Of a stretch of 64,000 nt of DNA, positions 1-64,000 are shown one piece after another. Source of the DNA: a virus. The position numbers and the translations under genes are program-made. Positions within the stretch are counted from its first letter, which is position 1. Each line of letters opens with the position of its first letter. The notes beneath the pieces are model-generated. The model had not been told where the DNA came from and searched no databases. It worked only from the letters and a program-made list of their open reading frames with translations. The stretch lies in IMG/VR virus record IMGVR_UViG_3300029448_000013, positions 1 to 64,000 of that record. One strand, 5' to 3'.

Positions 1-3000
1 CTAAGTCGAATGGGTCAGCATCTGAACCCGGAGATATGTCAGAGTAGTTGATGTCTACGCTTGTATCTCCACTGTGAAACTTAATCTCTTCAGCATTTGA
101 TATAGAAACCTCAGTACCATCATCATCCTCTAGAACGAATGTCATTTGAGAAGTGATATATCCATAGTTCTCAATCTTCTCCTTGATTGCTTGGGAAGTC
201 ATTAGAGAAGTGTCATTGTCAGTAAATCCAGTATTTATTGTTGTAATTCTTGCACCACTACCACCAAATCTAACACCACTATCACTAATATCCATACGGT
301 TTGTAGAACCAGTGTGGAACTCTTGAGTATCATTTCCAAAAGCATGAGCATTACCTGAAGTCTTCAACACCTTGCTACCTACTGTAATAGCACCGTTACT
401 TACTAAAGCCGCAGCAGTTAATATTCCCGAAGTTGTATCATCAGCATCATTTTTTAGGAAAGCGTCATCTACATTTAATGTGTTTCCGCTTAGTGATATG
501 TTAGTACCTGCTGCTCTTTGTGTATTTGTGTTAGTGGTGAACGTTAGATTGTTCTGCATGTATGTCTTTAGTCTAGACATTGTTGCCTTTCTGTTAGTAC
601 CACCTGCACCATCATCCACTATCATTAGGTCAGCGTCTACTAATGCTGCTCCAATGTCCGTCATTCCGTCAATGTCTAGTGAGAATGTCTTGCCTGAGAG
701 ACCAATACCTCCACCTGAACCAACTGCTAGATGTTGAGTCACGTTGCTCTGTGCTATTCTACCATCAGCAAATGTGCCACTTGTAATCTTTGAAGTAGCC
801 AAGTTAGGGATGTCAGATGCTGCCAATCCATCATCTAGAATATTAATCTCAGCAAGTGAAGCGGTTATTCCTAGATTTGTTAGTGCATTACCCTGCTGAG
901 TTGAATTTAGTCCTTGGTTACTGACATCTATCCTCAATCTGTTTCCTAGAGAAGTTGCAGTTGTAGTAGAGAAACTAGCATCATCTCCTAGTGCTGCTGC
1001 AAGTTCATTTAGAGTGTTAAGAGCAGAAGGTGCTGAATCAACAATACCTGCTACTTCTGCATCAACGTATGCTTTGATGGATTGCTGGCTCGCTGCGGCT
1101 GTTGCACTATTGGAACTCATGTTGTCTTGGTCAAGTAGAGTCAATTGTGTATTTGCTGTCATGTCGTCCACAACAAAATTGATTCTACCGTTGGTATCAT
1201 CATAGGAGACTCCTATTCTTGTTTCTGTTCCAACAAGCATACCACCTACAATATCTTGAACCTGCTCAGTAGAGAGTTGTGTGTTAGTATCCGCCGTCAT
1301 ATCATCTACGACTAAATCGATAGTCCCGTCACCATCTTGATATGTGGCTGATATTCTCGTTTCGGTATTGCTACCAAACATAGCACCAACTATATCTTGT
1401 ACCTGTTCTGTGCTTAATTGAGTATTAGTATCTGTCTGTGCAGCAAATGATAGAGTCCCACTACCATCAGTAACTAATACTTGATTAGCAGAACCGTCAG
1501 AAGTAGGAAAAGTGTAGGCACTGTTTAATTGCATACCACTACTTGATAATCTAAGTCTTTCAGTGCCACCTGTTGCGAAAGCAAGAGTGTCACCTGTTGG
1601 GAAGAACATTCCAGTATTCAGGTCTGTTCTTCGTGTAAATGCAGGAGCAGATGCACTTCCATCTGTTGATGATGTCCATATTTGTGCAGAGGCTCTGCCT
1701 TGTGCAAAGAAAATGTCAGAACCTGTTCCTGAGCCAGCACCTAAACCAACACTGGTAGCACCACCGCTACCTACTTGGAATATAGTAGAGTCGCTACTAG
1801 CATCATGCACTTCAAAGGAACTACCAGTTCCAGTTTGTACCACCTTAAGCAAAGCCGCATCGCTTTCGTCTGAAATCAAGAACTGTTCTGAACCCGATGT
1901 CGCAGTGTAAGCATATCCTAAAGCAGCAACATCGATAGTTCCATCCCCGTCTTGATATGTAACAGTAGTATTCGTTTCAGTGTTTGAACTGAACATACCG
2001 CCTACAATGTCCTGTACTTGTTCTGTTGAGAGTTGAGTATTGTCATTAGCAGTCATATCGTCTACTACCAAATCAATTGTTCCGTCACCATCCTGATACG
2101 TTGCACTTATTCTTGTCTCGGTGTTTGAACCGAACATTCCTCCGACTATATCTTGAACCGCTTCTGTGGTAAGTTGAGTGTCAGAAGTTGATATTGTTCC
2201 ATTACCTGATGGTACTGTGAGATTACCTATACTGTTACCGTCACTTCCAACAAATGATAGAGTCACTCCACTAGAAGCGGCAGTGGCTGTTGTAACTCGT
2301 AGATTATTACTTGTCGCCCCTGATAATGCTATACTATTAGCAAGTTGCACATTACCTGCGACAGAACTAATTGTTACTGCTCCACCACCCTCACTGATTG
2401 CTATATTATTACCTGCTGTAAACGCAAGAGTTTCAGAAGCATCAAGTGTATTTCCACCTGCTGTAACAGTTCTTACATCACCACCGCCACTTGGAGACAC
2501 TACCCAAGTAAATCCGCCACTAGCAGAATCATAACTCAGTAAGTAATTATCAGTAGGAGAATTGGTAGCATTCAGATGAACTTCATCAATAGAAGCATCT
2601 GCTAACTGTGCGCTGTCAATTGCGTCATCAGCCATCAAAGCGTTTGTTATTTGGTCATCAGCAATCAATGCCGTTATGATAGCATCGTCTGCTATCTTCG
2701 CTGACGTAATAGCATCGTCTGCTATTCTTGCTGTTGCGAAAGTTCCTGACGTAATTTTAGACGCTGCTAAATTTGGTATATCAGATGCAGATAAGTTAGC
2801 ACTAAATGTCTTACCTGATAATGAAAGACCTGTTCCAGCAGCCAAATGCTGAGTAATATTTGATTCAGCAATTCTTGCGTCTGCAAAAGTTCCCGAAGTT
2901 ATTTTGCTTGTAGCAAGACTTGGTATTCTAGCAGTTCCTAATGTTCCACTTGTTATTTTGGAAGACGCTAAGTTTGGTATATCACTTGCTGCAAGCCCAT

Positions 3001-4294
3001 CGTCTAGTATGTTTATTTCTGCTAAGGAAGCGGTAATACCTAGATTTGTCAGGGCATTTCCTTGTTGGGTAGAAGTAAGTCCTTGATTACTAACGTCAAC
3101 TCTTAATCTGTTTCCTAACGATGTAGCGGTTGTTGTGGAGAAAGAAGCATCGTCACCAAGAGCAGCAGCGAGTTCGTTCAAGGTATTGAGAGCAGATGGT
3201 GATGAGTCTACTAGTCCTGCAACTTCGCTATCGACATATGCCTTTATCGACTGTTGACTAGCAGCAGCAGTTGCACTGTTAGTTGCAAAATTATCTTCGT
3301 CAAGTAATGTCAATTGAGTGTTTGCTGTCATGTCATCTACTACGAAATTAATCCTACCATTCGTATCATCATAGGTAACGCCGATTCTTGTTTCAGTACC
3401 TACTAACATTGCACCTACAATATCTTGAACTTGTTCTGTGGATAATTGTGTATTCGTATCAGCAGTCATGTCGTCAACGACTAAATCTATCGTTCCATCT
3501 CCATCTTCGTATGTTGCAGATATCCTAGTCTCAGTATTGCTTGAGAACATAGCACCGACAATATCCTGCACTTGTTCGGTGGTTAGTTGGGTATCAGAAA
3601 GAGAAATAGTACCGTTACTAGAGGGAATCGTAAGGTCACTAATCACATTGTTATCGCTACCAACAAAAGATAGAGTTGCTCCACTTGATGCTGCTGCTCC
3701 GGTTGTTACTCTAAGGTTAGTAGTAGTTGCTCCAATTAGTTGAACACTACTAGAAAGTGTCTTATCTCCTGTGGCGTTCAAGTCTATTGTTCCATCACTA
3801 TCCTCATATGTTGCTGAAATACCTGTTTCTGTATTAGAGGAAAACATTCCTCCAACTATATCTTGAACGTTCTCAGTAGTAAGAATAGTATCAGTAGTAA
3901 ATGTAAGGTTGCTCTGCATGTATGATTGTAGTACACTGACATCCATTTTCTTCAATGTACCAGCATCACTGAGAACCAATTCATCAGTAGAAGCAAGCCC
4001 ACTTGTCAACGCTGTTTGTCCTGTGATATCTCCTATCACGAAGTTAGATGCTCCTGAAGAAGCAAAGTTCTGTGCTGCTATGTAGTCGAAAACTGCATCA
4101 CCAGTAACTAGGTTAGCATTACCATCAGCAACTGAGCCAGTTGTTGCGGCTATCGTAGAATCAAATGACAAAGTTCCATCGTCATTGATTGTGATTGTCT
4201 TGGTTGCGTTATTAGCACCAGTAACTTCTATCTTTGGTTTTGCACTCTCTCCTGTGTTTGGTGTAATTAGAATGTCCTTATCTGAGTTAGCCAT
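1..4294 (-). CDS. giant repetitive tail fibre protein, 3' end cut by the window edge
   Basis: Open frame of about 1430 codons that starts at an ATG overlapping the stop of the upstream fibre gene (TAATG) and runs off the left edge without a stop. The N-terminus reads MANSDKDILITPNTGES. The rest is low-complexity beta-rich sequence made of repeated units: several copies of an 'EQVQDIVGAMF...TETRISATYEDGDGTIDL' type block, 'ASDIPNLAASKITSGTF' blocks, and blocks containing 'SQQSIKAYVDSEVAG' and 'LNELAAALGDD'. The same units occur in the neighbouring 2118-residue protein. This is typical of receptor-binding fibres of marine tailed viruses. Because the end is missing, a C-terminal tip or chaperone domain cannot be assessed. 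Confidence 0.85.
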   Translation of the reverse strand, partial: MANSDKDILITPNTGESAKPKIEVTGANNATKTITINDDGTLSFDSTIAATTGSVADGNANLVTGDAVFDYIAAQNFASSGASNFVIGDITGQTALTSGLASTDELVLSDAGTLKKMDVSVLQSYMQSNLTFTTDTILTTENVQDIVGGMFSSNTETGISATYEDSDGTIDLNATGDKTLSSSVQLIGATTTNLRVTTGAAASSGATLSFVGSDNNVISDLTIPSSNGTISLSDTQLTTEQVQDIVGAMFSSNTETRISATYEDGDGTIDLVVDDMTADTNTQLSTEQVQDIVGAMLVGTETRIGVTYDDTNGRINFVVDDMTANTQLTLLDEDNFATNSATAAASQQSIKAYVDSEVAGLVDSSPSALNTLNELAAALGDDASFSTTTATSLGNRLRVDVSNQGLTSTQQGNALTNLGITASLAEINILDDGLAASDIPNLASSKITSGTLGTARIPSLATSKITSGTFADARIAESNITQHLAAGTGLSLSGKTFSANLSASDIPNLAASKITSGTFATARIADDAITSAKIADDAIITALIADDQITNALMADDAIDSAQLADASIDEVHLNATNSPTDNYLLSYDSASGGFTWVVSPSGGGDVRTVTAGGNTLDASETLAFTAGNNIAISEGGGAVTISSVAGNVQLANSIALSGATSNNLRVTTATAASSGVTLSFVGSDGNSIGNLTVPSGNGTISTSDTQLTTEAVQDIVGGMFGSNTETRISATYQDGDGTIDLVVDDMTANDNTQLSTEQVQDIVGGMFSSNTETNTTVTYQDGDGTIDVAALGYAYTATSGSEQFLISDESDAALLKVVQTGTGSSFEVHDASSDSTIFQVGSGGATSVGLGAGSGTGSDIFFAQGRASAQIWTSSTDGSASAPAFTRRTDLNTGMFFPTGDTLAFATGGTERLRLSSSGMQLNSAYTFPTSDGSANQVLVTDGSGTLSFAAQTDTNTQLSTEQVQDIVGAMFGSNTETRISATYQDGDGTIDLVVDDMTADTNTQLSTEQVQDIVGGMLVGTETRIGVSYDDTNGRINFVVDDMTANTQLTLLDQDNMSSNSATAAASQQSIKAYVDAEVAGIVDSAPSALNTLNELAAALGDDASFSTTTATSLGNRLRIDVSNQGLNSTQQGNALTNLGITASLAEINILDDGLAASDIPNLATSKITSGTFADGRIAQSNVTQHLAVGSGGGIGLSGKTFSLDIDGMTDIGAALVDADLMIVDDGAGGTNRKATMSRLKTYMQNNLTFTTNTNTQRAAGTNISLSGNTLNVDDAFLKNDADDTTSGILTAAALVSNGAITVGSKVLKTSGNAHAFGNDTQEFHTGSTNRMDISDSGVRFGGSGARITTINTGFTDNDTSLMTSQAIKEKIENYGYITSQMTFVLEDDDGTEVSISNAEEIKFHSGDTSVDINYSDISPGSDADPFDL

Positions 4295-7200
4295 TAGTAT
4301 TCAACCTCCATCTTTCCAACATCCTTTCTCTCACCGTGTATTATGTAGAAACAGTCAACACCCTCGTCTGCTGCATTACCTACGAACACACGATTGTCTT
4401 CTATCTTTTCTACATATAACATTTGGAACTCACCGTTTGCAGTTAATTGTACTGTGATTGTATCTTCATCAACTAGTTCCTTCCAATACTCAGGAAGGTC
4501 GATTGATACACCCATATTGTCGCTACCTGTTATTCTACCTCTATGATATACACCATGTTCCGGCCCTTCAAGAGAACCGTGTTGTAGAGTCTTACCTTCT
4601 TGGGTAGGATGTGGAATTACGAAAGACTTAGTTTGAGCAGCAAATGAGCCTTCTACTTGTAGTTTATATCCGGGGGTTGCTGTACCAATACCAACACGAT
4701 TGTTGGTCGTATCTATCTTAAATGTGGTAGTGTCTACTACTACATCACCTGATACAGTTAGAGCAGATAATGTTCCTACGCTTGTTATTCCTGACTGTGC
4801 TGCGTCAACATTCAGTGTATCTCCACTTAGAGTTATTCCTGTTCCAGCAGTTAGGTTAGTATCATCTGAGATATCTATTGGGTCTACTGTAATTGCCTGA
4901 CCACTGATACTCAAGTAGTTCCCACTACCTGTGAGTGTAACGTTTGTTGAGTTATCAGTTCCAGCAGCATCGACTCCTAATGCACTTCTAGCCGCAGATG
5001 CAGAAGTTGCTCCTGTTCCCCCTAATGTAAGAGGCACTGTACCCGCAGTGATTGCTTGACCCGATAGACTGAGATAGTTGTTTGATACAGTTGCAAGAGT
5101 TACATTTGTTGAGTTATCTGTTCCTGCGACATCTACATTCAAGTTAGTTCTAGCATTAGATTGCTGTGTTCCACTAAGTCCTTGTGAAGCGGTATCTACT
5201 CTAAGCCTATTACCTAATGCAGTGGTAACTGTTGAAGAAAAAGTAGCATCGTCATTTATCGCTGCTGCTAATTCATTGAGTGTATTCAATGCACCCGGAG
5301 CAGAATCTACTAGACTTGCTACCTCAGTGTCAACATAAGTCTTGATTGATTGTTGAGTAGCAAGATGTGTTGCTGAGTTAGAAGCCATATTGTCTTCGTC
5401 TTTCACTGGAACTACGAAGTCAAGCGTTCCATCTCCGTCTTCATATGTGACACTAATGAATGTCTCAGTGTTACCTGTAACCATTCCACCAACGAAATCC
5501 TCTACATTTTCTTGAGACAATTGAGTATTGGTGTTAGTAGAACTGAAATCCAACTTACCGTTTGTGTCATCATAAGTTACAGTCATGTTGGTCTCAGTAT
5601 TACTGCTTACCATAGCACCTACGATATCTTCTACCTGTTCTGTTGTCAACTGAGTGTTAGTGTCAGTGGATGCTATTGTTAGTGTACCACTTGCGTCATC
5701 ATAAGTCTTTGACACATTACTTCCTGCTACTACTAAGTTAGCAACAATATCCTCAATTTCCTCTTGTGTTTTTCCAGTGGAAGCGATGGTTAGAGTACCT
5801 GCTGAATCATCATATGTTTTGGTTATGTTAGTTCCAGCAACAATTACTCCGTTCACGAAGTCTTCTACCTGCTCTTGAGTTAGTTGAGTGTTAGTGTTAG
5901 TATCAGTAGATGCAATAGTAACTGCTCCATTACTTTCAGTAATAGTTACATTAGAACCAGCAGTAAATGCTAGTGTCTCACTGCTTGCTAAGGTGTTACC
6001 ACCTGCTGTGACTGTTCTTACCGCAGTAATGTATGAATCTAAATCACTTATTTGTGATTCAGTAATTGACAACGCTGCTTGGTGTTGTGTTACACTTCCC
6101 GCAGATATTCTTGCATTAGCAAATGTTCCTGAAGTAATCTTACTAGTGGCGAGACTCGGTATCCTTGCAGTACCTAACGTACCGCTTGTTATCTTAGAAG
6201 CAGCAAGACTTGGTATGTCGCTTGCAGATAATCCGTCATCTAGTATGTTTATCTCTGCTAGGCTTGCAGTTATTCCCAAGTTTGTTATTGCGTTGCCTTG
6301 CTGTGTTGCTGAAAGACCCTGACTGTCAGTATCTACTCTGAGTCTGTTGCCTAGTGAAGTGGATGTTGTAGTCGCAAAGTTAGCGTCATCACCAAGAGCA
6401 GCCGCTAGTTCATTTAACGTGTCAAGTGCGGCAGGAGCAGAAGAAATTACCCCTGCTACTTCTGTGTCAACATATGCTTTTATTGACTGCTGACTGGCTA
6501 CCTTTGTTGCTGAGTTAGAAGCCATGTTATCCTCGTCTAACAAGTCAGAGGAAATTGAGTAGTTGTTAGCACTAGCAGCAATACCGTTTAGTTTCGTGTG
6601 GTCTGCATCTGTGAATACGTTTGAGTCTGATGCAGATTCAACTAGAGTTCTAATTTCTGCGGCAGTTTGGTCGGCAGTAGCACCAGCCTCAATTGCTGCC
6701 AGTTTATCGAATTGAGTGTCTGTCATTAATCCATGAGCAGATGTGGTAGCATCAGGTAATGTGGCCGTAAATGTCGTACTGTCTGATTTAGTGAGTGTGA
6801 GAGTTCCTTCACTAAATGCTGCGGAGGTAACTGGTTGAGCAGAAGAATCAATTATGATTCTCTCGTTGATTCTAGTGACGGTGACGTTAGAACTACCTTC
6901 AAAGTTGACAGAAGTAAAACTTCCATCAGTTCCAGTGAGTTTCAGTCTCTTTGTATTAGTGCTTCCAGTATCTTCTACACTGAATGCATATTGTGTATCA
7001 TTTGCATCAAATGAAACTAAATCGACATAACTCTTCACAGCCTTTGCAGATGGGATAGTATCGTGGCTACCACTTACGGCAGTGATATCTGTATCTAAAG
7101 CAGTTATTCCAGCAAGGTCTGCGATGGTGGTAGATGTGGTTAGATAGTTACCAGCCGCTTGTTTACCATTTAATTGAGTTTGAATCGATGATGTTACCCC

Positions 7201-10200
7201 GTTTAGATGGCTAATCTCAGCAGCAGATACTCCTGTCACACCATCTAGGATGTTTATCTCTGCGGCAGAAGCAGTGATACTTAGGTCACTTAGATTTTCT
7301 ACTTTAGCACTCAAGGCTGCTGGTAATCCTGTAACTTTGCTTTGTGCAATAGCCAAGAGTTTGTCATTTGAGATAGAACCAGCAAGTTGTGCATCACTTA
7401 TTCCTCCTGATTTTACACTTACTGCTCCACTACTCACATCAAAGTCAGCACTGGCGAAAGACGCTACACCCTTGTTAGATGAAGTAGCCTCTTCAGCATC
7501 TATTGTTAGTGTACCACTAGAATCATTGTAAGTAGTGGTTATTCCTTCGCCATCAGTAAATAATGCATTGACCCTATCATCTACCCTCTCATCAGTGTAA
7601 TACAGATTCGCTCCTTCAGCCACATTTGCACTTGTGAGTGTAATACTACCACCCAAAGCAACAGTGCTACCGTTAACAGTGACAGATGAGTTAGTTAATT
7701 TGCTGTTTGCTATGCTTCCGGCTAGTTGAGCATTGGTTACTGAGATATTAGATACGTTGGTTGCAAAGTTTGCTCCTGCTGTTGCACCTGCTGCTATTCC
7801 TGCTAACTTAGTATTCAAAGCAGATGTGAAGTTGACATCTGATTGACTATCGGCAGACAGCACTCCTGTTCCTGCATTAATCGTTAGGTTACTACCTACC
7901 TTTATTCCACCAAGAGTAGATGCTGAAGCATGAGCAAGATTGAAACTATTAGCACCCGCCTCTATTCCATCTAACTTAGATTTCAATGTATTGGTGAAGT
8001 TATTTTGTGATAAGCCTCCATCTCCTACACTGTATGTTGTATCAGTCACACTTTCAGTTGCTGAAGTCAGGTTAGTTATGTGTCCATGAGAATCTAGTGT
8101 TATTGACTGAATGTAAGTTCTGCTTCCTGAGTTATCAACAGTGCTGGCTGCACCGGGAACGGTGGGGTGTGCTGTAAGGAATCCACTGTTGCTGTTGTCA
8201 TAGTTAGCCAAGTCTCCATCCACATTCAAAGTGTCCCCACTTAATGTGATACGGTCTCCGTCAACTAAGTTAGTATCATCCGATATATCTACAACACCAA
8301 GAGTAATTTGTTGACCGTTCAGCGTTAGGTAGTTTCTACTTCCTGCCAATGTAACGTTGGTTGAGTTGTCTGTTCCACTGACATCTACACTCAGAAGAGA
8401 CCTAGCAGCAGAAGCAGAAAGGGTTTCAACAGAACCAGTGTTACTACTAGTTCTTCCAAGTATAACACCTGAGTCTACATTCTGTATCTTGTCGAATGTA
8501 ACTGCATCATCTGCTATTCTTGCAGTGGCAAATGTTCCACTAGTAATCTTGCTTGCAGCGAGGTTAGGAATACGAGCGTCTGCGAATGCTCCACTGGTTA
8601 TCTTACTTGCTGCTAAGTTCGGTATGTCTGATGCTGCGAGTTGAGCAAAGACATTTGAGAGGTTGATTTTCTTTAGTCCACTACCAGTATCATTATACAT
8701 CAAGAAATCATTTGTCTTGTGTATCCCATTTTCAGTGCTTAGTTCAGTAATATCTACGTTTATTGTTGCTCCTGAGTTAGATAATCCTGAGCCGTAAGTC
8801 AAGGCTGCTTGCTTACCTGCTAAATCTGAGGTTAGGTTTGTTATCTTAGACTGAGCAATGCTTCCTGCTAGTTTTGCATTCGTAACTGCACTATCAACTA
8901 TTACAGCAGTACCTACTGCGTTATTTGCCATTAGAGCAGCCGTGATTTGGTCATCTGCAACGTGAGCAGTTAGAACTGCGTCATCTGCAATCTTTGCAGA
9001 GGTCACTGAGTCATCTGCTAGTTTAGTAGTAGTGACATTAGAATTTGCAATCTTATCAGTTGTTACACTTAGATTTGCTAGTTGTGTAGTGCCTACTGAC
9101 CCATCTGAAATCTCAGTTGCACCGACAGTATTTGCACCAATCGCAGTAGATAGAGTAACATTTCCTGTTCCATCAAAAGAGACCGCACTAGCAGTTACAT
9201 CACCTGATAGTGCAAAGTTTCTAGCGTTTGCTAAGGCAGTGGTAGACGATACAGTTCCTGTTAGGTTTCCAATGAATGTCCCTGCAACGAATGTCTCAGA
9301 ACCAACTGTCCATCTATCTGCACTCTCATCCCAAAATAATGTCTTGTTGGTTTGGTTTCCTCTCTCTACTTCTATACCAGCATCTTGTGATGGTGTGCCT
9401 GTCTCGTCTGAGTTTAAGGTGATTATACTGTCACCTATGTTAACAGTGTTTGAAAGAGTAGTGGTTGTTGTGCCACTAACAGTCAAATCGCCACCGATAG
9501 TCAGATTTCCCACACTGATATTGTCGCTTGAATCACCAAGGCTGAAAGTTCCTAGATTCACATTATGCAAAGCAGTCTTCACATTGTCTGTATCTGTAAC
9601 ATCTGCACTTGCTTCTATACCAAGCATGGTCACTAGATTGGCAGGGGATATCTCCTCTATGTTTCCTGCACCTGAAGAGTCCCTTCCAAGTATTCTGTTT
9701 GTAGCAGATACGTTTTGCATCTTGGCATATGTGATTGCATCGTTAGCCACATCTGCTGTCGCTATTGTTGCATCTGCTATCATTGCTGATGTGACTTGTA
9801 CCTCTTCTACTGTTCCTGTGGAAGACTTACCTAGAACTCGATTTGCTGTGCCGATGTCTTGTATCTTATCATAGGTTACTGCGTCACTTGCAATCTTAGC
9901 AGTAGTTACATTGTTATCTGCAATCTTAGCAGTCGTCACGTTTGAGTCAACAATGCTTGCTGTAACAACAGCACTGGATGCTAACTTAGCCGCAGTCACT
10001 GCATCATCTGCTAAATTGCTTGTTCCTAAGTTAGATATCTCACTGGTTAAGGCTAGTGTTCCTGTGCTAGAAGGTAATGTAATAGTAGCAGAACCCTTGG
10101 TTAGTGTTCCATCATTATTGATTCGCATTGTCTCAGAACCACTGTTGATTGCAGAGAACTGCCGGGTTGATTGTGGATAGAATAGAAACTGATGTAGTCT

Positions 10201-10650
10201 ATCCGTAGCATCGTTTGCATCTCCTGTATCTACCTTTATCACAATCAATGGTATGTCTGCCGTTGCTAGTTCTGCAACAGTCGCTGCACCAGTGGTTGCC
10301 TTTCCAGTAACAGCACCATGTCTCCATGCTAAGACATTTGATGAGGTTACTACAATCACACCATACCAATCATTAGAGTTAGGAGCAATAGTAGCAGTGG
10401 TCGTTGTTAACGTAGCACCTGATACGCTAACTAACTTACCATCTCTCAGAACTTTACCTGCTGCCACTTGAAACGAACTAGTTGTTCCTCCATCAACTTG
10501 TGTTAGTCCGAATCCATCTATTCCTCTGTTCTCACCAGTGGCAGCGTGTAGTGCCTTGATGATTCCTGAGTGTATATTGTCTGTGTTATCCTTCAGTTGT
10601 GCAGTTGGATTGGTCGCTAGTGTTGAAATTATACCCGGATTTGTCGTCAT
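4294..10650 (-). CDS. giant tail fibre protein (2118 aa) with conserved C-terminal tip domain
   Basis: Receptor-binding or side-fibre candidate. The N-terminal ~200 residues (MTTNPGIIST...) look like a virion-attachment domain. Residues from about 200 to 1950 are tandem, degenerate beta-structured repeats: 'DDAVTxAKIADDAV', 'AASKITSGTFA', and 'EQVEDxV' followed by 'TKTYDDSAGTLTI'. The last ~150 residues change character: VGIGTATPGYKLQVEG, then a charged globular segment with GKTLQHGSLEGPEHGVYHRG. From general knowledge this resembles the C-terminal domain of many cyanophage and marine-phage fibre proteins, where it probably helps trimerise the tip. Start and stop overlap both neighbours by one base (TAATG), so translation is probably coupled. 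Sugar or protein receptor is unknown. Confidence 0.88.
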   Translation of the reverse strand: MTTNPGIISTLATNPTAQLKDNTDNIHSGIIKALHAATGENRGIDGFGLTQVDGGTTSSFQVAAGKVLRDGKLVSVSGATLTTTTATIAPNSNDWYGVIVVTSSNVLAWRHGAVTGKATTGAATVAELATADIPLIVIKVDTGDANDATDRLHQFLFYPQSTRQFSAINSGSETMRINNDGTLTKGSATITLPSSTGTLALTSEISNLGTSNLADDAVTAAKLASSAVVTASIVDSNVTTAKIADNNVTTAKIASDAVTYDKIQDIGTANRVLGKSSTGTVEEVQVTSAMIADATIATADVANDAITYAKMQNVSATNRILGRDSSGAGNIEEISPANLVTMLGIEASADVTDTDNVKTALHNVNLGTFSLGDSSDNISVGNLTIGGDLTVSGTTTTTLSNTVNIGDSIITLNSDETGTPSQDAGIEVERGNQTNKTLFWDESADRWTVGSETFVAGTFIGNLTGTVSSTTALANARNFALSGDVTASAVSFDGTGNVTLSTAIGANTVGATEISDGSVGTTQLANLSVTTDKIANSNVTTTKLADDSVTSAKIADDAVLTAHVADDQITAALMANNAVGTAVIVDSAVTNAKLAGSIAQSKITNLTSDLAGKQAALTYGSGLSNSGATINVDITELSTENGIHKTNDFLMYNDTGSGLKKINLSNVFAQLAASDIPNLAASKITSGAFADARIPNLAASKITSGTFATARIADDAVTFDKIQNVDSGVILGRTSSNTGSVETLSASAARSLLSVDVSGTDNSTNVTLAGSRNYLTLNGQQITLGVVDISDDTNLVDGDRITLSGDTLNVDGDLANYDNSNSGFLTAHPTVPGAASTVDNSGSRTYIQSITLDSHGHITNLTSATESVTDTTYSVGDGGLSQNNFTNTLKSKLDGIEAGANSFNLAHASASTLGGIKVGSNLTINAGTGVLSADSQSDVNFTSALNTKLAGIAAGATAGANFATNVSNISVTNAQLAGSIANSKLTNSSVTVNGSTVALGGSITLTSANVAEGANLYYTDERVDDRVNALFTDGEGITTTYNDSSGTLTIDAEEATSSNKGVASFASADFDVSSGAVSVKSGGISDAQLAGSISNDKLLAIAQSKVTGLPAALSAKVENLSDLSITASAAEINILDGVTGVSAAEISHLNGVTSSIQTQLNGKQAAGNYLTTSTTIADLAGITALDTDITAVSGSHDTIPSAKAVKSYVDLVSFDANDTQYAFSVEDTGSTNTKRLKLTGTDGSFTSVNFEGSSNVTVTRINERIIIDSSAQPVTSAAFSEGTLTLTKSDSTTFTATLPDATTSAHGLMTDTQFDKLAAIEAGATADQTAAEIRTLVESASDSNVFTDADHTKLNGIAASANNYSISSDLLDEDNMASNSATKVASQQSIKAYVDTEVAGVISSAPAALDTLNELAAALGDDANFATTTSTSLGNRLRVDTDSQGLSATQQGNAITNLGITASLAEINILDDGLSASDIPSLAASKITSGTLGTARIPSLATSKITSGTFANARISAGSVTQHQAALSITESQISDLDSYITAVRTVTAGGNTLASSETLAFTAGSNVTITESNGAVTIASTDTNTNTQLTQEQVEDFVNGVIVAGTNITKTYDDSAGTLTIASTGKTQEEIEDIVANLVVAGSNVSKTYDDASGTLTIASTDTNTQLTTEQVEDIVGAMVSSNTETNMTVTYDDTNGKLDFSSTNTNTQLSQENVEDFVGGMVTGNTETFISVTYEDGDGTLDFVVPVKDEDNMASNSATHLATQQSIKTYVDTEVASLVDSAPGALNTLNELAAAINDDATFSSTVTTALGNRLRVDTASQGLSGTQQSNARTNLNVDVAGTDNSTNVTLATVSNNYLSLSGQAITAGTVPLTLGGTGATSASAARSALGVDAAGTDNSTNVTLTGSGNYLSISGQAITVDPIDISDDTNLTAGTGITLSGDTLNVDAAQSGITSVGTLSALTVSGDVVVDTTTFKIDTTNNRVGIGTATPGYKLQVEGSFAAQTKSFVIPHPTQEGKTLQHGSLEGPEHGVYHRGRITGSDNMGVSIDLPEYWKELVDEDTITVQLTANGEFQMLYVEKIEDNRVFVGNAADEGVDCFYIIHGERKDVGKMEVEY

Positions 10651-11009
10651 TAATTACCCACCTCTACTCTAACTGTAAACGAAACTGTGTCTCCACTTGC
10701 TACAACACCAGTATTCGTGAAGGTGACTCGGCTCAATAACGTGCCGTTTCCGTTTGTAGTACCCGATTTGAAAATGCCTAATTCTGAAACTCCTGATGGT
10801 GGTATCTGCGACCCTGTAAAACTCACGTTGTAAACTAAAGTAGAACCCACCACTGTCGGTGTTTGTGTTGATGGGTGTTGAAAGACGAAGTTATTCAACC
10901 CTGTTTGGCTTGCTGATGTACTGTCACCACCATCACCTATTGCAATAATATTGAAATCTCCTGCTATCAATGTCGCTATTCTGCTTGTTCCTTCATTTAC
11001 CACTGTCAT
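10650..11009 (-). CDS. small beta-rich tail-fibre-associated protein (119 aa)
   Basis: No firm family recognised. The sequence is Gly/Ser/Thr/Val-rich and predicted all-beta (for example VVGSTLVYNVSFTGSQIPPSG and TNTGVVASGDTVSFTVRVEV), without Cys or a signal peptide. It lies between the 2343-residue hub or baseplate protein and the giant fibre gene, two bases after the first and overlapping the second by TAATG. The position suggests an adaptor or collar that anchors the fibre to the tail tip. That role is inferred from position only. Confidence 0.7.
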   Translation of the reverse strand: MTVVNEGTSRIATLIAGDFNIIAIGDGGDSTSASQTGLNNFVFQHPSTQTPTVVGSTLVYNVSFTGSQIPPSGVSELGIFKSGTTNGNGTLLSRVTFTNTGVVASGDTVSFTVRVEVGN

Positions 11010-11011
11010 TT

Positions 11012-14000
11012 TTAATCCTCACTTGTGTAATATCCTATAACTTGACCTGCTGTTGTCTCGAATCCTAATGTCTCACCAAATCCAAACAGGTCATCAAAGC
11101 CCATATTGGCTGTCTCACCCGTTCCAGTAATTGTATACTGAACCAATGTAGTCTTTAACGGTATAGAATCCTTGAAGACTTTACCGACTGAAACTTGTTG
11201 TGAGTTTCTGCTGAATAATGTAGAGTTGCTAGAACTCTGTTGACTTCCTATTTCTGACAATCTCTCTGCTATCGTCTTATCAAAAGTACCTACTGTCATT
11301 GTGAGAGTTGGTGTTAGTACATTCTGTATCTCAAAGATTACATAATCATTAGGTGGAATATCATATTGAGGAAAATCCAAATAAACGATATCACCTGCTT
11401 CAAGAGTCTCAAGACCTTTCTTCTCGACATTAAGTGTTATCTTCCTAGCATCTGATGAATGAAGTGCCAATAATTCGTTTGCCTTTACCTTCGCATCCGT
11501 GATAGTTCTGATATTTGCATCTACGAAGTTTATGTGTGTACCACTCTCATCATTTGCCACACTTGTTCTTATCCTATCACCAATTACAGTCACTTTGTTA
11601 GCCTTAGCAAACAACGAACTATTTTTCTTCACGGAGAAGATTCTATGGCTTCGATAAGAAATTCCCTGTTTTCTCAACAAGGCAGCAGAATTTAAATCAC
11701 GAAATACCACTTTTCTATTATTAATTCTAAAATCCAAGTTCTTCTTTCCTGCTAATTTGTTCAATACTTGGAAAGCAGATGCTTGAATGAAATTATCGGT
11801 ACTAACGAATGTTTTCTTGTTGAACTTAATTATCTCATCATTTAGAAGAGGAACGAACCATAAATCCACATCTGCATCAGTAGTATCTACATCATTAACA
11901 GTGATAGTAGTTCCACTAGTAGAGGAAACAGAACCTATTGGATATCCTTCATGTGTGAATATTATATCACCATCTGCAATATTCTCTACTGTGGCTTTGC
12001 AAGTAATGACATTATTAGAGACTGAACTCACGATGTTTCCAGTGAACTCTGCTTGAGACTGCACCATGTCAATATCGAGACCTGCTTCCTTGGCTATACG
12101 CTCAATCTCTGTCTCTACCTCTTCACCGATAATCATACTAGTTCCAATATGGCATTTTGATATATTGTTTAGATTCGGTTTTCTATCTAACTCCAACTCT
12201 ATTATCTCACCAAATGACACTACTCCATTTCCAGTTAATGTTCCCTCATATGTTAGTTTAGCCTCTCGCTGCCTAACTCCATCCTTTATTGATGGTGAAA
12301 CATCTGTAAAGGTCATTAGTTTCCTTTGTTTATTCATACCATCTGTAATAAAACAATCAAAAACATCGCCAGTTGAGAATGGCATGTTATACACAGAATT
12401 ACTAGGTGTTTCAGGAACTATCGATTCGATACTGCTTGTTTCAGGTGCTTTATCCAAGTTCATCAATACATAAGCACTGAATACTCCTTCGTCTAGATGT
12501 TGTCTTGAGTTTCCTGACCTGTTACCTGTATCGTATCTAGAAGTAGTTTCACTGTAATCCAAACCAGTTGAATGTAATCGATTCAAAATTATCTCTTTCG
12601 GTGTATCTCTAAATGTTGTCTCCGCCAGCCTCATCAATCTGAATCTTGGTTTTCTTGCTCGTTGGTTGCCGAAAAATATGGAATCGTCTTCTATACTTCT
12701 ATCTAATTTTATTACATGGGTAAATGAAGTGGCTGTGTTAGTTGTTTGATTGGTGGTGTGGCTGATAATCTTAGCCATGAAACCAATGTTTCCTCCTCTT
12801 CCTGACTCAAATATCTCTCCCTTATGTACTGCTGATGCAGCCACCTTTGCAGCAAGACCAAGAGATAATTCGTCTTTCAACTCCAAAGTCTTCTCAGCAA
12901 CAAGGTAGTATCCTGTTAGATTCGGAACGAAAGAGAGCCAAGTGTGCTGTGAATCAGAATCACTAGTATCAATGGTAATTGTGTCCCTTGCACTATTAGT
13001 CTGACTAAGAGTTATGTTCCCATCAGTTATGTCTAGTACAGGTTTTATCATCATCTGCGCTCTGTATAGTCCACCATCGTTACTAGAGGTGAAATCGGTA
13101 TCATTATGTAAGTCATATTCTGTGGTTGTTACAGATTCACCTTCGCTAGAACCTAAGAAGTATTTCACTCCCAAATCAGTAAAAGACCCTACACCACTAT
13201 TTCCAGTATTGTCAACTCTGCCTGACCTCGTATGCGTCCCTGTTATTGCATAGGTGTGCGGATTATTTTGGAATATCATTGTATTTACAGTGTGTTGGTC
13301 AAGGTCAGTTGCACTGTCATTACTGCCCCCATCGAAGCCAGTAACATAATCGGTGTGGTTGGTTATTTCTTGTCTGCTTCCTAGTATAGCACTTGTTTGA
13401 AACATGTCATTTGGTACACTTGGCCCATCTGCACTAATTTTCCTGATGTTTCTAAATACTCCAATACAGTTCTCATAAGGATGAGCATCGGTATGTAGTC
13501 CATATTTTTCTGCACGATGAACATCAGTGGCACTACCGGGTCTATGTACTAAACCTGCAATAACCCTTGAACTGTTTGTAAAAATGTCAGTTCCACTATT
13601 CAATCCGGTGTCACTATGCCATGTGTATTCAGGATGATATGGACTCAAATCCGAGACATTGGGATTCGTGCTATGTGTTGATGATTTGAATACGAATGGA
13701 ATGAAAACACTAGGCGGCAAAAAATCATCACTGTTATTGCTGAGTTTAGCATACTTGAATATACCACCCTCTGAATGATAGTTAGGTCTTGCTAAGTAGA
13801 CACTTGTGAAATCTACTTTTGCCTGTGACTCAGCAAAGTCATCATTCGTTAGTATTGGTGTTTGAAACCCTTCATCTTCAAACTTGAATATCTCAAAGGA
13901 CAACTTTGAGTATTGTCTGATTAGATATGCAGGAGTGTTTAGAGCAGTGTTGTCTCCTGTTACGTTTTCCAAGTTAGATTGATTTGCACCACTGCTCATA

Positions 14001-17000
14001 GTAGTAATAGTTCCCTTGACAATGAATACCAACTCTCCTGTATCTGCTCTGAAGACAGCATCTCCCTCTGCTAGTGATAGAGTACCACCACCTGTGAAAG
14101 TCAATGTGTTATTGTTACTACCATCTTTGACGGCTGCTAACGTAGCAGGACTGGTTTCTCTAACTGCATACATCTGATATCTTTCGATGTCTAGTAGTGC
14201 ATCATTAGGAGTGGGTAGTGAATCAGGGTCAACAGGATTAAAATGCCAATCAAAGGTTGCTTCTACTAATCTAGCAATACCGAACCTCTTGATGTTGTTC
14301 GTAGTCGTACTAGCAGATTTTATTGATACTCTTTCATAGTTCGTATCTGTCTTCTCAATCATTTTTGTAGTTCCACTGTAAGATGAATGGGAAACTGATG
14401 TTGTAGAGTTCTTTCCACTGCTTTCTAGTAGACATGCTAAGTCTTCAAAGTTGATTGTCTGACTTCCAATGTTGTTGTATCTTAGGTTTGAATATGGAAA
14501 TAAATCTCCTGTTGCGAATATCTCATAGTTCTGTGCTTTAGGAGCATGATGCAATAATTTGTTTATGTCAGATATCCTTGTATTAATTGTACCAGTAGAA
14601 CTGATAGCATGGTTTGGTGGCACTACATTAGTCACACTAGCAACATCGACAAATGCACTCCCTGTTGCATGTCTTAATGTGTAGTTAGAGTCATTCATGT
14701 TGCTTCCCAACAGAGGAGCAGAAGAGACAGATAGAGTAGGTGAAGAAGGTGCGATACCATTTGCCTTTATTGGATAAGCAATTGAATAAGCAGATATTGC
14801 CTGTGGATGATTAGCACTCTCGTATATTCCAGCATCCGACTTAGTAATCATTCCTGCTTGTAATATTTGAGTATCCCAATACCTGTATGTTTCTTTGGGT
14901 GTATAGAAGGTGTTTTGTTGATTTCCCTTTCCTCCTATTTGTGGGTCTACTCTATGTATGAATCCACCAGTGTTTACATTGTTATTCACCATGTAGAATG
15001 AATATCCAGTTCTAGTGTCAGCAGTGTTGCTTTCTAGTCTAGCCATAACCAAAGGACATATTGGTGAGATTGACATTTTGAATCCACCATCATCCTTAGA
15101 AATGGTTTCTACAATATCAAACATCTCGGAAGCATATGTCATCTTGCTAATTTTTGTTGTTGATACTCCTGTTTCCTTTGACAACTGTATTGCAAAAGCA
15201 GAGTCTGCATTCAATGTACTGGTGTTTAACGAGTTAATACTTATTGGGCTAGTGATATCATATCCTAGTGTTCTGTCTTCAGCGAATGAAGCAGTGTTGG
15301 ATGTCGATTCTAACTTGGTTCTAGTATCTGTTCTATTAAACGAGAATGAATCGGAGAATACCAAGCCTTTGTCGCTGACTCTTGAGAAATCAGTAGCAGA
15401 GTTAGTTATCAATGAATTGCTACCAATCGCTTTCTTGCCTGAGAGGTATGTTGCTTCAGCATGAGGGTCATAGTAGTAGATATCAGTATCCGCAGTAGTG
15501 GATAGTGTCACCAAAGGCTCATGTGTGAGAGTTGTAGCAGTTGTTGTTGCCGATGCTACCTCCCCAATAAAAATCATATTGTCTGCTTCAGTGGTACTTC
15601 TAGTAAACAACAAAATTCTTGCTAAAGCAGTAGTATTCCAATTGCTTATCGCAGCGTGAGTAATGACTTTGCCACTCACACCGCTTACATCCATAGTTGT
15701 TTCATTCAATGCTGGTACAATAGGATTCAATGTGCTATACACCATGTCCTCAGAAAAGGATAGATTCTTGTCTATCAAAGTGTTCAACAAAGCAGCATTA
15801 GTATCTCTTCCTTCAATCACCAACGTTGACAGACCATTCTCAGCAGAAGTCTCACTTAATTCAACTGTACCATCAAAGACCTCTTCTTGCAAACTGTATG
15901 TATTTGTATAATAGTAGAATCTCTGTATGTTTGTGTTCTGATAGAACTTTCTACTTGCGTCTTGGAACTTGACAAACTCCATATCCTTGTCTATGTAATC
16001 TACATGGTTCTGATGAGTGTTGAGATTAGAGAAGACAACCTTAGTATCATAGAACTTGGATTCTTCTTTAGGTATGGTTGTGCCTGATACGGTTAGTCTG
16101 TTTCCATCTGCATAAACTACCTGAGTATCAGAATCAAAGTCCTCTGTGTTTAGAACTCCTGTCCAAGCAGCAATCTCAACATCTTCATTATCGAAGTCAT
16201 GCACAGTTGCAGCGACAGTGAATGTTGTTGCCTTGAGAGTCTTATTTGCCTTTACTGTGACATCTTGCGTACCTGAAGATTTACTCTGTACTGCATCTAT
16301 CACATAATAATAACCATCTATCTTGATGATAGAATTAGCAGCAAGTTTAGTGGATAATGCGTAGTCATGTGTATCGAACATCTCTGTGAATCGAATCTCA
16401 TTTGCACCATCTACCTTGAATGCCTTGAATGGTAGTTTCTTGAAAGTCATTTTGTCGCTGAATGTTGTCTTCATTGCCTTGAGTTTCTGACCCTCTCGTA
16501 TTTTTTCTGACATCATTCCTGAGTTGTTTAGTAATTTAGTTTTGAATATCTTACTCATTTTATTTTGAGGATTATTGACAATTATATCCGTAGTGAATGG
16601 AATGATGTCATTCCTACGAGGTCTTGGGTCAGATGTTATGTATCTTGAAGGACCAGTTCGATTACCATCAAGAGTCGCTGATGTTACGGATGTGCTATCC
16701 CCCGTATGTCTCTTCATGTTTGGGAACGCTTCGTGCCATAGAATCGGATTAAAATTACTATCACCGTCATCAGTCGCCCTTAGATTATCCACAAGAGTCG
16801 CATCTAGTTTTCTCCTTCCGATGTTGGTTATTGTTCCTTTCAACTTCGCTTCCGTTCTGAATACTATATTCTGTATTCCCTTGCCATAACGAAGAACGAA
16901 TGCTCCTCCACTAGCATTCCATGTAGATGACGATGCTTGTCTAGAGAAATCCAGTTCAATAGAGTTATCACTAGTATTGATTGTTTTCACATTTCCTACA

Positions 17001-18043
17001 AAATCATCTGTGGCATCATCGAACAATGACATTCCTTGAAAGACTGTATTCATAAAAGTGGAATAACTGCCAGTGCTAACGAATAGTTTCTTTGATGAAC
17101 TTCCTTCTTCAAACGCTGAGTAAGCATTACTTGTATTCAGGAATCCTACTTGATTTTGATTTCCAGCCCCACCATGATTGTAATCCCACCATCTCAATCT
17201 AGTGACGGTGTATTTCTCCATGTAGTCCAATTGGTCATCCTGCTCCAACCTGTCATTGTAGAAGTAGAACGTTGGTCTATCGACTCTGTTTAGCACATCA
17301 TAGTTGTCTGTCGAAGCCTGATTGTCACCACGAAGACCATAACTCACAGCCATGACATCGGTATCTGTCTTCGCTGGCCCTTTGAATATCTCAAAGTTAG
17401 TTCCCTTCGGTATAGAAGTAGGATACTTAGGACTGAACTCCAAACCATCTCCAAACTCATCGAATGTAGATATTCGGTTTATCTTGGCAAAGTGCGGTCT
17501 TGCGGTATCCGTCTGTGTTGATGAATCATATATCTCAGGATTCAACATAATGAAGTAATCATAGTTCTCTATATCTAATGCTACAACATCAGTAGCAGGA
17601 TAGTCAATGACAGTAGCACCCAATGAGGTATCTGCATATACAAACTTTCTATTTGTCTCGCCTGTACTAATACTAGTATCATATGCTTTTATTTTGAAGG
17701 GAGGTGTTGTTTCCTTAGTCGTAGCATAGTTAGCGATAGTCTTATTCTTTGGAAGAAGCCTATTTCCTATTTGGTCAGCCTTGTCATTGGATATAGAGCC
17801 ACCATGAGACCCCTTTCTAATCTCAGTGAATATGACAGATGGAACTACATCAGATGTGGCAGTTCCAGTTCCACTAGTCTCAGACTCTACATATGTTGCT
17901 TTCAATACAGGATTGACTGATACATCCTTGAATGCAAAACTATCAGAGAACTCCGTAGCCATACTAGCATAGGCTTCAGTAGCATTAGACTCATTGACTC
18001 CTGATTTCAAAGGATAGAGAATAGTTCCGTTTGTCTTTGCCAT
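11012..18043 (-). CDS. very large tail tip / hub protein (2343 aa)
   Basis: Probably the central tail-tip protein, equivalent in position to tail-associated hub proteins of siphoviruses. Visible regions: a Thr/Ser-rich body with many aromatic residues, a segment near residues 700-850 (VDYIDKDMEFVKF, LVIEGRDTNAALLNTLIDKN), and a C-terminal ~350 residues (KVTVIGDRIRTSV, DARKITLNVEKKGLETLEAG). The C-terminal part looks like a hub-type beta domain defining a coordinate or ring structure. No peptidase or lysozyme motif was recognised. The ATG at 18043 is preferred because GGTGAT sits 5 bases upstream; the in-frame TTG two codons earlier has poor spacing. It follows the LamG-like gene directly. The length is extreme even for tail hubs. 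Confidence 0.8.
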   Translation of the reverse strand: MAKTNGTILYPLKSGVNESNATEAYASMATEFSDSFAFKDVSVNPVLKATYVESETSGTGTATSDVVPSVIFTEIRKGSHGGSISNDKADQIGNRLLPKNKTIANYATTKETTPPFKIKAYDTSISTGETNRKFVYADTSLGATVIDYPATDVVALDIENYDYFIMLNPEIYDSSTQTDTARPHFAKINRISTFDEFGDGLEFSPKYPTSIPKGTNFEIFKGPAKTDTDVMAVSYGLRGDNQASTDNYDVLNRVDRPTFYFYNDRLEQDDQLDYMEKYTVTRLRWWDYNHGGAGNQNQVGFLNTSNAYSAFEEGSSSKKLFVSTGSYSTFMNTVFQGMSLFDDATDDFVGNVKTINTSDNSIELDFSRQASSSTWNASGGAFVLRYGKGIQNIVFRTEAKLKGTITNIGRRKLDATLVDNLRATDDGDSNFNPILWHEAFPNMKRHTGDSTSVTSATLDGNRTGPSRYITSDPRPRRNDIIPFTTDIIVNNPQNKMSKIFKTKLLNNSGMMSEKIREGQKLKAMKTTFSDKMTFKKLPFKAFKVDGANEIRFTEMFDTHDYALSTKLAANSIIKIDGYYYVIDAVQSKSSGTQDVTVKANKTLKATTFTVAATVHDFDNEDVEIAAWTGVLNTEDFDSDTQVVYADGNRLTVSGTTIPKEESKFYDTKVVFSNLNTHQNHVDYIDKDMEFVKFQDASRKFYQNTNIQRFYYYTNTYSLQEEVFDGTVELSETSAENGLSTLVIEGRDTNAALLNTLIDKNLSFSEDMVYSTLNPIVPALNETTMDVSGVSGKVITHAAISNWNTTALARILLFTRSTTEADNMIFIGEVASATTTATTLTHEPLVTLSTTADTDIYYYDPHAEATYLSGKKAIGSNSLITNSATDFSRVSDKGLVFSDSFSFNRTDTRTKLESTSNTASFAEDRTLGYDITSPISINSLNTSTLNADSAFAIQLSKETGVSTTKISKMTYASEMFDIVETISKDDGGFKMSISPICPLVMARLESNTADTRTGYSFYMVNNNVNTGGFIHRVDPQIGGKGNQQNTFYTPKETYRYWDTQILQAGMITKSDAGIYESANHPQAISAYSIAYPIKANGIAPSSPTLSVSSAPLLGSNMNDSNYTLRHATGSAFVDVASVTNVVPPNHAISSTGTINTRISDINKLLHHAPKAQNYEIFATGDLFPYSNLRYNNIGSQTINFEDLACLLESSGKNSTTSVSHSSYSGTTKMIEKTDTNYERVSIKSASTTTNNIKRFGIARLVEATFDWHFNPVDPDSLPTPNDALLDIERYQMYAVRETSPATLAAVKDGSNNNTLTFTGGGTLSLAEGDAVFRADTGELVFIVKGTITTMSSGANQSNLENVTGDNTALNTPAYLIRQYSKLSFEIFKFEDEGFQTPILTNDDFAESQAKVDFTSVYLARPNYHSEGGIFKYAKLSNNSDDFLPPSVFIPFVFKSSTHSTNPNVSDLSPYHPEYTWHSDTGLNSGTDIFTNSSRVIAGLVHRPGSATDVHRAEKYGLHTDAHPYENCIGVFRNIRKISADGPSVPNDMFQTSAILGSRQEITNHTDYVTGFDGGSNDSATDLDQHTVNTMIFQNNPHTYAITGTHTRSGRVDNTGNSGVGSFTDLGVKYFLGSSEGESVTTTEYDLHNDTDFTSSNDGGLYRAQMMIKPVLDITDGNITLSQTNSARDTITIDTSDSDSQHTWLSFVPNLTGYYLVAEKTLELKDELSLGLAAKVAASAVHKGEIFESGRGGNIGFMAKIISHTTNQTTNTATSFTHVIKLDRSIEDDSIFFGNQRARKPRFRLMRLAETTFRDTPKEIILNRLHSTGLDYSETTSRYDTGNRSGNSRQHLDEGVFSAYVLMNLDKAPETSSIESIVPETPSNSVYNMPFSTGDVFDCFITDGMNKQRKLMTFTDVSPSIKDGVRQREAKLTYEGTLTGNGVVSFGEIIELELDRKPNLNNISKCHIGTSMIIGEEVETEIERIAKEAGLDIDMVQSQAEFTGNIVSSVSNNVITCKATVENIADGDIIFTHEGYPIGSVSSTSGTTITVNDVDTTDADVDLWFVPLLNDEIIKFNKKTFVSTDNFIQASAFQVLNKLAGKKNLDFRINNRKVVFRDLNSAALLRKQGISYRSHRIFSVKKNSSLFAKANKVTVIGDRIRTSVANDESGTHINFVDANIRTITDAKVKANELLALHSSDARKITLNVEKKGLETLEAGDIVYLDFPQYDIPPNDYVIFEIQNVLTPTLTMTVGTFDKTIAERLSEIGSQQSSSNSTLFSRNSQQVSVGKVFKDSIPLKTTLVQYTITGTGETANMGFDDLFGFGETLGFETTAGQVIGYYTSED

Positions 18044-18045
18044 TG

Positions 18046-20550
18046 TCAATCACCAAAAGAATAGTAGAAGAGAGTATCATTGTAATTAGGAGTAAGTGTA
18101 GAGATACTGGCACATGGAGTTGAAGATTTATGAAATGCAATCTCATAGAGTTCTCCCATGAATTGCGTTGCTTTTCTAGCAGTAGCAGACAGACTCGCAT
18201 CTTGCCCAATGAAACAATCGCCCGGATTTGTATCCAATCTGAACTTGCCGATATTTACCTTTACTCTCTTTACTGGTTGGTTATTCAAATACAGGGTAAT
18301 AGTATTGCTGTCAAAAGACATTCCTACTTTGTTGACTTGCTCTAGATACAATGCTTCTTTTTGTTGGTCTCTGTATATAGTAGATGTAACCGTTGTAGCG
18401 GGATTTGTTGCAAGAGTTATGTTATCACCACTCACACTAGAAACAGTGCCTATCAATGTACCAACGTTATCGTATATGCTGTTACCAGCACCTATGCTAA
18501 TCGCTTCTCCTGAACCTACTGTGATTGTTTGGGTGTTTGTACTAAATGCTCCTAAGGTTAGTCCTGAAGTTATTCCTGTACTGGCAATTGCTTGGTCTCC
18601 TGCTGAAGCCGCTATAATAGTAATAACACTTCCACTTCTAGAGACCGACAATGAACCATTGTGTCCCGAAGAACCTGCAATGACTGCTTTTAGATTATCA
18701 GCAGTCGTTTGTGTATTTCCTGCTACGTTTGTAAAGAAGACAACATCATTACTTCCTTCTGTTGCAGTAGAGCCATTGGTCTCACTATTGTCTCCTTTGG
18801 TTGGCTTGTACTTCTTGACGAGACCAGCACTGTCTTCTAAAGTGATGAATGCGGTTGGTGTGCTTGCGGCAGAGTAGTTGGAAAACTGACTACCACTAAC
18901 ACTAACGACACTAGAGTAGCCACTTACTCTTGCTAGAGCCTGATTAGTTTGAGTTGATGTGCTTGGAGATGTGACCGTTACTACGCTGCCACTCGCACTC
19001 GCTTGGTCTCCTGCAAAATTCGTACCACTAAAAGCAGCATTAATTGCTCCTGCTAAATAACTAGCAGTGACACTTGTATTGCCTCCTATCAAAACTTTGT
19101 GAACAGGACTAACACTTGTTGTGCTGTTAGTATCCAATGTCCCATTTGTAAAAGTACCACTAAAGAACTTGAAATATTTAGTTTGTAAATTACCAATACT
19201 GTTTCTTAATGCTACTGTCATGTAGTAGTTTACATTACTAGCACCTGTGGCATTTGTTCCTCCTGAGAAAACAGTGGCAGTCAACTTACCACCGTTAGCA
19301 ATACTAGAACCAATAACAGGACCAGTATTAGGAGTAGTGCTATGGTTTCCTGCTGTTCCAGTAGCATCTTGTGTCAATGAAATAGTTCCTGTAACACCAG
19401 TGACATTGAGAGTTGTAGCAGTAATATCCAATCCTGAACTTGGGTTGCTGCCAACACCATTGAATGTGTTGATTGCTTGGTTTAACATTAATCTAAAATT
19501 TTGACTACTACCACTAGAAGTTAAACCCACTTCAGGAACAAATATGTCAGTCGGTAAATATCCCGCTCCGGTTAATGCATCGACTATAAGACCACCACCC
19601 GTCATACCCGCCATACCATCCATGTCCGATATTCTTGCACTAGCCCCTTGCATTTCAGAAGGAAATCCATTACTGGAAGAATTATCAATGTAAAAGAATC
19701 TATATGTTTTATTTGCACTAGTTCCTGAACCTGTTTGTCTGTTCCTTAAAATGATAGCATTATTGTCACTAGGAGCAGTGCTTGCTGTTATCGGAGTAGG
19801 ACTCCAACCACTACTGAATGTTATAGCCCCTGTTGCTACTGTTGCTGATGAACCAGCGACATCCAAGTGGGAAGAACCCGGTTGAGCATTCATCGTGAAT
19901 GTAGCACTTCCAAGTGTTCCAGCAGTGTTTGTGAAACTAGCCAAGTTTCCTGATACCGTTGTTGTTGCTGTTGGTAGAGAACCAGTTGCACTACTGGTTA
20001 TTTTTGTCTTATCTGTTGTTATTCCACTGTATAATCCATTAGGGTCATAATATCCTACAAGGTTCTTCTGAGAGACAAACACTGGTTCACTTGCAACAGT
20101 GTGTGCTATTGGTGTGCCAATGGAGTCAGTTAGTTCAACAACCATCTTGTATTCTGCTGGTTGATTGAAGTTGGATGACGTAGTATTCTGTAAGTAAAAC
20201 TTCAGATAGTCATTGCAGAATATCATCATCTTGTGAGTGCTTCTACCTGCTCCGAAGTAACTGACACTCTCAAAGTCCGATGTTGCATCTGTTTGGTCAT
20301 CTAATGATAGATTCGGACTAGGAGGGGTTTTTGTGCTGTCGAGTCTTCCCTTTCCCGTTGTTCTATTACCAACCCCATTTACATCATAGGGAGTTAATAT
20401 TGCTTCAATACTAAATGGCCCTCCGTAATCCCACAACTCATCTTTAGAAGTATTCGTATTATAGTCATCATACTCTATCTTCAGATGTCCATCACACATA
20501 ACAGGAAATATCAATGCTCTTGTATCTCCTACATGTGCTGTTGTTGCCAT
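18046..20550 (-). CDS. tail protein with a LamG/concanavalin-like fold apparently split by a long insertion (834 aa)
   Basis: Residues 1-170 contain GGPFSIEAILTPYDV, MMIFCNDYLKFYLQNT and AEYKMVVELTDS. The last ~110 residues contain VGMSFDSNTITLYLNNQPV, DCFIGQDAS and FMGELYEIAFHK. Together they resemble the two halves of a laminin-G/concanavalin A-like lectin sandwich. Between them lie about 500 Ser/Thr/Gly-rich residues with many short beta strands, reminiscent of fibre repeats. The protein is probably a carbohydrate-binding component of the distal tail, encoded between the distal-tail candidate and the hub. The lectin assignment rests on pattern recognition only. Confidence 0.65.
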   Translation of the reverse strand: MATTAHVGDTRALIFPVMCDGHLKIEYDDYNTNTSKDELWDYGGPFSIEAILTPYDVNGVGNRTTGKGRLDSTKTPPSPNLSLDDQTDATSDFESVSYFGAGRSTHKMMIFCNDYLKFYLQNTTSSNFNQPAEYKMVVELTDSIGTPIAHTVASEPVFVSQKNLVGYYDPNGLYSGITTDKTKITSSATGSLPTATTTVSGNLASFTNTAGTLGSATFTMNAQPGSSHLDVAGSSATVATGAITFSSGWSPTPITASTAPSDNNAIILRNRQTGSGTSANKTYRFFYIDNSSSNGFPSEMQGASARISDMDGMAGMTGGGLIVDALTGAGYLPTDIFVPEVGLTSSGSSQNFRLMLNQAINTFNGVGSNPSSGLDITATTLNVTGVTGTISLTQDATGTAGNHSTTPNTGPVIGSSIANGGKLTATVFSGGTNATGASNVNYYMTVALRNSIGNLQTKYFKFFSGTFTNGTLDTNSTTSVSPVHKVLIGGNTSVTASYLAGAINAAFSGTNFAGDQASASGSVVTVTSPSTSTQTNQALARVSGYSSVVSVSGSQFSNYSAASTPTAFITLEDSAGLVKKYKPTKGDNSETNGSTATEGSNDVVFFTNVAGNTQTTADNLKAVIAGSSGHNGSLSVSRSGSVITIIAASAGDQAIASTGITSGLTLGAFSTNTQTITVGSGEAISIGAGNSIYDNVGTLIGTVSSVSGDNITLATNPATTVTSTIYRDQQKEALYLEQVNKVGMSFDSNTITLYLNNQPVKRVKVNIGKFRLDTNPGDCFIGQDASLSATARKATQFMGELYEIAFHKSSTPCASISTLTPNYNDTLFYYSFGD

Positions 20551-20558
20551 ATCTTCAC

Positions 20559-21317
20559 CTACATGTTATTGATTGGGTTCTCAGAGAGAACCTTAGCAAC
20601 TTCAAACTCTAAGGTGAATTGGACACTATTGGGTTGCTCCCCTGAAAACGTAGTGTTGAAAGAACGAATGAAGCCTAGCATTCCGGGTAGTTCATCCATT
20701 TCAGAAATATCAGTAAAGGAACTCGTTGGGCTTGAGTCTAACAATCCTGAGACACCGACATTGCTCTCTATGAAATCATTAGCGGCTCTCTTGAATCTTT
20801 CATCATATCTTCTATTATCAAACGTGAATGGTATCAATGGTAATTCAGCCATGTCCTTAGTTTCAGAACCTTCAGGTGAATGATAATTGAAGTTAGTATC
20901 TATTCTGCTAGGAATCAGAATGATTATCTTGTTGATTGACTGGTCATCCTGTGCTGCACTACTATCTACATAGGAGTGTATTAATTGTGCCAACTCAAAC
21001 GGGGTGAGTATCTTGTCCTTTTCAGAACCAGCGTTCTCTCCTGTATTCTTTGATATTCGTTGATTCAACAGTATTCCATTAAGCGATACGTTCTTGCTCG
21101 CTATACCCATATCGAAAGCCAGTGTCTCAGACTTTCCTGTTGCCAACGAACCGAATGGAATCGGAATTGTAGGAACGGTCTTCTGTGTTCCAATGCTAAT
21201 CTCGTTCACAAAGAGAGGTATCCTATTGACTGCTCTATCTCCGCCTATCTCGTTTCTTCTTTGTAGTTCCAACCAAACTCGAAAGTTTGTTCCCGCATAT
21301 CCTTCACTTGTAGCCAT
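20559..21317 (-). CDS. distal tail protein candidate (252 aa)
   Basis: This is the first gene after the tape measure, the usual place for the distal tail (Dit) ring protein of long-tailed viruses. The sequence (MATSEGYAGTNFRVWLEL..., SETLAFDMGIASKNVSLNGI, ending GEQPNSVQFTLEFEVAKVLSE) is soluble, mixed alpha/beta, with no membrane segment. The motif 'xSLNGI...' followed by a C-terminal 'xFTLEFEVAKV' strand resembles tail-tube-like ring proteins, but I do not recognise a named family. The start overlaps the tape-measure stop, so translation is likely coupled. Confidence 0.6.
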   Translation of the reverse strand: MATSEGYAGTNFRVWLELQRRNEIGGDRAVNRIPLFVNEISIGTQKTVPTIPIPFGSLATGKSETLAFDMGIASKNVSLNGILLNQRISKNTGENAGSEKDKILTPFELAQLIHSYVDSSAAQDDQSINKIIILIPSRIDTNFNYHSPEGSETKDMAELPLIPFTFDNRRYDERFKRAANDFIESNVGVSGLLDSSPTSSFTDISEMDELPGMLGFIRSFNTTFSGEQPNSVQFTLEFEVAKVLSENPINNM

Positions 21318-23299
21318 TAGAATTTCACCACCGATGTCGAAGTTCTATTCATTCTAGTATTGATTTCCCTTGCGACCTTATTTGCGATATCTCGTATCTC
21401 GGTATCAGAAGCACCTACTCTTCCGGTTACTTGCACTGTTATATGGTTAGTAACTGAAGAAGCAATAGCCTTAGATGCAGTGTTAGAATGAACTTGCGCT
21501 CCTCTTGGCAGTTGTACTAGTTCAGGCCCACGTTCCCCAACAACAGCGAGACCACCTTGACTTATCCTTCCGCCCTCTGCTAATCCAAGAATATTTCCTG
21601 CCCTCTTCAATGCTCCTGAGGCTTTATCCTTGACCTTTCCTTTGACATCTAATGCTTCCTTGAACTTATCACCAATATAATCAGCAATCTTTGCTGGTAT
21701 CCCGGCTATGTAAGCAGGAATACCCATGATGAAATCCTTTATTCCAAACAAGACATTTGCTATCTCATCAGAGTATTGATAGAGGAACTCTGCTGCTTTC
21801 ATAACCACTAGAGCAATTCCAGCAATTAATAGAGCAATCCAACCACCACCAAAGAACACAGCAAGGAAAGCCACTGCTGCCACTATCTTTGCAATAATAC
21901 GTATTACTTGCAATGTCGCTCCTACTATTGCTGCTCTAGCATTACCAAATTCTTTAGTGGCAACTTCGTAAAATCGCTTGTAGAGTTCTGAGATGTATGT
22001 CCCAATACCAATAAGAACTGCTCCTAATGTAGCAACTAGTAGGCCACCTAGTATTGTAAGTCCTGCCAGCAGTAACTCTCCTACGCCATAGACTACTTCC
22101 ATTAGTTTACCCTCTTGAAAACCCTCCCATATTCTCTGTAATGCATCTTTGGCATCACCTAGTCCTTGTGCGACAATTGCCATGCCTATTGCAAAGACTT
22201 CTTTCATTGCAGCAAAACCTGTTGCTAGTTCGTCCTTTGTCTCATCGAACACGCTCTTCAATAGAGTCAGACCTAACATTAGAATTAACAGGTATCCTGC
22301 TGCCATTGCCATGTATCTGACAATAGAGAGTATTCCCTTTCCTAGTCTCACCATTTGCTTTGCTATGTTTCTAATTGGCGTACTGGCGAACTTGAAGAAA
22401 CCAGCAGTTTTTCGTGCCGTTTTCTTTCTCGTTGTTCTGCTTTCCTCTGCCAACATTACCAGTTCATTGAACTCCTTTATCTGCTCTTCACTAGCAAACT
22501 TGTTTCCTATCTTTCCGGTTATCTTCCCGTCTTTATGTCTCACGTTATCTTTGTCGCTCTCACTGCGACCTATTGCCTCAAATCTCTTAGCAATTTCTTC
22601 TTCGGTAATTCCAAATGTTCCTTCCTTCATCTTTTCAGCAAATTCTGCAACATTTGTTAACTTAGTAGAAGCAATTCCCTTTGTGCTGTCAAAGACACTC
22701 TTCATTTTGTTTTCTAAAGCACTAATAATTTTGAATGTCAAAGAATTAGCAAGTAGACCATCCTTTCTTCTTCTTGCTGTTTTGGTTGCAATCTTCTCTA
22801 ACTTCTCCATGTCCTTAGTCTGTCTATTCATCATCATGCCCATTTCTTTTAGGGCTTTGTTAGAGTCCTGATATTGGAATAGTAATCCACCAAAAATTTG
22901 TGATTGGTCTTTCAAGTCATCAATGGCTTTTTGCCTTCTTACACCAGTGCTTTTTTCGGCTATCTCGATGTTTGCTTGTATTTGTTGTATTTCTTTGGAA
23001 GTATCTGCAATCTCTGCATAGACCTTGAGTTGCTTTACTTCCTCAAGTCTTCTTCGCTCTGTCGAACTAGCCATCTCATTGAGAAGGATGACAGAAGCCT
23101 TGATTCTATTCTGTACTCTCCAAAGTCCTGTTCCTGATATGAATCGAGAGAACACCTCCCAATTCTTTGACCCCATTATTGCATTAGTTCTACTTAATGA
23201 TGCTTGAAGAGTTTTCATGTTTTTTGCGCCATCAACAATGGCTCTGTCGATACCAGTAAACTCTTCACGAAGGTCTTTGATATCTTGTGCAGTTGACAT
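21317..23299 (-). CDS. tail tape measure protein (660 aa)
   Basis: Sets tail length and is threaded inside the tube. The first ~330 residues are largely coiled-coil and charged. Three strongly hydrophobic stretches lie in the middle (around residues 335-360, 395-425 and 455-490; for example AAGYLLILMLGLTLL and FFGGGWIALLIAGIAL). The C-terminus carries the motif ISQGGLAVVGERGPELVQLP, typical of tape-measure C-termini. At about 0.15 nm per residue, 660 residues predict a tail near 100 nm (family rule, not measured here). It lies directly after the frameshifted tail chaperone and tail tube genes, the classical order. No muralytic domain is visible. Confidence 0.93.
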   Translation of the reverse strand: MSTAQDIKDLREEFTGIDRAIVDGAKNMKTLQASLSRTNAIMGSKNWEVFSRFISGTGLWRVQNRIKASVILLNEMASSTERRRLEEVKQLKVYAEIADTSKEIQQIQANIEIAEKSTGVRRQKAIDDLKDQSQIFGGLLFQYQDSNKALKEMGMMMNRQTKDMEKLEKIATKTARRRKDGLLANSLTFKIISALENKMKSVFDSTKGIASTKLTNVAEFAEKMKEGTFGITEEEIAKRFEAIGRSESDKDNVRHKDGKITGKIGNKFASEEQIKEFNELVMLAEESRTTRKKTARKTAGFFKFASTPIRNIAKQMVRLGKGILSIVRYMAMAAGYLLILMLGLTLLKSVFDETKDELATGFAAMKEVFAIGMAIVAQGLGDAKDALQRIWEGFQEGKLMEVVYGVGELLLAGLTILGGLLVATLGAVLIGIGTYISELYKRFYEVATKEFGNARAAIVGATLQVIRIIAKIVAAVAFLAVFFGGGWIALLIAGIALVVMKAAEFLYQYSDEIANVLFGIKDFIMGIPAYIAGIPAKIADYIGDKFKEALDVKGKVKDKASGALKRAGNILGLAEGGRISQGGLAVVGERGPELVQLPRGAQVHSNTASKAIASSVTNHITVQVTGRVGASDTEIRDIANKVAREINTRMNRTSTSVVKF

Positions 23300-23305
23300 T
23301 ACTAA

Positions 23306-23874
23306 TCACTTCTTTGTTCCTTCTTTCATTGCCTCCGATTCCAGTCTCTTTACTTCTCCATGTATTTCCAACATTTCTTTTACTACGGATACTGGTGTAT
23401 CATAAGCCTCCAAAGGATTGATTGAAAAAGCGGTACAGTAAGTGTATAGCATAATCTTCATTGCCACCTCACTACCTACACTTCCACCTTTCAATGCTCT
23501 TCGGATTAGTTTTCGTTTCCCTTATCATCCCCCATGACATCCACGAATGGATTAGGGAGGATTTCTTTTAGTTGCGCCCCGATATAGGGATTGAGTCTAA
23601 TTAAGTCAGTAGTAGATAGTTGAGGCTCTGTCTTCTCTACGAAGTTTTCAACCATGTATCTATACATCTTGTTCAGATTGATACCCATAGTTTGACCCTG
23701 AGCATCCATATCCATTACAGACGATAGAGCCTGTTCTACCTGTAACCAAGTTGGTTCTTTAATCCAAACTTGGAGGTATTCATCAGAATCAGAGGCTACC
23801 CTAATCTGATGGCATTCGGTTTCTGTTCTTGCGAACAGCATATTCTTATTACTTACAATTTTTCTTTCTGTCAT
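23306..23874 (-). CDS. tail assembly chaperone, -1 frameshift fusion product (gpGT-like, 189 aa)
   Basis: If the ribosome slips back one base on GGGAAAC (23521-23515), translation continues as ...KGN-RKLIRRALKGGSVGSE... and ends at 23306, adding 69 residues. The downstream frame has no ATG near its beginning and only a TTG at 23494 without a good ribosome site, so it is better explained as an extension than as an independent gene. The extension is helical and charged, ending EMLEIHGEVKRLESEAMK. In this family the minor fusion product binds the tape measure and recruits tube subunits. The frame then abuts the tape-measure start (23299). Confidence 0.8.
23506..23874 (-). CDS. tail assembly chaperone, zero-frame product (gpG-like, 122 aa)
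   Basis: Small acidic protein between tail tube and tape measure, the standard place for the tail assembly chaperone that coats the tape measure during tube polymerisation. It starts at the ATG at 23874 (AGGTGG 8 bases upstream); the GTG four codons earlier is less likely. The frame ends GDDKGNEN-stop, with a GGGAAAC heptamer in the correct codon phase three codons before the stop. Position, size, following -1 frame and slippery site together match the gpG/gpGT arrangement of phage lambda and relatives, although sequence similarity to those proteins is not evident by eye. Confidence 0.85.
   Translation of the reverse strand: MTERKIVSNKNMLFARTETECHQIRVASDSDEYLQVWIKEPTWLQVEQALSSVMDMDAQGQTMGINLNKMYRYMVENFVEKTEPQLSTTDLIRLNPYIGAQLKEILPNPFVDVMGDDKGNEN
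23515..23521 (-). promoter_or_regulatory. programmed -1 ribosomal frameshift site GGGAAAC
   Basis: On the minus strand the zero frame reads AAG GGA AAC GAA AAC TAA. The heptamer G GGA AAC has the X XXY YYZ form, and slippage moves the reading into the open -1 frame that ends at 23306. Phage lambda uses the close relative GGGAAAG at the equivalent place. The phase and the two frames are seen directly; the efficiency is unknown. Confidence 0.82.
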
Positions 23875-23960
23875 TTTTCTTTCCACCTACAAAACAAATC
23901 AACAAACAAACGTGTTGATGGAATAAAACTTGGATAGCGTTACCTGTTTGGTTACGCCTC

Positions 23961-25502
23961 CTAATTACCTGTCGCACTACCGCCAAGAGTCATGATTGCC
24001 CACTTACCCTTGTAAGTTGCAGTCGTCAGAGTCCTTGCTGTGATTGAAACCTCAACCTCTACTGGCCCTTTATCTTCAGGGAATGGGATAGTAACTGCAT
24101 TGATTAAGTAATCAGCAAGTTGAATGTCAATCTCTTCACCTGTGTCTTTGGTGAATTTCAATGTCAAAGCACCAGTTGATTCGTTAGCATTTCTCAACTC
24201 ATCCCATAGTTTCGTATCTGTTATGAGCATAGTCAAAGTCATTTCATATGTCCTTTGGCCGGGTAGATGAGCAGATGCAATTTCTCTGTTGTAGTTACCA
24301 ATGAACCTCTGCGGTAGTAGGTTATTGTTGATGACAAGAGAGCCACCTTTTACCCTAGCCAAAGACTGACCAAAGACTTTTATTTCTCCATCAGAGAAGA
24401 GGAATGGATAGTTGTCTGCTAGAGTAGAACTGTAATTTACCATTCCCCTACCATTCTCTGCATCACTGAGAGCAGTTAGAGAAGCATTACCACCAAGAGG
24501 CAAATAGTTAGCAGGTGGGTCAAAGGCTCTTCTTGAAACTAAATCCATTGTACACTTTAGTTCTTGACCCTCTTCAAAGTTAAGAGTGAGAGTATTGACC
24601 TGACATCCTGTAAAGATTCTAGAGTACATGTTCTCATTTGGAGTTAGAGAATCCAATACCGTTGTATTAGTATGTCCTGATTTGCGATATACTACATCAA
24701 GAGCGAAAGATGGAAGAACATCATCGTTCGCTTCAGAGAAAGTATAGTTGAACATGTCTGTCCCATTGTATACCTTCAAGTTACCAATAGTCAAGTCAGA
24801 ACCACCAGCATCTATCTCAGGGTAGTTGTTGTGTTCGTAAGACCTGAGTATTCTGTCATCATCTATATCGACAACAACTGCGTTCTCTCCGTTTGAAGTG
24901 TCTAGAGTGGCATGAGTTCCTGAAAGAGTGTAAGATAGTTTACCTAATGCGTAATACAACCAAGAACCATTGTTGAGAGATACATCTAGTGAACCTCCGC
25001 TTACAGTCTCTGCTCCCTTGTACTGATAGTCGAAGTTCCTACCACCAGCAGCAGCAAGGTTGAGTTGCTTCATCTCCACCTCTACGCTTGGTGGTGTGAA
25101 TGTGTTGACTAGTCCAAGCCAACCATCAGAGTGTATTCTAGGATTAGTACCGCCATCTCTAGAAGCATAGAGAGGCGCACCAAACGAAAGTATAGTCGCA
25201 TCCATAGTTCCTGAAGTTACTGCACTGCCGTTAGAGTCAACTGGTGCAGAATCTATGACTATCGTTGTTGCGGTGTTGTCTACGACAGTTCGATATGAAG
25301 TTGCATTGTTTGAGGCTAATGCTCCAATCTTCACAGTGCAGCCGATATACAAATCAGGAACTAAGTGAACTAATCCCGCTTGACCAGTTGATAGAGTTAA
25401 GGTAGTGCTACTTGAAAGAACAGCGTCTTGAAAATACAAGTCCAATTCAGGACTCATTCCTACTTGTGCATTTGCTCCTACGAATACTTCATTGCTTACC
25501 AT
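23961..25502 (-). CDS. major tail tube protein (513 aa)
   Basis: The sequence is beta-rich throughout with a late segment diagnostic of tail tube subunits: ARVKGGSLVINNNLLPQRFI, then YEMTLTMLITDTKLWDELRN, LTLKFTKDTGEEIDIQLADY and VEVEVSITARTLTTATY. These correspond to the beta strands and the self-association region of the tube ring. At 513 residues it is long for the family, so it may carry an extra surface domain in its N-terminal half. It is followed by the chaperone and tape measure genes. No tail sheath gene was found nearby, which suggests a siphovirus-type tail. Confidence 0.85.
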   Translation of the reverse strand: MVSNEVFVGANAQVGMSPELDLYFQDAVLSSSTTLTLSTGQAGLVHLVPDLYIGCTVKIGALASNNATSYRTVVDNTATTIVIDSAPVDSNGSAVTSGTMDATILSFGAPLYASRDGGTNPRIHSDGWLGLVNTFTPPSVEVEMKQLNLAAAGGRNFDYQYKGAETVSGGSLDVSLNNGSWLYYALGKLSYTLSGTHATLDTSNGENAVVVDIDDDRILRSYEHNNYPEIDAGGSDLTIGNLKVYNGTDMFNYTFSEANDDVLPSFALDVVYRKSGHTNTTVLDSLTPNENMYSRIFTGCQVNTLTLNFEEGQELKCTMDLVSRRAFDPPANYLPLGGNASLTALSDAENGRGMVNYSSTLADNYPFLFSDGEIKVFGQSLARVKGGSLVINNNLLPQRFIGNYNREIASAHLPGQRTYEMTLTMLITDTKLWDELRNANESTGALTLKFTKDTGEEIDIQLADYLINAVTIPFPEDKGPVEVEVSITARTLTTATYKGKWAIMTLGGSATGN

Positions 25503-25512
25503 TTTCTATCCC

Positions 25513-26043
25513 TCATGTCGCTCTTGCAAACCGCTTTAGTTCCACTCCAATCTTATATCCCAATAATCTTTTCCCTCTATCATTCGCTTCATTTCTAGAT
25601 GTTAGTCGTATTAAATCAGCATCTCCTAAGACCGTACTTGTGGTATCGGCGGGTGTTGCATAGACAGTTGGCCTAAAAGCATTGTTTTCCAAGACGTATC
25701 TTACTATCTTGTATAATGCCTCTAATCTGTCTCTTGAAAACGTGTTACTGGTCATGTCTCTTCGGTGTAAAACACGCAAATGTAATGTTAAACCAAAGTC
25801 TTCACTTCGAGCAGAATAATCAATCGTTGGATAGGTCGTAGAAGCACTGTCCTCAAAAACTATTATCACCGATTCTGAATCGATGTCTACTCTCCTACCC
25901 TCTTGAGGTTCTATGGAACGAATGTCAATGAACTTAGGAGTGGCATTATGACTTGCAGTTATTGTACCTGCACTGACTAAAGCAGAGGCTGATGATGACC
26001 AATTATCTTGTAGAAGTCTAATGATTAAAGTTACTTCATCCAT
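25513..26043 (-). CDS. tail terminator / tail completion protein candidate (176 aa)
   Basis: Lies directly upstream of the tail tube gene, where tail terminator proteins usually lie. The sequence MDEVTLIIRLLQDNW..., VDIDSESVIIVFEDS, FGLTLHLRVLHRRD, RLEALYKIVRYVLEN and a terminal GYKIGVELKRF fits the alpha/beta pattern of terminator or neck proteins: an N-terminal helix, a central sheet, a helix 'RLExLYxIVRxVL', and a C-terminal strand. The identification comes from order and pattern, not from a recognised signature. Confidence 0.6.
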   Translation of the reverse strand: MDEVTLIIRLLQDNWSSSASALVSAGTITASHNATPKFIDIRSIEPQEGRRVDIDSESVIIVFEDSASTTYPTIDYSARSEDFGLTLHLRVLHRRDMTSNTFSRDRLEALYKIVRYVLENNAFRPTVYATPADTTSTVLGDADLIRLTSRNEANDRGKRLLGYKIGVELKRFARAT

Positions 26044-26225
26044 ATCTTAATCTTCTCCTTGAGTTCTTTTTCATATACCTTCATAAATTTCTCTGTGGCA
26101 TTTTTCGTCACCTGTTCATCTGAGAAACTAATATCAAAACCAATTTCATCTTGCATCTCCTTGAGAAGTTCGTTTCTTTCCTTCTCTATCTTTAGAATAG
26201 CAAGATAGTCTTTTGTTGCACTCAT
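26031..26225 (-). CDS. small charged helical protein in the neck region (64 aa)
   Basis: Starts best at the ATG at 26225 (MSATKDYLAILKIEKERN). It is almost entirely helical and charged: 35% or more Lys/Glu, ending EKELKEKIKIWMK. It overlaps the next gene by 13 bases and follows the connector gene closely, so it belongs to the same translational unit. A role in head-tail joining is plausible from position. No family is recognised. Confidence 0.65.
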   Translation of the reverse strand: MSATKDYLAILKIEKERNELLKEMQDEIGFDISFSDEQVTKNATEKFMKVYEKELKEKIKIWMK

Positions 26226-26229
26226 GATA

Positions 26230-27306
26230 TCACACAATGAAATGTATTATGTCCTTTTTACCATTCAAAATTGCGTTTGCCTCTTCCAACAAAATATCAT
26301 GTTTGGTTTTCAGGTCTATGTTAGAACCAGTTTCTGCAATAAGTATTGAGTTGTCATCATGTCTTATCACTTCAGCCGCAACTAATTTGGTTGTAGCGTC
26401 TTGAATAGTAGCAGGAACTCTAGACTCACCACTAACATATGTTACTCTAATAGAATGTGAATGTAGATATGGATAGTTCTTCAAGAAGAATATCTTACCA
26501 TCTTTATTGATTGTCCAATAGTCTCCTAATCTTCTTTGGTCTTGGTTGTCTGTGAACTGAGTTACTGTCCCAACTGTGGATGAGATTGTGCAAGCAGAAC
26601 CATCATCTCCCATTAGAAGAGATGAGATTACAACAGTATCCCCTGCTTCACTATCTGTCGTAGCATAGAAGAAATCAGAGATATTGACGGTAGTTGCTCC
26701 TTGAGCAGTCACAGTCTTAGCAGTAGTCTCACCTGTGAACTTAGCAGTTTTATGCGGAAATACTTCGTTGATTGCATCTGCTATTTGACTAGCAGTTGTC
26801 TTAGGCCCATAGTTATCAAAGAAATCTACTCCTTTGTCTAGATGGAATGTATATGCTCCAACTCCTAATATTATTCTCCAAGAACCACTTTCAGGGCCAC
26901 TTGGAACTTTAACCTTAGCAGTCGCAGAAGCCAAGTCAACATACTCTGTTCCTTGCCATACCTCTAGACGTACTAATTTCTGAACATTATTTCTATCTAA
27001 CTGAACAAATCCAATGTAATCCTTGAATCTGTTTACTGGATACGCACCCATTCTAAACGCTTCAAACCCATGAAACTCATGATGATAGATAACAGGACGG
27101 TAAGAATGTGCTACAATGTCATCAACTCTTTCTTCTGCTCTTCTGATTAATCCACCTACTTCAGCAATAGATGGAGTTGTAGACGAACTAAATGCGGCTA
27201 TTTGTAGCAACTGAGAAACATCAGAATGTGTAGTATAAAATCCTCTTCCTTGAGAGTAGTTTGGATTAATGTTTGTGAAGTCACTTGGGGAGGATAGTTT
27301 TGGCAT
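26230..27306 (-). CDS. head-tail connector (adaptor) candidate with a central insertion (358 aa)
   Basis: The region following residue 45 reads EVGGLIRRAEERVDDIVAHS, and the C-terminal ~50 residues form helices (TKLVAAEVIRHDDNSILIAE, KHDILLEEANAILNG). This is the 'I-x-x-A-E-x-x-I-D' helix pattern of HK97 gp6/SPP1 gp15-type adaptors. The middle (about residues 90-290) contains an inserted beta-rich region (FTGETTAKTVTAQGATTVNI) not usual for small adaptors. The ATG at 27306 is chosen because GGAG lies 9 bases upstream; a TTG three codons earlier is in frame. It sits between head and tail genes. Confidence 0.6.
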   Translation of the reverse strand: MPKLSSPSDFTNINPNYSQGRGFYTTHSDVSQLLQIAAFSSSTTPSIAEVGGLIRRAEERVDDIVAHSYRPVIYHHEFHGFEAFRMGAYPVNRFKDYIGFVQLDRNNVQKLVRLEVWQGTEYVDLASATAKVKVPSGPESGSWRIILGVGAYTFHLDKGVDFFDNYGPKTTASQIADAINEVFPHKTAKFTGETTAKTVTAQGATTVNISDFFYATTDSEAGDTVVISSLLMGDDGSACTISSTVGTVTQFTDNQDQRRLGDYWTINKDGKIFFLKNYPYLHSHSIRVTYVSGESRVPATIQDATTKLVAAEVIRHDDNSILIAETGSNIDLKTKHDILLEEANAILNGKKDIIHFIV

Positions 27307-27311
27307 AATAT

Positions 27312-28658
27312 TCAACTCCTGAATCTACGGGCTTTAGCCATGAAGGTCTTAACACCCTTGAGTATATCAGATATGCCCTTTATTTTATCCTTATCAGCCA
27401 CAACGAACGCACCTTCTTCTGCAAGTCTTAACTCTCCTTCTTTGTTTAAAATCAAACTATAATTAAGAATTCTCTTTTCTTCAACTGAAAGACTTCCTCT
27501 ATCTTCTTCTTTTCCTGTTGTGCTTTTTGATGGTTTTATTTTTCCACTCTTGAGAGGTTTATAGTTAGAGATAGAAACTACAAGAGTCATTTTACCTACA
27601 TCCAAATCTAGATAGGTTCTTGTTAATTCTGAAAGAGATGGGTCTTGACCTCTTGTTTTTTTATCTCTATCCCTAATTCTTCTTGCTACCATAAAATTAG
27701 ACCTTTCTAATAGATAAATTGCTATCTTGTCTAATTGCTCGTCATCTAAATCTAATAACGTATGCAAGTAAGAGATAGCATCGTTTCTACCACCCGATTC
27801 ATTAACCTCATATTTCTTTTCATGTATGTTGTACGTTAAGGGTATTTCATCGTGTGGTGGTTTAGAATCCATGCCATAAGAAATTTCTAATTTGTTAGGC
27901 TTACCTTTCAATACAAAATCATCAAACTTTATTTTATTGAGTGTAACTGTTTTATTTTTCTTATCATTTTCAATGTATTGAAAGTGTTCACCCATGTTTG
28001 GGTCTGCCGTTATTCCATCATCTTCTAGTAAAGAGATTAGATATGCTTCTAAATCCCATGTGTATGATACCCTACCTGACCTATCTATTTCATCATTAGA
28101 TGTCCTATAATCATCAATCTTATTCGCATCAAAGAGACTTTTATTTTTATCAACCTTATCCATTACTTTAGAGCCTTTACCTTCATAGGTTTGCCCTAAA
28201 TAAGCAGGTAGCAACAGTTGTTCAAAGGTTACTTTTTTCTTAATCAAATTATTTACTATGCTGTTATCTTTCTCAGGCCCAAATAACTCAAATACTGCTG
28301 CACCTTTTTTTGCACTGAAGTTACTTTCCATTGCATTGATAGTTTCAACTACTGGAAGTTTGAGTGCTTTCTCTATTAATACCTTCATGTATTTTTCATA
28401 AGTTTCATATTCTTCTTTAGATTGAAAATCTTTTTCAGTCAAGGACATTAAAATTCTAAAGTCTCTTTTAATATATTCTTTTTTGAACTTTCTTGTATCT
28501 TTAATTTTTTTTTGAAACATCTTGAGAACTAAAGTTCGCAATAGAACAGAAGCATCGTCTGTTGGATTTACTGTTGCACTGTTTACTGATGCATCGTCTA
28601 AGTTGAATATTGTATCCTTGAAGTCGCTATCATTATTCTTGTCGATAGTTAAACTCAT
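27312..28658 (-). CDS. unknown head/neck-region protein (448 aa)
   Basis: No family recognised. Lys/Asp/Glu-rich and largely helical, with segments KKKIKDTRKFKKEYIKRDFR, EYETYEKYMKVLIEKALKL, YLHTLLDLDDEQLDKIAIYL and a basic C-terminus GVKTFMAKARRFRS. A short region near residues 380-395 (KSGKIKPSKSTTGKEEDRGS) looks like a flexible linker. No signal peptide or membrane segment. It lies in the head-tail junction block in tight succession with its neighbours, so a structural or assembly role is likely, but nothing in the sequence names it. Confidence 0.65.
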   Translation of the reverse strand: MSLTIDKNNDSDFKDTIFNLDDASVNSATVNPTDDASVLLRTLVLKMFQKKIKDTRKFKKEYIKRDFRILMSLTEKDFQSKEEYETYEKYMKVLIEKALKLPVVETINAMESNFSAKKGAAVFELFGPEKDNSIVNNLIKKKVTFEQLLLPAYLGQTYEGKGSKVMDKVDKNKSLFDANKIDDYRTSNDEIDRSGRVSYTWDLEAYLISLLEDDGITADPNMGEHFQYIENDKKNKTVTLNKIKFDDFVLKGKPNKLEISYGMDSKPPHDEIPLTYNIHEKKYEVNESGGRNDAISYLHTLLDLDDEQLDKIAIYLLERSNFMVARRIRDRDKKTRGQDPSLSELTRTYLDLDVGKMTLVVSISNYKPLKSGKIKPSKSTTGKEEDRGSLSVEEKRILNYSLILNKEGELRLAEEGAFVVADKDKIKGISDILKGVKTFMAKARRFRS

Positions 28659-28672
28659 ACATTAAATTCCAC

Positions 28673-29380
28673 CTATGCCAACCACTTTGCCCAAGCGACA
28701 CCCTTACTCAAAGCACCTGCTAAACCGAGACCGCTTTGAGGTGGTGTATACGATGGTTGACCAGTAGCGGGGTCAATCCAGTACGGATTATTGAACTGGT
28801 CATAACCAGTAGGAGGTATAGGATATCCACTACCATTGTTCATAGCCATTTGTTGAGTCATCATTTGTTGGTTCATTCCACCCATAGCAGGTGCGCCTTG
28901 TATCTGTGCAGGATTCAAACCTTGTGGATTTCCTACTTGTTGTTGTTGCATTCCTCCCATTTGTGCTTCTTGAGAGGGAGATGAGAATCCCTGTGACTCT
29001 AGGTATTGTTGCTTTGCCATTCTTCTTTGCATTATGACTTCTGAGTTAACTGCTGTTTGTAATAGATTAACTATATCCAAATCAATGTTTTCTTGTGTAA
29101 TACTTGTAAACTCAGACAGTGAATCAGGATGTATTTCTAAATCTCCATTAGTGTTTGAAACAAATTTCATTTTTACTAACATTTGACTTACTACCCTAGT
29201 TGTAACATCTTCCATCATTTTTTCAAATGCATTTAAGAACTGTTCTCCGTGATATTGAAAGAACTCTTCAACATGATTTTCCTGCAATGTTAGAAGATTA
29301 TTAGTCATTTTAAATTGTGATTGCCCCATTGTATTCATCTGCGAAGACAGCGCAGAGTTGCTTGTTCCGAACATACCCAT
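28673..29380 (-). CDS. Gln/Met/Pro-rich structural protein candidate (235 aa)
   Basis: Residues 1-125 are helical (EEFFQYHGEQFLNAFEKMME...). The remainder is low complexity, rich in Gln, Met, Gly and Pro (QMGGMQQQQVGNPQG, GYPIPPTGYDQFNNPYWIDP), ending ALSKGVAWAKWLA. The start ATG overlaps the upstream stop (TGATG) behind a GGAGGGG site. Low-complexity tails of this sort occur in minor capsid and neck proteins. No named family is recognised. Confidence 0.65.
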   Translation of the reverse strand: MGMFGTSNSALSSQMNTMGQSQFKMTNNLLTLQENHVEEFFQYHGEQFLNAFEKMMEDVTTRVVSQMLVKMKFVSNTNGDLEIHPDSLSEFTSITQENIDLDIVNLLQTAVNSEVIMQRRMAKQQYLESQGFSSPSQEAQMGGMQQQQVGNPQGLNPAQIQGAPAMGGMNQQMMTQQMAMNNGSGYPIPPTGYDQFNNPYWIDPATGQPSYTPPQSGLGLAGALSKGVAWAKWLA

Positions 29381-30060
29381 CAGTTCCCCTCCTCCGGTGT
29401 AGTAATCTTAACGCCTTCGGTCAATAAAGATTTAACTTTAGCCGACATCGCTGCGTTTTGTATCATTAGTGAATATAATTGTTCTTCTTTTGAAGAAGCG
29501 TCATTAGCAGGAGGAGTAATACCCCAACCCAATGAGGTTAGTGAATTGATATCCTCTTGTTTCAATTGTGTTATTGGCCCTGACTTCACAAGATTTACAG
29601 GGTTAAGACTTCTAGCAGATGGGATATAGGCACTAAAAGAAAGTCCATGTTCTTCTGCCAATATCTGCTGTTCTAACATTTCATATTGCATATGTATTTG
29701 AGCATGTTTCTCACAATAAGTTCCTCTCATTGGATATCCCTTACGTACCTTGTGCAGTGGAAGTGGTGGTCTTCTAGTATCGTTAGAAGTCCATATCTTC
29801 TGTGTTCCACATATTACACATCTATCTTTGATGTTGTATTTGAAACTGTAAGGCACTTTCAGCATTGTTTTCTTTTCAGGTTTCAATACTTTGATAATTT
29901 CCTTCAATTGTTTCTTTGGCTTCATTGATTTATACTCGTATGGCATTATCGGCCCTGCTGCTCTTGCAGCAGTTAGCCTATCCATAAACGGGTTAGGGCC
30001 AGCATTTATTGTTGCGTTCGTTGCTCCTATCAAACTAGGGGGTGTAAATTGCATAGACAT
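29380..30060 (-). CDS. unknown protein with a CxxC...CxxH zinc-binding module (226 aa)
   Basis: A probable zinc site lies in the centre: DRCVICGTQKIW, about 25 residues of basic linker (RRPPLPLHKVRKG), then GTYCEKHAQIH. The arrangement resembles HNH-type or treble-clef fingers, but no HNH catalytic triad is convincing. The N-terminus is Pro/Asn-rich, the C-terminus helical. It precedes the Gln/Met-rich gene with coupled translation. It could be a minor structural protein or a DNA-binding factor. Confidence 0.65.
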   Translation of the reverse strand: MSMQFTPPSLIGATNATINAGPNPFMDRLTAARAAGPIMPYEYKSMKPKKQLKEIIKVLKPEKKTMLKVPYSFKYNIKDRCVICGTQKIWTSNDTRRPPLPLHKVRKGYPMRGTYCEKHAQIHMQYEMLEQQILAEEHGLSFSAYIPSARSLNPVNLVKSGPITQLKQEDINSLTSLGWGITPPANDASSKEEQLYSLMIQNAAMSAKVKSLLTEGVKITTPEEGN

Positions 30061-30121
30061 TTTATTTTTTCTCCTATCAATCTAAGCCTACCTTGCGGTG
30101 AGACCTAAGTAGTCTGACGTA

Positions 30122-30793
30122 TCAGTAGTCTTTTATCATTGTTAATACTCCACGATAGACCATTTCAGAATCAGACTTAGCACTCACTATGTATTTGTGG
30201 CATGGAATACCCGTTTCATTTAACTTCTGAAGTCCGGGTTTGAATGATGCAAATATTGGGTGGTCTTCTATTTTTCCAGCATGTGGATACTTATCTTTCC
30301 AAAGGTCATACTTGTTTGCCCACAGACCAACTGCTAACGGGTAGTCATGGTCTTGTTTCTTTTTCTTTCTTCCACCAATTGTGTAATATTGATTACATAT
30401 TGTATCTACAAGAAATGTCCAAGACAACTGTTGTTCGATATCATAGTGCTTATCTAAATGCCTATCATCAAATAGGAATACAATGTATTTGACATGTCTT
30501 TCCCTCATATCTCTAACCCATTCTTCCCAATATACTGTCTGTCCTCCTATGTCAGCAGTCTTGATTGTATGAGCATCCCCGTCTAACTTTACAAATTTTC
30601 TAGTTGCTCTATGTCTCCCAACAGTTCGTTTTTGTATTTCAGGAACTTCACCCCTAGTCATCAACTGTCGATGCAGTGTTGTTTTACCTGCTTTGCTTGC
30701 TCCATAAATCCCGAAGTTAATAGCGTGGAGGCGATTATACAGTTTATTCATTGCCTCTACAATGAGTATTGCAAACCCTGCCATTACCGACAT
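30122..30793 (-). CDS. Ras-superfamily small GTPase, Arf / SR-beta-like (223 aa)
   Basis: All GTPase signatures are present in order: P-loop GASKAGKTT (residues 31-39), switch II/G3 DIGGQ (81-85), G4 ANKYDLW (N160, K161, D163) and G5 SAKSD near residue 200. The DxGGQ form with the following TVYWEEWV is characteristic of Arf, Sar and SR-beta-like GTPases rather than Ras proper. The N-terminal helix (MAGFAILIVEAMNKLYNRLH) is hydrophobic or amphipathic, as in membrane-associated Arf proteins. It is encoded among virion genes, just downstream of two small membrane proteins. A role in membrane remodelling, trafficking or packaging is open. Expression, spacing and intact motifs suggest an active enzyme. 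Confidence 0.88.
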   Translation of the reverse strand: MSVMAGFAILIVEAMNKLYNRLHAINFGIYGASKAGKTTLHRQLMTRGEVPEIQKRTVGRHRATRKFVKLDGDAHTIKTADIGGQTVYWEEWVRDMRERHVKYIVFLFDDRHLDKHYDIEQQLSWTFLVDTICNQYYTIGGRKKKKQDHDYPLAVGLWANKYDLWKDKYPHAGKIEDHPIFASFKPGLQKLNETGIPCHKYIVSAKSDSEMVYRGVLTMIKDY

Positions 30794-30847
30794 ACTAACA
30801 CCCCTTCAGTGAGTCGGATGTCGGAGAGCATTAAAATGGTTGAGAAT

Positions 30848-31069
30848 CTAATGCCCGCCCCAAAGAGAGGAAAGTAGATGCCAACCTCCACTGTATAGAT
30901 TGATTCCCCATAGAGAAATAGCGTGTCCTACAAAGAAACTAACAACAGAAGATATTATTCCCCAAAGCCAAAACCTTGCTCTTAGAAACCACACATCAGC
31001 AGAGTGCGCTCGTTGTAAATCATATGCGAGAGTGGATTCATCCATCCCGAATAAGATTTCACTTACCAT
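30848..31069 (-). CDS. small membrane protein (73 aa)
   Basis: Residues about 30-70 form one long or two short hydrophobic segments rich in Trp, Phe and Gly (FWLWGIISSVVSFFVGHAIS, LWGINLYSGGWHLLSSLWG), preceded by an acidic or neutral N-terminus. It is encoded between a two-helix membrane protein and the GTPase. Holin-like size and topology are possible, but there is no adjacent lysis enzyme. A membrane partner of the GTPase is an alternative inference. Confidence 0.6.
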   Translation of the reverse strand: MVSEILFGMDESTLAYDLQRAHSADVWFLRARFWLWGIISSVVSFFVGHAISLWGINLYSGGWHLLSSLWGGH

Positions 31070-31074
31070 TCAAA

Positions 31075-31503
31075 TCACTCTTGGAATCCTGTCAAGAAAG
31101 TAGGACTAACTGTTTGCACTTCTTGTTGCTTTTGTAATGTAGGAAGGTTTGGGTCTCCATACACTGTTTGTCCAACACCGAATTGTTGTTGGAAACCTCT
31201 AAATGATTCCCTGACTCTCTTTCGGTTTTCTTCATCTCTTGCCTTTCTGTTCCAGTATGAGTTGATTTGTCTTTGAAGTAGGAAGTCTTCAATGTAGTCG
31301 TTAACAAACAAATCAAACAGTGCTTTTAGAATGACTATGCCACCTACGGTTAATACCCCGAATATCATAGCAACTGGATAAGAACCGTATGCGTTGACAA
31401 AAGTTGTGCCATATTGTGAGAAGAAGTAAACATTTACTCCGCTAACTGCTCCAACAAATAGAACAGTCATTATTAGTCTAGTATCTGTATCTATGCTTGG
31501 CAT
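31075..31503 (-). CDS. membrane protein with two predicted transmembrane helices (142 aa)
   Basis: Two hydrophobic helices near the N-terminus (LIMTVLFVGAVSGVNVYFF and YPVAMIFGVLTVGGIVILKA) are followed by a charged cytoplasmic-type tail (ARDEENRKRVRESF) and a Gln/Gly-rich end. The ATG at 31503 is preferred because GAGGTGAT lies immediately upstream at good spacing; an upstream in-frame start lacks this. It neighbours another membrane protein and the GTPase, suggesting a membrane-linked module inside the structural operon. No family is recognised. Confidence 0.68.
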   Translation of the reverse strand: MPSIDTDTRLIMTVLFVGAVSGVNVYFFSQYGTTFVNAYGSYPVAMIFGVLTVGGIVILKALFDLFVNDYIEDFLLQRQINSYWNRKARDEENRKRVRESFRGFQQQFGVGQTVYGDPNLPTLQKQQEVQTVSPTFLTGFQE

Positions 31504-31513
31504 AGTAATCACC

Positions 31514-31810
31514 TCAAGCAAAGTTAACAGACACAGTTCCAGTGCCAGTAATCTGAACGAATATTCCGTTGGCTACTAGAACACCATGTAGGTCTTGCTC
31601 AATGGTTTGAGCAGTTCCTCCTGCATGTAATACTAGTCGAGCAACCTCCTTCTTGCTCGTTGTTGTGGAGTTGTCACTGTCCCATATCTTGACAGTCATT
31701 ACAGCGTTTGCTGTTGATGTAGCGTGAACACTCATTATCTTAGCATGATGTTTTACTGCTACTGTGCTTGTAGAAAGAACTCCGGTACTGTTGCAGGTAG
31801 GTGATGCCAT
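31514..31810 (-). CDS. small beta-rich structural protein candidate (98 aa)
   Basis: Ala/Thr/Val-rich, all-beta in appearance (TSTANAVMTVKIWDSDNST, GIFVQITGTGTVSVNFA), with no Cys or membrane segment. It starts at an ATG overlapping the upstream stop (TGATG) behind GGAGG. Size, composition and position three genes after the major capsid protein suggest a capsid-decoration or virion protein. The function is inferred only. Confidence 0.65.
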   Translation of the reverse strand: MASPTCNSTGVLSTSTVAVKHHAKIMSVHATSTANAVMTVKIWDSDNSTTTSKKEVARLVLHAGGTAQTIEQDLHGVLVANGIFVQITGTGTVSVNFA

Positions 31811-32295
31811 CACTCTGCCTCCGACAATCTCTCTACTAGGTCTGCTTTCTTTCCTTCTGTGGAAAGACCCCTTTCTGTCAAAACAACCTTTAGTTCCTTA
31901 ACGGTTAGTTCTGACCAATCCATATCCAATGGTGCTTCACCATCTTCTACGGCTTCTTCTACCACTGGCTCTTCGACTACGGGAGTCTCTTTGATGAGTT
32001 TAGGAATGAATGACTTCTTTGCTGAAGGGAACATAACTGCTCTTACTGCTTTAGCATCTCCTTCGACATTGAACTCTTTCTTCAATAAGTTAAGTAGATA
32101 GTCATTCAATTGTAGTATCTCTGAAGAATCTGAAGCATCGAACTCTATTGTTATTCCTGAGTCTCCTAGCATTCCTATTGCTATTCCTAACGGAACTTTC
32201 GTTTCTTCTTGCGCTGTTAATGCATATGTCTGACCGCCTCTTCTCAAAAGAAGTGGCCCTGACACTCTATGTCTTGCTAACTTTACCTTTGCCAT
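31810..32295 (-). CDS. capsid-region protein with a C-terminal SAP-like domain (161 aa)
   Basis: Residues 1-90 are alpha/beta (MAKVKLARHRVSGPLLLRRG). A Glu/Val/Pro-rich linker follows (ETPVVEEPVVEEAVEDGEAP). The last ~35 residues, WSELTVKELKVVLTERGL then GKKADLVERL, match the helix-turn-helix pattern of SAP domains (L-x-x-x-L-x-x-x-G then G-x-K-x-x-L-x-x-R-L). SAP modules bind DNA or proteins, and in viruses they occur in capsid-associated proteins. It lies after a stem-loop separating it from the capsid gene pair, with AGGTGAT in front of its ATG. Confidence 0.72.
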   Translation of the reverse strand: MAKVKLARHRVSGPLLLRRGGQTYALTAQEETKVPLGIAIGMLGDSGITIEFDASDSSEILQLNDYLLNLLKKEFNVEGDAKAVRAVMFPSAKKSFIPKLIKETPVVEEPVVEEAVEDGEAPLDMDWSELTVKELKVVLTERGLSTEGKKADLVERLSEAE

Positions 32296-32329
32296 ATTAT
32301 CACCTTATTTTTGTTGTTGGTAGTAACCC

Positions 32330-32347
32330 CTGCCCTGTTACGGGCAG
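32330..32347 (-). terminator. stem-loop downstream of the capsid genes
   Basis: CTGCCC and GGGCAG form a perfect 6-bp stem with a 6-base loop in the gap between the 117-residue capsid-region gene and the SAP-like gene. There is no U-run on the minus-strand side, so it may act as an attenuator, an RNA-processing site or an mRNA stabiliser for the highly expressed capsid genes rather than as a full terminator. Confidence 0.5.
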
Positions 32348-32385
32348 AGGCCACTACTTTACGTTATCACTTAATCATTGTGATT

Positions 32386-32739
32386 TCAGAGATTACCGTA
32401 TACACGGACTCTGACAGAACCGCCGTTAGCATCGTTAGACAACGTAGCGTTAGTTCCGTCTAATGCAGTGAACATGAGAGCAAAGGATGTTCCACTCTCA
32501 TAAGCACCTGCGGCACTAATCTCTACTAATGGCAATACTGCGTTGGCGTTATCACTGCCTGTGATTGATACACTATGAATGGATGATAGGCCAAGAGCCG
32601 AAGCAGGTATTACTGACCCTGCTGCGACTATTGACGTTACATCTATCAGAGCATCAACAACATACTCGTCACCTGCGACCTTTGGGGCAGTTACGCCCTT
32701 ATGGTCAGCAAGCAAAGTAACTGTGTATGCTAATGCCAT
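32386..32739 (-). CDS. capsid decoration / stabilisation protein candidate (117 aa)
   Basis: A small beta-rich protein encoded immediately after the major capsid protein (11 bases apart, GAGGTGATT in front of its ATG): MALAYTVTLLADHKGVTAPK, SSIHSVSITGSDNANAV, GGSVRVRVYGNL. Small beta proteins at this place commonly decorate the outer capsid surface. No named family can be assigned by eye, so the role rests on size, composition and position. Confidence 0.68.
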   Translation of the reverse strand: MALAYTVTLLADHKGVTAPKVAGDEYVVDALIDVTSIVAAGSVIPASALGLSSIHSVSITGSDNANAVLPLVEISAAGAYESGTSFALMFTALDGTNATLSNDANGGSVRVRVYGNL

Positions 32740-32750
32740 TCTTAATCACC

Positions 32751-34112
32751 TCACGCACTCTTGATGTTGGTTATCTTTCCTTGTCCCTTGAAGAACGAAC
32801 ATCCGGTCTCAGCCATAGTTCGGTACATTCCTTGGTTTCCAAGTTTGCCAACACCGAATGGGTTTCCACTAGTGATACCATCCTCGAAATACTGAGTAGG
32901 CTTCATTACAGACAACCACATGTGGTCTGTGTCTAGAATGAGTATGTCACTCAGTTCGTTGGTTGTGTTGCTACCAGTTGATGGCATGTCCTTGGTTGGA
33001 ATGATTGGTATGTCATAGTATGTTGCAACTCTGAATCCAACCTCTGCACCCTTAACTCCACGAACTCCGTTGTGGGTAGGTACGATTTCTTTCCTGTCCA
33101 TGAACCTCTCTTGGCTTTGTAGCAAGTCAGCAAGGTGCTGTACGGTATCGTATCCTGTTAGGATAACTTTCGGGTTTCCGCCGTTCTGCCTGATTCTCCT
33201 AATCATGTCGTTAAGCATGGTTAGTGTTAGAACTCTAGCATCGCTAGCACCATATCCTGCACCGAAGTCAACCTCTGCATCCAAGAAGGAAGCAGTTCCA
33301 GTTGCAGCGTTGCTGGATACAGAGACAGTTCGGCTAGTACCGAATAGTCTTACTACATCAGCAACAACAGCAGAGTTGTCTGCGTTGTTAGCACCAGTGT
33401 CCAATAGGTTTGCGTTGTACATAGCAGCGATTTCACCAGCAGATGAAACAATCTTTAGTAGAGAAGTATAGTTTCTCTCGATTGTTGTTGCAGTACCGTC
33501 ATCGTATCTCTCAAGAGGCATAACTAGCATCTTGCTCTGAGTCTCTGCGTGTAGTTTACCCATGTCCTCACGAACGATTGCACGAATGTCACCAACACCG
33601 TCATCAATTGCAGCAAGTTCCATTCCAAGTTCTGAGAACTCGAATAGATGTGCAACAGTCTTTGGACTAATGTATAGTTTCTCATACTGTGGTGCAATAG
33701 GTGGAATATCGTTTCCAGTTCCTAGAGTTGCGTTCTCACCAACACCACCGATTTTGTCTGCTCTTGGTGTGTCTGAACCTTCTGCGCCAGTTCCTATTCC
33801 GAATGCAGAACCTGAACCTCCTTCTGCTCTGCTCTTTAGAACTCTCCATCCACTAGATGTGTATGGTCTCTTTGCGAGCATAGCAAGAGGGTTAACCTCT
33901 TGGTTTAGCATTGACCATACTTTCTGTCCGTAAAGAACATTGTATAGGTCTCCTAACCCACTAGCAGCAGAAAACGGGTTGCTTGCTGCATCGTGGGGCG
34001 TTCCGAAACCACCAACGACACCAGCCGCTTTCAACAGGGCGTTACCTGATGCGCCAGCATAGCCGTATGTGGCTGCTTCTAAGTCTTTTACTGTGTTAAT
34101 ATATCCACTCAT
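32751..34112 (-). CDS. major capsid protein, HK97-fold candidate (453 aa)
   Basis: Follows the protease-scaffold gene directly, the canonical order. It shows an Ala/Gly-rich N-terminal arm (residues 1-50), a segment near 60-75 (YGQKVWSMLNQEVNPLAMLA) typical of the start of HK97-fold capsid subunits, a spine-helix-like region (SELGMELAAIDDGVGDIRA, then REDMGKLHAETQSKML), and a late region LTLTMLNDMIRRIRQNGGNP, ILDTDHMWLSVMKPTQYFED that corresponds to the A-domain. Codon use and ribosome site suggest high expression. It lacks the Trp tag found on nearby small proteins. No protease cleavage site could be fixed by inspection. Confidence 0.88.
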   Translation of the reverse strand: MSGYINTVKDLEAATYGYAGASGNALLKAAGVVGGFGTPHDAASNPFSAASGLGDLYNVLYGQKVWSMLNQEVNPLAMLAKRPYTSSGWRVLKSRAEGGSGSAFGIGTGAEGSDTPRADKIGGVGENATLGTGNDIPPIAPQYEKLYISPKTVAHLFEFSELGMELAAIDDGVGDIRAIVREDMGKLHAETQSKMLVMPLERYDDGTATTIERNYTSLLKIVSSAGEIAAMYNANLLDTGANNADNSAVVADVVRLFGTSRTVSVSSNAATGTASFLDAEVDFGAGYGASDARVLTLTMLNDMIRRIRQNGGNPKVILTGYDTVQHLADLLQSQERFMDRKEIVPTHNGVRGVKGAEVGFRVATYYDIPIIPTKDMPSTGSNTTNELSDILILDTDHMWLSVMKPTQYFEDGITSGNPFGVGKLGNQGMYRTMAETGCSFFKGQGKITNIKSA

Positions 34113-34113
34113 T

Positions 34114-34803
34114 TTAGTTCACCTTCCTTGCGAGGTTGTGTATGTCTCCCCATGACATCTCAGCCATTGCGTCAGCAGTGGTTGGGAATCCTTCAGGTAG
34201 AGAGAAAGCGACTTCTGTTGCTTTCCTTATCTCATCATCCTTTGCGGTAAGAGATTTGCGTAGTTCTGCAAACTCTTCTTTCAAAGCCGCTACTTCTGTT
34301 GAAGCATCGTACTCTGCTCTCTCTGCTGCTGATTTCTTAACATCGAGTTCAGCAGCGAATCTGTCAGCAAATGTCTTCGATAGGTTATCGTAAGCCATTG
34401 CTTCTAGTTGCTCTGCTTTGTAAGCCTCGTAAGCCTTCTCCACATTCTCAGCACTTAAGTCAAGAGTAGTAAAGTCCGTACCTTCTAGACCCTTAGAGAC
34501 AGATAGCGCAGCAGGAGCAGCCTTTGGCTTTCCGCCACTTACTACTTCTTCTCCGGCCTCGTAATCTCTTGTCGAGTCCTCATCGAGAGCCTTATCCATG
34601 CTCTCAAGTTCGTCTTCCTTCATAGACATTTTATCTTCCATGTCCATGCTCTCCACTTCTTCTTCTTTCATCGTTTCTTCTTCATCTTTCATTTCCATTG
34701 TCTCCAATTCACTTTCTTTTGTTATAGAGTCACCAGTGACTTCTCTGACTTGCGTTAGCAATCCATTGAGTTCTTCCAGTGCTTTCTCCAATTTTTCCGT
34801 CAT
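34114..34803 (-). CDS. internal-start scaffold protein nested in the protease gene (229 aa)
   Basis: Exactly at the protease/scaffold boundary there is an in-frame ATG (codon 181, MTEKLEKALEELNG) preceded by AAAGGAGGT at 6-base spacing, the best ribosome site in the region. Independent initiation here would give free scaffold protein in excess over the protease fusion, as in the nested C/Nu3 genes of phage lambda. The product is coiled-coil and acidic and carries the C-terminal MSWGDIHNLA peptide. Confidence 0.72.
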   Translation of the reverse strand: MTEKLEKALEELNGLLTQVREVTGDSITKESELETMEMKDEEETMKEEEVESMDMEDKMSMKEDELESMDKALDEDSTRDYEAGEEVVSGGKPKAAPAALSVSKGLEGTDFTTLDLSAENVEKAYEAYKAEQLEAMAYDNLSKTFADRFAAELDVKKSAAERAEYDASTEVAALKEEFAELRKSLTAKDDEIRKATEVAFSLPEGFPTTADAMAEMSWGDIHNLARKVN

Positions 34804-35343
34804 ATTTCTACCTCCTTTCTCATGTTTTAGTATGTCGAATTTTGCTTCGGGGTTAATCCCCTTCTCACAGATAGTAACTTCATGCAACTCTAGGTTGTCA
34901 ATCTCGTTGTATTCTCCGTATTCCTCTGATTTTCTTTCTCTTTTAGAAATGGCTTGTCCACCTATGCTAAATGACCGAAGAGTTCCTTTTCTGATACTCC
35001 TGTTGATTTCTTTTGCTTTTTCTATGTCATCTCTCATTTTGATGACTACATAGAAGCCAACACCATCTACTCCTGTTTTGTGTAATACACCATTAGTATC
35101 TCGATACTGTTCAATAACTTCTCCAACTTGAACATTAGAATGATTGGACATAACGTTCCTGTAAGATTTTTCAGTCATGAAATCTTTAACAGCCTTTTCT
35201 AATGCTTCTAACGTGATTAAATCATTTTGTTTGTCAACTATTTCTATTGATGCATAACCACCAATCACTAGATTATCAGACTTAAGTATTTGAAAACTAG
35301 CAGGGCTATCCTGCCTAATTAATACTTCCTGCTGTGCAAACAC
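34114..35343 (-). CDS. prohead protease fused to scaffold domain (409 aa)
   Basis: Residues 1-180 form a protease domain of the XkdF/U9-like phage maturation type: IGGYASIEIVDKQNDLIT, the putative catalytic His in SNHSNVQVGEVIE (H68), the nucleophile in RSFSIGGQA (S126) and a third acidic or His position in LELHEVTICE (H154/E155). Residues 181-409 are acidic, Met/Glu-rich and coiled-coil (EMKDEEETMKEEEVESMDME), typical of scaffold. The protein ends MSWGDIHNLARKVN, the same Trp peptide found at the start of many neighbouring proteins. It cleaves scaffold and possibly tagged cargo during head maturation (family knowledge plus inference). Confidence 0.88.
   Translation of the reverse strand: MFAQQEVLIRQDSPASFQILKSDNLVIGGYASIEIVDKQNDLITLEALEKAVKDFMTEKSYRNVMSNHSNVQVGEVIEQYRDTNGVLHKTGVDGVGFYVVIKMRDDIEKAKEINRSIRKGTLRSFSIGGQAISKRERKSEEYGEYNEIDNLELHEVTICEKGINPEAKFDILKHEKGGRNMTEKLEKALEELNGLLTQVREVTGDSITKESELETMEMKDEEETMKEEEVESMDMEDKMSMKEDELESMDKALDEDSTRDYEAGEEVVSGGKPKAAPAALSVSKGLEGTDFTTLDLSAENVEKAYEAYKAEQLEAMAYDNLSKTFADRFAAELDVKKSAAERAEYDASTEVAALKEEFAELRKSLTAKDDEIRKATEVAFSLPEGFPTTADAMAEMSWGDIHNLARKVN
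34806..34820 (-). promoter_or_regulatory. internal Shine-Dalgarno AAAGGAGGT for scaffold start
   Basis: The minus strand reads GAAAGGAGGTAGAAATATG. The purine block lies inside the protease reading frame and decides an internal initiation at 34803. Its strength exceeds most gene starts in this window. Confidence 0.7.
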
Positions 35344-35382
35344 AACACAGCACCTTAAACTCTTACTATATTAAATAGGCGT

Positions 35383-37947
35383 TTATTCAGGTAATTGTAA
35401 ATTACTATACTTGTCCTTGGTGATGTCGATAATTCCTTCATCGGATGAGTCTTCTAACATCTCTTGTTTCTTTCCTGTAAATACTATCCAAGACTTCTTT
35501 TCATCTAGTGGAACAACTCGGAAATGTATTCTAGATTGAAACTTGTCTCCTTCCATTCTATATTCATGGTATCCATCTCTTTGAACACCAAAGATTAACT
35601 CACCACTATCTAGTATTTTACTGCTGTCTATCTTCTCTGAAACCATTGCAGGGAATTTTCCTGACTTACCAAACAAATCGAATATGTCTTCAGGTTTATC
35701 TATATCAATCAACCAAGCCATTCTTTTGTCATCTGTCTCGATTATAAAATCGATGTTTCCATCTTCTCGTTGCCTAACCTCAAACTCTCCTGCTAGTTCT
35801 TCTTCTTCGTCTTTTTCTATATTCTCAGGAGACACATCGAATCTGTTTGGAGAAAGGAAAACAAAAGCGTCTTGATTTTTCAACCAAGCAAGTAGTTCTT
35901 TTGGTTTACCTTCAAAGATTTCATCATATGCGTCTTCCTCTGTAATCCTGAGTTTTTCTTCTAGTTCGTCAAACTCTATTGCTTTTTGATTGTCTTCTAT
36001 GATTTTTCTAATCGCAACCCTTAGTTTTGACTTTCTAGATTTCATCAGTTTCTCTAGTTGACCTTTCCAGTCATCCATATTGTAAAGAGCATTCTTCTGC
36101 ATCAGTGAATCACCATCGAACCCATAGACAGTGAAACCTTCTAAGTCATGTTTGCAGATTATCTCTGCTTCACCGTGAACGTAATCTGTAACAATATACT
36201 TCCTTATCTTCTTCTTGTTCTTTCTCTCTCTTTGAAGTTCTGCTATCACAGTAAGAGGATTAGCCAAATCTGATGGTTTCATGAACGGATGTCTAGGCAC
36301 TAGTGCTTTCTTAGTCTTAGATGCCAGTTGTTCTAGGGTCTCTAGTTTATCTGATTCATCTACTTCAGGCAACTCTATCACTTTAGCAGAATAGAGGCTG
36401 AAGCCCTTTCCTTTCTTAGTAACCTCATCAACCTTAACACGAATGATTGTGCCTATGTCAACCTCAACTTTAGTATTCAATGCCTTACCAACAGGAAGAT
36501 AGTTCTTATCATCAAGTTCTATTGTCTTCATCTCTCTTGTTTGTTCCGCAGTTAATGGGCCAATTCCCATAGTGTAGGAATGTAGGCCGCTTTTTGTTTT
36601 CTTATCCTCTAAAACTATTACATCCAAATCAACGAACTTCTTCCATTTAATCCACTTCGGGTTTTTCTTTCTACCCATGTAGTATGTTGATTCTATGTCT
36701 TTAATGACAACACCTTCTGATGTAGGCATGTCCATGATTTTCTCTGCGTATTCTCCGACTTCTTTCATAGAGTCAGCGATTCTTGTATCTTTCTTAGAAG
36801 GAAATGCCAACTCATCCGATGAGTGTTGTGAGTATTGGTAGAACATAATGTTGATTCTTTCTCTCAAAGGTTCATCCATCATATCCTTGCCTTCGTGTTT
36901 CATCACATCAAACACATGCGCTCTGAGTTTTGTATCGGGTATCTTCTTCTTGAAGATGTGAGTAATCACATTCGCTCTATGTAGCGCATCATCTCCTTGG
37001 AAGAGAAGAAGTTCCCCGTCTAATATACAGTCACCAATTCCCTTCTTTTCCATTTTCTCTACAATCTCAGGACACTTATCTGTTATGTCCTTTTGATTAT
37101 ATGAGTATATTTTGATATTGTCTCCTACTTTGTGAATCTGTATTCTCATCCCGTCATATTTTTCTTGAACAACGTATTCCCCACTTAGACCCTTGATGTC
37201 TTTCATGTCATCAAGTTCAAAGATACGATACATTGGTTTGTTAGGCACAATAAAGTCGATATCTTCTTTCTCTTCTTCTGACTTTGCAATATCTATATCT
37301 TTCAAAGATTCCCACTTGTCTTCGGAATAACTTTCATTATACACTTCTTTCAGTAGAGAAAGTGCCTCCTTGAATTTTCCTTTGACTCTCTTTGAATCTT
37401 TGTCATCTCCGTAATGTTCTATGATGTAAAGTGGAATGTCTTTCTCCTCTAAATCTAATCCCATAAATCCTTGAGTTATTTCATCAGGTTTCAATTCGTT
37501 CTCCTCCCATGCTTTCTTGGGTATTGGATTTGAGTGGCTTCTCAATGCATAGTGAACGAAGGCTGCAAAGGTTGCTTTATCTTCCAACAATACCTCTAAC
37601 ACCTTGTCGCCTAATTGTTTTGAGAATGGGTCTGATGCACCCTTTGATTCAAATCTCATCCTCTTTACATCTTCATAGATTCTCCTAGCAAGGAGACTTT
37701 CAGCATCATATACCTTATTGTCAAAGAGTTCTTTTTCTTTGATATGTTCTTTCAGTTCAGAAGCAAACTCTCCTAGTCCGTCATACTCTTCACGTATGGA
37801 CTTGACAGTTGACTTCCACTTCTTACCGTATTCCTTCGGATTTTCCTTTGCAGATAGATATGCATAACGTACTCTCTCAAAGAAATCTAAAACTCTTTTT
37901 GATAGAGCCTTAGTTTCCTTTTCAAAGGACACGCCTGATGTTGTCAT
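35383..37947 (-). CDS. ATP-dependent DNA ligase with long N- and C-terminal extensions (854 aa)
   Basis: Nucleotidyltransferase motif I EKYDGMRI (Lys263 as AMP acceptor), motif III DCILDGELLLF, motif IV SEGVVIKD and motif V PKWIKWKKF are all present. An OB-fold follows (LDVIVLEDKK, GTIIRVKVDEVTKKGKGFSL). The N-terminal ~240 residues are helical, as in archaeal and eukaryotic ligases. After about residue 540 there are ~310 extra residues, including WIVFTGKKQ near the end, which faintly recall LigD-type phosphoesterase regions. It seals nicks in viral DNA. Unusually, it is encoded inside the capsid gene block, between small head genes and the protease-scaffold. ATP dependence follows from the family. 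Confidence 0.88.
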   Translation of the reverse strand: MTTSGVSFEKETKALSKRVLDFFERVRYAYLSAKENPKEYGKKWKSTVKSIREEYDGLGEFASELKEHIKEKELFDNKVYDAESLLARRIYEDVKRMRFESKGASDPFSKQLGDKVLEVLLEDKATFAAFVHYALRSHSNPIPKKAWEENELKPDEITQGFMGLDLEEKDIPLYIIEHYGDDKDSKRVKGKFKEALSLLKEVYNESYSEDKWESLKDIDIAKSEEEKEDIDFIVPNKPMYRIFELDDMKDIKGLSGEYVVQEKYDGMRIQIHKVGDNIKIYSYNQKDITDKCPEIVEKMEKKGIGDCILDGELLLFQGDDALHRANVITHIFKKKIPDTKLRAHVFDVMKHEGKDMMDEPLRERINIMFYQYSQHSSDELAFPSKKDTRIADSMKEVGEYAEKIMDMPTSEGVVIKDIESTYYMGRKKNPKWIKWKKFVDLDVIVLEDKKTKSGLHSYTMGIGPLTAEQTREMKTIELDDKNYLPVGKALNTKVEVDIGTIIRVKVDEVTKKGKGFSLYSAKVIELPEVDESDKLETLEQLASKTKKALVPRHPFMKPSDLANPLTVIAELQRERKNKKKIRKYIVTDYVHGEAEIICKHDLEGFTVYGFDGDSLMQKNALYNMDDWKGQLEKLMKSRKSKLRVAIRKIIEDNQKAIEFDELEEKLRITEEDAYDEIFEGKPKELLAWLKNQDAFVFLSPNRFDVSPENIEKDEEEELAGEFEVRQREDGNIDFIIETDDKRMAWLIDIDKPEDIFDLFGKSGKFPAMVSEKIDSSKILDSGELIFGVQRDGYHEYRMEGDKFQSRIHFRVVPLDEKKSWIVFTGKKQEMLEDSSDEGIIDITKDKYSNLQLPE

Positions 37948-37953
37948 CCACCA

Positions 37954-38475
37954 TCAAAACCTTCGTGACATAGGAGTTCTTTCTAAATCTCTAGTGGGTA
38001 GTCCAGTTGGGGTTAACGCTTTGATTTTGTCAAGTTCTTTTTCCATGTTTCTAGTGATTTTCGTATACTCATTTCCACTTGTTCCTCTTGGAGAGTTTGC
38101 TAGTGCTTCTGTTAATTCCTTGAGTCTATTCAATGATGCATTCATCTCACCGCTCACCATATCTCTTGCTTCTTGCTCTGCCATAACTTTCAGCAAGTCA
38201 TCAACAGCAGCCAAGATGGATTTCTTCATAGTACCATCATTGACTTTATCCTCTTTGCCTTCGATGTTGCTCAGGTCTCTCATCTGAGCGATGAAAGGAC
38301 CAGTCAGATTGACTTCTGATGGTTTTTTCTTGGGCTTCTTGACTTTCATCTCTTCTCCCATGACATCCTCATCAAGTTTCAATCTTCCAAGATGCCCTGC
38401 ATCTTGTAGAATCTCTTTGGCTTTCAGTATTGCTAATTCAATTATTTTCTCTTCTTTCGTAACTCTTTCCGGCAT
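37954..38475 (-). CDS. helical head-region protein (173 aa)
   Basis: Mostly helical and charged: EEKIIELAILKAKEILQDAG, a Lys/Pro stretch KVKKPKKKPSEV, then KSILAAVDDLLKVMAEQEA and KITRNMEKELDKIKAL. It ends in a basic tail (RDLERTPMSRRF). It begins behind GGGGTGAATTAA and is followed within 6 bases by the ligase. No family is recognised. Composition and place fit an internal head or scaffold-accessory protein, but this is inference. Confidence 0.65.
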   Translation of the reverse strand: MPERVTKEEKIIELAILKAKEILQDAGHLGRLKLDEDVMGEEMKVKKPKKKPSEVNLTGPFIAQMRDLSNIEGKEDKVNDGTMKKSILAAVDDLLKVMAEQEARDMVSGEMNASLNRLKELTEALANSPRGTSGNEYTKITRNMEKELDKIKALTPTGLPTRDLERTPMSRRF

Positions 38476-38480
38476 TTAAT

Positions 38481-38705
38481 TCACCCCATTTTCTCCGCCA
38501 TCTTGCGAATCTCATCCCAAGACATTTGACCACCATCAGGTACTTGCGTATTCGCAATTACTGGTGTTGGAGTTTCACGAACAACCAATCCTGATTTCAT
38601 CAGTATGTTGTCTTTGTTGTATACTGCTTGTTCCAAGGCATTTACCTTGTTCACAAGTTCTTTCATTAATAGTAACATTTCATTTTTTTCTTCTTTCTTG
38701 CTCAT
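38481..38705 (-). CDS. coiled-coil protein ending in the Trp peptide (74 aa)
   Basis: The first half is a coiled coil (MKELVNKVNALEQAVYNKDN), followed by a Pro/Thr/Val-rich linker and the C-terminal peptide MSWDEIRKMAEKMG. The same peptide type ends the protease-scaffold protein and begins many small neighbouring proteins. That makes this gene a candidate scaffold-accessory or cargo protein with the tag at the opposite end. Confidence 0.68.
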   Translation of the reverse strand: MSKKEEKNEMLLLMKELVNKVNALEQAVYNKDNILMKSGLVVRETPTPVIANTQVPDGGQMSWDEIRKMAEKMG

Positions 38706-38707
38706 CT

Positions 38708-39025
38708 TTAATACTTCCTTTCTTCCCCTTCTAGTCTGAAACTTAATTCACCATCTGAACCAGTAAATATTGCGCTGTATCCTTTATCGCCATACAACTC
38801 TCTCGCCACTTCTTGTGCCTTCTTCTCTGACATTTTCAAGTCAGTGAGTTTAATGCTTGCATATCTTTCTTTCTTTTTACCTGCTTCGCTTATTATTGGG
38901 TCTACTTTCTCTCTAAACAAATCAATATACTCAGGCATTGATAAATCGTCATTACTGTTATTACTAAACTCTGATTCTCTAGGATTCCTTATCGGTGGTG
39001 CTTTTAGTATATCATGCCATGTCAT
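38708..39025 (-). CDS. Trp-tagged small protein, MTWHDILK (105 aa)
   Basis: Begins MTWHDILKAPP, the shared N-terminal peptide. The remainder is alpha/beta and highly charged (DLFREKVDPIISEAGKKKER, KKAQEVARELYGDKGYSAIF, DGELSFRLEGEERKY), without Cys or membrane segments. It overlaps no neighbour but follows a 59-residue tagged gene by direct stop/start (TAAATG). The body resembles no family I can name. Confidence 0.7.
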   Translation of the reverse strand: MTWHDILKAPPIRNPRESEFSNNSNDDLSMPEYIDLFREKVDPIISEAGKKKERYASIKLTDLKMSEKKAQEVARELYGDKGYSAIFTGSDGELSFRLEGEERKY

Positions 39026-39205
39026 TTAATTTCCCCTCGCTTTCTTGTTTCTCTCACGTATCATAGCCAACAGTTCTGCTTCTTTATCCTCAGTCCTCTT
39101 GGCCGCTTCTTCGTCTTGTCCGGTAGAGGCTGTCGTTGTAACTCTTGCCATTGGGTCAGACTTCTCTGCACCACAATCTCCCTTTAGTGTTTCAAACCAA
39201 CTCAT
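39026..39205 (-). CDS. Trp-tagged mini-protein, MSWFETLK (59 aa)
   Basis: ATG at 39205 with GGTGATTTAGA directly upstream, translating MSWFETLKGDCGAEKSDPMA..., ending with a basic helix (EAELLAMIRERNKKARGN). The stop TAA is followed at once by the ATG of the next gene. It is short, but the ribosome site, the shared N-terminal peptide and the tight packing all support a real gene. Function unknown. Confidence 0.68.
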   Translation of the reverse strand: MSWFETLKGDCGAEKSDPMARVTTTASTGQDEEAAKRTEDKEAELLAMIRERNKKARGN

Positions 39206-39211
39206 TCTAAA

Positions 39212-39481
39212 TCACCTTTTCATTCTACTATCTATATCATAGCCAAATACTTTAGATTCTCTACCATCATAAAACTCTTGAAACTCTTTTAAGAGTCTTG
39301 CAAGTTTTCTAATTTTAGATAGTTCAAACTCATCTTTTTCTCTTAGACCATCATTAGCCACTAATAACGTATCTTCAAACTCATCTAATCCAACATCTCT
39401 AATTATATCTGCCAAAGCATTTCCAATATCACTTTGATATGGTGCTACACCATCTTCTTTAATCACTTCTTTCCAACTCAT
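39212..39481 (-). CDS. Trp-tagged small protein, MSWKEVIKED copy 1 (89 aa)
   Basis: Starts MSWKEVIKEDGVAPYQ. The body is charged and helical (LADIIRDVGLDEFEDTLLVA, KLARLLKEFQEFYDGRES). Its first ten residues are identical to those of the next upstream gene, and the ribosome-site region is similar, indicating a duplicated 5' cassette fused to different bodies. Function unknown. Confidence 0.7.
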   Translation of the reverse strand: MSWKEVIKEDGVAPYQSDIGNALADIIRDVGLDEFEDTLLVANDGLREKDEFELSKIRKLARLLKEFQEFYDGRESKVFGYDIDSRMKR

Positions 39482-39482
39482 T

Positions 39483-39761
39483 CTAATCCATCCTTTTTAA
39501 TGCATATGCGAATGCAACATCTTTTAGTTCCTTTTCTGACAATTCATTGTCTTGTAGTCTTTCATAAAATTCCATCAATCTGTTAGCCTTAGCGGGGGTT
39601 AATCTTCCCCCTCTCTGTTCTAATTGTTCTCCAAAAACTTGTTCAACTCTTAACGTGTTATACTTCTTACCATGTATGGTAACTTTTTTGTTAGAGTGTT
39701 GGTCGAACATCTCTTCAACATCATTGGTTTTATCTTCTTTGATTACTTCTTTCCAACTCAT
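39483..39761 (-). CDS. Trp-tagged small protein, MSWKEVIKED copy 2 (92 aa)
   Basis: Starts MSWKEVIKEDKTNDVEE behind AGGTGATTTAGA. The body continues MFDQHSNKKVTIHGKKYNTL, then EQRGGRLTPAKANRLMEFYE. It is basic overall and unlike the body of its neighbour, although the first ten residues are identical. No family recognised. Confidence 0.7.
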   Translation of the reverse strand: MSWKEVIKEDKTNDVEEMFDQHSNKKVTIHGKKYNTLRVEQVFGEQLEQRGGRLTPAKANRLMEFYERLQDNELSEKELKDVAFAYALKRMD

Positions 39762-39831
39762 TCTAAATCACCTATTATTGGTAAACTCATTCCTACTTGC
39801 CACACTATTATGTCAGATACTAATCTAAGTT

Positions 39832-40155
39832 TCATTTTTTCTTCTCTCCTTTTGGATATGCTACACTTCTAATTTGACCATACAATGTTTCGTAGTCTTT
39901 ACGAAGTTCAGCAGCACTTGCGAGTATATCTAGATTTTTTTCACTAAATGATTTTACTTTTTTAGTAAGTAATTTATCGGACTTAACAACATCAAGTTCT
40001 TCTAGTTCTTTAATGAGGTCTTCTAACTTAGTCATCTCCTGACCCATGTATTCGTTTGGTTGAGTTGATTGTAGAAGTTTTTTAATTTTCTTCTTTTGTT
40101 TAGGCTCTAGTTTTTCTAGAAAATCTGATGCCTTCAGTATCTCCTGCCACGCCAT
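39832..40155 (-). CDS. Trp-tagged small protein, MAWQEILK (107 aa)
   Basis: Starts MAWQEILKASDFLEKLEPKQ, a variant of the shared N-terminal peptide, behind AGGAGAGAACAAT. The body is almost entirely helical and very Lys/Glu-rich (KKIKKLLQSTQ, TKLEDLIKELEELDVVKSDK, ELRKDYETLYGQIRSV), ending in KGEKKK. It could bind DNA or pack inside the head. No family is recognised. About 70 bases without a gene separate it from the next gene downstream. Confidence 0.68.
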   Translation of the reverse strand: MAWQEILKASDFLEKLEPKQKKKIKKLLQSTQPNEYMGQEMTKLEDLIKELEELDVVKSDKLLTKKVKSFSEKNLDILASAAELRKDYETLYGQIRSVAYPKGEKKK

Positions 40156-40176
40156 ATTGTTCTCTCCTATGTATGC

Positions 40177-41295
40177 TCAGTTAATGTTGATTGCCCTTGT
40201 TTTGTTATCTTCTAGTTTAAATTTATATTTTCCTACTGTAACACTAATCAGTTTTTTCATTTTCTGATGTGTCTTGTCTAACACCGCTACTTTGGTTTCT
40301 TCTACTTCGTTGTTTCTCATGTTCAAAACCATTTCTAGAATCTCTTCAACCTTGTCTATTAATGTAGGGATTTCTGCTGCTATACTGCGGTAGTTATCAA
40401 ATATCTCTAGTTGTTGCTCATAAATTTTCTTACCTTCTTGAGTTGATTCATCTATTCTTTGTGGAAACATCACTCCTCCGATATCCACTACGTCTGCATC
40501 AACTTCTCTTCCCAATGCAAATTTCCAATTTTCATCTTCAGCATCAAGAGATTTGGTTAATGTTGATTCTTGTAACTCTTTGATTCTATCTAAGGTAAGA
40601 AGTATCTCTCTCATTTTTGTCAATAGTATATCAGGGTTTTCAGGAAGATTATCAATATCTATTTCTTCAGTTTTTTCTAACATAGAAGTAACCTTGTCTA
40701 ATGCTCCTCTAGTCATTTTTTTACCCGTAAGCAATCCTCTTGGCATATCAGCAGCCGCTTCAAAAAACTCTCTTAATATTTCAAGAGATTCTTTACCGTT
40801 GTATGTTTTTTCTACCTGAGTATCAAAAGCATCAGTGTCACCTGAAATTGTTATTCCTAAATCTTCAGCATCCCGAAAGAATAGTTCCAACAAATTGTTT
40901 GGTGCAGTTTTTTGTATAATACTCTGATAAAAATTATCTATCTTTTCTTTACTTCTAGTTCTAGGTATGAGATATGATTTGCTAAATTCTATCATTGTTC
41001 CACGCATATCTGAATCAGTAACATCAGCAGTTCTACTAAATCTTTCTAGAATCTCTGTCCACATTGTAACAGTAGTTGCTAACGCATCTGCTCTTTCCTT
41101 TGCTGCTTCTGATTGTCGGGCTGCTTGTTCTGATTCTTTAGCCTCTTTTTCTGATTGTCGTTTATCCCTTGCTTCTACTTGCTTAGGAGTTAACTGGCGT
41201 ATTCCTTCGTCAGTATCTTCTTCTGTTTCAGCAGTGAAATCAGTAATATCAAGCGATTTCTTTTTACGCAAGATATCCATAAAATCCTGCGACAT
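40177..41295 (-). CDS. large helical protein with a degenerate tag, MSQDFMDILRKK (372 aa)
   Basis: N-terminus MSQDFMDILRKKKSLDI keeps the '-xDILxKK' part of the shared peptide but has lost the Trp, while its leader (GATTTAGATG) resembles the leaders of tagged genes. The body is a long coiled-coil-like protein: QSEKEAKESEQAARQSEAAK, NKDELx-type acidic helices, then IRELQES and a beta end KKLISVTVGKYKFKLEDNK. No enzyme motif visible. Internal head protein or scaffold accessory by inference. Confidence 0.65.
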   Translation of the reverse strand: MSQDFMDILRKKKSLDITDFTAETEEDTDEGIRQLTPKQVEARDKRQSEKEAKESEQAARQSEAAKERADALATTVTMWTEILERFSRTADVTDSDMRGTMIEFSKSYLIPRTRSKEKIDNFYQSIIQKTAPNNLLELFFRDAEDLGITISGDTDAFDTQVEKTYNGKESLEILREFFEAAADMPRGLLTGKKMTRGALDKVTSMLEKTEEIDIDNLPENPDILLTKMREILLTLDRIKELQESTLTKSLDAEDENWKFALGREVDADVVDIGGVMFPQRIDESTQEGKKIYEQQLEIFDNYRSIAAEIPTLIDKVEEILEMVLNMRNNEVEETKVAVLDKTHQKMKKLISVTVGKYKFKLEDNKTRAININ

Positions 41296-41300
41296 CTAAA

Positions 41301-41531
41301 TCATCCCCAAGGATTGTTTGGTGTTTTTGACCTCTTCTTTTTAGGCAGTAAAATAGCATCGGGAACATCTCTTGTATCAGGAGATTTCTTTTCCACAGCA
41401 TTAGGGTCAATACCACCAACAGAATAATCTCTGTTCTTAGTGGCATTCCTACTGTGGTGAGCATATTGCTCTGCTCTTGCGTTCGCTAGTTCCCTTTCTA
41501 ATTCTTTTACTCCTTTCTTTTTTTCTGTCAT
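41301..41531 (-). CDS. small basic protein (76 aa)
   Basis: Sequence MTEKKKGVKELERELANARA, then YAHHSRNATKNRDYSVGG and a basic end LPKKKRSKTPNNPWG. Helical N-terminal half, disordered C-terminal half. It starts behind GGGAGGAAAAGAA and overlaps its upstream neighbour by four bases. No Trp tag at the start. Function unknown. Confidence 0.62.
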   Translation of the reverse strand: MTEKKKGVKELERELANARAEQYAHHSRNATKNRDYSVGGIDPNAVEKKSPDTRDVPDAILLPKKKRSKTPNNPWG

Positions 41532-41779
41532 TTCTTTTCCTCCCTTAATTGTTTGAAATCTTCTCTATCGATGTCTCCATCCTTGTCTTTATCTAGTTTC
41601 TTTTGTCCACCATAAAGTGTCTTTTCCATTTCTTCAGCAACAGCAGGGTCAACTGGATGTTCTCTTGCTTCATGCATATCTCTAGCAGGTTTGATTTTAC
41701 CTTCTTCTGTATCCATCATATCTCCACCATCATCAGGCATTGGCATGTCAATTTGTTTGATTACATTCCACCAGTTCAT
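41528..41779 (-). CDS. Trp-tagged EF-hand protein, MNWWNVIK (83 aa)
   Basis: The ATG at 41779 (GGTGAGAGAG upstream) gives MNWWNVIKQIDMPMPDDGGD, a member of the shared N-terminal peptide series. Near the C-terminus the loop DKDKDGDIDREDF has acidic residues at positions 1, 3, 5, 9 and 12 and Gly at 6, the canonical calcium-binding EF-hand loop, flanked by helices. An in-frame GTG four codons upstream is less likely. Calcium binding within the virion would be a reasonable inference. Confidence 0.7.
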   Translation of the reverse strand: MNWWNVIKQIDMPMPDDGGDMMDTEEGKIKPARDMHEAREHPVDPAVAEEMEKTLYGGQKKLDKDKDGDIDREDFKQLREEKK

Positions 41780-41784
41780 CTCTC

Positions 41785-42072
41785 TCACCACAGTTTTTTA
41801 CATGCTAGGCACTTGGGGGTAGTAATTCTACCTTTACATTGGTCACAGTTATGCCTTGCTCTGAAATTCTTTCTCCTAGCAGGGTCTTTGTGTGTTCCAC
41901 CACCACGATTCTTACCCTTTCTCTTGTAATTACCGTAGCCTTTAGCACCAGCATGAATCTTCTTTCCTTCATGAGTTAGCATCATTATCTTCTTACCATC
42001 TCTGTCAGAAGGATAAACAGTGCCAACTCTCATGTCTTCCTTATCTTTCTTAACTACTGTAAACCAACTCAT
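41785..42072 (-). CDS. Trp-tagged zinc/His protein, MSWFTVVKKDK (95 aa)
   Basis: Starts MSWFTVVKKDKEDMRVGTV. The C-terminal half reads RGGGTHKDPARRKNFRARHN, then CDQCKGRITTPKCLACKKLW, with CxxC...CxxC spacing suitable for zinc. The 'HKDPxRRKxFRARHNC' string resembles a short module I recall from structural proteins of marine tailed viruses (recollection, not checked). Very basic. Likely binds nucleic acid or packs with DNA. Confidence 0.7.
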   Translation of the reverse strand: MSWFTVVKKDKEDMRVGTVYPSDRDGKKIMMLTHEGKKIHAGAKGYGNYKRKGKNRGGGTHKDPARRKNFRARHNCDQCKGRITTPKCLACKKLW

Positions 42073-43041
42073 CTAACCCCTCCTCTTGAACCAGCCATGA
42101 AGACCCTCATCTTTTTCTCGGCTAAACGTTCCAGCCTTTCTTTTCTTCGGTTTCCCGCCTCTTCTCTTGTAATCCTTACAAGCAGAACAAGTTGGACGAC
42201 ATCTTCTCTTTGTTCCTTTTGAAGCATCTTTTCTACCACACGATTCTGTTCCGGGTTTGTCATCATCACAAGAAGCACAACTAACCCAATCTTTCACTAG
42301 CATATCTTCCCAAGATTTTTTGACATCCCTATCTAAATACGCATCAGCAATTAGAAGCCCTGCTTCCTTTCCAATTTCGATGTCGCTTGGATAATGGCTG
42401 CCCATTTTAACTCTTGATAGTGATATCTTCCCGGCAAGTTTCATCAACTCCTCCTCTTTGTCAGGATACTCCTTACCTAAAATCTTGGCTAATGCATAGG
42501 CTTCCATCGCATGACCGCTTGGAAAGGATGGACTATCATCTGTATCGGTTGTGGACTCTATCTTGTCTGAAATCTCATATGGTCTTGGTCTTCCGTATTT
42601 CACTTTGAGTTTGATTGTATGGATATCGATATCCTCAATCAAATCCTCTCTATCCTCCTTACTCTCACCAACAACCTTCAACATCATCTCGTTATTGCTT
42701 TCGTCTAGGTCTTCCATTTCTTCATCATCAATCTTGTTAGCGTTCATCATAGCGAGAACTTTAGGAAGTTCCTTCTCATTCTCAGGATGTTTATAGTCAG
42801 GGAAGTCTACATCGAATGAAGGCTCAGACTCAAACAGTCTCCTCTTTTCCTCTGACAGATTCTTAGGAGTGTATTTTGATTCTGCTTTCTTCACCGAGTT
42901 ACCCCAATTAGCAGCACCAACCTTTCTACACTGTACTAATGCACCTGAAGCATAAGCAGAAGGCCACTTCTTGTATCTGCTTCTGACCTTGCGATAACAA
43001 GCATCTTTCTCTTTTTTTAATTCCTCAAACCAAAGAGTCAT
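42073..43041 (-). CDS. PAP2-family phosphatase with tag-like and Cys-rich modules (322 aa)
   Basis: The ATG at 43041 has GGAGG six bases upstream and gives MTLWFEELKKEKDACYRK. Residues 13-48 form a module with WPSAYASGALVQCRKVGA. Residues ~115-236 carry a complete PAP2 signature: K144-x6-R151-P152, PSGH (174-177) and SRVKMGSHxxSD (R210, H216), so phosphomonoester hydrolysis is expected. A second tag-like string, KSWEDMLVKDW, follows the catalytic domain, and then a Cys-rich basic tail (CASC, CGRK, CRPTCSAC). There is no membrane segment, so it is a soluble class-A-type enzyme. A phosphatase in a head-gene cluster is unusual; substrates are unknown. Confidence 0.8.
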   Translation of the reverse strand: MTLWFEELKKEKDACYRKVRSRYKKWPSAYASGALVQCRKVGAANWGNSVKKAESKYTPKNLSEEKRRLFESEPSFDVDFPDYKHPENEKELPKVLAMMNANKIDDEEMEDLDESNNEMMLKVVGESKEDREDLIEDIDIHTIKLKVKYGRPRPYEISDKIESTTDTDDSPSFPSGHAMEAYALAKILGKEYPDKEEELMKLAGKISLSRVKMGSHYPSDIEIGKEAGLLIADAYLDRDVKKSWEDMLVKDWVSCASCDDDKPGTESCGRKDASKGTKRRCRPTCSACKDYKRRGGKPKKRKAGTFSREKDEGLHGWFKRRG

Positions 43042-43141
43042 GCTTTTCCTCCAAATATTTCCTGATTCTTTCATCTGTTTCTGCATTGAGTCTGTCTATT
43101 TCTTTCTTCCACATTTTGACAAACTCAAGTATGTCACTCAA
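43025..43141 (-). CDS. possible coiled-coil mini-protein starting at TTG (38 aa)
   Basis: A TTG overlapping the portal stop, with GAGGAG six bases upstream, opens a frame reading (M)SDILEFVKMWKKEIDRLN... and ending EEKHDSLV. It overlaps the PAP2 start by 17 bases. The beginning 'SDILEFVK' resembles the helix of the Trp peptide without the Trp. Small and TTG-started, so uncertain; a shorter start at the internal ATG is also possible. Confidence 0.4.
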   Translation of the reverse strand: MSDILEFVKMWKKEIDRLNAETDERIRKYLEEKHDSLV

Positions 43142-44763
43142 CCTACTCTCCTCTCTGTTCGTGAATCAACATTCTGATTACCCGCTTCTTGTGGTAATCC
43201 TGTAAATCTCTTGTCAGGGCCAGTTTCCATAGACGGTTTGTTTCTAGTTTCTCCACCGCCTTGACCCACCAATTGTTGTTCTTGTAATTGCCCAAGTTGG
43301 CTTGCATCAATGTCTGTTCCTGCGTATGGGTCAGTTTCTACTTCTCCCTCTGCTCCTTCTTGCGGTGGTGCTTCAGGTTTAGGGTCAGGTTTCTTGAAGG
43401 TGAATCTACCTTCATCATCCATATCGACCTCAAACCCTAGATTCTTAATTGATGCTGCTACGTTAACTTCAATCTCCCTCTTTCGTAGTTTAGCAATCTC
43501 ATCCTCTTCCTCTGATGGAGGTAGTTTCAACTGCCAATCTGTAATTCCGAATTCCTTAGTCATAAATGGAAACACATAATTATTCCAAATAGTCTGTGCC
43601 ATTTCCACTGCTCTATTAGTTACGAGTATCTGCATACCCTCGTTATTCAAACCACCACTGGCAGAGTTGTCTGCCATGAAGATTTTACTCACACCATAGA
43701 AAGCAGCAATCCTATCTCTCAAGTCTTCTTTGACTTGTATGTAATCCATTTCTTTCAGACTATCCATGAACTTGACCCATTCGACACCTCCTTTTCCTTC
43801 ACCTTCTATTCCCATTACAGGAATGAAGTGTGGGTCTTGTTCCATCTTCTCCTTTACACCACGCCAAAATGATTTCATTGACTCCATGTTTCTAGTTTGT
43901 ACAGTCAATATTCCTCTTGGCATTCTCGCTTTGGTATATGATGAGTTGACATAGTTTTCCATTGCAATCAGAGTTGTGATATGATTCCAAAGAGTCATGA
44001 TAGGTGATTGTCCATATAATCTTGAAGGAGAATATTTACTGAAATGTAGGACTTCCCCTTCAATGAATGCCTGTTCCTGACCATTGGCCCTATTCACATA
44101 ATGCACTGGATGTAGTTCAGAACCGCACATCTCACAAGAATCACTCATGCTTCTACTGATATTGTTTCTATGTGTTAAGCAAGTATATCCTTCACTTCCT
44201 CTTTCACCATTTTCATCTGCATAGATATGCATACTAACAGGGTCTCCTCGATAGACTTCCTTTATTCGGTGCATTCTGATATCACCATTTCCATCTAAGA
44301 AGTATTCCTTTACCATTACCATATATGCATCGTCCATGATATTCAAATCATCTTCCATCTCTTTCAAAACATCAACGAATAATTGTTCACCTTTGTTTAC
44401 ATAACCGTCTAATAGTTTCTCAATATACTTCAATTGGCTTCTATCCGGTTTGATTAGATTCGTACTCCCACATTCAACACATTCTGTTACAGCCTGTTTG
44501 TGTTCTCTTCCACAATCACCACAACGTGCAGTGAATTTTTCTTCCCAAATATATCCTCTTCTGAATATTTCATTCTTCAGTTGCGTTATGCACGTTCTAG
44601 CAATCACGGACTGATAAGTAACGTGATAGATTATTGGTGCAGTAATCAAGTACGAAGTATCCTTCTCTTGAATACCCGGATTGTATATCGTTCGGTCTTG
44701 TGGCTTCGGTGTTGTTCTGCGAGTTAATCGCCTAAACAACGAGGGTTTGTTTTCTTCTACCAT
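43138..44763 (-). CDS. portal protein with zinc-ribbon insertions (541 aa)
   Basis: The dodecameric gate for DNA entry, identified by its place directly after terminase and by its pattern: a C-terminal region with VKEDLRDRIAAFYGVSKIFM, LNNEGMQILVTNRAVEMAQT and WNNYVFPFMTKEFGI, typical of SPP1/HK97-type portal stems. The N-terminal third contains Cys pairs CGDCGREHKQAVTECVECG and a second site CLTHR...CEMCG, probably zinc-binding. It ends in a Gln/Gly-rich tail. GAGGAT lies upstream of the ATG at 44763; the ATG three codons earlier is nearly as good. The zinc modules are an elaboration not found in the classical portals. Confidence 0.87.
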   Translation of the reverse strand: MVEENKPSLFRRLTRRTTPKPQDRTIYNPGIQEKDTSYLITAPIIYHVTYQSVIARTCITQLKNEIFRRGYIWEEKFTARCGDCGREHKQAVTECVECGSTNLIKPDRSQLKYIEKLLDGYVNKGEQLFVDVLKEMEDDLNIMDDAYMVMVKEYFLDGNGDIRMHRIKEVYRGDPVSMHIYADENGERGSEGYTCLTHRNNISRSMSDSCEMCGSELHPVHYVNRANGQEQAFIEGEVLHFSKYSPSRLYGQSPIMTLWNHITTLIAMENYVNSSYTKARMPRGILTVQTRNMESMKSFWRGVKEKMEQDPHFIPVMGIEGEGKGGVEWVKFMDSLKEMDYIQVKEDLRDRIAAFYGVSKIFMADNSASGGLNNEGMQILVTNRAVEMAQTIWNNYVFPFMTKEFGITDWQLKLPPSEEEDEIAKLRKREIEVNVAASIKNLGFEVDMDDEGRFTFKKPDPKPEAPPQEGAEGEVETDPYAGTDIDASQLGQLQEQQLVGQGGGETRNKPSMETGPDKRFTGLPQEAGNQNVDSRTERRVG

Positions 44764-44764
44764 T

Positions 44765-46102
44765 TTATTCATCCTCGTTCTTCACTATGGATTCTAATTT
44801 ATCCATTGTTGACATCTTATCGTTGTCGTAGTATTTTACAACGCTGTCTATGTCAATTTCATACTTTGCGAAATCATAGTTCTTATCATCCTTGTGATTT
44901 TCATATTTCATGAGTTTGAATAATTCTACCTTTCTAGCCTTGTACCATCCTGCTTTCTTATGGCTCTTTTTCATGCGAAGTAGTTCTACTAATATCTCAG
45001 CATTTTTCTTCTTCAATCTGAAATATGGCATACATTTGCTTAGTATCTCACCGACATCTTTCCTAGAGTAGAAGTTTAACCTATTAATTGGTTTAGTATC
45101 TTGTGGAGATTTTTGGTCTAGATGTAGTCTACCACATCCTAGAGACTTGTGCATCTCTAACATGAATGCTTTACCTCTATCCCCTGTTGCAACTAATCCT
45201 ACTCTTGGGTTGTGATTCTTATCCATTGTAATGTAGCCATCAGAATCAATAAATGCAGCAGTATAAGCATAGATGTCTTTCTTTATCTCGTCACTCATTT
45301 TATACAATGCACCATCGACAACAGTTACATTTGCAGAACGTGCCATTTTTGAAATCATAGAAGGAGAGGATTTCCTAAAAAGATTCTGAGGCAATCTCTC
45401 ATGTATTTGTCTTGCTGATATTCCCTGCTCTTCACTGACTAGTTTTACTATGTGTCTTTTGATAAGTTCCTTTGGCCCAATATTTACCACATACTTTCTG
45501 ATACGGCTGTTAACCTTCCTCTTACTGTTAGTCATATCCTTAGACAACTTAGCATATTCTTCCCCATATGCCATATCATCTCTATCTAATCTAGATTCCC
45601 AATATTTACAAAGTGTATCTACTATATCTCTACGAGTAGATGCATCATGAATTAAAGACAGTTTAATGATATTCTCTTCTGATAATGTCATATCTTTCAA
45701 TGCAGGTTTGTATTTCTTAATCCAGTATATTTTGTTGATGCTTTCATCTAGATGTGAAGAGTATGCATCAATTAGATTCTCTATCGATTTAGTCACTGCA
45801 AGTTTTGGTTCTCCTTTCAGTGTTCTTCGATATACTTTGAGTTCCTTAATCATGAGTGGAATATCTTTACCTTCTATTTCATATTTTTTCAAATCGTTTC
45901 TTATTGCTTTTCTAGCATCTGAAAGACCTACATTATAATGCTCTGCAAATCTTTTCTCTAATTCAAAATGACTACTCAAGGGCTGTTCTTCTAACCATTG
46001 ACTTTTGAGTTCAGAGGTAAGTGTTTTCTGTCTCTCTCGAAGTTCTTCTTCTTCGTCAGCGAGTTCCGCCACTTCTCTGAGTTTGTCTCCTTTTTCACTC
46101 AT
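44765..46102 (-). CDS. LAGLIDADG-type endonuclease-like protein between terminase and portal (445 aa)
   Basis: Residues around 280-300 read YTAAFIDSDGYITMDKNHNP, one clear LAGLIDADG helix with the acidic catalytic residue, followed by the expected sheet and helices (HKSLGCGRLHLDQ, RLNFYSRKDVGEIL, RLKKKNAEILVELLRM). The N-terminal 270 residues are charged helical with a winged-helix-like region (GISARQIHERLPQNLF). One motif per chain implies a homodimer. It is neatly spaced within the operon and has its own GAGGTGAGAGT site. It could be a free-standing homing endonuclease or a domesticated packaging or regulatory factor. Confidence 0.75.
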   Translation of the reverse strand: MSEKGDKLREVAELADEEEELRERQKTLTSELKSQWLEEQPLSSHFELEKRFAEHYNVGLSDARKAIRNDLKKYEIEGKDIPLMIKELKVYRRTLKGEPKLAVTKSIENLIDAYSSHLDESINKIYWIKKYKPALKDMTLSEENIIKLSLIHDASTRRDIVDTLCKYWESRLDRDDMAYGEEYAKLSKDMTNSKRKVNSRIRKYVVNIGPKELIKRHIVKLVSEEQGISARQIHERLPQNLFRKSSPSMISKMARSANVTVVDGALYKMSDEIKKDIYAYTAAFIDSDGYITMDKNHNPRVGLVATGDRGKAFMLEMHKSLGCGRLHLDQKSPQDTKPINRLNFYSRKDVGEILSKCMPYFRLKKKNAEILVELLRMKKSHKKAGWYKARKVELFKLMKYENHKDDKNYDFAKYEIDIDSVVKYYDNDKMSTMDKLESIVKNEDE

Positions 46103-46111
46103 ACTCTCACC

Positions 46112-47548
46112 TCAAAAATTCATACCCAATACACCGGGTACACTACGCCGAGTGGTAGTAGGTTCATCAAAGATGTCCAAGTCATCTAGTAAAACAAATT
46201 GATTTCCTGTTCCTTGTGAAGCGGCATTTGCTAATGCCAAACTCATAACCAAATCGTCATGTGCGCCAACTCCCTCGAACTTTCCTGATGCTGTTATCGA
46301 GAACATTGAAAGTTCTTCAACCAAAGCACCTGTAAGTCTTCTACTTGCGTTATCACCATACGGCATAATTATTTTTTGATTCTCAATATTCATCTGAAGA
46401 TTTAGAATTATTTCCTGTTTATTTTTTCTCGTTGTGTTGAAATCTCTAATATTCAAATCAGTCATGCTCTTCAACTCTTGAGTAAAAGCCTTTGCAAAAG
46501 TGTTAGTCTCAAACAAAATTTCCTCCGGCTCAAACACTTTACCAATCAATCTAATCTTCTCTATGTTTTCTCTGAACTCTATGTTCTTCGCTCTGTCTAC
46601 ATGAACAATTGCTTTGTTCTGCTCATCATCAACTTCTAGAACCGTAATAACATTGTAGTCACCATCAGTAGAAATAGCAGGGTCAACACCAACATAGTAT
46701 CTGTAACCCTTGTCCTTTCTGTTTCCAAGTTTCAAAACATATTCTCTGTTTTTACATTTCTCTATGAACTCAGGATTAAACAAAGCAGTTCCAGTAGAAA
46801 TAGGAACACATAGATATTCTCTTGTAAATTTAAGAGAACCTATCTCAGCCTTTCTTTGCATCAACGCATCATATGCCCAACGCTCAGGCCAAAGTGGTTC
46901 GTTCAAAGCATTGAGACACGGATATTTCGTTACAGTGTATGCTGCATTTTCTTCTAACTGTGCAAATATATCCGTATAAGTAAATGGAGTTCCTATCATT
47001 CTGAGTTTAGATGTGTGGTGTAGAGTTGGTATCATGTCACCAAAGAACCAGTCAGTAACTCTCTGAATACCAGCGAGGCTGAACTCCTTCAAGGGGTCGT
47101 CAATGATAATTTCTTGTGGGTGAAGACCACGAATCTGAGAACCAACGGAACGCTCAAGAATCGCATTGCCATTGGTTAACTGAATATTCCCAATTGCCCA
47201 TCCACGACTAGGTTTGAATTGTTTTAATGCTGGCAGGTTGAAATACCTGTCAATTTCCCTCATGTGAACGAGTGTCTGCTTTTGGTTAGATGAGATGTAA
47301 AGCATTTGATATGGTGGTTCTTGAAACACAAGATTCCACACTACCCAACTGTGCATAAACACAGATTTTCCGTGGTCTCTTGAGCAAATAATAACTGTAC
47401 GGTCAGTCTTATCCATTGAGTCTAGCCACTCTTTCATGTACTCAGGATACATCATCCCTAGAACATTTTGAAAGAAATAAGGAAAAGAGTTTTTTGACAG
47501 TTCCATATCCATGCTAGATACAAAATCTAAGTTGTTTATCTCAGCCAT
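46112..47548 (-). CDS. terL: terminase large subunit (478 aa)
   Basis: Packaging motor ATPase plus nuclease. Walker A is SRDHGKS (residues 56-62), Walker B EIIIDDP (146-152), and the coupling motif lies at IGTPF (185-189). The RNase-H-like nuclease domain shows GVDPAISTDGDYN (D289), EILFETN (E347) and GAHDDLVMSLAL (D431/D432). All catalytic acids are present, so cleavage and translocation should be intact. The C-terminus (LDDLDIFDEPTTTRRSVPG) is probably the portal-binding tail. It overlaps the upstream GNAT gene by one base. Confident identification. Confidence 0.95.
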   Translation of the reverse strand: MAEINNLDFVSSMDMELSKNSFPYFFQNVLGMMYPEYMKEWLDSMDKTDRTVIICSRDHGKSVFMHSWVVWNLVFQEPPYQMLYISSNQKQTLVHMREIDRYFNLPALKQFKPSRGWAIGNIQLTNGNAILERSVGSQIRGLHPQEIIIDDPLKEFSLAGIQRVTDWFFGDMIPTLHHTSKLRMIGTPFTYTDIFAQLEENAAYTVTKYPCLNALNEPLWPERWAYDALMQRKAEIGSLKFTREYLCVPISTGTALFNPEFIEKCKNREYVLKLGNRKDKGYRYYVGVDPAISTDGDYNVITVLEVDDEQNKAIVHVDRAKNIEFRENIEKIRLIGKVFEPEEILFETNTFAKAFTQELKSMTDLNIRDFNTTRKNKQEIILNLQMNIENQKIIMPYGDNASRRLTGALVEELSMFSITASGKFEGVGAHDDLVMSLALANAASQGTGNQFVLLDDLDIFDEPTTTRRSVPGVLGMNF

Positions 47549-48033
47549 CAGAGAACACCCCTAATGAATGGATAAAACCATGAAGTGTTCTTCATTATTC
47601 CCCAATCATCTCCGTAACGCTCTCGAAATTTATCTACAATTTCTTCAGGAACTCCCATTAAGTCTTCAGTTTGAAATCCTGCTCTTCTGTTCATTGAAAC
47701 CCACTGACCCTGTGGCACTTTGCTTGAACGTAGACCAACTAACTTTGGCTTACCAACAAACTTGTCTTTCCTGTAATCCAAAAGGGCTTTCCAGTTACCG
47801 CCACCTTTAGGTTGATTTTTTGCTCTAGCCTTCAGACCTCCGAAGATAACATAATCTCCCATATCAGTGTATCCGGCCATCCCAACTACTTCACCATCAA
47901 CAGTACGAAGAATCCAATTTTCAATATTATACCATGATGGTGCTTTTCTTACAAACGGGTCTTCGGGATTATCCCTGTTCCACATGAGAATAGCATCTCT
48001 TTCAGAGACCTCTTTGAAATTAACGTCTGCCAT
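47548..48033 (-). CDS. GNAT-like acetyltransferase fold protein (161 aa)
   Basis: The ATG at 48033 has CAGGTGAGGAA upstream; an upstream in-frame start lies inside the previous gene. The sequence WILRTVDGEVVGMAGYTDMG, YVIFGGLKARAKNQPKGGGN, LLDYRKDKFVGKPKLVGLRS and ends with MNRRAGFQTEDLMGVPEEIV, the strand/loop order of a GNAT fold with its acyl-CoA-binding loop between. It is coupled to terminase by a one-base overlap. Substrate unknown; it may modify virion or host proteins. Confidence 0.68.
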   Translation of the reverse strand: MADVNFKEVSERDAILMWNRDNPEDPFVRKAPSWYNIENWILRTVDGEVVGMAGYTDMGDYVIFGGLKARAKNQPKGGGNWKALLDYRKDKFVGKPKLVGLRSSKVPQGQWVSMNRRAGFQTEDLMGVPEEIVDKFRERYGDDWGIMKNTSWFYPFIRGVL

Positions 48034-48037
48034 TTCC

Positions 48038-50863
48038 TCACCTGAAGTTCGCTTTGAGGAAATAGACCCCCTCTTGTGGAATACCATATTTAGTTCCAAG
48101 ACTACTCATTGAGTCAAAGTCCTTGACGACATTCTCTATATCCATAGCAGTCATATCTGTTTTGTAATTGATATTCATGTAATCTATTGCTTCAGAAACT
48201 GCACTATAATTATCAACATTTGACATACCATAGTAAATTGGTTTACCTAACATCTTTCTGATTTCATCATGTGCTTGTAAAATAAGAGTCTCTTCATCAG
48301 ATTTGGTTATTTTCAAATCTACCTCTGCTTGTATTATATTTCTTATTAGAGGGTCTGCTCCTTGCATGTCTTTGTAAGTGCTAGTATTTCTATTAGACAT
48401 CAAATGATAGAATAGAGTCTCGAATGGATACATCTTACTTGATTCATATTCTTCAGCCAATTCGTTAGTTGATTTCTTACTTCCTCCTAGACCGAATGGC
48501 TTTGAGTCTAGATTGGCATCTGTGAATATATTATGTAAGAAGTTACCAAACTCAACATTAACTAATTTTGTTAATTCTCCTTCAAAGATATCGTCTATTG
48601 TATCTGCCAATTTTGTAGTTTGAACCATAAGTTCATTTTGTTTTGAGCCTACATTCAATGAAGTCAGAAGTCTCATGAAATCTCTAATCTCTTGTAATTC
48701 TGAGATATCCAAACTGAAGTCTCTACTTTCCATTCTCAAAAGTTGTATGAATGGGCTATCAGTCGCTGAAGTTTCCAATGCTATGTTCTCAATAGGACGA
48801 CTACCAATCTTCTCAATAAACTCAAGCGGTTCATCTGTTGGTTTGAACTTGCTTCTACTAGGTTCTATGTAAAAGGCAATTATTGCCTTTGATAATTTTT
48901 CAAATTTATCAGCAATACCTAGTTCTTTGATTTCTTTGATATGTGTCTTCCCTGCTCCTGCTCGACCAAAAGATGTTCTAGGAGAACGTGCTTCTCTTAC
49001 TGTCTTGCCTTCAGGAGTTTTCTTTGCCGCTTGTCCAATACCACTAGTAGAACCTTTAGAGCGTCTTTCAAAGTCATTACCATATTCAATAAATTCATGG
49101 AAAAGTTCTAGATAGTTTACTATTCTATCATGTACTTTCTTATCTTGTTCTCCTTCAATCTCTTTCATAACAGGAAGATATGTGTTGTCAGCATCACCTA
49201 CTTCCATTCTCTCTAAATCTTTGATATATCTATCTAGACTAGGAATAAGATTACCCATATCAACTACAACCATACTGGTTTTCAATCTCCTTGAAATTTC
49301 TTTCAACTGTTTACCAATAACAGCACCTGCCTTCAATCCATCTGCATCTCCTTTATTCATTGCATAAGCATAAAGTGGGTCAACCTTAATTTTCCCTAAT
49401 GAGTTTATTTTATCTTTCAACTCGTTTTCTTGGTCATCGAATACTTTAGTTGTTTCTTGCATTAACTCGCCGTATCTACTAACATCATCTTGAGACTCCG
49501 CTTCTTCCACCATCACAAGCCTTTGCTCAGGATACTGCCTGACTTCCCTCAAGAATCCTTCTAGAAGCAATATTGATTTTTGCTCAACATTATCAATATC
49601 GTCAATCTCAACTCTATCGTAACGTTGTACATAATTTAAATCATCAACCTTAACAGCCTTAAATTTCTTAAACGTGCTTTGCAATTCTTCACCGTACTCA
49701 TCATCTATCTTATCCATTGCACCAATAAACTCATCATGTGCTTTTGTGAAATCAGAGAACTGCTCATTAATCTTAGACCAGTAAGAATAAATCTCCTTTC
49801 TTCTCTTTAGGTCTTTAGTATCTAATCTACCAATAATCTCGGACGCTCTAGGTAGTGATACTCTATATCGCCCTTCACCTTCTTGCTTCTTAGCATCCAA
49901 TCGTTTCAACATCATCTTAAACGGATGCATAATTGGAACGAAGTATTCAGGTATTGATGTGTCCAAGATGCTTATCGCTTCATTGATATCCGCATCAGTG
50001 AATCCAAGTTTTATGTTTCTCTTAACGTAATTGTTCCAAGATATGTTTCTTCTGACAGTTTTCTTTGGTGCAAACTTTCTAAAATACAAATCAAAAATAC
50101 TAACATTTACTTTTTTCCCTTCTTGCTTAAACATACCAAGTATTTCAGAAATGTCTTTGTCTCTCTTTGCTTCAGCAATAACTTCAGATGAAGATAGCCT
50201 AGTCGTTGTGGAGTCGTCTGCTGTTGCTGCCTTCCCAAATCCTCGCCTGACAAGTTCATCAATGTACACCTTTAGGTCAGACGCTTTAAGTGAATCAAAC
50301 AACTTAGGAAACTTCTCATCTAATTCAGATTCTACATCTGCCCTGACTGTTGTTGGATTTTTTGCAGACCCATCAGAATTAACAGAAAGTCTTCCTTGTA
50401 GAGATGCGCCTCTCATGATGGCTTCATCACTAGACTCTCTAGAGTTAGATTTGCTTTGTAGATAAACATACAACACATCGTCAGGAAACTCCTTCATATC
50501 TTTTATCTTGAGTTTTTCAGTAGCGTCCTTACCTGAAGTTTTGTCTTGACCATAAACAGGTCTAGCATCCTCCCTTGTTAATAGGTCTATGAGAACGGCT
50601 GTCTTCGGGTTGCCTGTTATTCCAGCAAGAAGTCCTTTTTCATCTGCCAATTGTTTTAACTGACGATGAGACATTTTTGAATAATCGGCAGTTTCCTTTG
50701 TCTCAGTTTTTTTTGGTGTACCGTCTTCATTAAACTCTGCCTTAGATTTACCATTCTGCCAAAAGTGTTCAGCATTCAAACGATTCATATAATCTTTCAA
50801 GCCGACTTTACCATCTTCTATTAAGATAGTAAATGCTCTATTCAAATCAACATTAGGCTTCAT
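48038..50863 (-). CDS. large SAP-like head-region protein (941 aa)
   Basis: The ATG at 50863 follows GGGGGTGAGAGA. Residues ~60-100 (KMSHRQLKQLADEKGLLAGI, TAVLIDLLTRED) fit a SAP-type DNA-binding helix pair. The rest is a long, mainly helical, charged protein (for example FSDFTKAHDEFIGAMDKIDD, FLREVRQYPEQRLVMVEEAE) with a short low-complexity linker near residues 640-670 (RRSKGSTSGIGQAAKKTPEG). No catalytic motif is visible. It lies between the 612-residue tagged protein and the terminase block. A candidate internal head protein or packaging accessory. Confidence 0.68.
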   Translation of the reverse strand: MKPNVDLNRAFTILIEDGKVGLKDYMNRLNAEHFWQNGKSKAEFNEDGTPKKTETKETADYSKMSHRQLKQLADEKGLLAGITGNPKTAVLIDLLTREDARPVYGQDKTSGKDATEKLKIKDMKEFPDDVLYVYLQSKSNSRESSDEAIMRGASLQGRLSVNSDGSAKNPTTVRADVESELDEKFPKLFDSLKASDLKVYIDELVRRGFGKAATADDSTTTRLSSSEVIAEAKRDKDISEILGMFKQEGKKVNVSIFDLYFRKFAPKKTVRRNISWNNYVKRNIKLGFTDADINEAISILDTSIPEYFVPIMHPFKMMLKRLDAKKQEGEGRYRVSLPRASEIIGRLDTKDLKRRKEIYSYWSKINEQFSDFTKAHDEFIGAMDKIDDEYGEELQSTFKKFKAVKVDDLNYVQRYDRVEIDDIDNVEQKSILLLEGFLREVRQYPEQRLVMVEEAESQDDVSRYGELMQETTKVFDDQENELKDKINSLGKIKVDPLYAYAMNKGDADGLKAGAVIGKQLKEISRRLKTSMVVVDMGNLIPSLDRYIKDLERMEVGDADNTYLPVMKEIEGEQDKKVHDRIVNYLELFHEFIEYGNDFERRSKGSTSGIGQAAKKTPEGKTVREARSPRTSFGRAGAGKTHIKEIKELGIADKFEKLSKAIIAFYIEPSRSKFKPTDEPLEFIEKIGSRPIENIALETSATDSPFIQLLRMESRDFSLDISELQEIRDFMRLLTSLNVGSKQNELMVQTTKLADTIDDIFEGELTKLVNVEFGNFLHNIFTDANLDSKPFGLGGSKKSTNELAEEYESSKMYPFETLFYHLMSNRNTSTYKDMQGADPLIRNIIQAEVDLKITKSDEETLILQAHDEIRKMLGKPIYYGMSNVDNYSAVSEAIDYMNINYKTDMTAMDIENVVKDFDSMSSLGTKYGIPQEGVYFLKANFR

Positions 50864-52698
50864 TCTCTCACCCCCTGTGCTATCTGTACCCAAATAGCAG
50901 GTTCTACAAATCCACCTTCAGGACTTGGTATTTTCTTTCCCATCACCTTGCCCTCTGCACTGATGTCTTTCATTCTATCCTTTACTCCGGCAAGAAACAG
51001 TTCTCTGATTTTAGGGTATGACTCTATAACTAGTTTCTTAAATTCTTCAGTGGTTATTTCCCCTTCTTCTAAATCTTCTTCATCTATTTCAGGGCCATCA
51101 TATAGTTCACTTAATCTCTTTAACGTAATTACTATCCTATCTAAAGTCCCATCAGATTCTGTATTTATCGAAGGAGTTAGGTCATCACTTATTACATCCT
51201 CAAGGATAGACCAAGCATCGACTTTCTGAGATTCAAAATACTTTAGTGTTTTCTTATCTTCCTTAGAAGTCGCAACCATTGTGTTATCACTTCTTCTCAA
51301 TGTCATTTCCTTTAGGGCATCTTCTACCTTTTGTGAATCACCTAACTCTTCCTCAAGTTCTCTGAAGTTCTTGAAGGAGTCCTTGATTCCTAGTTTTTCT
51401 ATGGCTTCCATAAAACCATCTTCATCACTTCCTTCTAATGCATCAACTATCTCATCTCTGATTTCTTCAGTCATACTCTGAGAAGTGTCGCCTTCTACTT
51501 CACTCATCACCTTTTCAAAATCGGCATTTGCTTCTTCATCTTCTTTTATGTCGGCAAACATATCTCTCTTCGCTTTGTTTCCCTTTCTTGAAACAGTGTT
51601 AAATTTATCTCTATTACTCTCTAAGAGATTTAATCTACTTTCTCTCTGTTCAGTTGTCTCGCCCTTTCTTCCATAAAGAGCAATAATGTCATCCTTGTAT
51701 TTATCATAGATATTAGTAATAGATGGGTTTTTTATTGCCTCATCAATTATTCTTCTCAAAGCCCTTTCCTCTACATTATATCTTTTCTTATATGCAGTTG
51801 GTATCGCTGATTGATTAAGAGCCTCATTTTCTAATATGAACTCTAAGGCTGGTGACATCGCTCTAGTCCCAAACAGACTCTTTGCAACTGCATCACTCTT
51901 CTCCTCATAGATGAACTCTACTTTCTTAGGAGAAACTATATTCATTATTTTCTTAACATAATCAATTGCAACATCATCCCCTATACTAGTTCCAATTTCC
52001 ACTTGAGGAACTCCACCTATCTTTAGAATTTCTTTTATTTTCTTTAGTTCGGGATATTTATCTTCAGTATCAGTGAGGATGGCTCTCCTCAAACTTTTGT
52101 TTTCTTGGATATATCTCCTTGCTCTTTGTGTAATATTGGAAAGTTTTTCAGCATATCGCTCTTTACCTCTTCCCTCTAACATAGTAAGAAGTCCTTCATA
52201 ATTTTTGGTGTCAATAAATGATTTGACATTCTTTGTAACTGATGCTCTTTTTCCTGTCAGTTTAGTTTTTTTTGGTTGTATATTTTCAAGTCTCTTAACC
52301 ATCTCATCTACATTAGAAAATGGTGCGTCTGATAGTTTGAAGTCTGTTCCTCTGATGTTCACAACTTCCCCTTGAAGAAGTCTCTTTGCCTTCTGAACAG
52401 ATTGGACTTGGGAAGAAGTCAAACCGTCTTTCGTGTAATCTGCCCAAGTATCATCCTTAGATGCTGCTTGCCAAATGTTGAATGTCGGTGTGTTGGGTTT
52501 AATTGGAAACTCCTTTGCTTCCTGCTTTCCAAAATCGAAGAGATTAGCATCTTTAGTCTTAGCAGATTCTTTCTCCCTGCGAAGTTTCTCTTCTCTCTTT
52601 CGATGAAACTTCTTTCTCTCTTCGTTATAGCCCATAACTTGAGGCTTCACCTTCTTTGGTTCGATTTTCTTTTCCTTCAGAACGTCTTGCCAACTCAT
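50860..52698 (-). CDS. large Trp-tagged protein, MSWQDVLKEKK (612 aa)
   Basis: The longest protein with an intact N-terminal tag: MSWQDVLKEKKIEPKKVKPQ, behind TGAGGTGAAGTTACA. The tag is followed by a basic linker, then mainly helical domains (EMVKRLENIQPKKTKLTGKR, RARRYIQENKSLRRAILTDT, ALEGSDEDGFMEAIEKLGIK). It overlaps the next gene by four bases. There is no recognisable enzyme domain. If the tag directs proteins into the procapsid, this would be a major internal protein. Confidence 0.7.
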   Translation of the reverse strand: MSWQDVLKEKKIEPKKVKPQVMGYNEERKKFHRKREEKLRREKESAKTKDANLFDFGKQEAKEFPIKPNTPTFNIWQAASKDDTWADYTKDGLTSSQVQSVQKAKRLLQGEVVNIRGTDFKLSDAPFSNVDEMVKRLENIQPKKTKLTGKRASVTKNVKSFIDTKNYEGLLTMLEGRGKERYAEKLSNITQRARRYIQENKSLRRAILTDTEDKYPELKKIKEILKIGGVPQVEIGTSIGDDVAIDYVKKIMNIVSPKKVEFIYEEKSDAVAKSLFGTRAMSPALEFILENEALNQSAIPTAYKKRYNVEERALRRIIDEAIKNPSITNIYDKYKDDIIALYGRKGETTEQRESRLNLLESNRDKFNTVSRKGNKAKRDMFADIKEDEEANADFEKVMSEVEGDTSQSMTEEIRDEIVDALEGSDEDGFMEAIEKLGIKDSFKNFRELEEELGDSQKVEDALKEMTLRRSDNTMVATSKEDKKTLKYFESQKVDAWSILEDVISDDLTPSINTESDGTLDRIVITLKRLSELYDGPEIDEEDLEEGEITTEEFKKLVIESYPKIRELFLAGVKDRMKDISAEGKVMGKKIPSPEGGFVEPAIWVQIAQGVRE

Positions 52699-52705
52699 TG
52701 TAACT

Positions 52706-52924
52706 TCACCTCAACCTGAATAAATCCATTTCTTTGATTTTTTTTAGAGCCTCTCTGACATCACTAACATGGTCAGGATTAGTCATATCCTTTGTCTTTG
52801 GTATTTCTTCATGAGCCATATCTTTCAATATATCAACAATATCATCAAACTCAAATGCTAAATCTTGCAATTGCTGATGTGTTTCTCTTAATTGACTACC
52901 CTTCATTATATTTTTCCAACTCAT
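52706..52924 (-). CDS. Trp-tagged mini-protein, MSWKNIMKGS (72 aa)
   Basis: Starts MSWKNIMKGSQLRETHQQLQ behind GGGGAAATTACA. Entirely helical: DLAFEFDDIVDILKDMAHEE, then VSDVREALKKIKEMDLFRLR. The leader and first residues are very similar to those of the next upstream gene (MSWKNILKQ), another sign of cassette duplication. Function unknown. Confidence 0.7.
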   Translation of the reverse strand: MSWKNIMKGSQLRETHQQLQDLAFEFDDIVDILKDMAHEEIPKTKDMTNPDHVSDVREALKKIKEMDLFRLR

Positions 52925-52935
52925 TGTAATTTCCC

Positions 52936-53232
52936 CTACTGTCCTCTTCTTCTAATTGAATCAATAATATCTTTCTCTAACATTTTATCCCAAAATCCAT
53001 CTGCATCGGGTAAAGTTCCATCGGCCTCTATGTCTGCATCCTTTATTAAAAACAAGTATTCAACCAGTTCTCTTAGGTATTTTTCTCCCAATCCCTTTCT
53101 TTCTTCTCCATCATGATGAAAAGACAAAATTCCCCAATAACCCGCATAGAAAACTTCTGCACTTGCCTTTCCATCTTTTGAATCCCAAAAAATTTCTAAT
53201 TCTTCTTGTTTAAGAATATTTTTCCAACTCAT
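52936..53232 (-). CDS. Trp-tagged small protein, MSWKNILKQEE (98 aa)
   Basis: The ATG at 53232 (AGGAGAAGTTACA upstream) gives MSWKNILKQEELEIFWDSKD. The body is alpha/beta: GKASAEVFYAGYWGILSFHH, GEKYLRELVEYLFLIKDADI, DADGFWDKMLEKDIIDSIRR. An upstream in-frame start would read through the end of the preceding gene and is rejected. It overlaps that gene by four bases. No family recognised. Confidence 0.7.
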   Translation of the reverse strand: MSWKNILKQEELEIFWDSKDGKASAEVFYAGYWGILSFHHDGEERKGLGEKYLRELVEYLFLIKDADIEADGTLPDADGFWDKMLEKDIIDSIRRRGQ

Positions 53233-53891
53233 TGTAACTTCTCCTGCATCTTGTCTCTTACATCCAACCAAACTTCAGGATGATTCTGTGCTAGAACCTC
53301 CTTGATGACTTGCATCTGATGAACGATGATAGTGTCTTGCCTCTTATGTACCAGTTTGCCCTTAAATTCTAGCAAATACTTCAGAGACTCACGAACTTCC
53401 TTCGCTAATTTAGTCAATGAGTCGATATATTTCGGGTCTGTTGAGTCTTCAGCAAAAAGCGTATCAATTTTTTGCTCTAATCTCTGAACATTCACACTCA
53501 GAGTTTCGATTTCGTCAACTTCTCTAGTTGCAATCAGGTTCGCAGCAGATTGTTGGACAATTGGCTGAAGATGTTTCTCCATATGTCGCATGACTTGGAC
53601 ATCTGAGCAACCAACCATCTCTCCGACTGCTGAAGGAGTGACTTCTCCGGCATGAAGTCTTGATTCTATTTCTGCTCTCATTGGATTGGAGCAGATATTG
53701 CAACTTGGATTTGCTGAATCGACATATCCGCCCATGTGATTCCTCTGATGTTTGGCAGTTGTGCCACTTTTCCAGTTCATTTCTTGGTCGAGAGCGTCTG
53801 CTGTGATATTCCATGATTCCAAATCAGCCTCAAGTTGACTCCTATCCTCATGCATACACAAAGGACAACGCTTTCTAGTAATCATACTCAC
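53229..53891 (-). CDS. duplicated zinc-HTH protein, candidate small terminase (220 aa)
   Basis: Two repeats share the pattern C-x2-C, an HTH-like helix pair, then H-x3-5-H: first RCPLCMHEDRSQLEADLESW to KHQRNHMG, then SCNICSNPMRAEIESRLHAG through VGEMVGCSDVQVMRHMEKHL. After about residue 115 comes a coiled coil (VNVQRLEQKIDTLFAEDSTD, RESLKYLLEFKGKL). DNA recognition plus oligomerisation and nearness to the terminase gene suggest the small terminase subunit; a transcription regulator is the alternative. It starts at GTG 53891 or ATG 53885, with the GTG overlapping the upstream stop. Confidence 0.72.
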   Translation of the reverse strand: MSMITRKRCPLCMHEDRSQLEADLESWNITADALDQEMNWKSGTTAKHQRNHMGGYVDSANPSCNICSNPMRAEIESRLHAGEVTPSAVGEMVGCSDVQVMRHMEKHLQPIVQQSAANLIATREVDEIETLSVNVQRLEQKIDTLFAEDSTDPKYIDSLTKLAKEVRESLKYLLEFKGKLVHKRQDTIIVHQMQVIKEVLAQNHPEVWLDVRDKMQEKLQ

Positions 53892-53980
53892 TCAGCCCAA
53901 CAATTTCTAAAACAATATGGGCAACAACTACCTATTGCCATGTCATCTACATCTACTCTTCTAATTCCTCTACACTTCAT
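53888..53980 (-). CDS. Cys-rich mini-protein (30 aa)
   Basis: ATG at 53980 directly after the stop of the upstream gene (TAAATG), translating MKCRGIRRVDVDDMAIGSCC then PYCFRNCWAE. Five Cys (C3, C19, C20, C23, C27) suggest a zinc knuckle. It overlaps the start of the small-terminase candidate, indicating translational coupling. Very short, so moderately supported. Confidence 0.5.
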   Translation of the reverse strand: MKCRGIRRVDVDDMAIGSCCPYCFRNCWAE

Positions 53981-55087
53981 TTACTGTACCGCCTTTACAA
54001 TCTGTCTCCAATCTGAAAAATCCTGCTTTTCTATTCCATCATCGGTTTTCTTATTCTTGAAACCAGCGATTTCTGCCATGTTATCAATTTGCCTTCTTGA
54101 TATGTCGAGGTAAGCATTATCTAAATCCAACTTTACAGAAGAACCCAACCACTCAAGCAACTTTACTGACTCTGCATCTGATAACTTGAAAGGTATCTTG
54201 GCTCTTTTAGTTCCCTCGTCTATTAATTCACGATGGACTTTTCTTGAAGCAAAATTACCACTTGTTTTTACTGTGTAAGCAGGATTGTTCATCTTACTAT
54301 CAAACCAATTTTTGAATTCACTAATGTTCTCATATACCCATTTTGCTGCTACGCCTTTCTTCCTTCCTCTTTCCAACGCTCTCAAGCGAAGAGGCTTCTC
54401 AGGCTTGTTGACAAACTCGACTTTAGGTATGGCTTCAATAAAGTCATTACACATTGCTAGTAAACTAGGGTGTTTGAAATCCTCTATCTTATCAGCGAAC
54501 AATGCTTGCCAAACAGGAGGTCTTGCTTGTTTGGGTTTCTTGCTATACCAATGAGGAGGAACATTATCTACTGTCCTATCCTTATATCTTCTCTGATATT
54601 TCACATACTTTGGAGTTCTAAAGTCACCATAGATTGGTTTCCGTGTCAAAACTTTACCTTGTTTGTTGTAAGAACGAATATCGTTAAATTTAATGTTGGC
54701 AGGATTTACCTTTGACTGAGCGTTTGTCCTAGCATCCTCCAAATACTTCTGTAAATCTGTTATTGCTTGAATTTGGTCTTTTGAAAAAAATCTTTTGCTA
54801 CCTGCTAACTTTGCCTTATCGATATACTCTTGTGTGGGGGCTTTGACATCCATAGGAGTTCCGTCTGATGAGGTTCTTGATTTAACTCCCATGTTCTGAA
54901 TGAACTCTAGAATGTTAGTATCAGTTCTACCCATGTTGAGTTTGAACTTTCCAGCAGCGTCTGCCCAAGAAGCATAGTCTTCTGAGAAGTTAGGAATAGC
55001 ATCAGGGTCTTTAGATTCTACGACCAATTCCGGTGTCACTTCTATCTGTTGAGTCTTCTTCCTTACGGGTTTTTTTCCTTTTACCAC
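53981..55087 (-). CDS. basic protein of unknown function (368 aa)
   Basis: Starts at GTG 55087 with GGGGAGGAAAGAAAC upstream: MVKGKKPVRKKTQQIEVTPE. Basic and Trp/Tyr-containing, with a central segment KYVKYQRRYKDRTVDNVPPH, YSKKPKQARPPVWQALFADK and a helical end (YLDISRRQIDNMAEIAGFKN). The start overlaps the 64-residue tagged gene by 77 bases. No family recognised; nucleic-acid contact is likely from charge. Confidence 0.65.
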   Translation of the reverse strand: MVKGKKPVRKKTQQIEVTPELVVESKDPDAIPNFSEDYASWADAAGKFKLNMGRTDTNILEFIQNMGVKSRTSSDGTPMDVKAPTQEYIDKAKLAGSKRFFSKDQIQAITDLQKYLEDARTNAQSKVNPANIKFNDIRSYNKQGKVLTRKPIYGDFRTPKYVKYQRRYKDRTVDNVPPHWYSKKPKQARPPVWQALFADKIEDFKHPSLLAMCNDFIEAIPKVEFVNKPEKPLRLRALERGRKKGVAAKWVYENISEFKNWFDSKMNNPAYTVKTSGNFASRKVHRELIDEGTKRAKIPFKLSDAESVKLLEWLGSSVKLDLDNAYLDISRRQIDNMAEIAGFKNKKTDDGIEKQDFSDWRQIVKAVQ

Positions 55088-55205
55088 GTTTCTTTCCTCC
55101 CCCGTATTTTACATTGAATAATGGTGCTGTTCCGCCGGAGGTTGTGGTAACTGCGCCAGCCATTCGCAAAATATTAAACCAAGAAGATTCGGATACTGAT
55201 GACAC
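55011..55205 (-). CDS. Trp-tagged basic mini-protein, SSWFNILRMAG (64 aa)
   Basis: GTG start at 55205 with CAGGAGG at 8-base spacing. The tag is displaced six residues inward: MSSVSESSWFNILRMAGAVT. The C-terminal half is very basic (KYGGGKKRGKRKKTRKEEDS), suitable for DNA binding. It overlaps the next gene in another frame by 77 bases; the shared tag and the ribosome site argue it is real. Confidence 0.55.
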   Translation of the reverse strand: MSSVSESSWFNILRMAGAVTTTSGGTAPLFNVKYGGGKKRGKRKKTRKEEDSTDRSDTGIGRRI

Positions 55206-55284
55206 AACCTGAACCTCCTGAATACACTGTGGACAATAAACATTGTTCTAAAACCATTCTGTTAATGAGTTTAGAAAACCAAGT

Positions 55285-55839
55285 TTAGAACTGTCCCTGT
55301 ACCAAATTAGATTGAGGGTTGTCTTGAATAAACTCTCTTGCCCTTCTATCTTTCCCCGCAGTGAATGGGTTAATTTTTCTTCCTTGTCTTCTAAGTGTGT
55401 TCATGAAACCACTTCTTGAGTCTCTTGCTTGCAATTGTCTTGGGTCAGTCATACGCTGCCCTGTTGATGTCCGTATTGCAGTCTTAGGAATTTGAACAGT
55501 TATGTCCTTGCCCATGAAAGAGCCTTTTGCTTTGTATCCTGCTCTCTTGAAAACTTCTTGCAACTTTGCCTTGATTCTATTGGGGTCTCCTCCTAATCTT
55601 CTGATTTGGTCTCGGCCAACAATAAACGTGTCTCCCTGAGGGCCACTGTTAGCAGCATTGTTGTCAACCCGCAACTTGAAAACTGGAAGTTGACCCTGTT
55701 TTAGATTAGCCATGATATTTGAAACGAATGGAGTTATCTGCTTCTCTTGGAACACTTCAATTTCCTGATTTATCTTCTGCTCGTTACCCGCTACACCGAA
55801 CTGAGGAACTACCTTTAGAACGTCTGTCCAATCACTCAT
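55285..55839 (-). CDS. Trp-tagged protein, MSDWTDVLK (184 aa)
   Basis: The ATG at 55839 gives MSDWTDVLKVVPQFGVAGNE, aligning with the other tagged proteins; an ATG four codons upstream (MGLT) has a poorly spaced ribosome site. The body is helical, then beta: NQEIEVFQEKQITPFVSNIM, GPQGDTFIVGRDQIRRLGGD, GSFMGKDITVQIPKTAIRTS, with a basic end (RRQGRKINPFTAGKDRRARE). No family recognised. Confidence 0.68.
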   Translation of the reverse strand: MSDWTDVLKVVPQFGVAGNEQKINQEIEVFQEKQITPFVSNIMANLKQGQLPVFKLRVDNNAANSGPQGDTFIVGRDQIRRLGGDPNRIKAKLQEVFKRAGYKAKGSFMGKDITVQIPKTAIRTSTGQRMTDPRQLQARDSRSGFMNTLRRQGRKINPFTAGKDRRAREFIQDNPQSNLVQGQF

Positions 55840-55865
55840 CGTTAATCCCATGCCCTCTAAGTTAA

Positions 55866-56090
55866 TTATGATGTCGCTGCTGCATCAGAATAAAACCGTC
55901 TTTTGCACAAAGCACAAATTTCCCTTCCTTCAGGGTCTAAATCGCCTCTCATGAAATTAGAAGAACCACACTTGGCACAAACCTTCTCTGCTTCTGTCTT
56001 AGGAACTTCAGGAGTTTTGCTTGCCATCCTTTCTCGCATTCGCATGTTGTATTCTAAAGGGTCTATTTTTAGAACATCGAACCAACTCAT
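55866..56090 (-). CDS. Trp-tagged zinc-ribbon mini-protein, MSWFDVLK (74 aa)
   Basis: N-terminal tag MSWFDVLKIDPLEYN, a short helix (MRMRERMASKTPEVPKTEAE), then a zinc ribbon: VCAKCGSSNFM, DPEGREICALCKRRF. The four Cys pairs match the CxxC...CxxC fold common in transcription-linked ribbons. It overlaps the upstream tagged gene by four bases (ATGA). Confidence 0.72.
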   Translation of the reverse strand: MSWFDVLKIDPLEYNMRMRERMASKTPEVPKTEAEKVCAKCGSSNFMRGDLDPEGREICALCKRRFYSDAAATS

Positions 56091-56437
56091 AGAACATCTC
56101 CCAATAAGACGGCTACCTTGTTTAACCCTACAATTAGTGACTCTATTTCCTTAGTTGTAGTGTCTTTCAATAATTTTTCATTTTGCTGTAAATCCCCATC
56201 TGTGTAATCTTCTAAGTCGTTTAGTAATTCTAAAACATCAAAATGTGCTGTTCTCATTTGACCTATTGAGGCTTGCCTACGAGGACTAAACGCATCGGGT
56301 TGTAAGTCAAACTCTCTAATATTCGCCTCTGTGAATTTTCTATCCTCTAAATCTTCTGCTGTTATCTCTCTTGGGTTTTTTGGATTCTCTTTGGAATGAA
56401 TAGTTCCCTTTCTTTTCACTACGTCTTCCCAACTCAT
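56087..56437 (-). CDS. Trp-tagged small protein, MSWEDVVKRKG (116 aa)
   Basis: The ATG at 56437 (AGAGGT eight bases upstream) gives MSWEDVVKRKGTIHSKENPK. The body is helical (EITAEDLEDRKFTEANIREF, RTAHFDVLELLNDLEDYTDG, TTKEIESLIVGLNKVAVLLG). It is the most upstream tagged gene of the late block. No family recognised. Confidence 0.7.
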   Translation of the reverse strand: MSWEDVVKRKGTIHSKENPKNPREITAEDLEDRKFTEANIREFDLQPDAFSPRRQASIGQMRTAHFDVLELLNDLEDYTDGDLQQNEKLLKDTTTKEIESLIVGLNKVAVLLGDVL

Positions 56438-56498
56438 TTCCAATACCTCTTTCCTTGATTGTATAGCAACTCAAAATCAATCTTAGTAGTGTAATTCA

Positions 56499-56972
56499 TC
56501 AGTCGCATCTCCATAGTTCCTCATCTGAGATTAACTCATACTCGGACTCTAGCATGACATCCGAGACATCGGCATACGATAATACTTCTGAATAACCAAG
56601 AGTTAACAGAAAACCAATTAACTCGATTAAATTAGTTTCTTCTATTGGCCTCAGTATAGCAATCTTAGGATAATGAGACAATCGCTGATTTCTACGATAT
56701 ACCATCTCCTTCAGAATGCCTTTCTTCCTGTGAACTGGCTTCACATAGTTATTGCCTATGAAGTACCAAGTTCCCATATCAGCAAATGAGGTGTGGGCCA
56801 CAATTTGGTCATCTACGAACTTCCCAATAACATACATGTTATCACAGATATGCTCAGGATAACCCTTCTCTAAAGCAGTCAGGAAACTATCTCCCCAACG
56901 AGCCTGAATTTCGCTCTCTCTCAAAAAGCCTGAGAACCATTCACCCTTATCATTGGTTTTAACAGGTAGCAA
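56499..56972 (-). CDS. GNAT-family N-acetyltransferase-like protein (157 aa)
   Basis: Contains the GNAT core: FVDDQIVAHTSFADMGTWYF (strands 2-3), then NNYVKPVHRKKGILKEMVYR, in which V-x-P-x-x-R/H-x-K-G-I is the acyl-CoA pyrophosphate-binding loop, and a C-terminal LIGFLLTLGYSEVLSYADVS strand region. TTG start with AGGGG nine bases upstream. It is a second GNAT-like gene of this virus, different from the one beside terminase. Substrate unknown. Confidence 0.72.
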   Translation of the reverse strand: MLPVKTNDKGEWFSGFLRESEIQARWGDSFLTALEKGYPEHICDNMYVIGKFVDDQIVAHTSFADMGTWYFIGNNYVKPVHRKKGILKEMVYRRNQRLSHYPKIAILRPIEETNLIELIGFLLTLGYSEVLSYADVSDVMLESEYELISDEELWRCD

Positions 56973-56993
56973 TATGTTTATCCCCTTCTTTTT

Positions 56994-57203
56994 TCAGAAA
57001 ATGGGCCGGAATTTTTTCACTACTAGCGAATTAATTTTTTCTTGTTTGTTTCCATTCCCAAGATAAGGATTTAACAAACGCCTACTGTTACACAAGAATG
57101 TATTTTTATTTGTATCTCCTGTTGTATTTAGTCGTGCATTTAACAATGGGCCGTTTTTTACAAACTTTCCTTTTAGGTGATTCTCCTTGACCATATCAGA
57201 CAA
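56994..57203 (-). CDS. possible small basic protein at the head of the late block (69 aa)
   Basis: Frame reading MSDMVKENHLKGKFVKNGPL, then NTTGDTNKNTFLCNSRRLLN and ending VVKKFRPIF. Basic, no clear ribosome site (TTG or the internal ATG could start it). The compact position just after the regulatory gap supports it weakly. No family recognised. Confidence 0.35.
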   Translation of the reverse strand: MSDMVKENHLKGKFVKNGPLLNARLNTTGDTNKNTFLCNSRRLLNPYLGNGNKQEKINSLVVKKFRPIF

Positions 57204-57355
57204 GCCGATAACACCCTAGTAGATTATTTTAACTCAAGAGGTTAAAAGCAACAGGAAAAAAATTTTGGCATATGGTTGGATATTCTATTAAGAGTATAAA
57301 ATTGTCAACGCTTGCGAAGTATAAATACTCTCAGTTTCAAAATACTTGTAAACTG

Positions 57356-57369
57356 CTACCATATGGTAG
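57356..57369. promoter_or_regulatory. palindrome CTACCATATGGTAG, operator-like copy 1
   Basis: Perfect 14-bp palindrome sharing ACCATATGGT with four copies further right. Here the downstream ACCTCATAAGGTGATG block is missing, and the next minus-strand gene begins about 150 bases away. Probably the site at which the late block is regulated. Confidence 0.55.
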
Positions 57370-57637
57370 TATATACTTTGTAAAGCGTAGCGATACTACC
57401 TCATTAACTGAGGAGTCAGAACAGGGACAGTAGTTGCATGGATAAGGATTCATATCCGATTCATTGCTTAGAGTGTATTCCGGCTTCATCTAAGACTGAT
57501 AACGCTGCTGCACATATTTGCATGTCGAACTTACTGTTTGTTCATCATCCCCAATTGTTCCCTTAAGGGGTGGAGTTGTAGGTCGAGGATTGCCCATCTT
57601 TCTGAGTTTATTTCAACTCGTTTGGTTACGGGTTTAG

Positions 57638-57658
57638 GACTACACCACTATTGTAGTC
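57638..57658 (-). terminator. stem-loop after the 246-residue gene
   Basis: GACTACA and TGTAGTC form a perfect 7-bp stem with a 7-base loop about 15 bases past the stop of the gene ending at 57674. No long U-run, so factor-assisted termination or 3'-end stabilisation is as likely. Confidence 0.45.
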
Positions 57659-57673
57659 GCTCCTCGTTTACGT

Positions 57674-58414
57674 TCACTCTTCTTCCGAAGAGGCTTTTTC
57701 TCTTGCTTCTCTAAGCATTGCTATCGTTGATGGCTTGCATTCAGAGGAGTGGTTTGAGACAACGTTGAACATACATTCAATCATTGGTTCTCCTATTGTC
57801 TTATCAAAGGACTCTGATGAAACAGTATCCTCAAACAATGCCTGTATTCTACCCATCAAAGGTGTGGGTAAGTTAACGAGTTGTTCTTCAAGCACTGAAT
57901 CCTTCTGAACCTTGTCAGTAGGGAACTCAACAACGAACTTCAAGGTCGAAGAGAACGAATAACAAGTGAAGAACACTGATAGTGATACATCTGTCTCACC
58001 TACATCGTTAGTAGTGATAACATGCTTGTTGGCTCTCCATGAAAGTTCATGAGGAACACCTTCTAACATTAGACACTCGCCTCTCCAAGATGGAGTAGAC
58101 ATTCTTGTTGTTTCAACTTTGATATCCTCAGATGTATAATCAACACCTTGCTCATTGTATTGCTCTTTTACTTTATCTGCTGTACTCATGCTTGTGAATG
58201 TAAGAGATACACCCTTGTCTGTTATGATTTTGTATATATATTTCTTATCGATTACTTCCTTCTCTTCGTATTGGATGTCTTCTATAACATCATCATACTT
58301 ACCCATGTTGACTATTCCGACATTCTTCAATGCTAGATGTAGTAGGTCTTTCTCAGATGAGGAGAACCCGAAATCATACTCTATTTCTACTGTTCTTGTG
58401 TGTATGTAACTCAT
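57674..58414 (-). CDS. unknown soluble protein (246 aa)
   Basis: No family recognised. N-terminus MSYIHTRTVEIEYDFGFSSS, central TDKGVSLTFTSMSTADKVKE, a Cys/Phe-rich strand SLSVFFTCYSFSSTLKFVVE, and an acidic end. Alpha/beta, acidic, no membrane segment. Translation is coupled to the upstream 65-residue gene by an ATGA overlap, so the two share the regulated transcript that begins at the operator near 58650. Confidence 0.72.
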   Translation of the reverse strand: MSYIHTRTVEIEYDFGFSSSEKDLLHLALKNVGIVNMGKYDDVIEDIQYEEKEVIDKKYIYKIITDKGVSLTFTSMSTADKVKEQYNEQGVDYTSEDIKVETTRMSTPSWRGECLMLEGVPHELSWRANKHVITTNDVGETDVSLSVFFTCYSFSSTLKFVVEFPTDKVQKDSVLEEQLVNLPTPLMGRIQALFEDTVSSESFDKTIGEPMIECMFNVVSNHSSECKPSTIAMLREAREKASSEEE

Positions 58415-58608
58415 TCAATCAACTCCTGTATGTTTGAAAGTCCTGCTTTCAATTCTGCTATCACTAAAGATAGGTCATCACCACGAACCTTGAGGCTCTT
58501 GATAATAAGAACGTGGTCAGAGCCTGATTTGGCTTGACCTAGTTCGATTTCATAGGCGGGCATTTGTATGGGTACTTGTTGGGCTTCCATGACTATACAC
58601 AAACTCAT
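58411..58608 (-). CDS. small helical protein, first gene of an operator-controlled pair (65 aa)
   Basis: Reads MSLCIVMEAQQVPIQMPAYE, then HVLIIKSLKVRGDDLSLVIA and ELKAGLSNIQELIE. Start uncertain: the ATG at 58608 lies directly in the conserved AAGGTGATG string, while the ATG at 58590 lies 16 bases further in. The 'MSLCIVM' beginning matches 'MDLCKVM' and 'MVFIKVM' of other operator-controlled genes. The stop overlaps the next start. Confidence 0.65.
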   Translation of the reverse strand: MSLCIVMEAQQVPIQMPAYEIELGQAKSGSDHVLIIKSLKVRGDDLSLVIAELKAGLSNIQELIE

Positions 58609-58609
58609 C

Positions 58610-58672
58610 ACCTTATGAGGTAGGTCGCTGCGCTCTACGAAAGTTGTCCTACCATATGGTGGTCAAACTTTG
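58610..58672 (-). promoter_or_regulatory. operator/leader block copy 2
   Basis: Palindrome ACCATATGGT at 58651-58660 with arms AAAGTT (58640-58645) and AAACTTT (58665-58671), followed on the minus strand by ACCTCATAAGGT (58621-58610) at the start of the 65-residue gene. The ACCT...AGGT pair could fold over the ribosome-site-like AGGTGA. Pattern repeated in three other intergenic gaps. Confidence 0.65.
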
Positions 58673-58691
58673 TCTCAAGACTCACCTCAAA

Positions 58692-58709
58692 GACTGATAA
58701 ATCAGTCTA
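58692..58709 (-). terminator. stem-loop AGACTGAT/ATCAGTCT
   Basis: Perfect 8-bp inverted repeat with a two-base centre in the gap after the gene ending at 58741, just ahead of the operator of the next gene. Likely transcription end or 3' protective hairpin. Confidence 0.5.
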
Positions 58710-58740
58710 AGGGTGGTCGCAGAGGTGCAGGACTACCTAA

Positions 58741-59214
58741 TCAGTTGTCCCCCTTGTGAGCAGACACGAAGCCCGCCTCAAGTTTGCTCATTAATGTATG
58801 AGCGACCATGTTCTCATTACTTCCCCATGATTCTAGAGGGTTACCATTCTCATCCTTACGGCCTGAGAAGGTTGTGTGATAATCGTATGCGTTAGCACCA
58901 AGAGTAATGGTAGTGATACCATCAACTGTCTCCATGCTTACAGTGTCAGACCAAATTGCTTGAAGTTCATCAGATAGCCTTGCAACTCCTGTTGCTCTGC
59001 TTGATGCTCTTCGGCCGTTCAAAGGTGAATCCGTGTATTGTGATAGGATATCCTTGATTGTTCTAGATAGCCTTACTTGCTGTCTAGGGTCTTTTGTACC
59101 CTGTACGATGAAGTTACTTGCCATCTCAGCAGTAAACTTATCTTCAGGGGCGGTCAGTGTTTCAACGTAGTTAACTACGGTCTCGCTAAATTCATTCCAA
59201 TTTTCCATTGCCAT
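58741..59214 (-). CDS. unknown protein (157 aa)
   Basis: The ATG at 59214 (GGAGATGAAAAG upstream) gives MAMENWNEFSETVVNYVETL. Acidic and mixed alpha/beta: TAEMASNFIVQGTKDPRQQV, IWSDTVSMETVDGITTITLG, YDYHTTFSGRKDENGNPLES. No family recognised. Between the operator block and this start lies an 18-codon frame (MVLRRVVVVEVRYTLKWR) beginning at the conserved AAGGTGATG, a possible leader peptide. Confidence 0.68.
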   Translation of the reverse strand: MAMENWNEFSETVVNYVETLTAPEDKFTAEMASNFIVQGTKDPRQQVRLSRTIKDILSQYTDSPLNGRRASSRATGVARLSDELQAIWSDTVSMETVDGITTITLGANAYDYHTTFSGRKDENGNPLESWGSNENMVAHTLMSKLEAGFVSAHKGDN

Positions 59215-59277
59215 TCTTTTCATCTCCATTTAAGTGTGTATCGCACCTCTACGACTACAACCCTACGGAGAACCATC

Positions 59278-59330
59278 ACCTTATGAGGTAGTTTTGACAA
59301 AGTTTCACTACCATATGGTGGGAACTTTGT
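59278..59330 (-). promoter_or_regulatory. operator/leader block copy 3
   Basis: Palindrome ACCATATGGT at 59310-59319, arms ACAAAGTTT (59297-59305) and AACTTTGT (59323-59330), then ACCTCATAAGGT (59289-59278) leading to ATG. This copy has the most symmetrical outer arms of the series. Confidence 0.65.
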
Positions 59331-59339
59331 ACTAGTCAC

Positions 59340-59463
59340 CTCAAGGGGTAGAGAGGACAGCCCGCAAGGACTGCCCCCTCATTCAATAACTCGTTAATGA
59401 GAGGCTTCTTTCATATCTGCCGTTCTTAACCTGCCCATTATACTCGATTAACGAGCCGTGAGT
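59340..59463 (-). terminator. gap with a GC-rich stem-loop
   Basis: On the minus strand CAGTCC-TTGC-GGGCTG forms a 6-bp stem (one G-U pair) near 59356-59373, flanked by CTCGTTAATGAG and CTCGATTAACGAG inverted repeats at about 59391-59402 and 59443-59455. A possible 14-codon frame (MGRLRTADMKEASH) is too short to call. Likely a terminator for the gene ending at 59464. Confidence 0.4.
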
Positions 59464-59775
59464 TTAAAAGTCTTGAATTATCAAAGAGTTGTTGCATTCT
59501 ATAACTTGAGTCCATTCGCTGAGTTCTTCAAGGTCTTTGTATTCTTTACCGTATGCCTCGCTTATTTCCTTGAGGTCTTTGTATTCGCTGAAGTCGCAAC
59601 ATATAGCGATGACATCAAGTTCTATCTCCTCACCTATATCCTCTTCTAACTCAATTAAATAATCATATAGGGAATAAAGACCGTCCCTGCTGAAGTTGTC
59701 GGGTCGTATTTTCATAAACGCATCAAGAAACTGGTGTTCATTTACATTCTGTTTCATGACCTTAATGAAAACCAT
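59464..59775 (-). CDS. conserved phage-type hypothetical protein (103 aa)
   Basis: Reads MVFIKVMKQNVNEHQFLDAF, then IRPDNFSRDGLYSLYDYLIE, ELDVIAICCDFSEYKDLKEI and ends SLIIQDF. The strings 'IRPDNFSxxGLxxLYDYL' and 'ELDVIAICCDFSEY' recur in small proteins of many tailed phages as I recall them; their function is unknown. Start uncertain between the ATG at 59775, in the conserved AAGGTGATG string, and the ATG at 59757. Confidence 0.7.
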   Translation of the reverse strand: MVFIKVMKQNVNEHQFLDAFMKIRPDNFSRDGLYSLYDYLIELEEDIGEEIELDVIAICCDFSEYKDLKEISEAYGKEYKDLEELSEWTQVIECNNSLIIQDF

Positions 59776-59776
59776 C

Positions 59777-59832
59777 ACCTTATGAGGTATGCTCACGAAA
59801 GTATGCCTACCATATGGTGGGGGACTTTGTAA
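59777..59832 (-). promoter_or_regulatory. operator/leader block copy 4
   Basis: Palindrome ACCATATGGT at 59809-59818 with flanking GAAAGT and ACTTTG, then ACCTCATAAGGT (59788-59777) immediately before ATG 59775. Same order and spacing as copies 2, 3 and 5. Confidence 0.65.
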
Positions 59833-59839
59833 AGTGAAA

Positions 59840-59858
59840 CGGCACACCCCGAAGGGTG
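59840..59858 (-). terminator. UUCG-capped hairpin
   Basis: On the minus strand CCACCC-TTCG-GGGTG directly follows the stop of the gene ending at 59864. A C(UUCG)G tetraloop on a stable stem, followed by TTTCAC, is typical of an intrinsic terminator or a 3'-end stabiliser. Confidence 0.6.
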
Positions 59859-59863
59859 GCGTT

Positions 59864-60145
59864 TTAATCTTCTAAGTCATCACCTTGACAGTCTAAGTCC
59901 TCAACATACGAGTCAACATCAACTGACAGCCACTTACCTGCACTGCATTTATCACAGGTGAAGTAGGCTTCAAACTCGTAGTCATCCACCTCGATGTAAT
60001 CGCCTTTTCGTCTGTAATGGATACGCATGGGTATTCTGACTCTAACTCTAACATCCTCGACACTGGTAGATTCATGCAAACACCCACTGTATCCATCAAG
60101 GTAGGCATGGTCAGCAGAAGTCATTCCATCGGGGTAGTTGCTCAT
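59864..60145 (-). CDS. small protein with one CxxC pair (93 aa)
   Basis: The ATG at 60145 gives MSNYPDGMTSADHAYLDGYS, then VRVRVRIPMRIHYRRKGDYI, EVDDYEFEAYFTCDKCSAGK and an acidic end. Beta-rich, with one Cys pair that might bind metal in a dimer. Start chosen by GGGAG spacing and by the overlap of the upstream 14-codon frame (MRVETDEYTWELWE, 60186-60142), a possible coupling peptide. No family recognised. Confidence 0.65.
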   Translation of the reverse strand: MSNYPDGMTSADHAYLDGYSGCLHESTSVEDVRVRVRIPMRIHYRRKGDYIEVDDYEFEAYFTCDKCSAGKWLSVDVDSYVEDLDCQGDDLED

Positions 60146-60187
60146 TCCCACAACTCCCATGTATATTCATCAGTTTCAACTCTCATC

Positions 60188-60313
60188 TTAAGAATCAAGA
60201 TTCTCACCTTCCCAACCACAGCACTCGCACCATGCATCTTCAATAAGTCCAAGATAAGCACCTGTAATTCTTACTTCTTTCTTACATCCTTCACATTCCA
60301 TTTCGTATTCCAT
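60188..60313 (-). CDS. zinc-ribbon mini-protein (41 aa)
   Basis: ATG directly after the upstream stop (TAAATG), reading MEYEMECEGCKKEVRITGAY then GLIEDAWCECCGWEG. C7-x2-C10 and C29-x-C31-C32 form a likely zinc site. Acidic. Tight packing on both sides supports it. Confidence 0.58.
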   Translation of the reverse strand: MEYEMECEGCKKEVRITGAYLGLIEDAWCECCGWEGENLDS

Positions 60314-60439
60314 TTAATCACTCTCCAATTCTGATAACCATTCATCAACTACACTAGCGACATCATCAGGTATGTCTGCTAGTTGTATCGACTCACCATT
60401 CTCAAGCATTGCTTCAATAAACCAACTTACTATCTTCAT
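60314..60439 (-). CDS. acidic mini-protein (41 aa)
   Basis: ATG at 60439 with GAGGTGAAGAAGA upstream and an ATGA overlap with the preceding gene. Reads MKIVSWFIEAMLENGESIQL, then ADIPDDVASVVDEWLSELES. Helical and acidic, of antitoxin- or inhibitor-like size, but no family is recognised. Confidence 0.6.
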   Translation of the reverse strand: MKIVSWFIEAMLENGESIQLADIPDDVASVVDEWLSELESD

Positions 60440-60849
60440 TCTTCTTCACCTCTTTGCATCGCTCTTTCAAACGCATCGAACTCTAACTGATTTAATCTGA
60501 CTAACCAGTTCTTGTATTCACTGTTAAACTTCCGCTTGTCGTATGTACTCACGTTGCATGACCAATCAGCATCCATCAATCTCTGACAGAACTCAAGAGT
60601 CATTGTTTCATAAAAAGCACTCATCTTGTATATCTCATTAGCGAAATTACATAGTAGCATTCTGCGTCTGAACTCTTCAGGAGTGATTTTTGCTCCTCCA
60701 TATCTAACACTCATGCTTCCAACACCTGCATTCTGTGCTAATAGACCAAATCCAAATCCATTAACTAACTGTATCTCGCTTTCGCTGAAGCCCTTCTCTA
60801 TTCCGTTTACTATTCCTACTATTAGTGGCATGACCTTACACAAATCCAT
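60436..60849 (-). CDS. unknown protein, first gene left of the divergent region (137 aa)
   Basis: Reads MDLCKVMPLIVGIVNGIEKG, then FGFGLLAQNAGVGSMSVRYG, EFRRRMLLCNFANEIYKMSA and ends RAMQRGEEE. Hydrophobic N-terminal half and charged C-terminal half. Start at the ATG inside the conserved AAGGTGATG string (60849); the internal ATG at 60831 is an alternative. It heads a chain of coupled small genes. No family recognised. Confidence 0.65.
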   Translation of the reverse strand: MDLCKVMPLIVGIVNGIEKGFSESEIQLVNGFGFGLLAQNAGVGSMSVRYGGAKITPEEFRRRMLLCNFANEIYKMSAFYETMTLEFCQRLMDADWSCNVSTYDKRKFNSEYKNWLVRLNQLEFDAFERAMQRGEEE

Positions 60850-60850
60850 C

Positions 60851-60915
60851 ACCTTATGAGGTTAGAGCGAGCAAAGTTGTCTAACCATATGGTTGTGTTA
60901 AAATCAGACTTTACG
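60851..60915 (-). promoter_or_regulatory. operator/leader block copy 5
   Basis: AACCATATGGTT at 60883-60894, left arm GCAAAGTTG, right-side ACTTTACG further out (about 60908-60915), then ACCTCATAAGGT (60862-60851) before ATG 60849. The right arm is displaced relative to the other copies. Confidence 0.6.
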
Positions 60916-61511
60916 CATGACAGCAGTTTTTGCGGTGGTCTAGTGGGGTGGAGGATTCTTTATAAGGTGATGAAACGGTATATGGTCGTTGAGACTCACC
61001 AGTGATATTTCACGGACAGTCTCTTATTTGTGCAGTAGTTTCTATACCCGCTTTTGTTAGACAATCGCTAGTTGTCCTTATTTATTAATACCAAAAACTA
61101 CTGACGATAGATAGAGTGTAATTTGCATTCCCTATATGTATAGTATATCATATATGTCATATGGATATCTTATCCCATATATACATACTACATATCGTAG
61201 TGTAATTACAACAATTTCTATTATTTTCATATATTCTCGATATTCTCATTGAGTGAGAAAATTGAAATGTGGCTAAACAGTGTAGAATTAATGATTATAA
61301 TTAATATTATCATATTATCATTATTATCATCATCTCTACTACTACTACTATGTTTCATATCTTCTTCTCTCTCTCTCCTATGGAGACCCTGATAAAATTG
61401 ATAAAATGATAAAATAGAGCAAAAACGCTACACTGCTCTAAAGTTTGATTTTATCAGAGCCTGAGAATATTCGATAATAAACAATAAAAGCATAAACAGG
61501 TTGGAACTAAT
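60916..61511. other. AT-rich divergent intergenic region, candidate origin and promoters
   Basis: About 600 bases without a convincing gene between the minus-strand and plus-strand groups. It contains a hairpin GACAA...TTGTC (61060-61076), dense TATA/ATAT strings (61133-61200), the palindrome TGTAATTACA (61201-61210), TTCTCA...TGAGAA (61243-61259), ATTATCAT direct repeats (about 61307-61332), a TAC microsatellite (61337-61351) and GATAAAAT iterons. On the plus strand AAGGTGATG at 60965 opens an 11-codon frame only. Base composition and repeats fit an origin or promoter region. Confidence 0.5.
61389..61460. repeat. GATAAAAT iterons with an inverted copy
   Basis: Three direct copies of TGATAAAAT follow closely at 61390-61415, and an inverted copy GATTTTATCAG lies at 61447-61457, just upstream of the first plus-strand gene. 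Spaced repeats of this sort often bind a replication initiator or regulator; function inferred. Confidence 0.5.
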
Positions 61512-61829
61512 ATGACAGAAGAAAAAACAAATTGGGGTGCAAAGACACCAAGCAAAGCAGAAGATGCCATGACAGATTCACAGCAGAAGATTGCTGATGT
61601 GTGTGAAGAGATGAAGAGAATGCTTCTTCAGAAGAACAGACAGTATGGTGATTCAGTGTTGAATCCTAGTAGGTTCTTTTCTCATGCAGACCAAGAAGAA
61701 CAAATCAAAGTCAGAATCGATGACAAGTTAAACAGACTTGTTCAAGGTAATGACTCACTAGAATCAGATGACGATATCATAATGGATTTGATAGGTTATC
61801 TGACATTACTACTTGTCTCAAGAAGATAA
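61512..61829 (+). CDS. MazG-like / DUF1599-type nucleotide-metabolism protein (105 aa)
   Basis: Contains EEMKRMLLQKNRQYGDSVLN, then a run with RIDDKLNRL and DLIGYLTLLL. The pattern K-x-x-x-Y-G-D-S, R-I-D-D-K-x-x-R-L and D-L-I-G-Y-L is that of the small all-alpha family related to MazG nucleotide pyrophosphohydrolases (DUF1599 / nucleotide-modification-associated domain 1). It probably binds or trims nucleotides. AGGTTGG lies upstream of the ATG. First gene of the plus-strand side. Confidence 0.72.
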   Translation: MTEEKTNWGAKTPSKAEDAMTDSQQKIADVCEEMKRMLLQKNRQYGDSVLNPSRFFSHADQEEQIKVRIDDKLNRLVQGNDSLESDDDIIMDLIGYLTLLLVSRR

Positions 61830-62463
61830 GTAAATCACACTCCACCAATGCTCGTAGAACCAAGAAGTCCTTAGCGGGATTTCGGGGAGCATGGAGATTC
61901 GGGGGTTTCCGAATAATTAGAAGGAAAGATACTAGGGTTGTAACAGAAACAACAAACGTCAAATCTAGCGAAGAGACTAGTAGTTGTGAAAAACGAGTTC
62001 GTTCGATAAGGCTTGGTTCACTGTACTCATTTGAGAAGCGGTGTGTTAAATTCCAAGTCGTGGAACAATTGAATGGCTTTGCGCTATAAAAAATAAAGCA
62101 GGTTAATTCGGTTACATAATCAATAAATTGGCTTAGTGTTCTACCACTGAGCAGTTCCCTACCCGTAGGTAAAGGCATAGGACTGACCTTCTTCCCCCCT
62201 CCCATTCAAACATCGGTTTACTGTGGTAAAAAATGCAAATCAATAGCAGTGTTGAGACTCATCTCCCTCATGCATTTTTCCGATAACACACTCACAGCCT
62301 TCACTCACACTGTTGGCAAGAGCAGAGTTTGCTGCGAATAAAAAAGGTGAAGCACCTCGAAAGAGATATGATGTTGGGCAAAAACATTGTTAGCAACAAA
62401 GGGCTGTGGTGGCTCTCACCTTTCTCTGCAATTACATTCAATTAACAATAGGAGACAATTAAA
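61830..62463. other. 634-base region without a supported gene; structured-RNA candidate
   Basis: No frame with acceptable start and ribosome site. Higher GC than its surroundings at 61870-62090. Hairpins: ATTCGG-GGGTTT-CCGAAT (about 61893-61910), GCTTAGTG...CACTGAGC (about 62133-62154, one G-U pair), a long-range pair AAAAAATGCA (62228-62237)/TGCATTTTT (62271-62279), and AGGTG-AAG-CACCT (about 62346-62358). May hold a non-coding RNA, a long leader for the next gene, or transferred sequence. Confidence 0.35.
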
Positions 62464-63036
62464 ATGAACATATTTACTTTAGACCAAAGCCCAAGAAAGA
62501 GTGCCGAACTAATGTTGGACAAGCATGTAGTCAAGATGCCGACTGAAAGTTTGCAGATGCTTTTCACAATAGTTGACTATCTAGGTTTGGAAGCAGGTTG
62601 GAAGCCTGTGATGTTGAATCACCCATCTACTATTTGGGCGAGAGAAACAAGACAGAACTTTCAATGGTTGCGTGAACATACCTATGCACTGTGCAGGGAG
62701 TATACTCACAGGTATGGTAGGATTCACAAGGTCGAAGTTCTGATGAACAGATATTCGACACAGATGGATGAGGCCGAGATGCTTCTTCCTGATGATGGTC
62801 TAACACCATTCGCTATTGCTATCTCTCCACACATGGAGTGTAGAAAGACAGATGGTTTCGATGACATGTCAACAATCGAAAAGTATAGGCAATACTATCT
62901 TGATGACAAATGGAGATTTGCTCATTGGACAAAGAGAGAGAAACCTGATTGGTGGCCGCTTGACCATCATTCAGTTAAGTCAAGAGAGTTTGACAAAACA
63001 AGCAATGCTTTTCTGAAGCAGTTGGGATTGATATGA
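62464..63036 (+). CDS. conserved marine-virus protein, possible pyrimidine-dimer glycosylase relative (190 aa)
   Basis: Begins MNIFTLDQSPRKSAELMLDK, then HVVKMPTESLQMLF, NHPSTIWARETRQNFQWLRE, YRYGR-type motif EYTHRYGRIHKVE, and ends with a WWPLDHHSVKSREF region. The 'MNIFxLDxxPxxxAxxxxDKHVVKM' beginning is a family I recall from many marine phages, sometimes linked with pyrimidine-dimer DNA glycosylases; that link is not certain. AGGAGACAATTAAA precedes the ATG. Confidence 0.6.
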   Translation: MNIFTLDQSPRKSAELMLDKHVVKMPTESLQMLFTIVDYLGLEAGWKPVMLNHPSTIWARETRQNFQWLREHTYALCREYTHRYGRIHKVEVLMNRYSTQMDEAEMLLPDDGLTPFAIAISPHMECRKTDGFDDMSTIEKYRQYYLDDKWRFAHWTKREKPDWWPLDHHSVKSREFDKTSNAFLKQLGLI

Positions 63037-63203
63037 GAATAATTAGAGTAATTAGAAAAGAAGAAACATGTAATGTTTGTGATGACACAGGAACGGCAGT
63101 TTTACAAACCGCAGATGGTGAGAAAGAACCTGTCCCTTGTCTGTGTCTGTGTGAACCTGACTATGACGAGTGGTTAGCACTGCATGGAATTGAAGAAGAA
63201 TGA
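63033..63203 (+). CDS. zinc-binding mini-protein (56 aa)
   Basis: The ATG overlaps the previous stop (ATGA). Reads MRIIRVIRKEETCNVCDDTG, then EKEPVPCLCLCEPDYDEWLA. CxxC plus CxCxC Cys clusters suggest a zinc finger resembling half of a DnaJ-type CxxCxGxG module. The stop overlaps the next ATG. Supported by coupling on both sides. Confidence 0.65.
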   Translation: MRIIRVIRKEETCNVCDDTGTAVLQTADGEKEPVPCLCLCEPDYDEWLALHGIEEE

Positions 63204-63490
63204 AAGGCTACATCCGATTTACTAACGGCATTGTATCTATTGAAGAGATGCAAGCATTTACTTGGAGACCGTTAGATGAGGATGACCCTTTGATGGGTAG
63301 ATTCAGGAATAGAGAACACGAACACATTGAGCGTTTCTTTAGTATCCTGATTTTCCTGCGTGGAGGTCAGAAGTTTATGACAGCCACAACTAAGAATAAC
63401 TTGAATGATATGATTAAGAGATTCAAACATAATAATAATGGTGAACAATATGAATATAATAATGAAAATATGGAAGAGAAAAACTCTTGA
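63200..63490 (+). CDS. small unknown protein (96 aa)
   Basis: Reads MKGYIRFTNGIVSIEEMQAF, then DDPLMGRFRNREHEHIERFF, RGGQKFMTATTKNNLNDMIK and an Asn/Glu-rich end. Coupled to the previous gene through ATGA. Its end overlaps the next gene by about 40 bases. No family recognised. Confidence 0.65.
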   Translation: MKGYIRFTNGIVSIEEMQAFTWRPLDEDDPLMGRFRNREHEHIERFFSILIFLRGGQKFMTATTKNNLNDMIKRFKHNNNGEQYEYNNENMEEKNS

Positions 63491-63743
63491 AGATGAGTAT
63501 AACGATTTAACTAATTGTACTCTAGATGTTACTAAGATGTACTACGGTGAAACCTATGAGAGCATCATAAAACTGGCTGGAACGCCGAGCATCAACTTTC
63601 TACTAAGAAAGGAACGTGTGTATCTTGAGATACTAAAGAAGAAGAGAGTAGAAAGAATCTTGATGACAATCGCCAAGTCAATTGGTGGTTTGTTTCAAGC
63701 GTTGATTCCCAAAGACGAATTTAATGGGAGGTATGAAAAATGA
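63450..63743 (+). CDS. small basic protein (97 aa)
   Basis: The ATG at 63450 (GGTGA six bases upstream) gives MNIIMKIWKRKTLEDEYNDL, then GTPSINFLLRKERVYLEILK and ends IPKDEFNGRYEK. Helical, basic. An ATG four codons upstream lacks a ribosome site. Overlaps the next gene by four bases. Function unknown. Confidence 0.62.
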   Translation: MNIIMKIWKRKTLEDEYNDLTNCTLDVTKMYYGETYESIIKLAGTPSINFLLRKERVYLEILKKKRVERILMTIAKSIGGLFQALIPKDEFNGRYEK

Positions 63744-63925
63744 AAGAAGTAATAGAAATAATGAAAATAAAAATGAATGATATGAAAGACGCATTGTTGT
63801 TCGGTAAGAAGCCGGACATCATGAAAGACCCTGCACACTGGCGAAGAGTGTTTTGGAGAGCAGGACATGAAAAGTCTCTAGAAATGTTAGAAGAGACAGA
63901 CAGACAAGGATACCCTTGGAGGTGA
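63740..63925 (+). CDS. small basic protein (61 aa)
   Basis: Reads MKEVIEIMKIKMNDMKDALL, then PDIMKDPAHWRRVFWRAGHE and ends DRQGYPWR. ATGA overlap with the previous gene and a good GGGAGG site upstream. Helical. No family recognised. Confidence 0.62.
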   Translation: MKEVIEIMKIKMNDMKDALLFGKKPDIMKDPAHWRRVFWRAGHEKSLEMLEETDRQGYPWR

Positions 63926-63929
63926 AGAA

Positions 63930-64000
63930 ATGGATATGGTAGAATTTAGATTAGTAAATGACCCGACAATGCCACCGATAATCATAACGATGGATGAGAA
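63930..64000 (+). CDS. start of a gene cut by the right window edge
   Basis: ATG at 63930 with GGAGGTGAAGAA directly upstream, reading MDMVEFRLVNDPTMPPIIIT and continuing open to the last base. Too little sequence to identify. Confidence 0.55.
   Translation, partial: MDMVEFRLVNDPTMPPIIITMDE

Follow-up and report, generated by a model that had tools for sequence, protein, structure and literature searches.

Introduction

A short Trp peptide ends two unrelated proteins encoded in the window analyzed here (64,000 nucleotides of IMG/VR virus record IMGVR_UViG_3300029448_000013), a protease-scaffold protein and a small coiled-coil protein, and a similar peptide begins many small proteins encoded nearby. 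Does a single docking signal serve all of these proteins, or is the work of head assembly divided between different signals? Our preferred answer, to which we give a probability of about 0.6, is that two related Trp helices organize head assembly, with a peptide that we call class H docking proteins on one site and a second class, K, acting as capsid-targeting tags. The features on which this reading is built are listed in Table 1.

Table 1. Features of the head-assembly block, in window coordinates
Feature	Position	Strand	Match or remark
Major capsid protein (HK97 fold)	32751-34112	-	PHROG major head protein, E=1e-24; proposed docking partner
Prohead protease (S78) fused to scaffold, 409 aa, Trp peptide at end	34114-35343	-	Pfam Peptidase_S78, E=1e-7; PHROG head maturation protease
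Class-H C-terminal peptide MSWGDIHNLARKVN of scaffold	34117-34158	-	Conserved in relatives
Nested scaffold product, 229 aa (predicted)	34114-34803	-	Internal ATG at aa 181 behind AAAGGAGGTAGAAAT
ATP-dependent DNA ligase-like protein	35383-37947	-	
Coiled-coil protein, 74 aa, same C-terminal peptide	38481-38705	-	Putative accessory mini-scaffold
Class-H C-terminal peptide MSWDEIRKMAEKMG of coiled-coil protein	38484-38525	-	
Tagged protein MTWHDILK	38708-39025	-	
Tagged protein MSWFETLK	39026-39205	-	59 aa; start MSWFETLKGD, Thr at +3
Tagged protein MSWKEVIKED	39212-39481	-	
Tagged protein MSWKEVIKED	39483-39761	-	
Tagged protein MAWQEILK	39832-40155	-	Largest tagged family (44 members)
Phe variant of tag, MSQDFMDILRK	40177-41295	-	
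Tagged protein MNWWNVIK	41528-41779	-	
Tagged protein MSWFTVVK	41785-42072	-	DUF5754 domain
Fusion protein	42073-43086	-	DUF5872-like module (MTLWFEELKK), PAP2 phosphatase domain, Cys-rich basic module
Portal	43138-44772	-	
Terminase large subunit	46112-47548	-	
Tagged 612-aa protein MSWQDVLK	50860-52698	-	
Tagged protein MSWKNIMK	52706-52924	-	
Tagged protein MSWKNILK	52936-53232	-	
Conserved 368-aa protein	53981-55087	-	Cargo-type tag at C terminus (DWRQIVKAVQ) behind charged linker
Tagged protein (MGLT)MSDWTDVLK	55285-55851	-	
Tagged protein MSWFDVLK	55866-56090	-	
Tagged protein MSWEDVVK	56087-56437	-	

Gene order and type of virus

With genes called as simple open reading frames, the minus strand of the window carries genes from ~56 kb down to 4 kb. 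In the order of transcription, tagged small proteins are followed by the terminase large subunit, the portal, and further tagged proteins, then by the coiled-coil protein, a 173-aa protein, and the ligase-like protein, and finally by the protease-scaffold, the major capsid protein, and an apparent tail module. The protein encoded between the terminase and portal genes (44765-46102, minus strand) has similarity to HNH endonucleases and is possibly a homing endonuclease, and a protein encoded shortly past the capsid gene (31810-32295, minus strand) has a C-terminal SAP DNA-binding domain.

The named relatives of the window capsid protein are tailed haloviruses such as HVTV-1, and kinship of the capsid protein with those viruses (Druskaviridae) is a trait of Magrovirales. 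Family-B DNA polymerase matches were found in 7 of the 8 records tested and not in the window's own 73-kb record, which is possibly partial. Taken together, the capsid relatives, the polymerase in most long relatives, and the published description of magroviruses (PMC12999244, PMC10160649) point to a tailed virus of the magrovirus type, as judged from sequence, and the hosts of these marine viruses are probably archaea. One IMG/VR record (G041, 184733 bases) holds two different capsid genes of the window's capsid family and is perhaps a chimeric or concatenated assembly.

A conserved Trp peptide ends the scaffold and the coiled-coil protein

The sequence-only reading of this locus had placed the same Trp peptide at the C termini of the scaffold and the coiled-coil protein, and both endings are exactly as it quoted them. 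Scaffolds of 80 close relatives end in MSWGDIHxLAR, MSWEDIHALTR, MTWDDVHSLVR, or near variants, and the class-H motif across relatives is M-[SD]-W-x-D-I-H-x-[LMI]-[VA]. Coiled-coil proteins of relatives end in M[DES]WDDIHKxV or variants of it; the window's own coiled-coil peptide has Arg where the motif has His and is thus a variant.

The peptide is strikingly restricted in its location. In a set of 2485 unique proteins, drawn from gene calls in the window and its relatives, the pattern W-x-[DEN]-[IVL]-[HN] occurred 101 times within 20 residues of a C terminus, and 100 of these 101 matches were in scaffold or coiled-coil homologues (seven truncated scaffolds included). Elsewhere in the same 2485 proteins there were 11 unrelated internal matches and none at N termini. 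A profile of the coiled-coil body without the peptide detected 83 genes, every one of which ends in the aromatic motif, and it detected none in 26 halovirus or hot-spring relatives. Chance origin of the motif was ruled out by a reversed-pattern control, by the restriction to C termini, and by the conservation in 83 of 83 coiled-coil genes.

Within one virus, the peptides of scaffold and coiled-coil protein also resemble each other more closely (37.4) than do those of shuffled pairs (34.9), with none of 5000 shuffles reaching the observed value. The likeness was weaker after viruses were collapsed to clades (P values of 0.01 to 0.04 at four of five thresholds, leaving 7 to 22 clades; P value = 0.17 at the threshold leaving only three clades). 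Over positions +1 to +7 from the Trp, 99.8% of random Trp windows fit the scaffold less well than the coiled-coil peptides do. Given the C-terminal restriction, the conservation in all 83 genes, and the same-virus matching, the common peptide of scaffold and coiled-coil protein is real and conserved, and its two copies are possibly co-evolving.

The scaffold peptide may be displayed by more than one gene product. The protease-scaffold gene has an in-frame internal start at aa 181 with a Shine-Dalgarno sequence ahead of it (AAAGGAGGTAGAAATATG), and internal starts so preceded that leave 200 to 260 aa are present in 62 of 98 scaffold genes versus 14 of 593 control genes, in most scaffold genes near codon 180. 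A nested scaffold product made from this start, common to most relatives, is therefore likely on the evidence of these start sites.

Tags mark a large class of small proteins

The N-terminal tag W-x-[DEN]-[IV]-[LIV]-K was present in all 26 records first searched, in which the reversed pattern had no matches. The raw count, which takes in Phe variants, was 359 unique tagged proteins. These form 133 families between which no similarity was detected outside the tag, and 82 of the families have a single member. A 24-member cluster of portal fragments, in which an internal FIDVLKE had matched the Phe pattern, was left out; because this cluster inflates the raw count, a more prudent count is ~335 proteins in 132 families. 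A portal-internal FVDVLKE was also dropped as a probable coincidence. At +3, where the defining pattern of the tag calls for I, V, or L, Ile accounts for 70% and Val for 25%.

Tagged genes lie in the head block. Of 77 tags in nine long records, 75 share the strand of the capsid gene and are situated 4 to 27 kb upstream of it, in blocks that flank the portal and terminase genes, and a single tag was found in ~300 kb downstream of the capsid gene; in the group of relatives called lineage C, tagged genes are mostly downstream of it. The tag is also found at C termini, on a conserved protein of roughly 350 to 390 aa, and about a dozen relatives have similar C-terminal tags. In one relative, a 107-aa protein (L179:10633-10956) is tagged at both ends (MWFEILK ... 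HWTDILKGD). The Cys-rich basic module of the window's fusion protein (42073-43086, minus strand) holds an internal tag-like KSWEDMLVKDW, and this module stands alone, tagged, in relatives L178-L180.

The bodies behind the tags offer few clues to their function. Almost no annotated domains were found in 100 representative tagged bodies, and a PHROG match of one tagged protein to head maturation protease was not reproduced in a scan of ten long tagged proteins. Tagged and other proteins do not differ in net charge; the internal proteins of T4 are basic. No conserved protease site follows the tag, positions +6 to +11 being unconserved; cleavage elsewhere is possible.

At the DNA level, Ser2 of MSW tags is encoded by AGT in 97% of cases, compared with 55% for Ser2 of other genes and 26% for Ser overall. 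This excess goes beyond the start-codon context of other genes and thus suggests, from codon usage, that the tags have partly spread as DNA cassettes. Such DNA-level likeness would also be expected of a tag that has nothing to do with packaging and serves instead as a translation-start element, a host-factor signal, or a degradation signal. We consider that reading very improbable, as the same peptide occurs at C termini, the amino acid changes within it are conservative while other codons vary, its genes are placed in the head block, and cellular genomes hold only a chance-like number of copies. Specifically, a defined DNA version of the tag had 18 matches in 257 Gb of cellular genomes, against our own chance estimate of ~11, and none of these matches was in a record titled Poseidoniales. 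A host origin of the tag is unsupported, the cellular matches being near the chance number.

In viral contigs, by comparison, the tag pattern was found in at least 120 stretches. Among the matches listed, 85 records were retrieved on the tag alone, and 59 of them encode a capsid protein of the window's family; the others examined look like fragments, isolated matches (a few probably due to chance), or ambiguous records with a different gene order, and no tagged virus with another capsid protein was established. Some of the records without a capsid gene end before it and some carry this lineage's terminase, portal, or ligase; two (G031 and G045) lack this capsid protein and are arranged in another gene order, which allows either reading of them. 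The sequence-only reading had named one case as decisive against it, that of relatives with tagged cargo and no peptide on the scaffold; such relatives were sought and not found, and none of the 18 relatives without the scaffold peptide has tags. The marine clades have all three of scaffold peptide, coiled-coil gene, and tags, and the halovirus and hot-spring relatives have none of them; this joint gain or loss is essentially one evolutionary contrast, not many. These results support the view that tagged proteins form a sizable and genuine class that, as far as sampling goes, is limited to this virus lineage.

Tag and scaffold peptide share a core but form distinct classes

The cargo tags had been proposed to be the scaffold helix itself, carried at the N terminus. 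The tags proved real, but the identity did not hold, as W-x-[DEN]-[IV]-[LIV]-K is a class distinct from the scaffold ending. At +4, scaffold and coiled-coil peptides have His and the tags Leu, Ile, or Val; at +5, the tags have Lys (by the pattern used), scaffolds have any residue, and 62% of coiled-coil peptides have Lys. The expected covariation of the tag with the scaffold C terminus was likewise not observed, since in lineage C the scaffold has changed from Ile to Ala at +3 and the tags keep Ile or Val. In the same lineage the tag Trp often directly follows the start Met. The literal MSW match is thus in part, and perhaps mainly, a feature of the close lineage. In proteins that start with Met-Ser or Met-Thr, the initiator Met is usually cleaved off. 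Simple identity of tag and scaffold peptide is thereby weakened, and common ancestry of the two is possible.

How the remaining likeness is to be read bears directly on the mechanism. Whereas 2% of background Trp sites show the core W-x-[DE]-[IV], the proportion is 54% for tags, 68% for scaffold peptides, and 64% for coiled-coil peptides. Beyond the Trp (+1 to +7), however, some 10 to 12% of random Trp windows resemble the scaffold or coiled-coil peptide at least as well as the tags do. One reading of these figures is a division of labor like that of T4, in which class-H peptides bind the capsid protein and tags bind the scaffold/coiled-coil core, the likeness between them being superficial. 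T4 capsid-targeting sequences indeed have affinity for the scaffold core (PMC9026906), and the differences at +4 and +5, the missing covariation, and the modest match beyond the Trp all fit. The enrichment of the shared core and the frequent tag-type Lys of the coiled-coil peptide do not, and we hold this division to be possible, though short of probable.

Another reading is that both peptides are generic helix starts. S/T/D-W-x-D/E resembles a helix capping box, in both classes position -1 holds a residue of the N-cap type and position +2 an acid, and the two differ from +4 to +7, so that convergence without common function could be envisaged. That explanation leaves unaccounted for the conserved Trp, the restriction of class H to two gene families, the conservation in every coiled-coil gene, and the joint phylogenetic distribution, and we regard it as improbable.

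A proposed docking model

Foldseek searches with a model of the capsid protein retrieved HK97-fold capsids and encapsulins (E values to 3e-10 in the PDB) and the HVTV-1 major capsid protein (1e-25); a PDB sequence search with the capsid profile gave nothing useful. We also modeled a tethered pair with AlphaFold, reading the scaffold C terminus through into the capsid protein with the natural stop as a residue (72-row alignment). The fused model, a monomer, is an HK97-fold capsid protein with a mean pLDDT of 72.5 and a good capsid part, in which the scaffold peptide is a helix at a pLDDT of ~47 to 58, so that its placement is of low confidence; a shallower alignment gave a pLDDT of 34.

From the observed motifs, their conservation and specificity, their genomic placement, and their joint presence or absence, we infer docking, a partner for it, and packaging as follows. 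The class-H peptide would dock the protease-scaffold, the probable nested scaffold, and the coiled-coil protein on one site, for which the inner face of the HK97-fold capsid protein is by analogy the likeliest candidate. Docking at the scaffold's own site would make the coiled-coil protein an accessory mini-scaffold. The sister peptide W-x-[DEN]-[IV]-[LIV]-K, at the N terminus or sometimes the C terminus, would load unrelated small proteins into the prohead, and the tags are by the same kind of analogy probably capsid-targeting sequences of the T4 kind.

The original proposal went further and let the tags mimic the scaffold peptide in the same groove of the capsid protein. The common core, the presence of tags at C termini as well, and the strict co-occurrence of peptide, coiled-coil gene, and tags are in its favor, and encapsulins offer a precedent among the fold matches: their short cargo peptides attach directly to the inner side of a shell protein with the HK97 fold, and the window capsid model matches encapsulin shells, although encapsulins have no scaffold and their peptide sequences differ from those described here. 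The systematic difference at +4 and +5, the lack of covariation with scaffold changes, and the want of a confident placement of the peptide in the fused model speak against a shared pocket, which we consider possible, though again short of probable. In its fullest form, with a single capsid groove reading one code and scaffold, mini-scaffold, and more than 100 cargo families competing for it with W-x-D-I variants, the proposal is in our judgment less likely than not; if it were true, cargo would be loaded by scaffold mimicry, as all would compete for that groove.

Comparison with known systems

The tags of our two-class reading are most readily compared with the capsid-targeting sequences of T4 (IPI, IPII, and IPIII), which are also short N-terminal peptides on unrelated small proteins; a virion location of the tagged proteins here is inferred. 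Targeting by the IPIII tag MKTYQEFIAE is governed chiefly by the Tyr at residue 4 and the Phe at residue 7 (PMC9026906), and the same aromatic-x-x-hydrophobic spacing occurs in the tags here, with residue roles that are predicted from sequence. Unlike the T4 sequences, the tags here have the consensus M-[ST]-W-x-D-[IV]-L-K, mark many more families, and occur at C termini also. A T4-type sequence suffices to package a foreign protein, and it is a propeptide that the prohead protease cuts off at a conserved site; no conserved site follows the tags here. The tags here also resemble the scaffold C terminus, a likeness that we did not see in T4 gp22.

The class-H arrangement recalls the herpesvirus UL26/UL26.5 pair, in which a protease-scaffold and a nested scaffold carry one C-terminal peptide, as the protease-scaffold and the probable nested scaffold do here. 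As in UL26, a serine protease (here Peptidase_S78) is fused to the scaffold; the protease of herpesviruses has a distinct fold. The lambda C/Nu3 genes are another nested scaffold arrangement, and a nested product here would resemble both. In herpes simplex virus 1, the last 25 residues of the scaffold bind the major capsid protein (PMC12474303, PMC12005531). Here, unlike in herpesviruses, a third, nonhomologous gene, that of the coiled-coil protein, has the peptide as well, and binding to the capsid would be the counterpart function.

In phage P22, the scaffold C terminus contacts the N-arm of the capsid protein (PMC12005531). That contact differs from the one proposed here in being made by a helix-turn-helix hook with Arg/Lys contacts and without a Trp peptide. 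We know of no natural cargo tag in P22. In phage P1, the N-terminal 30 residues of DarB suffice to direct a reporter to the capsid (PMC9024508); the Dar proteins lack a common consensus, unlike the tags here.

Significance

Capsid-targeting sequences are known from few phages, and we found no description of them in archaeal viruses in the literature searched. The common C-terminal peptide nominates the coiled-coil gene, hitherto without an assignment, as an assembly protein and is a compact candidate docking element for an HK97-fold shell. In these abundant ocean viruses, a numerous and rapidly changing set of proteins, almost all of unknown function, carries a single tag, and the tag alone may therefore predict which proteins are packed in the head and delivered at infection.
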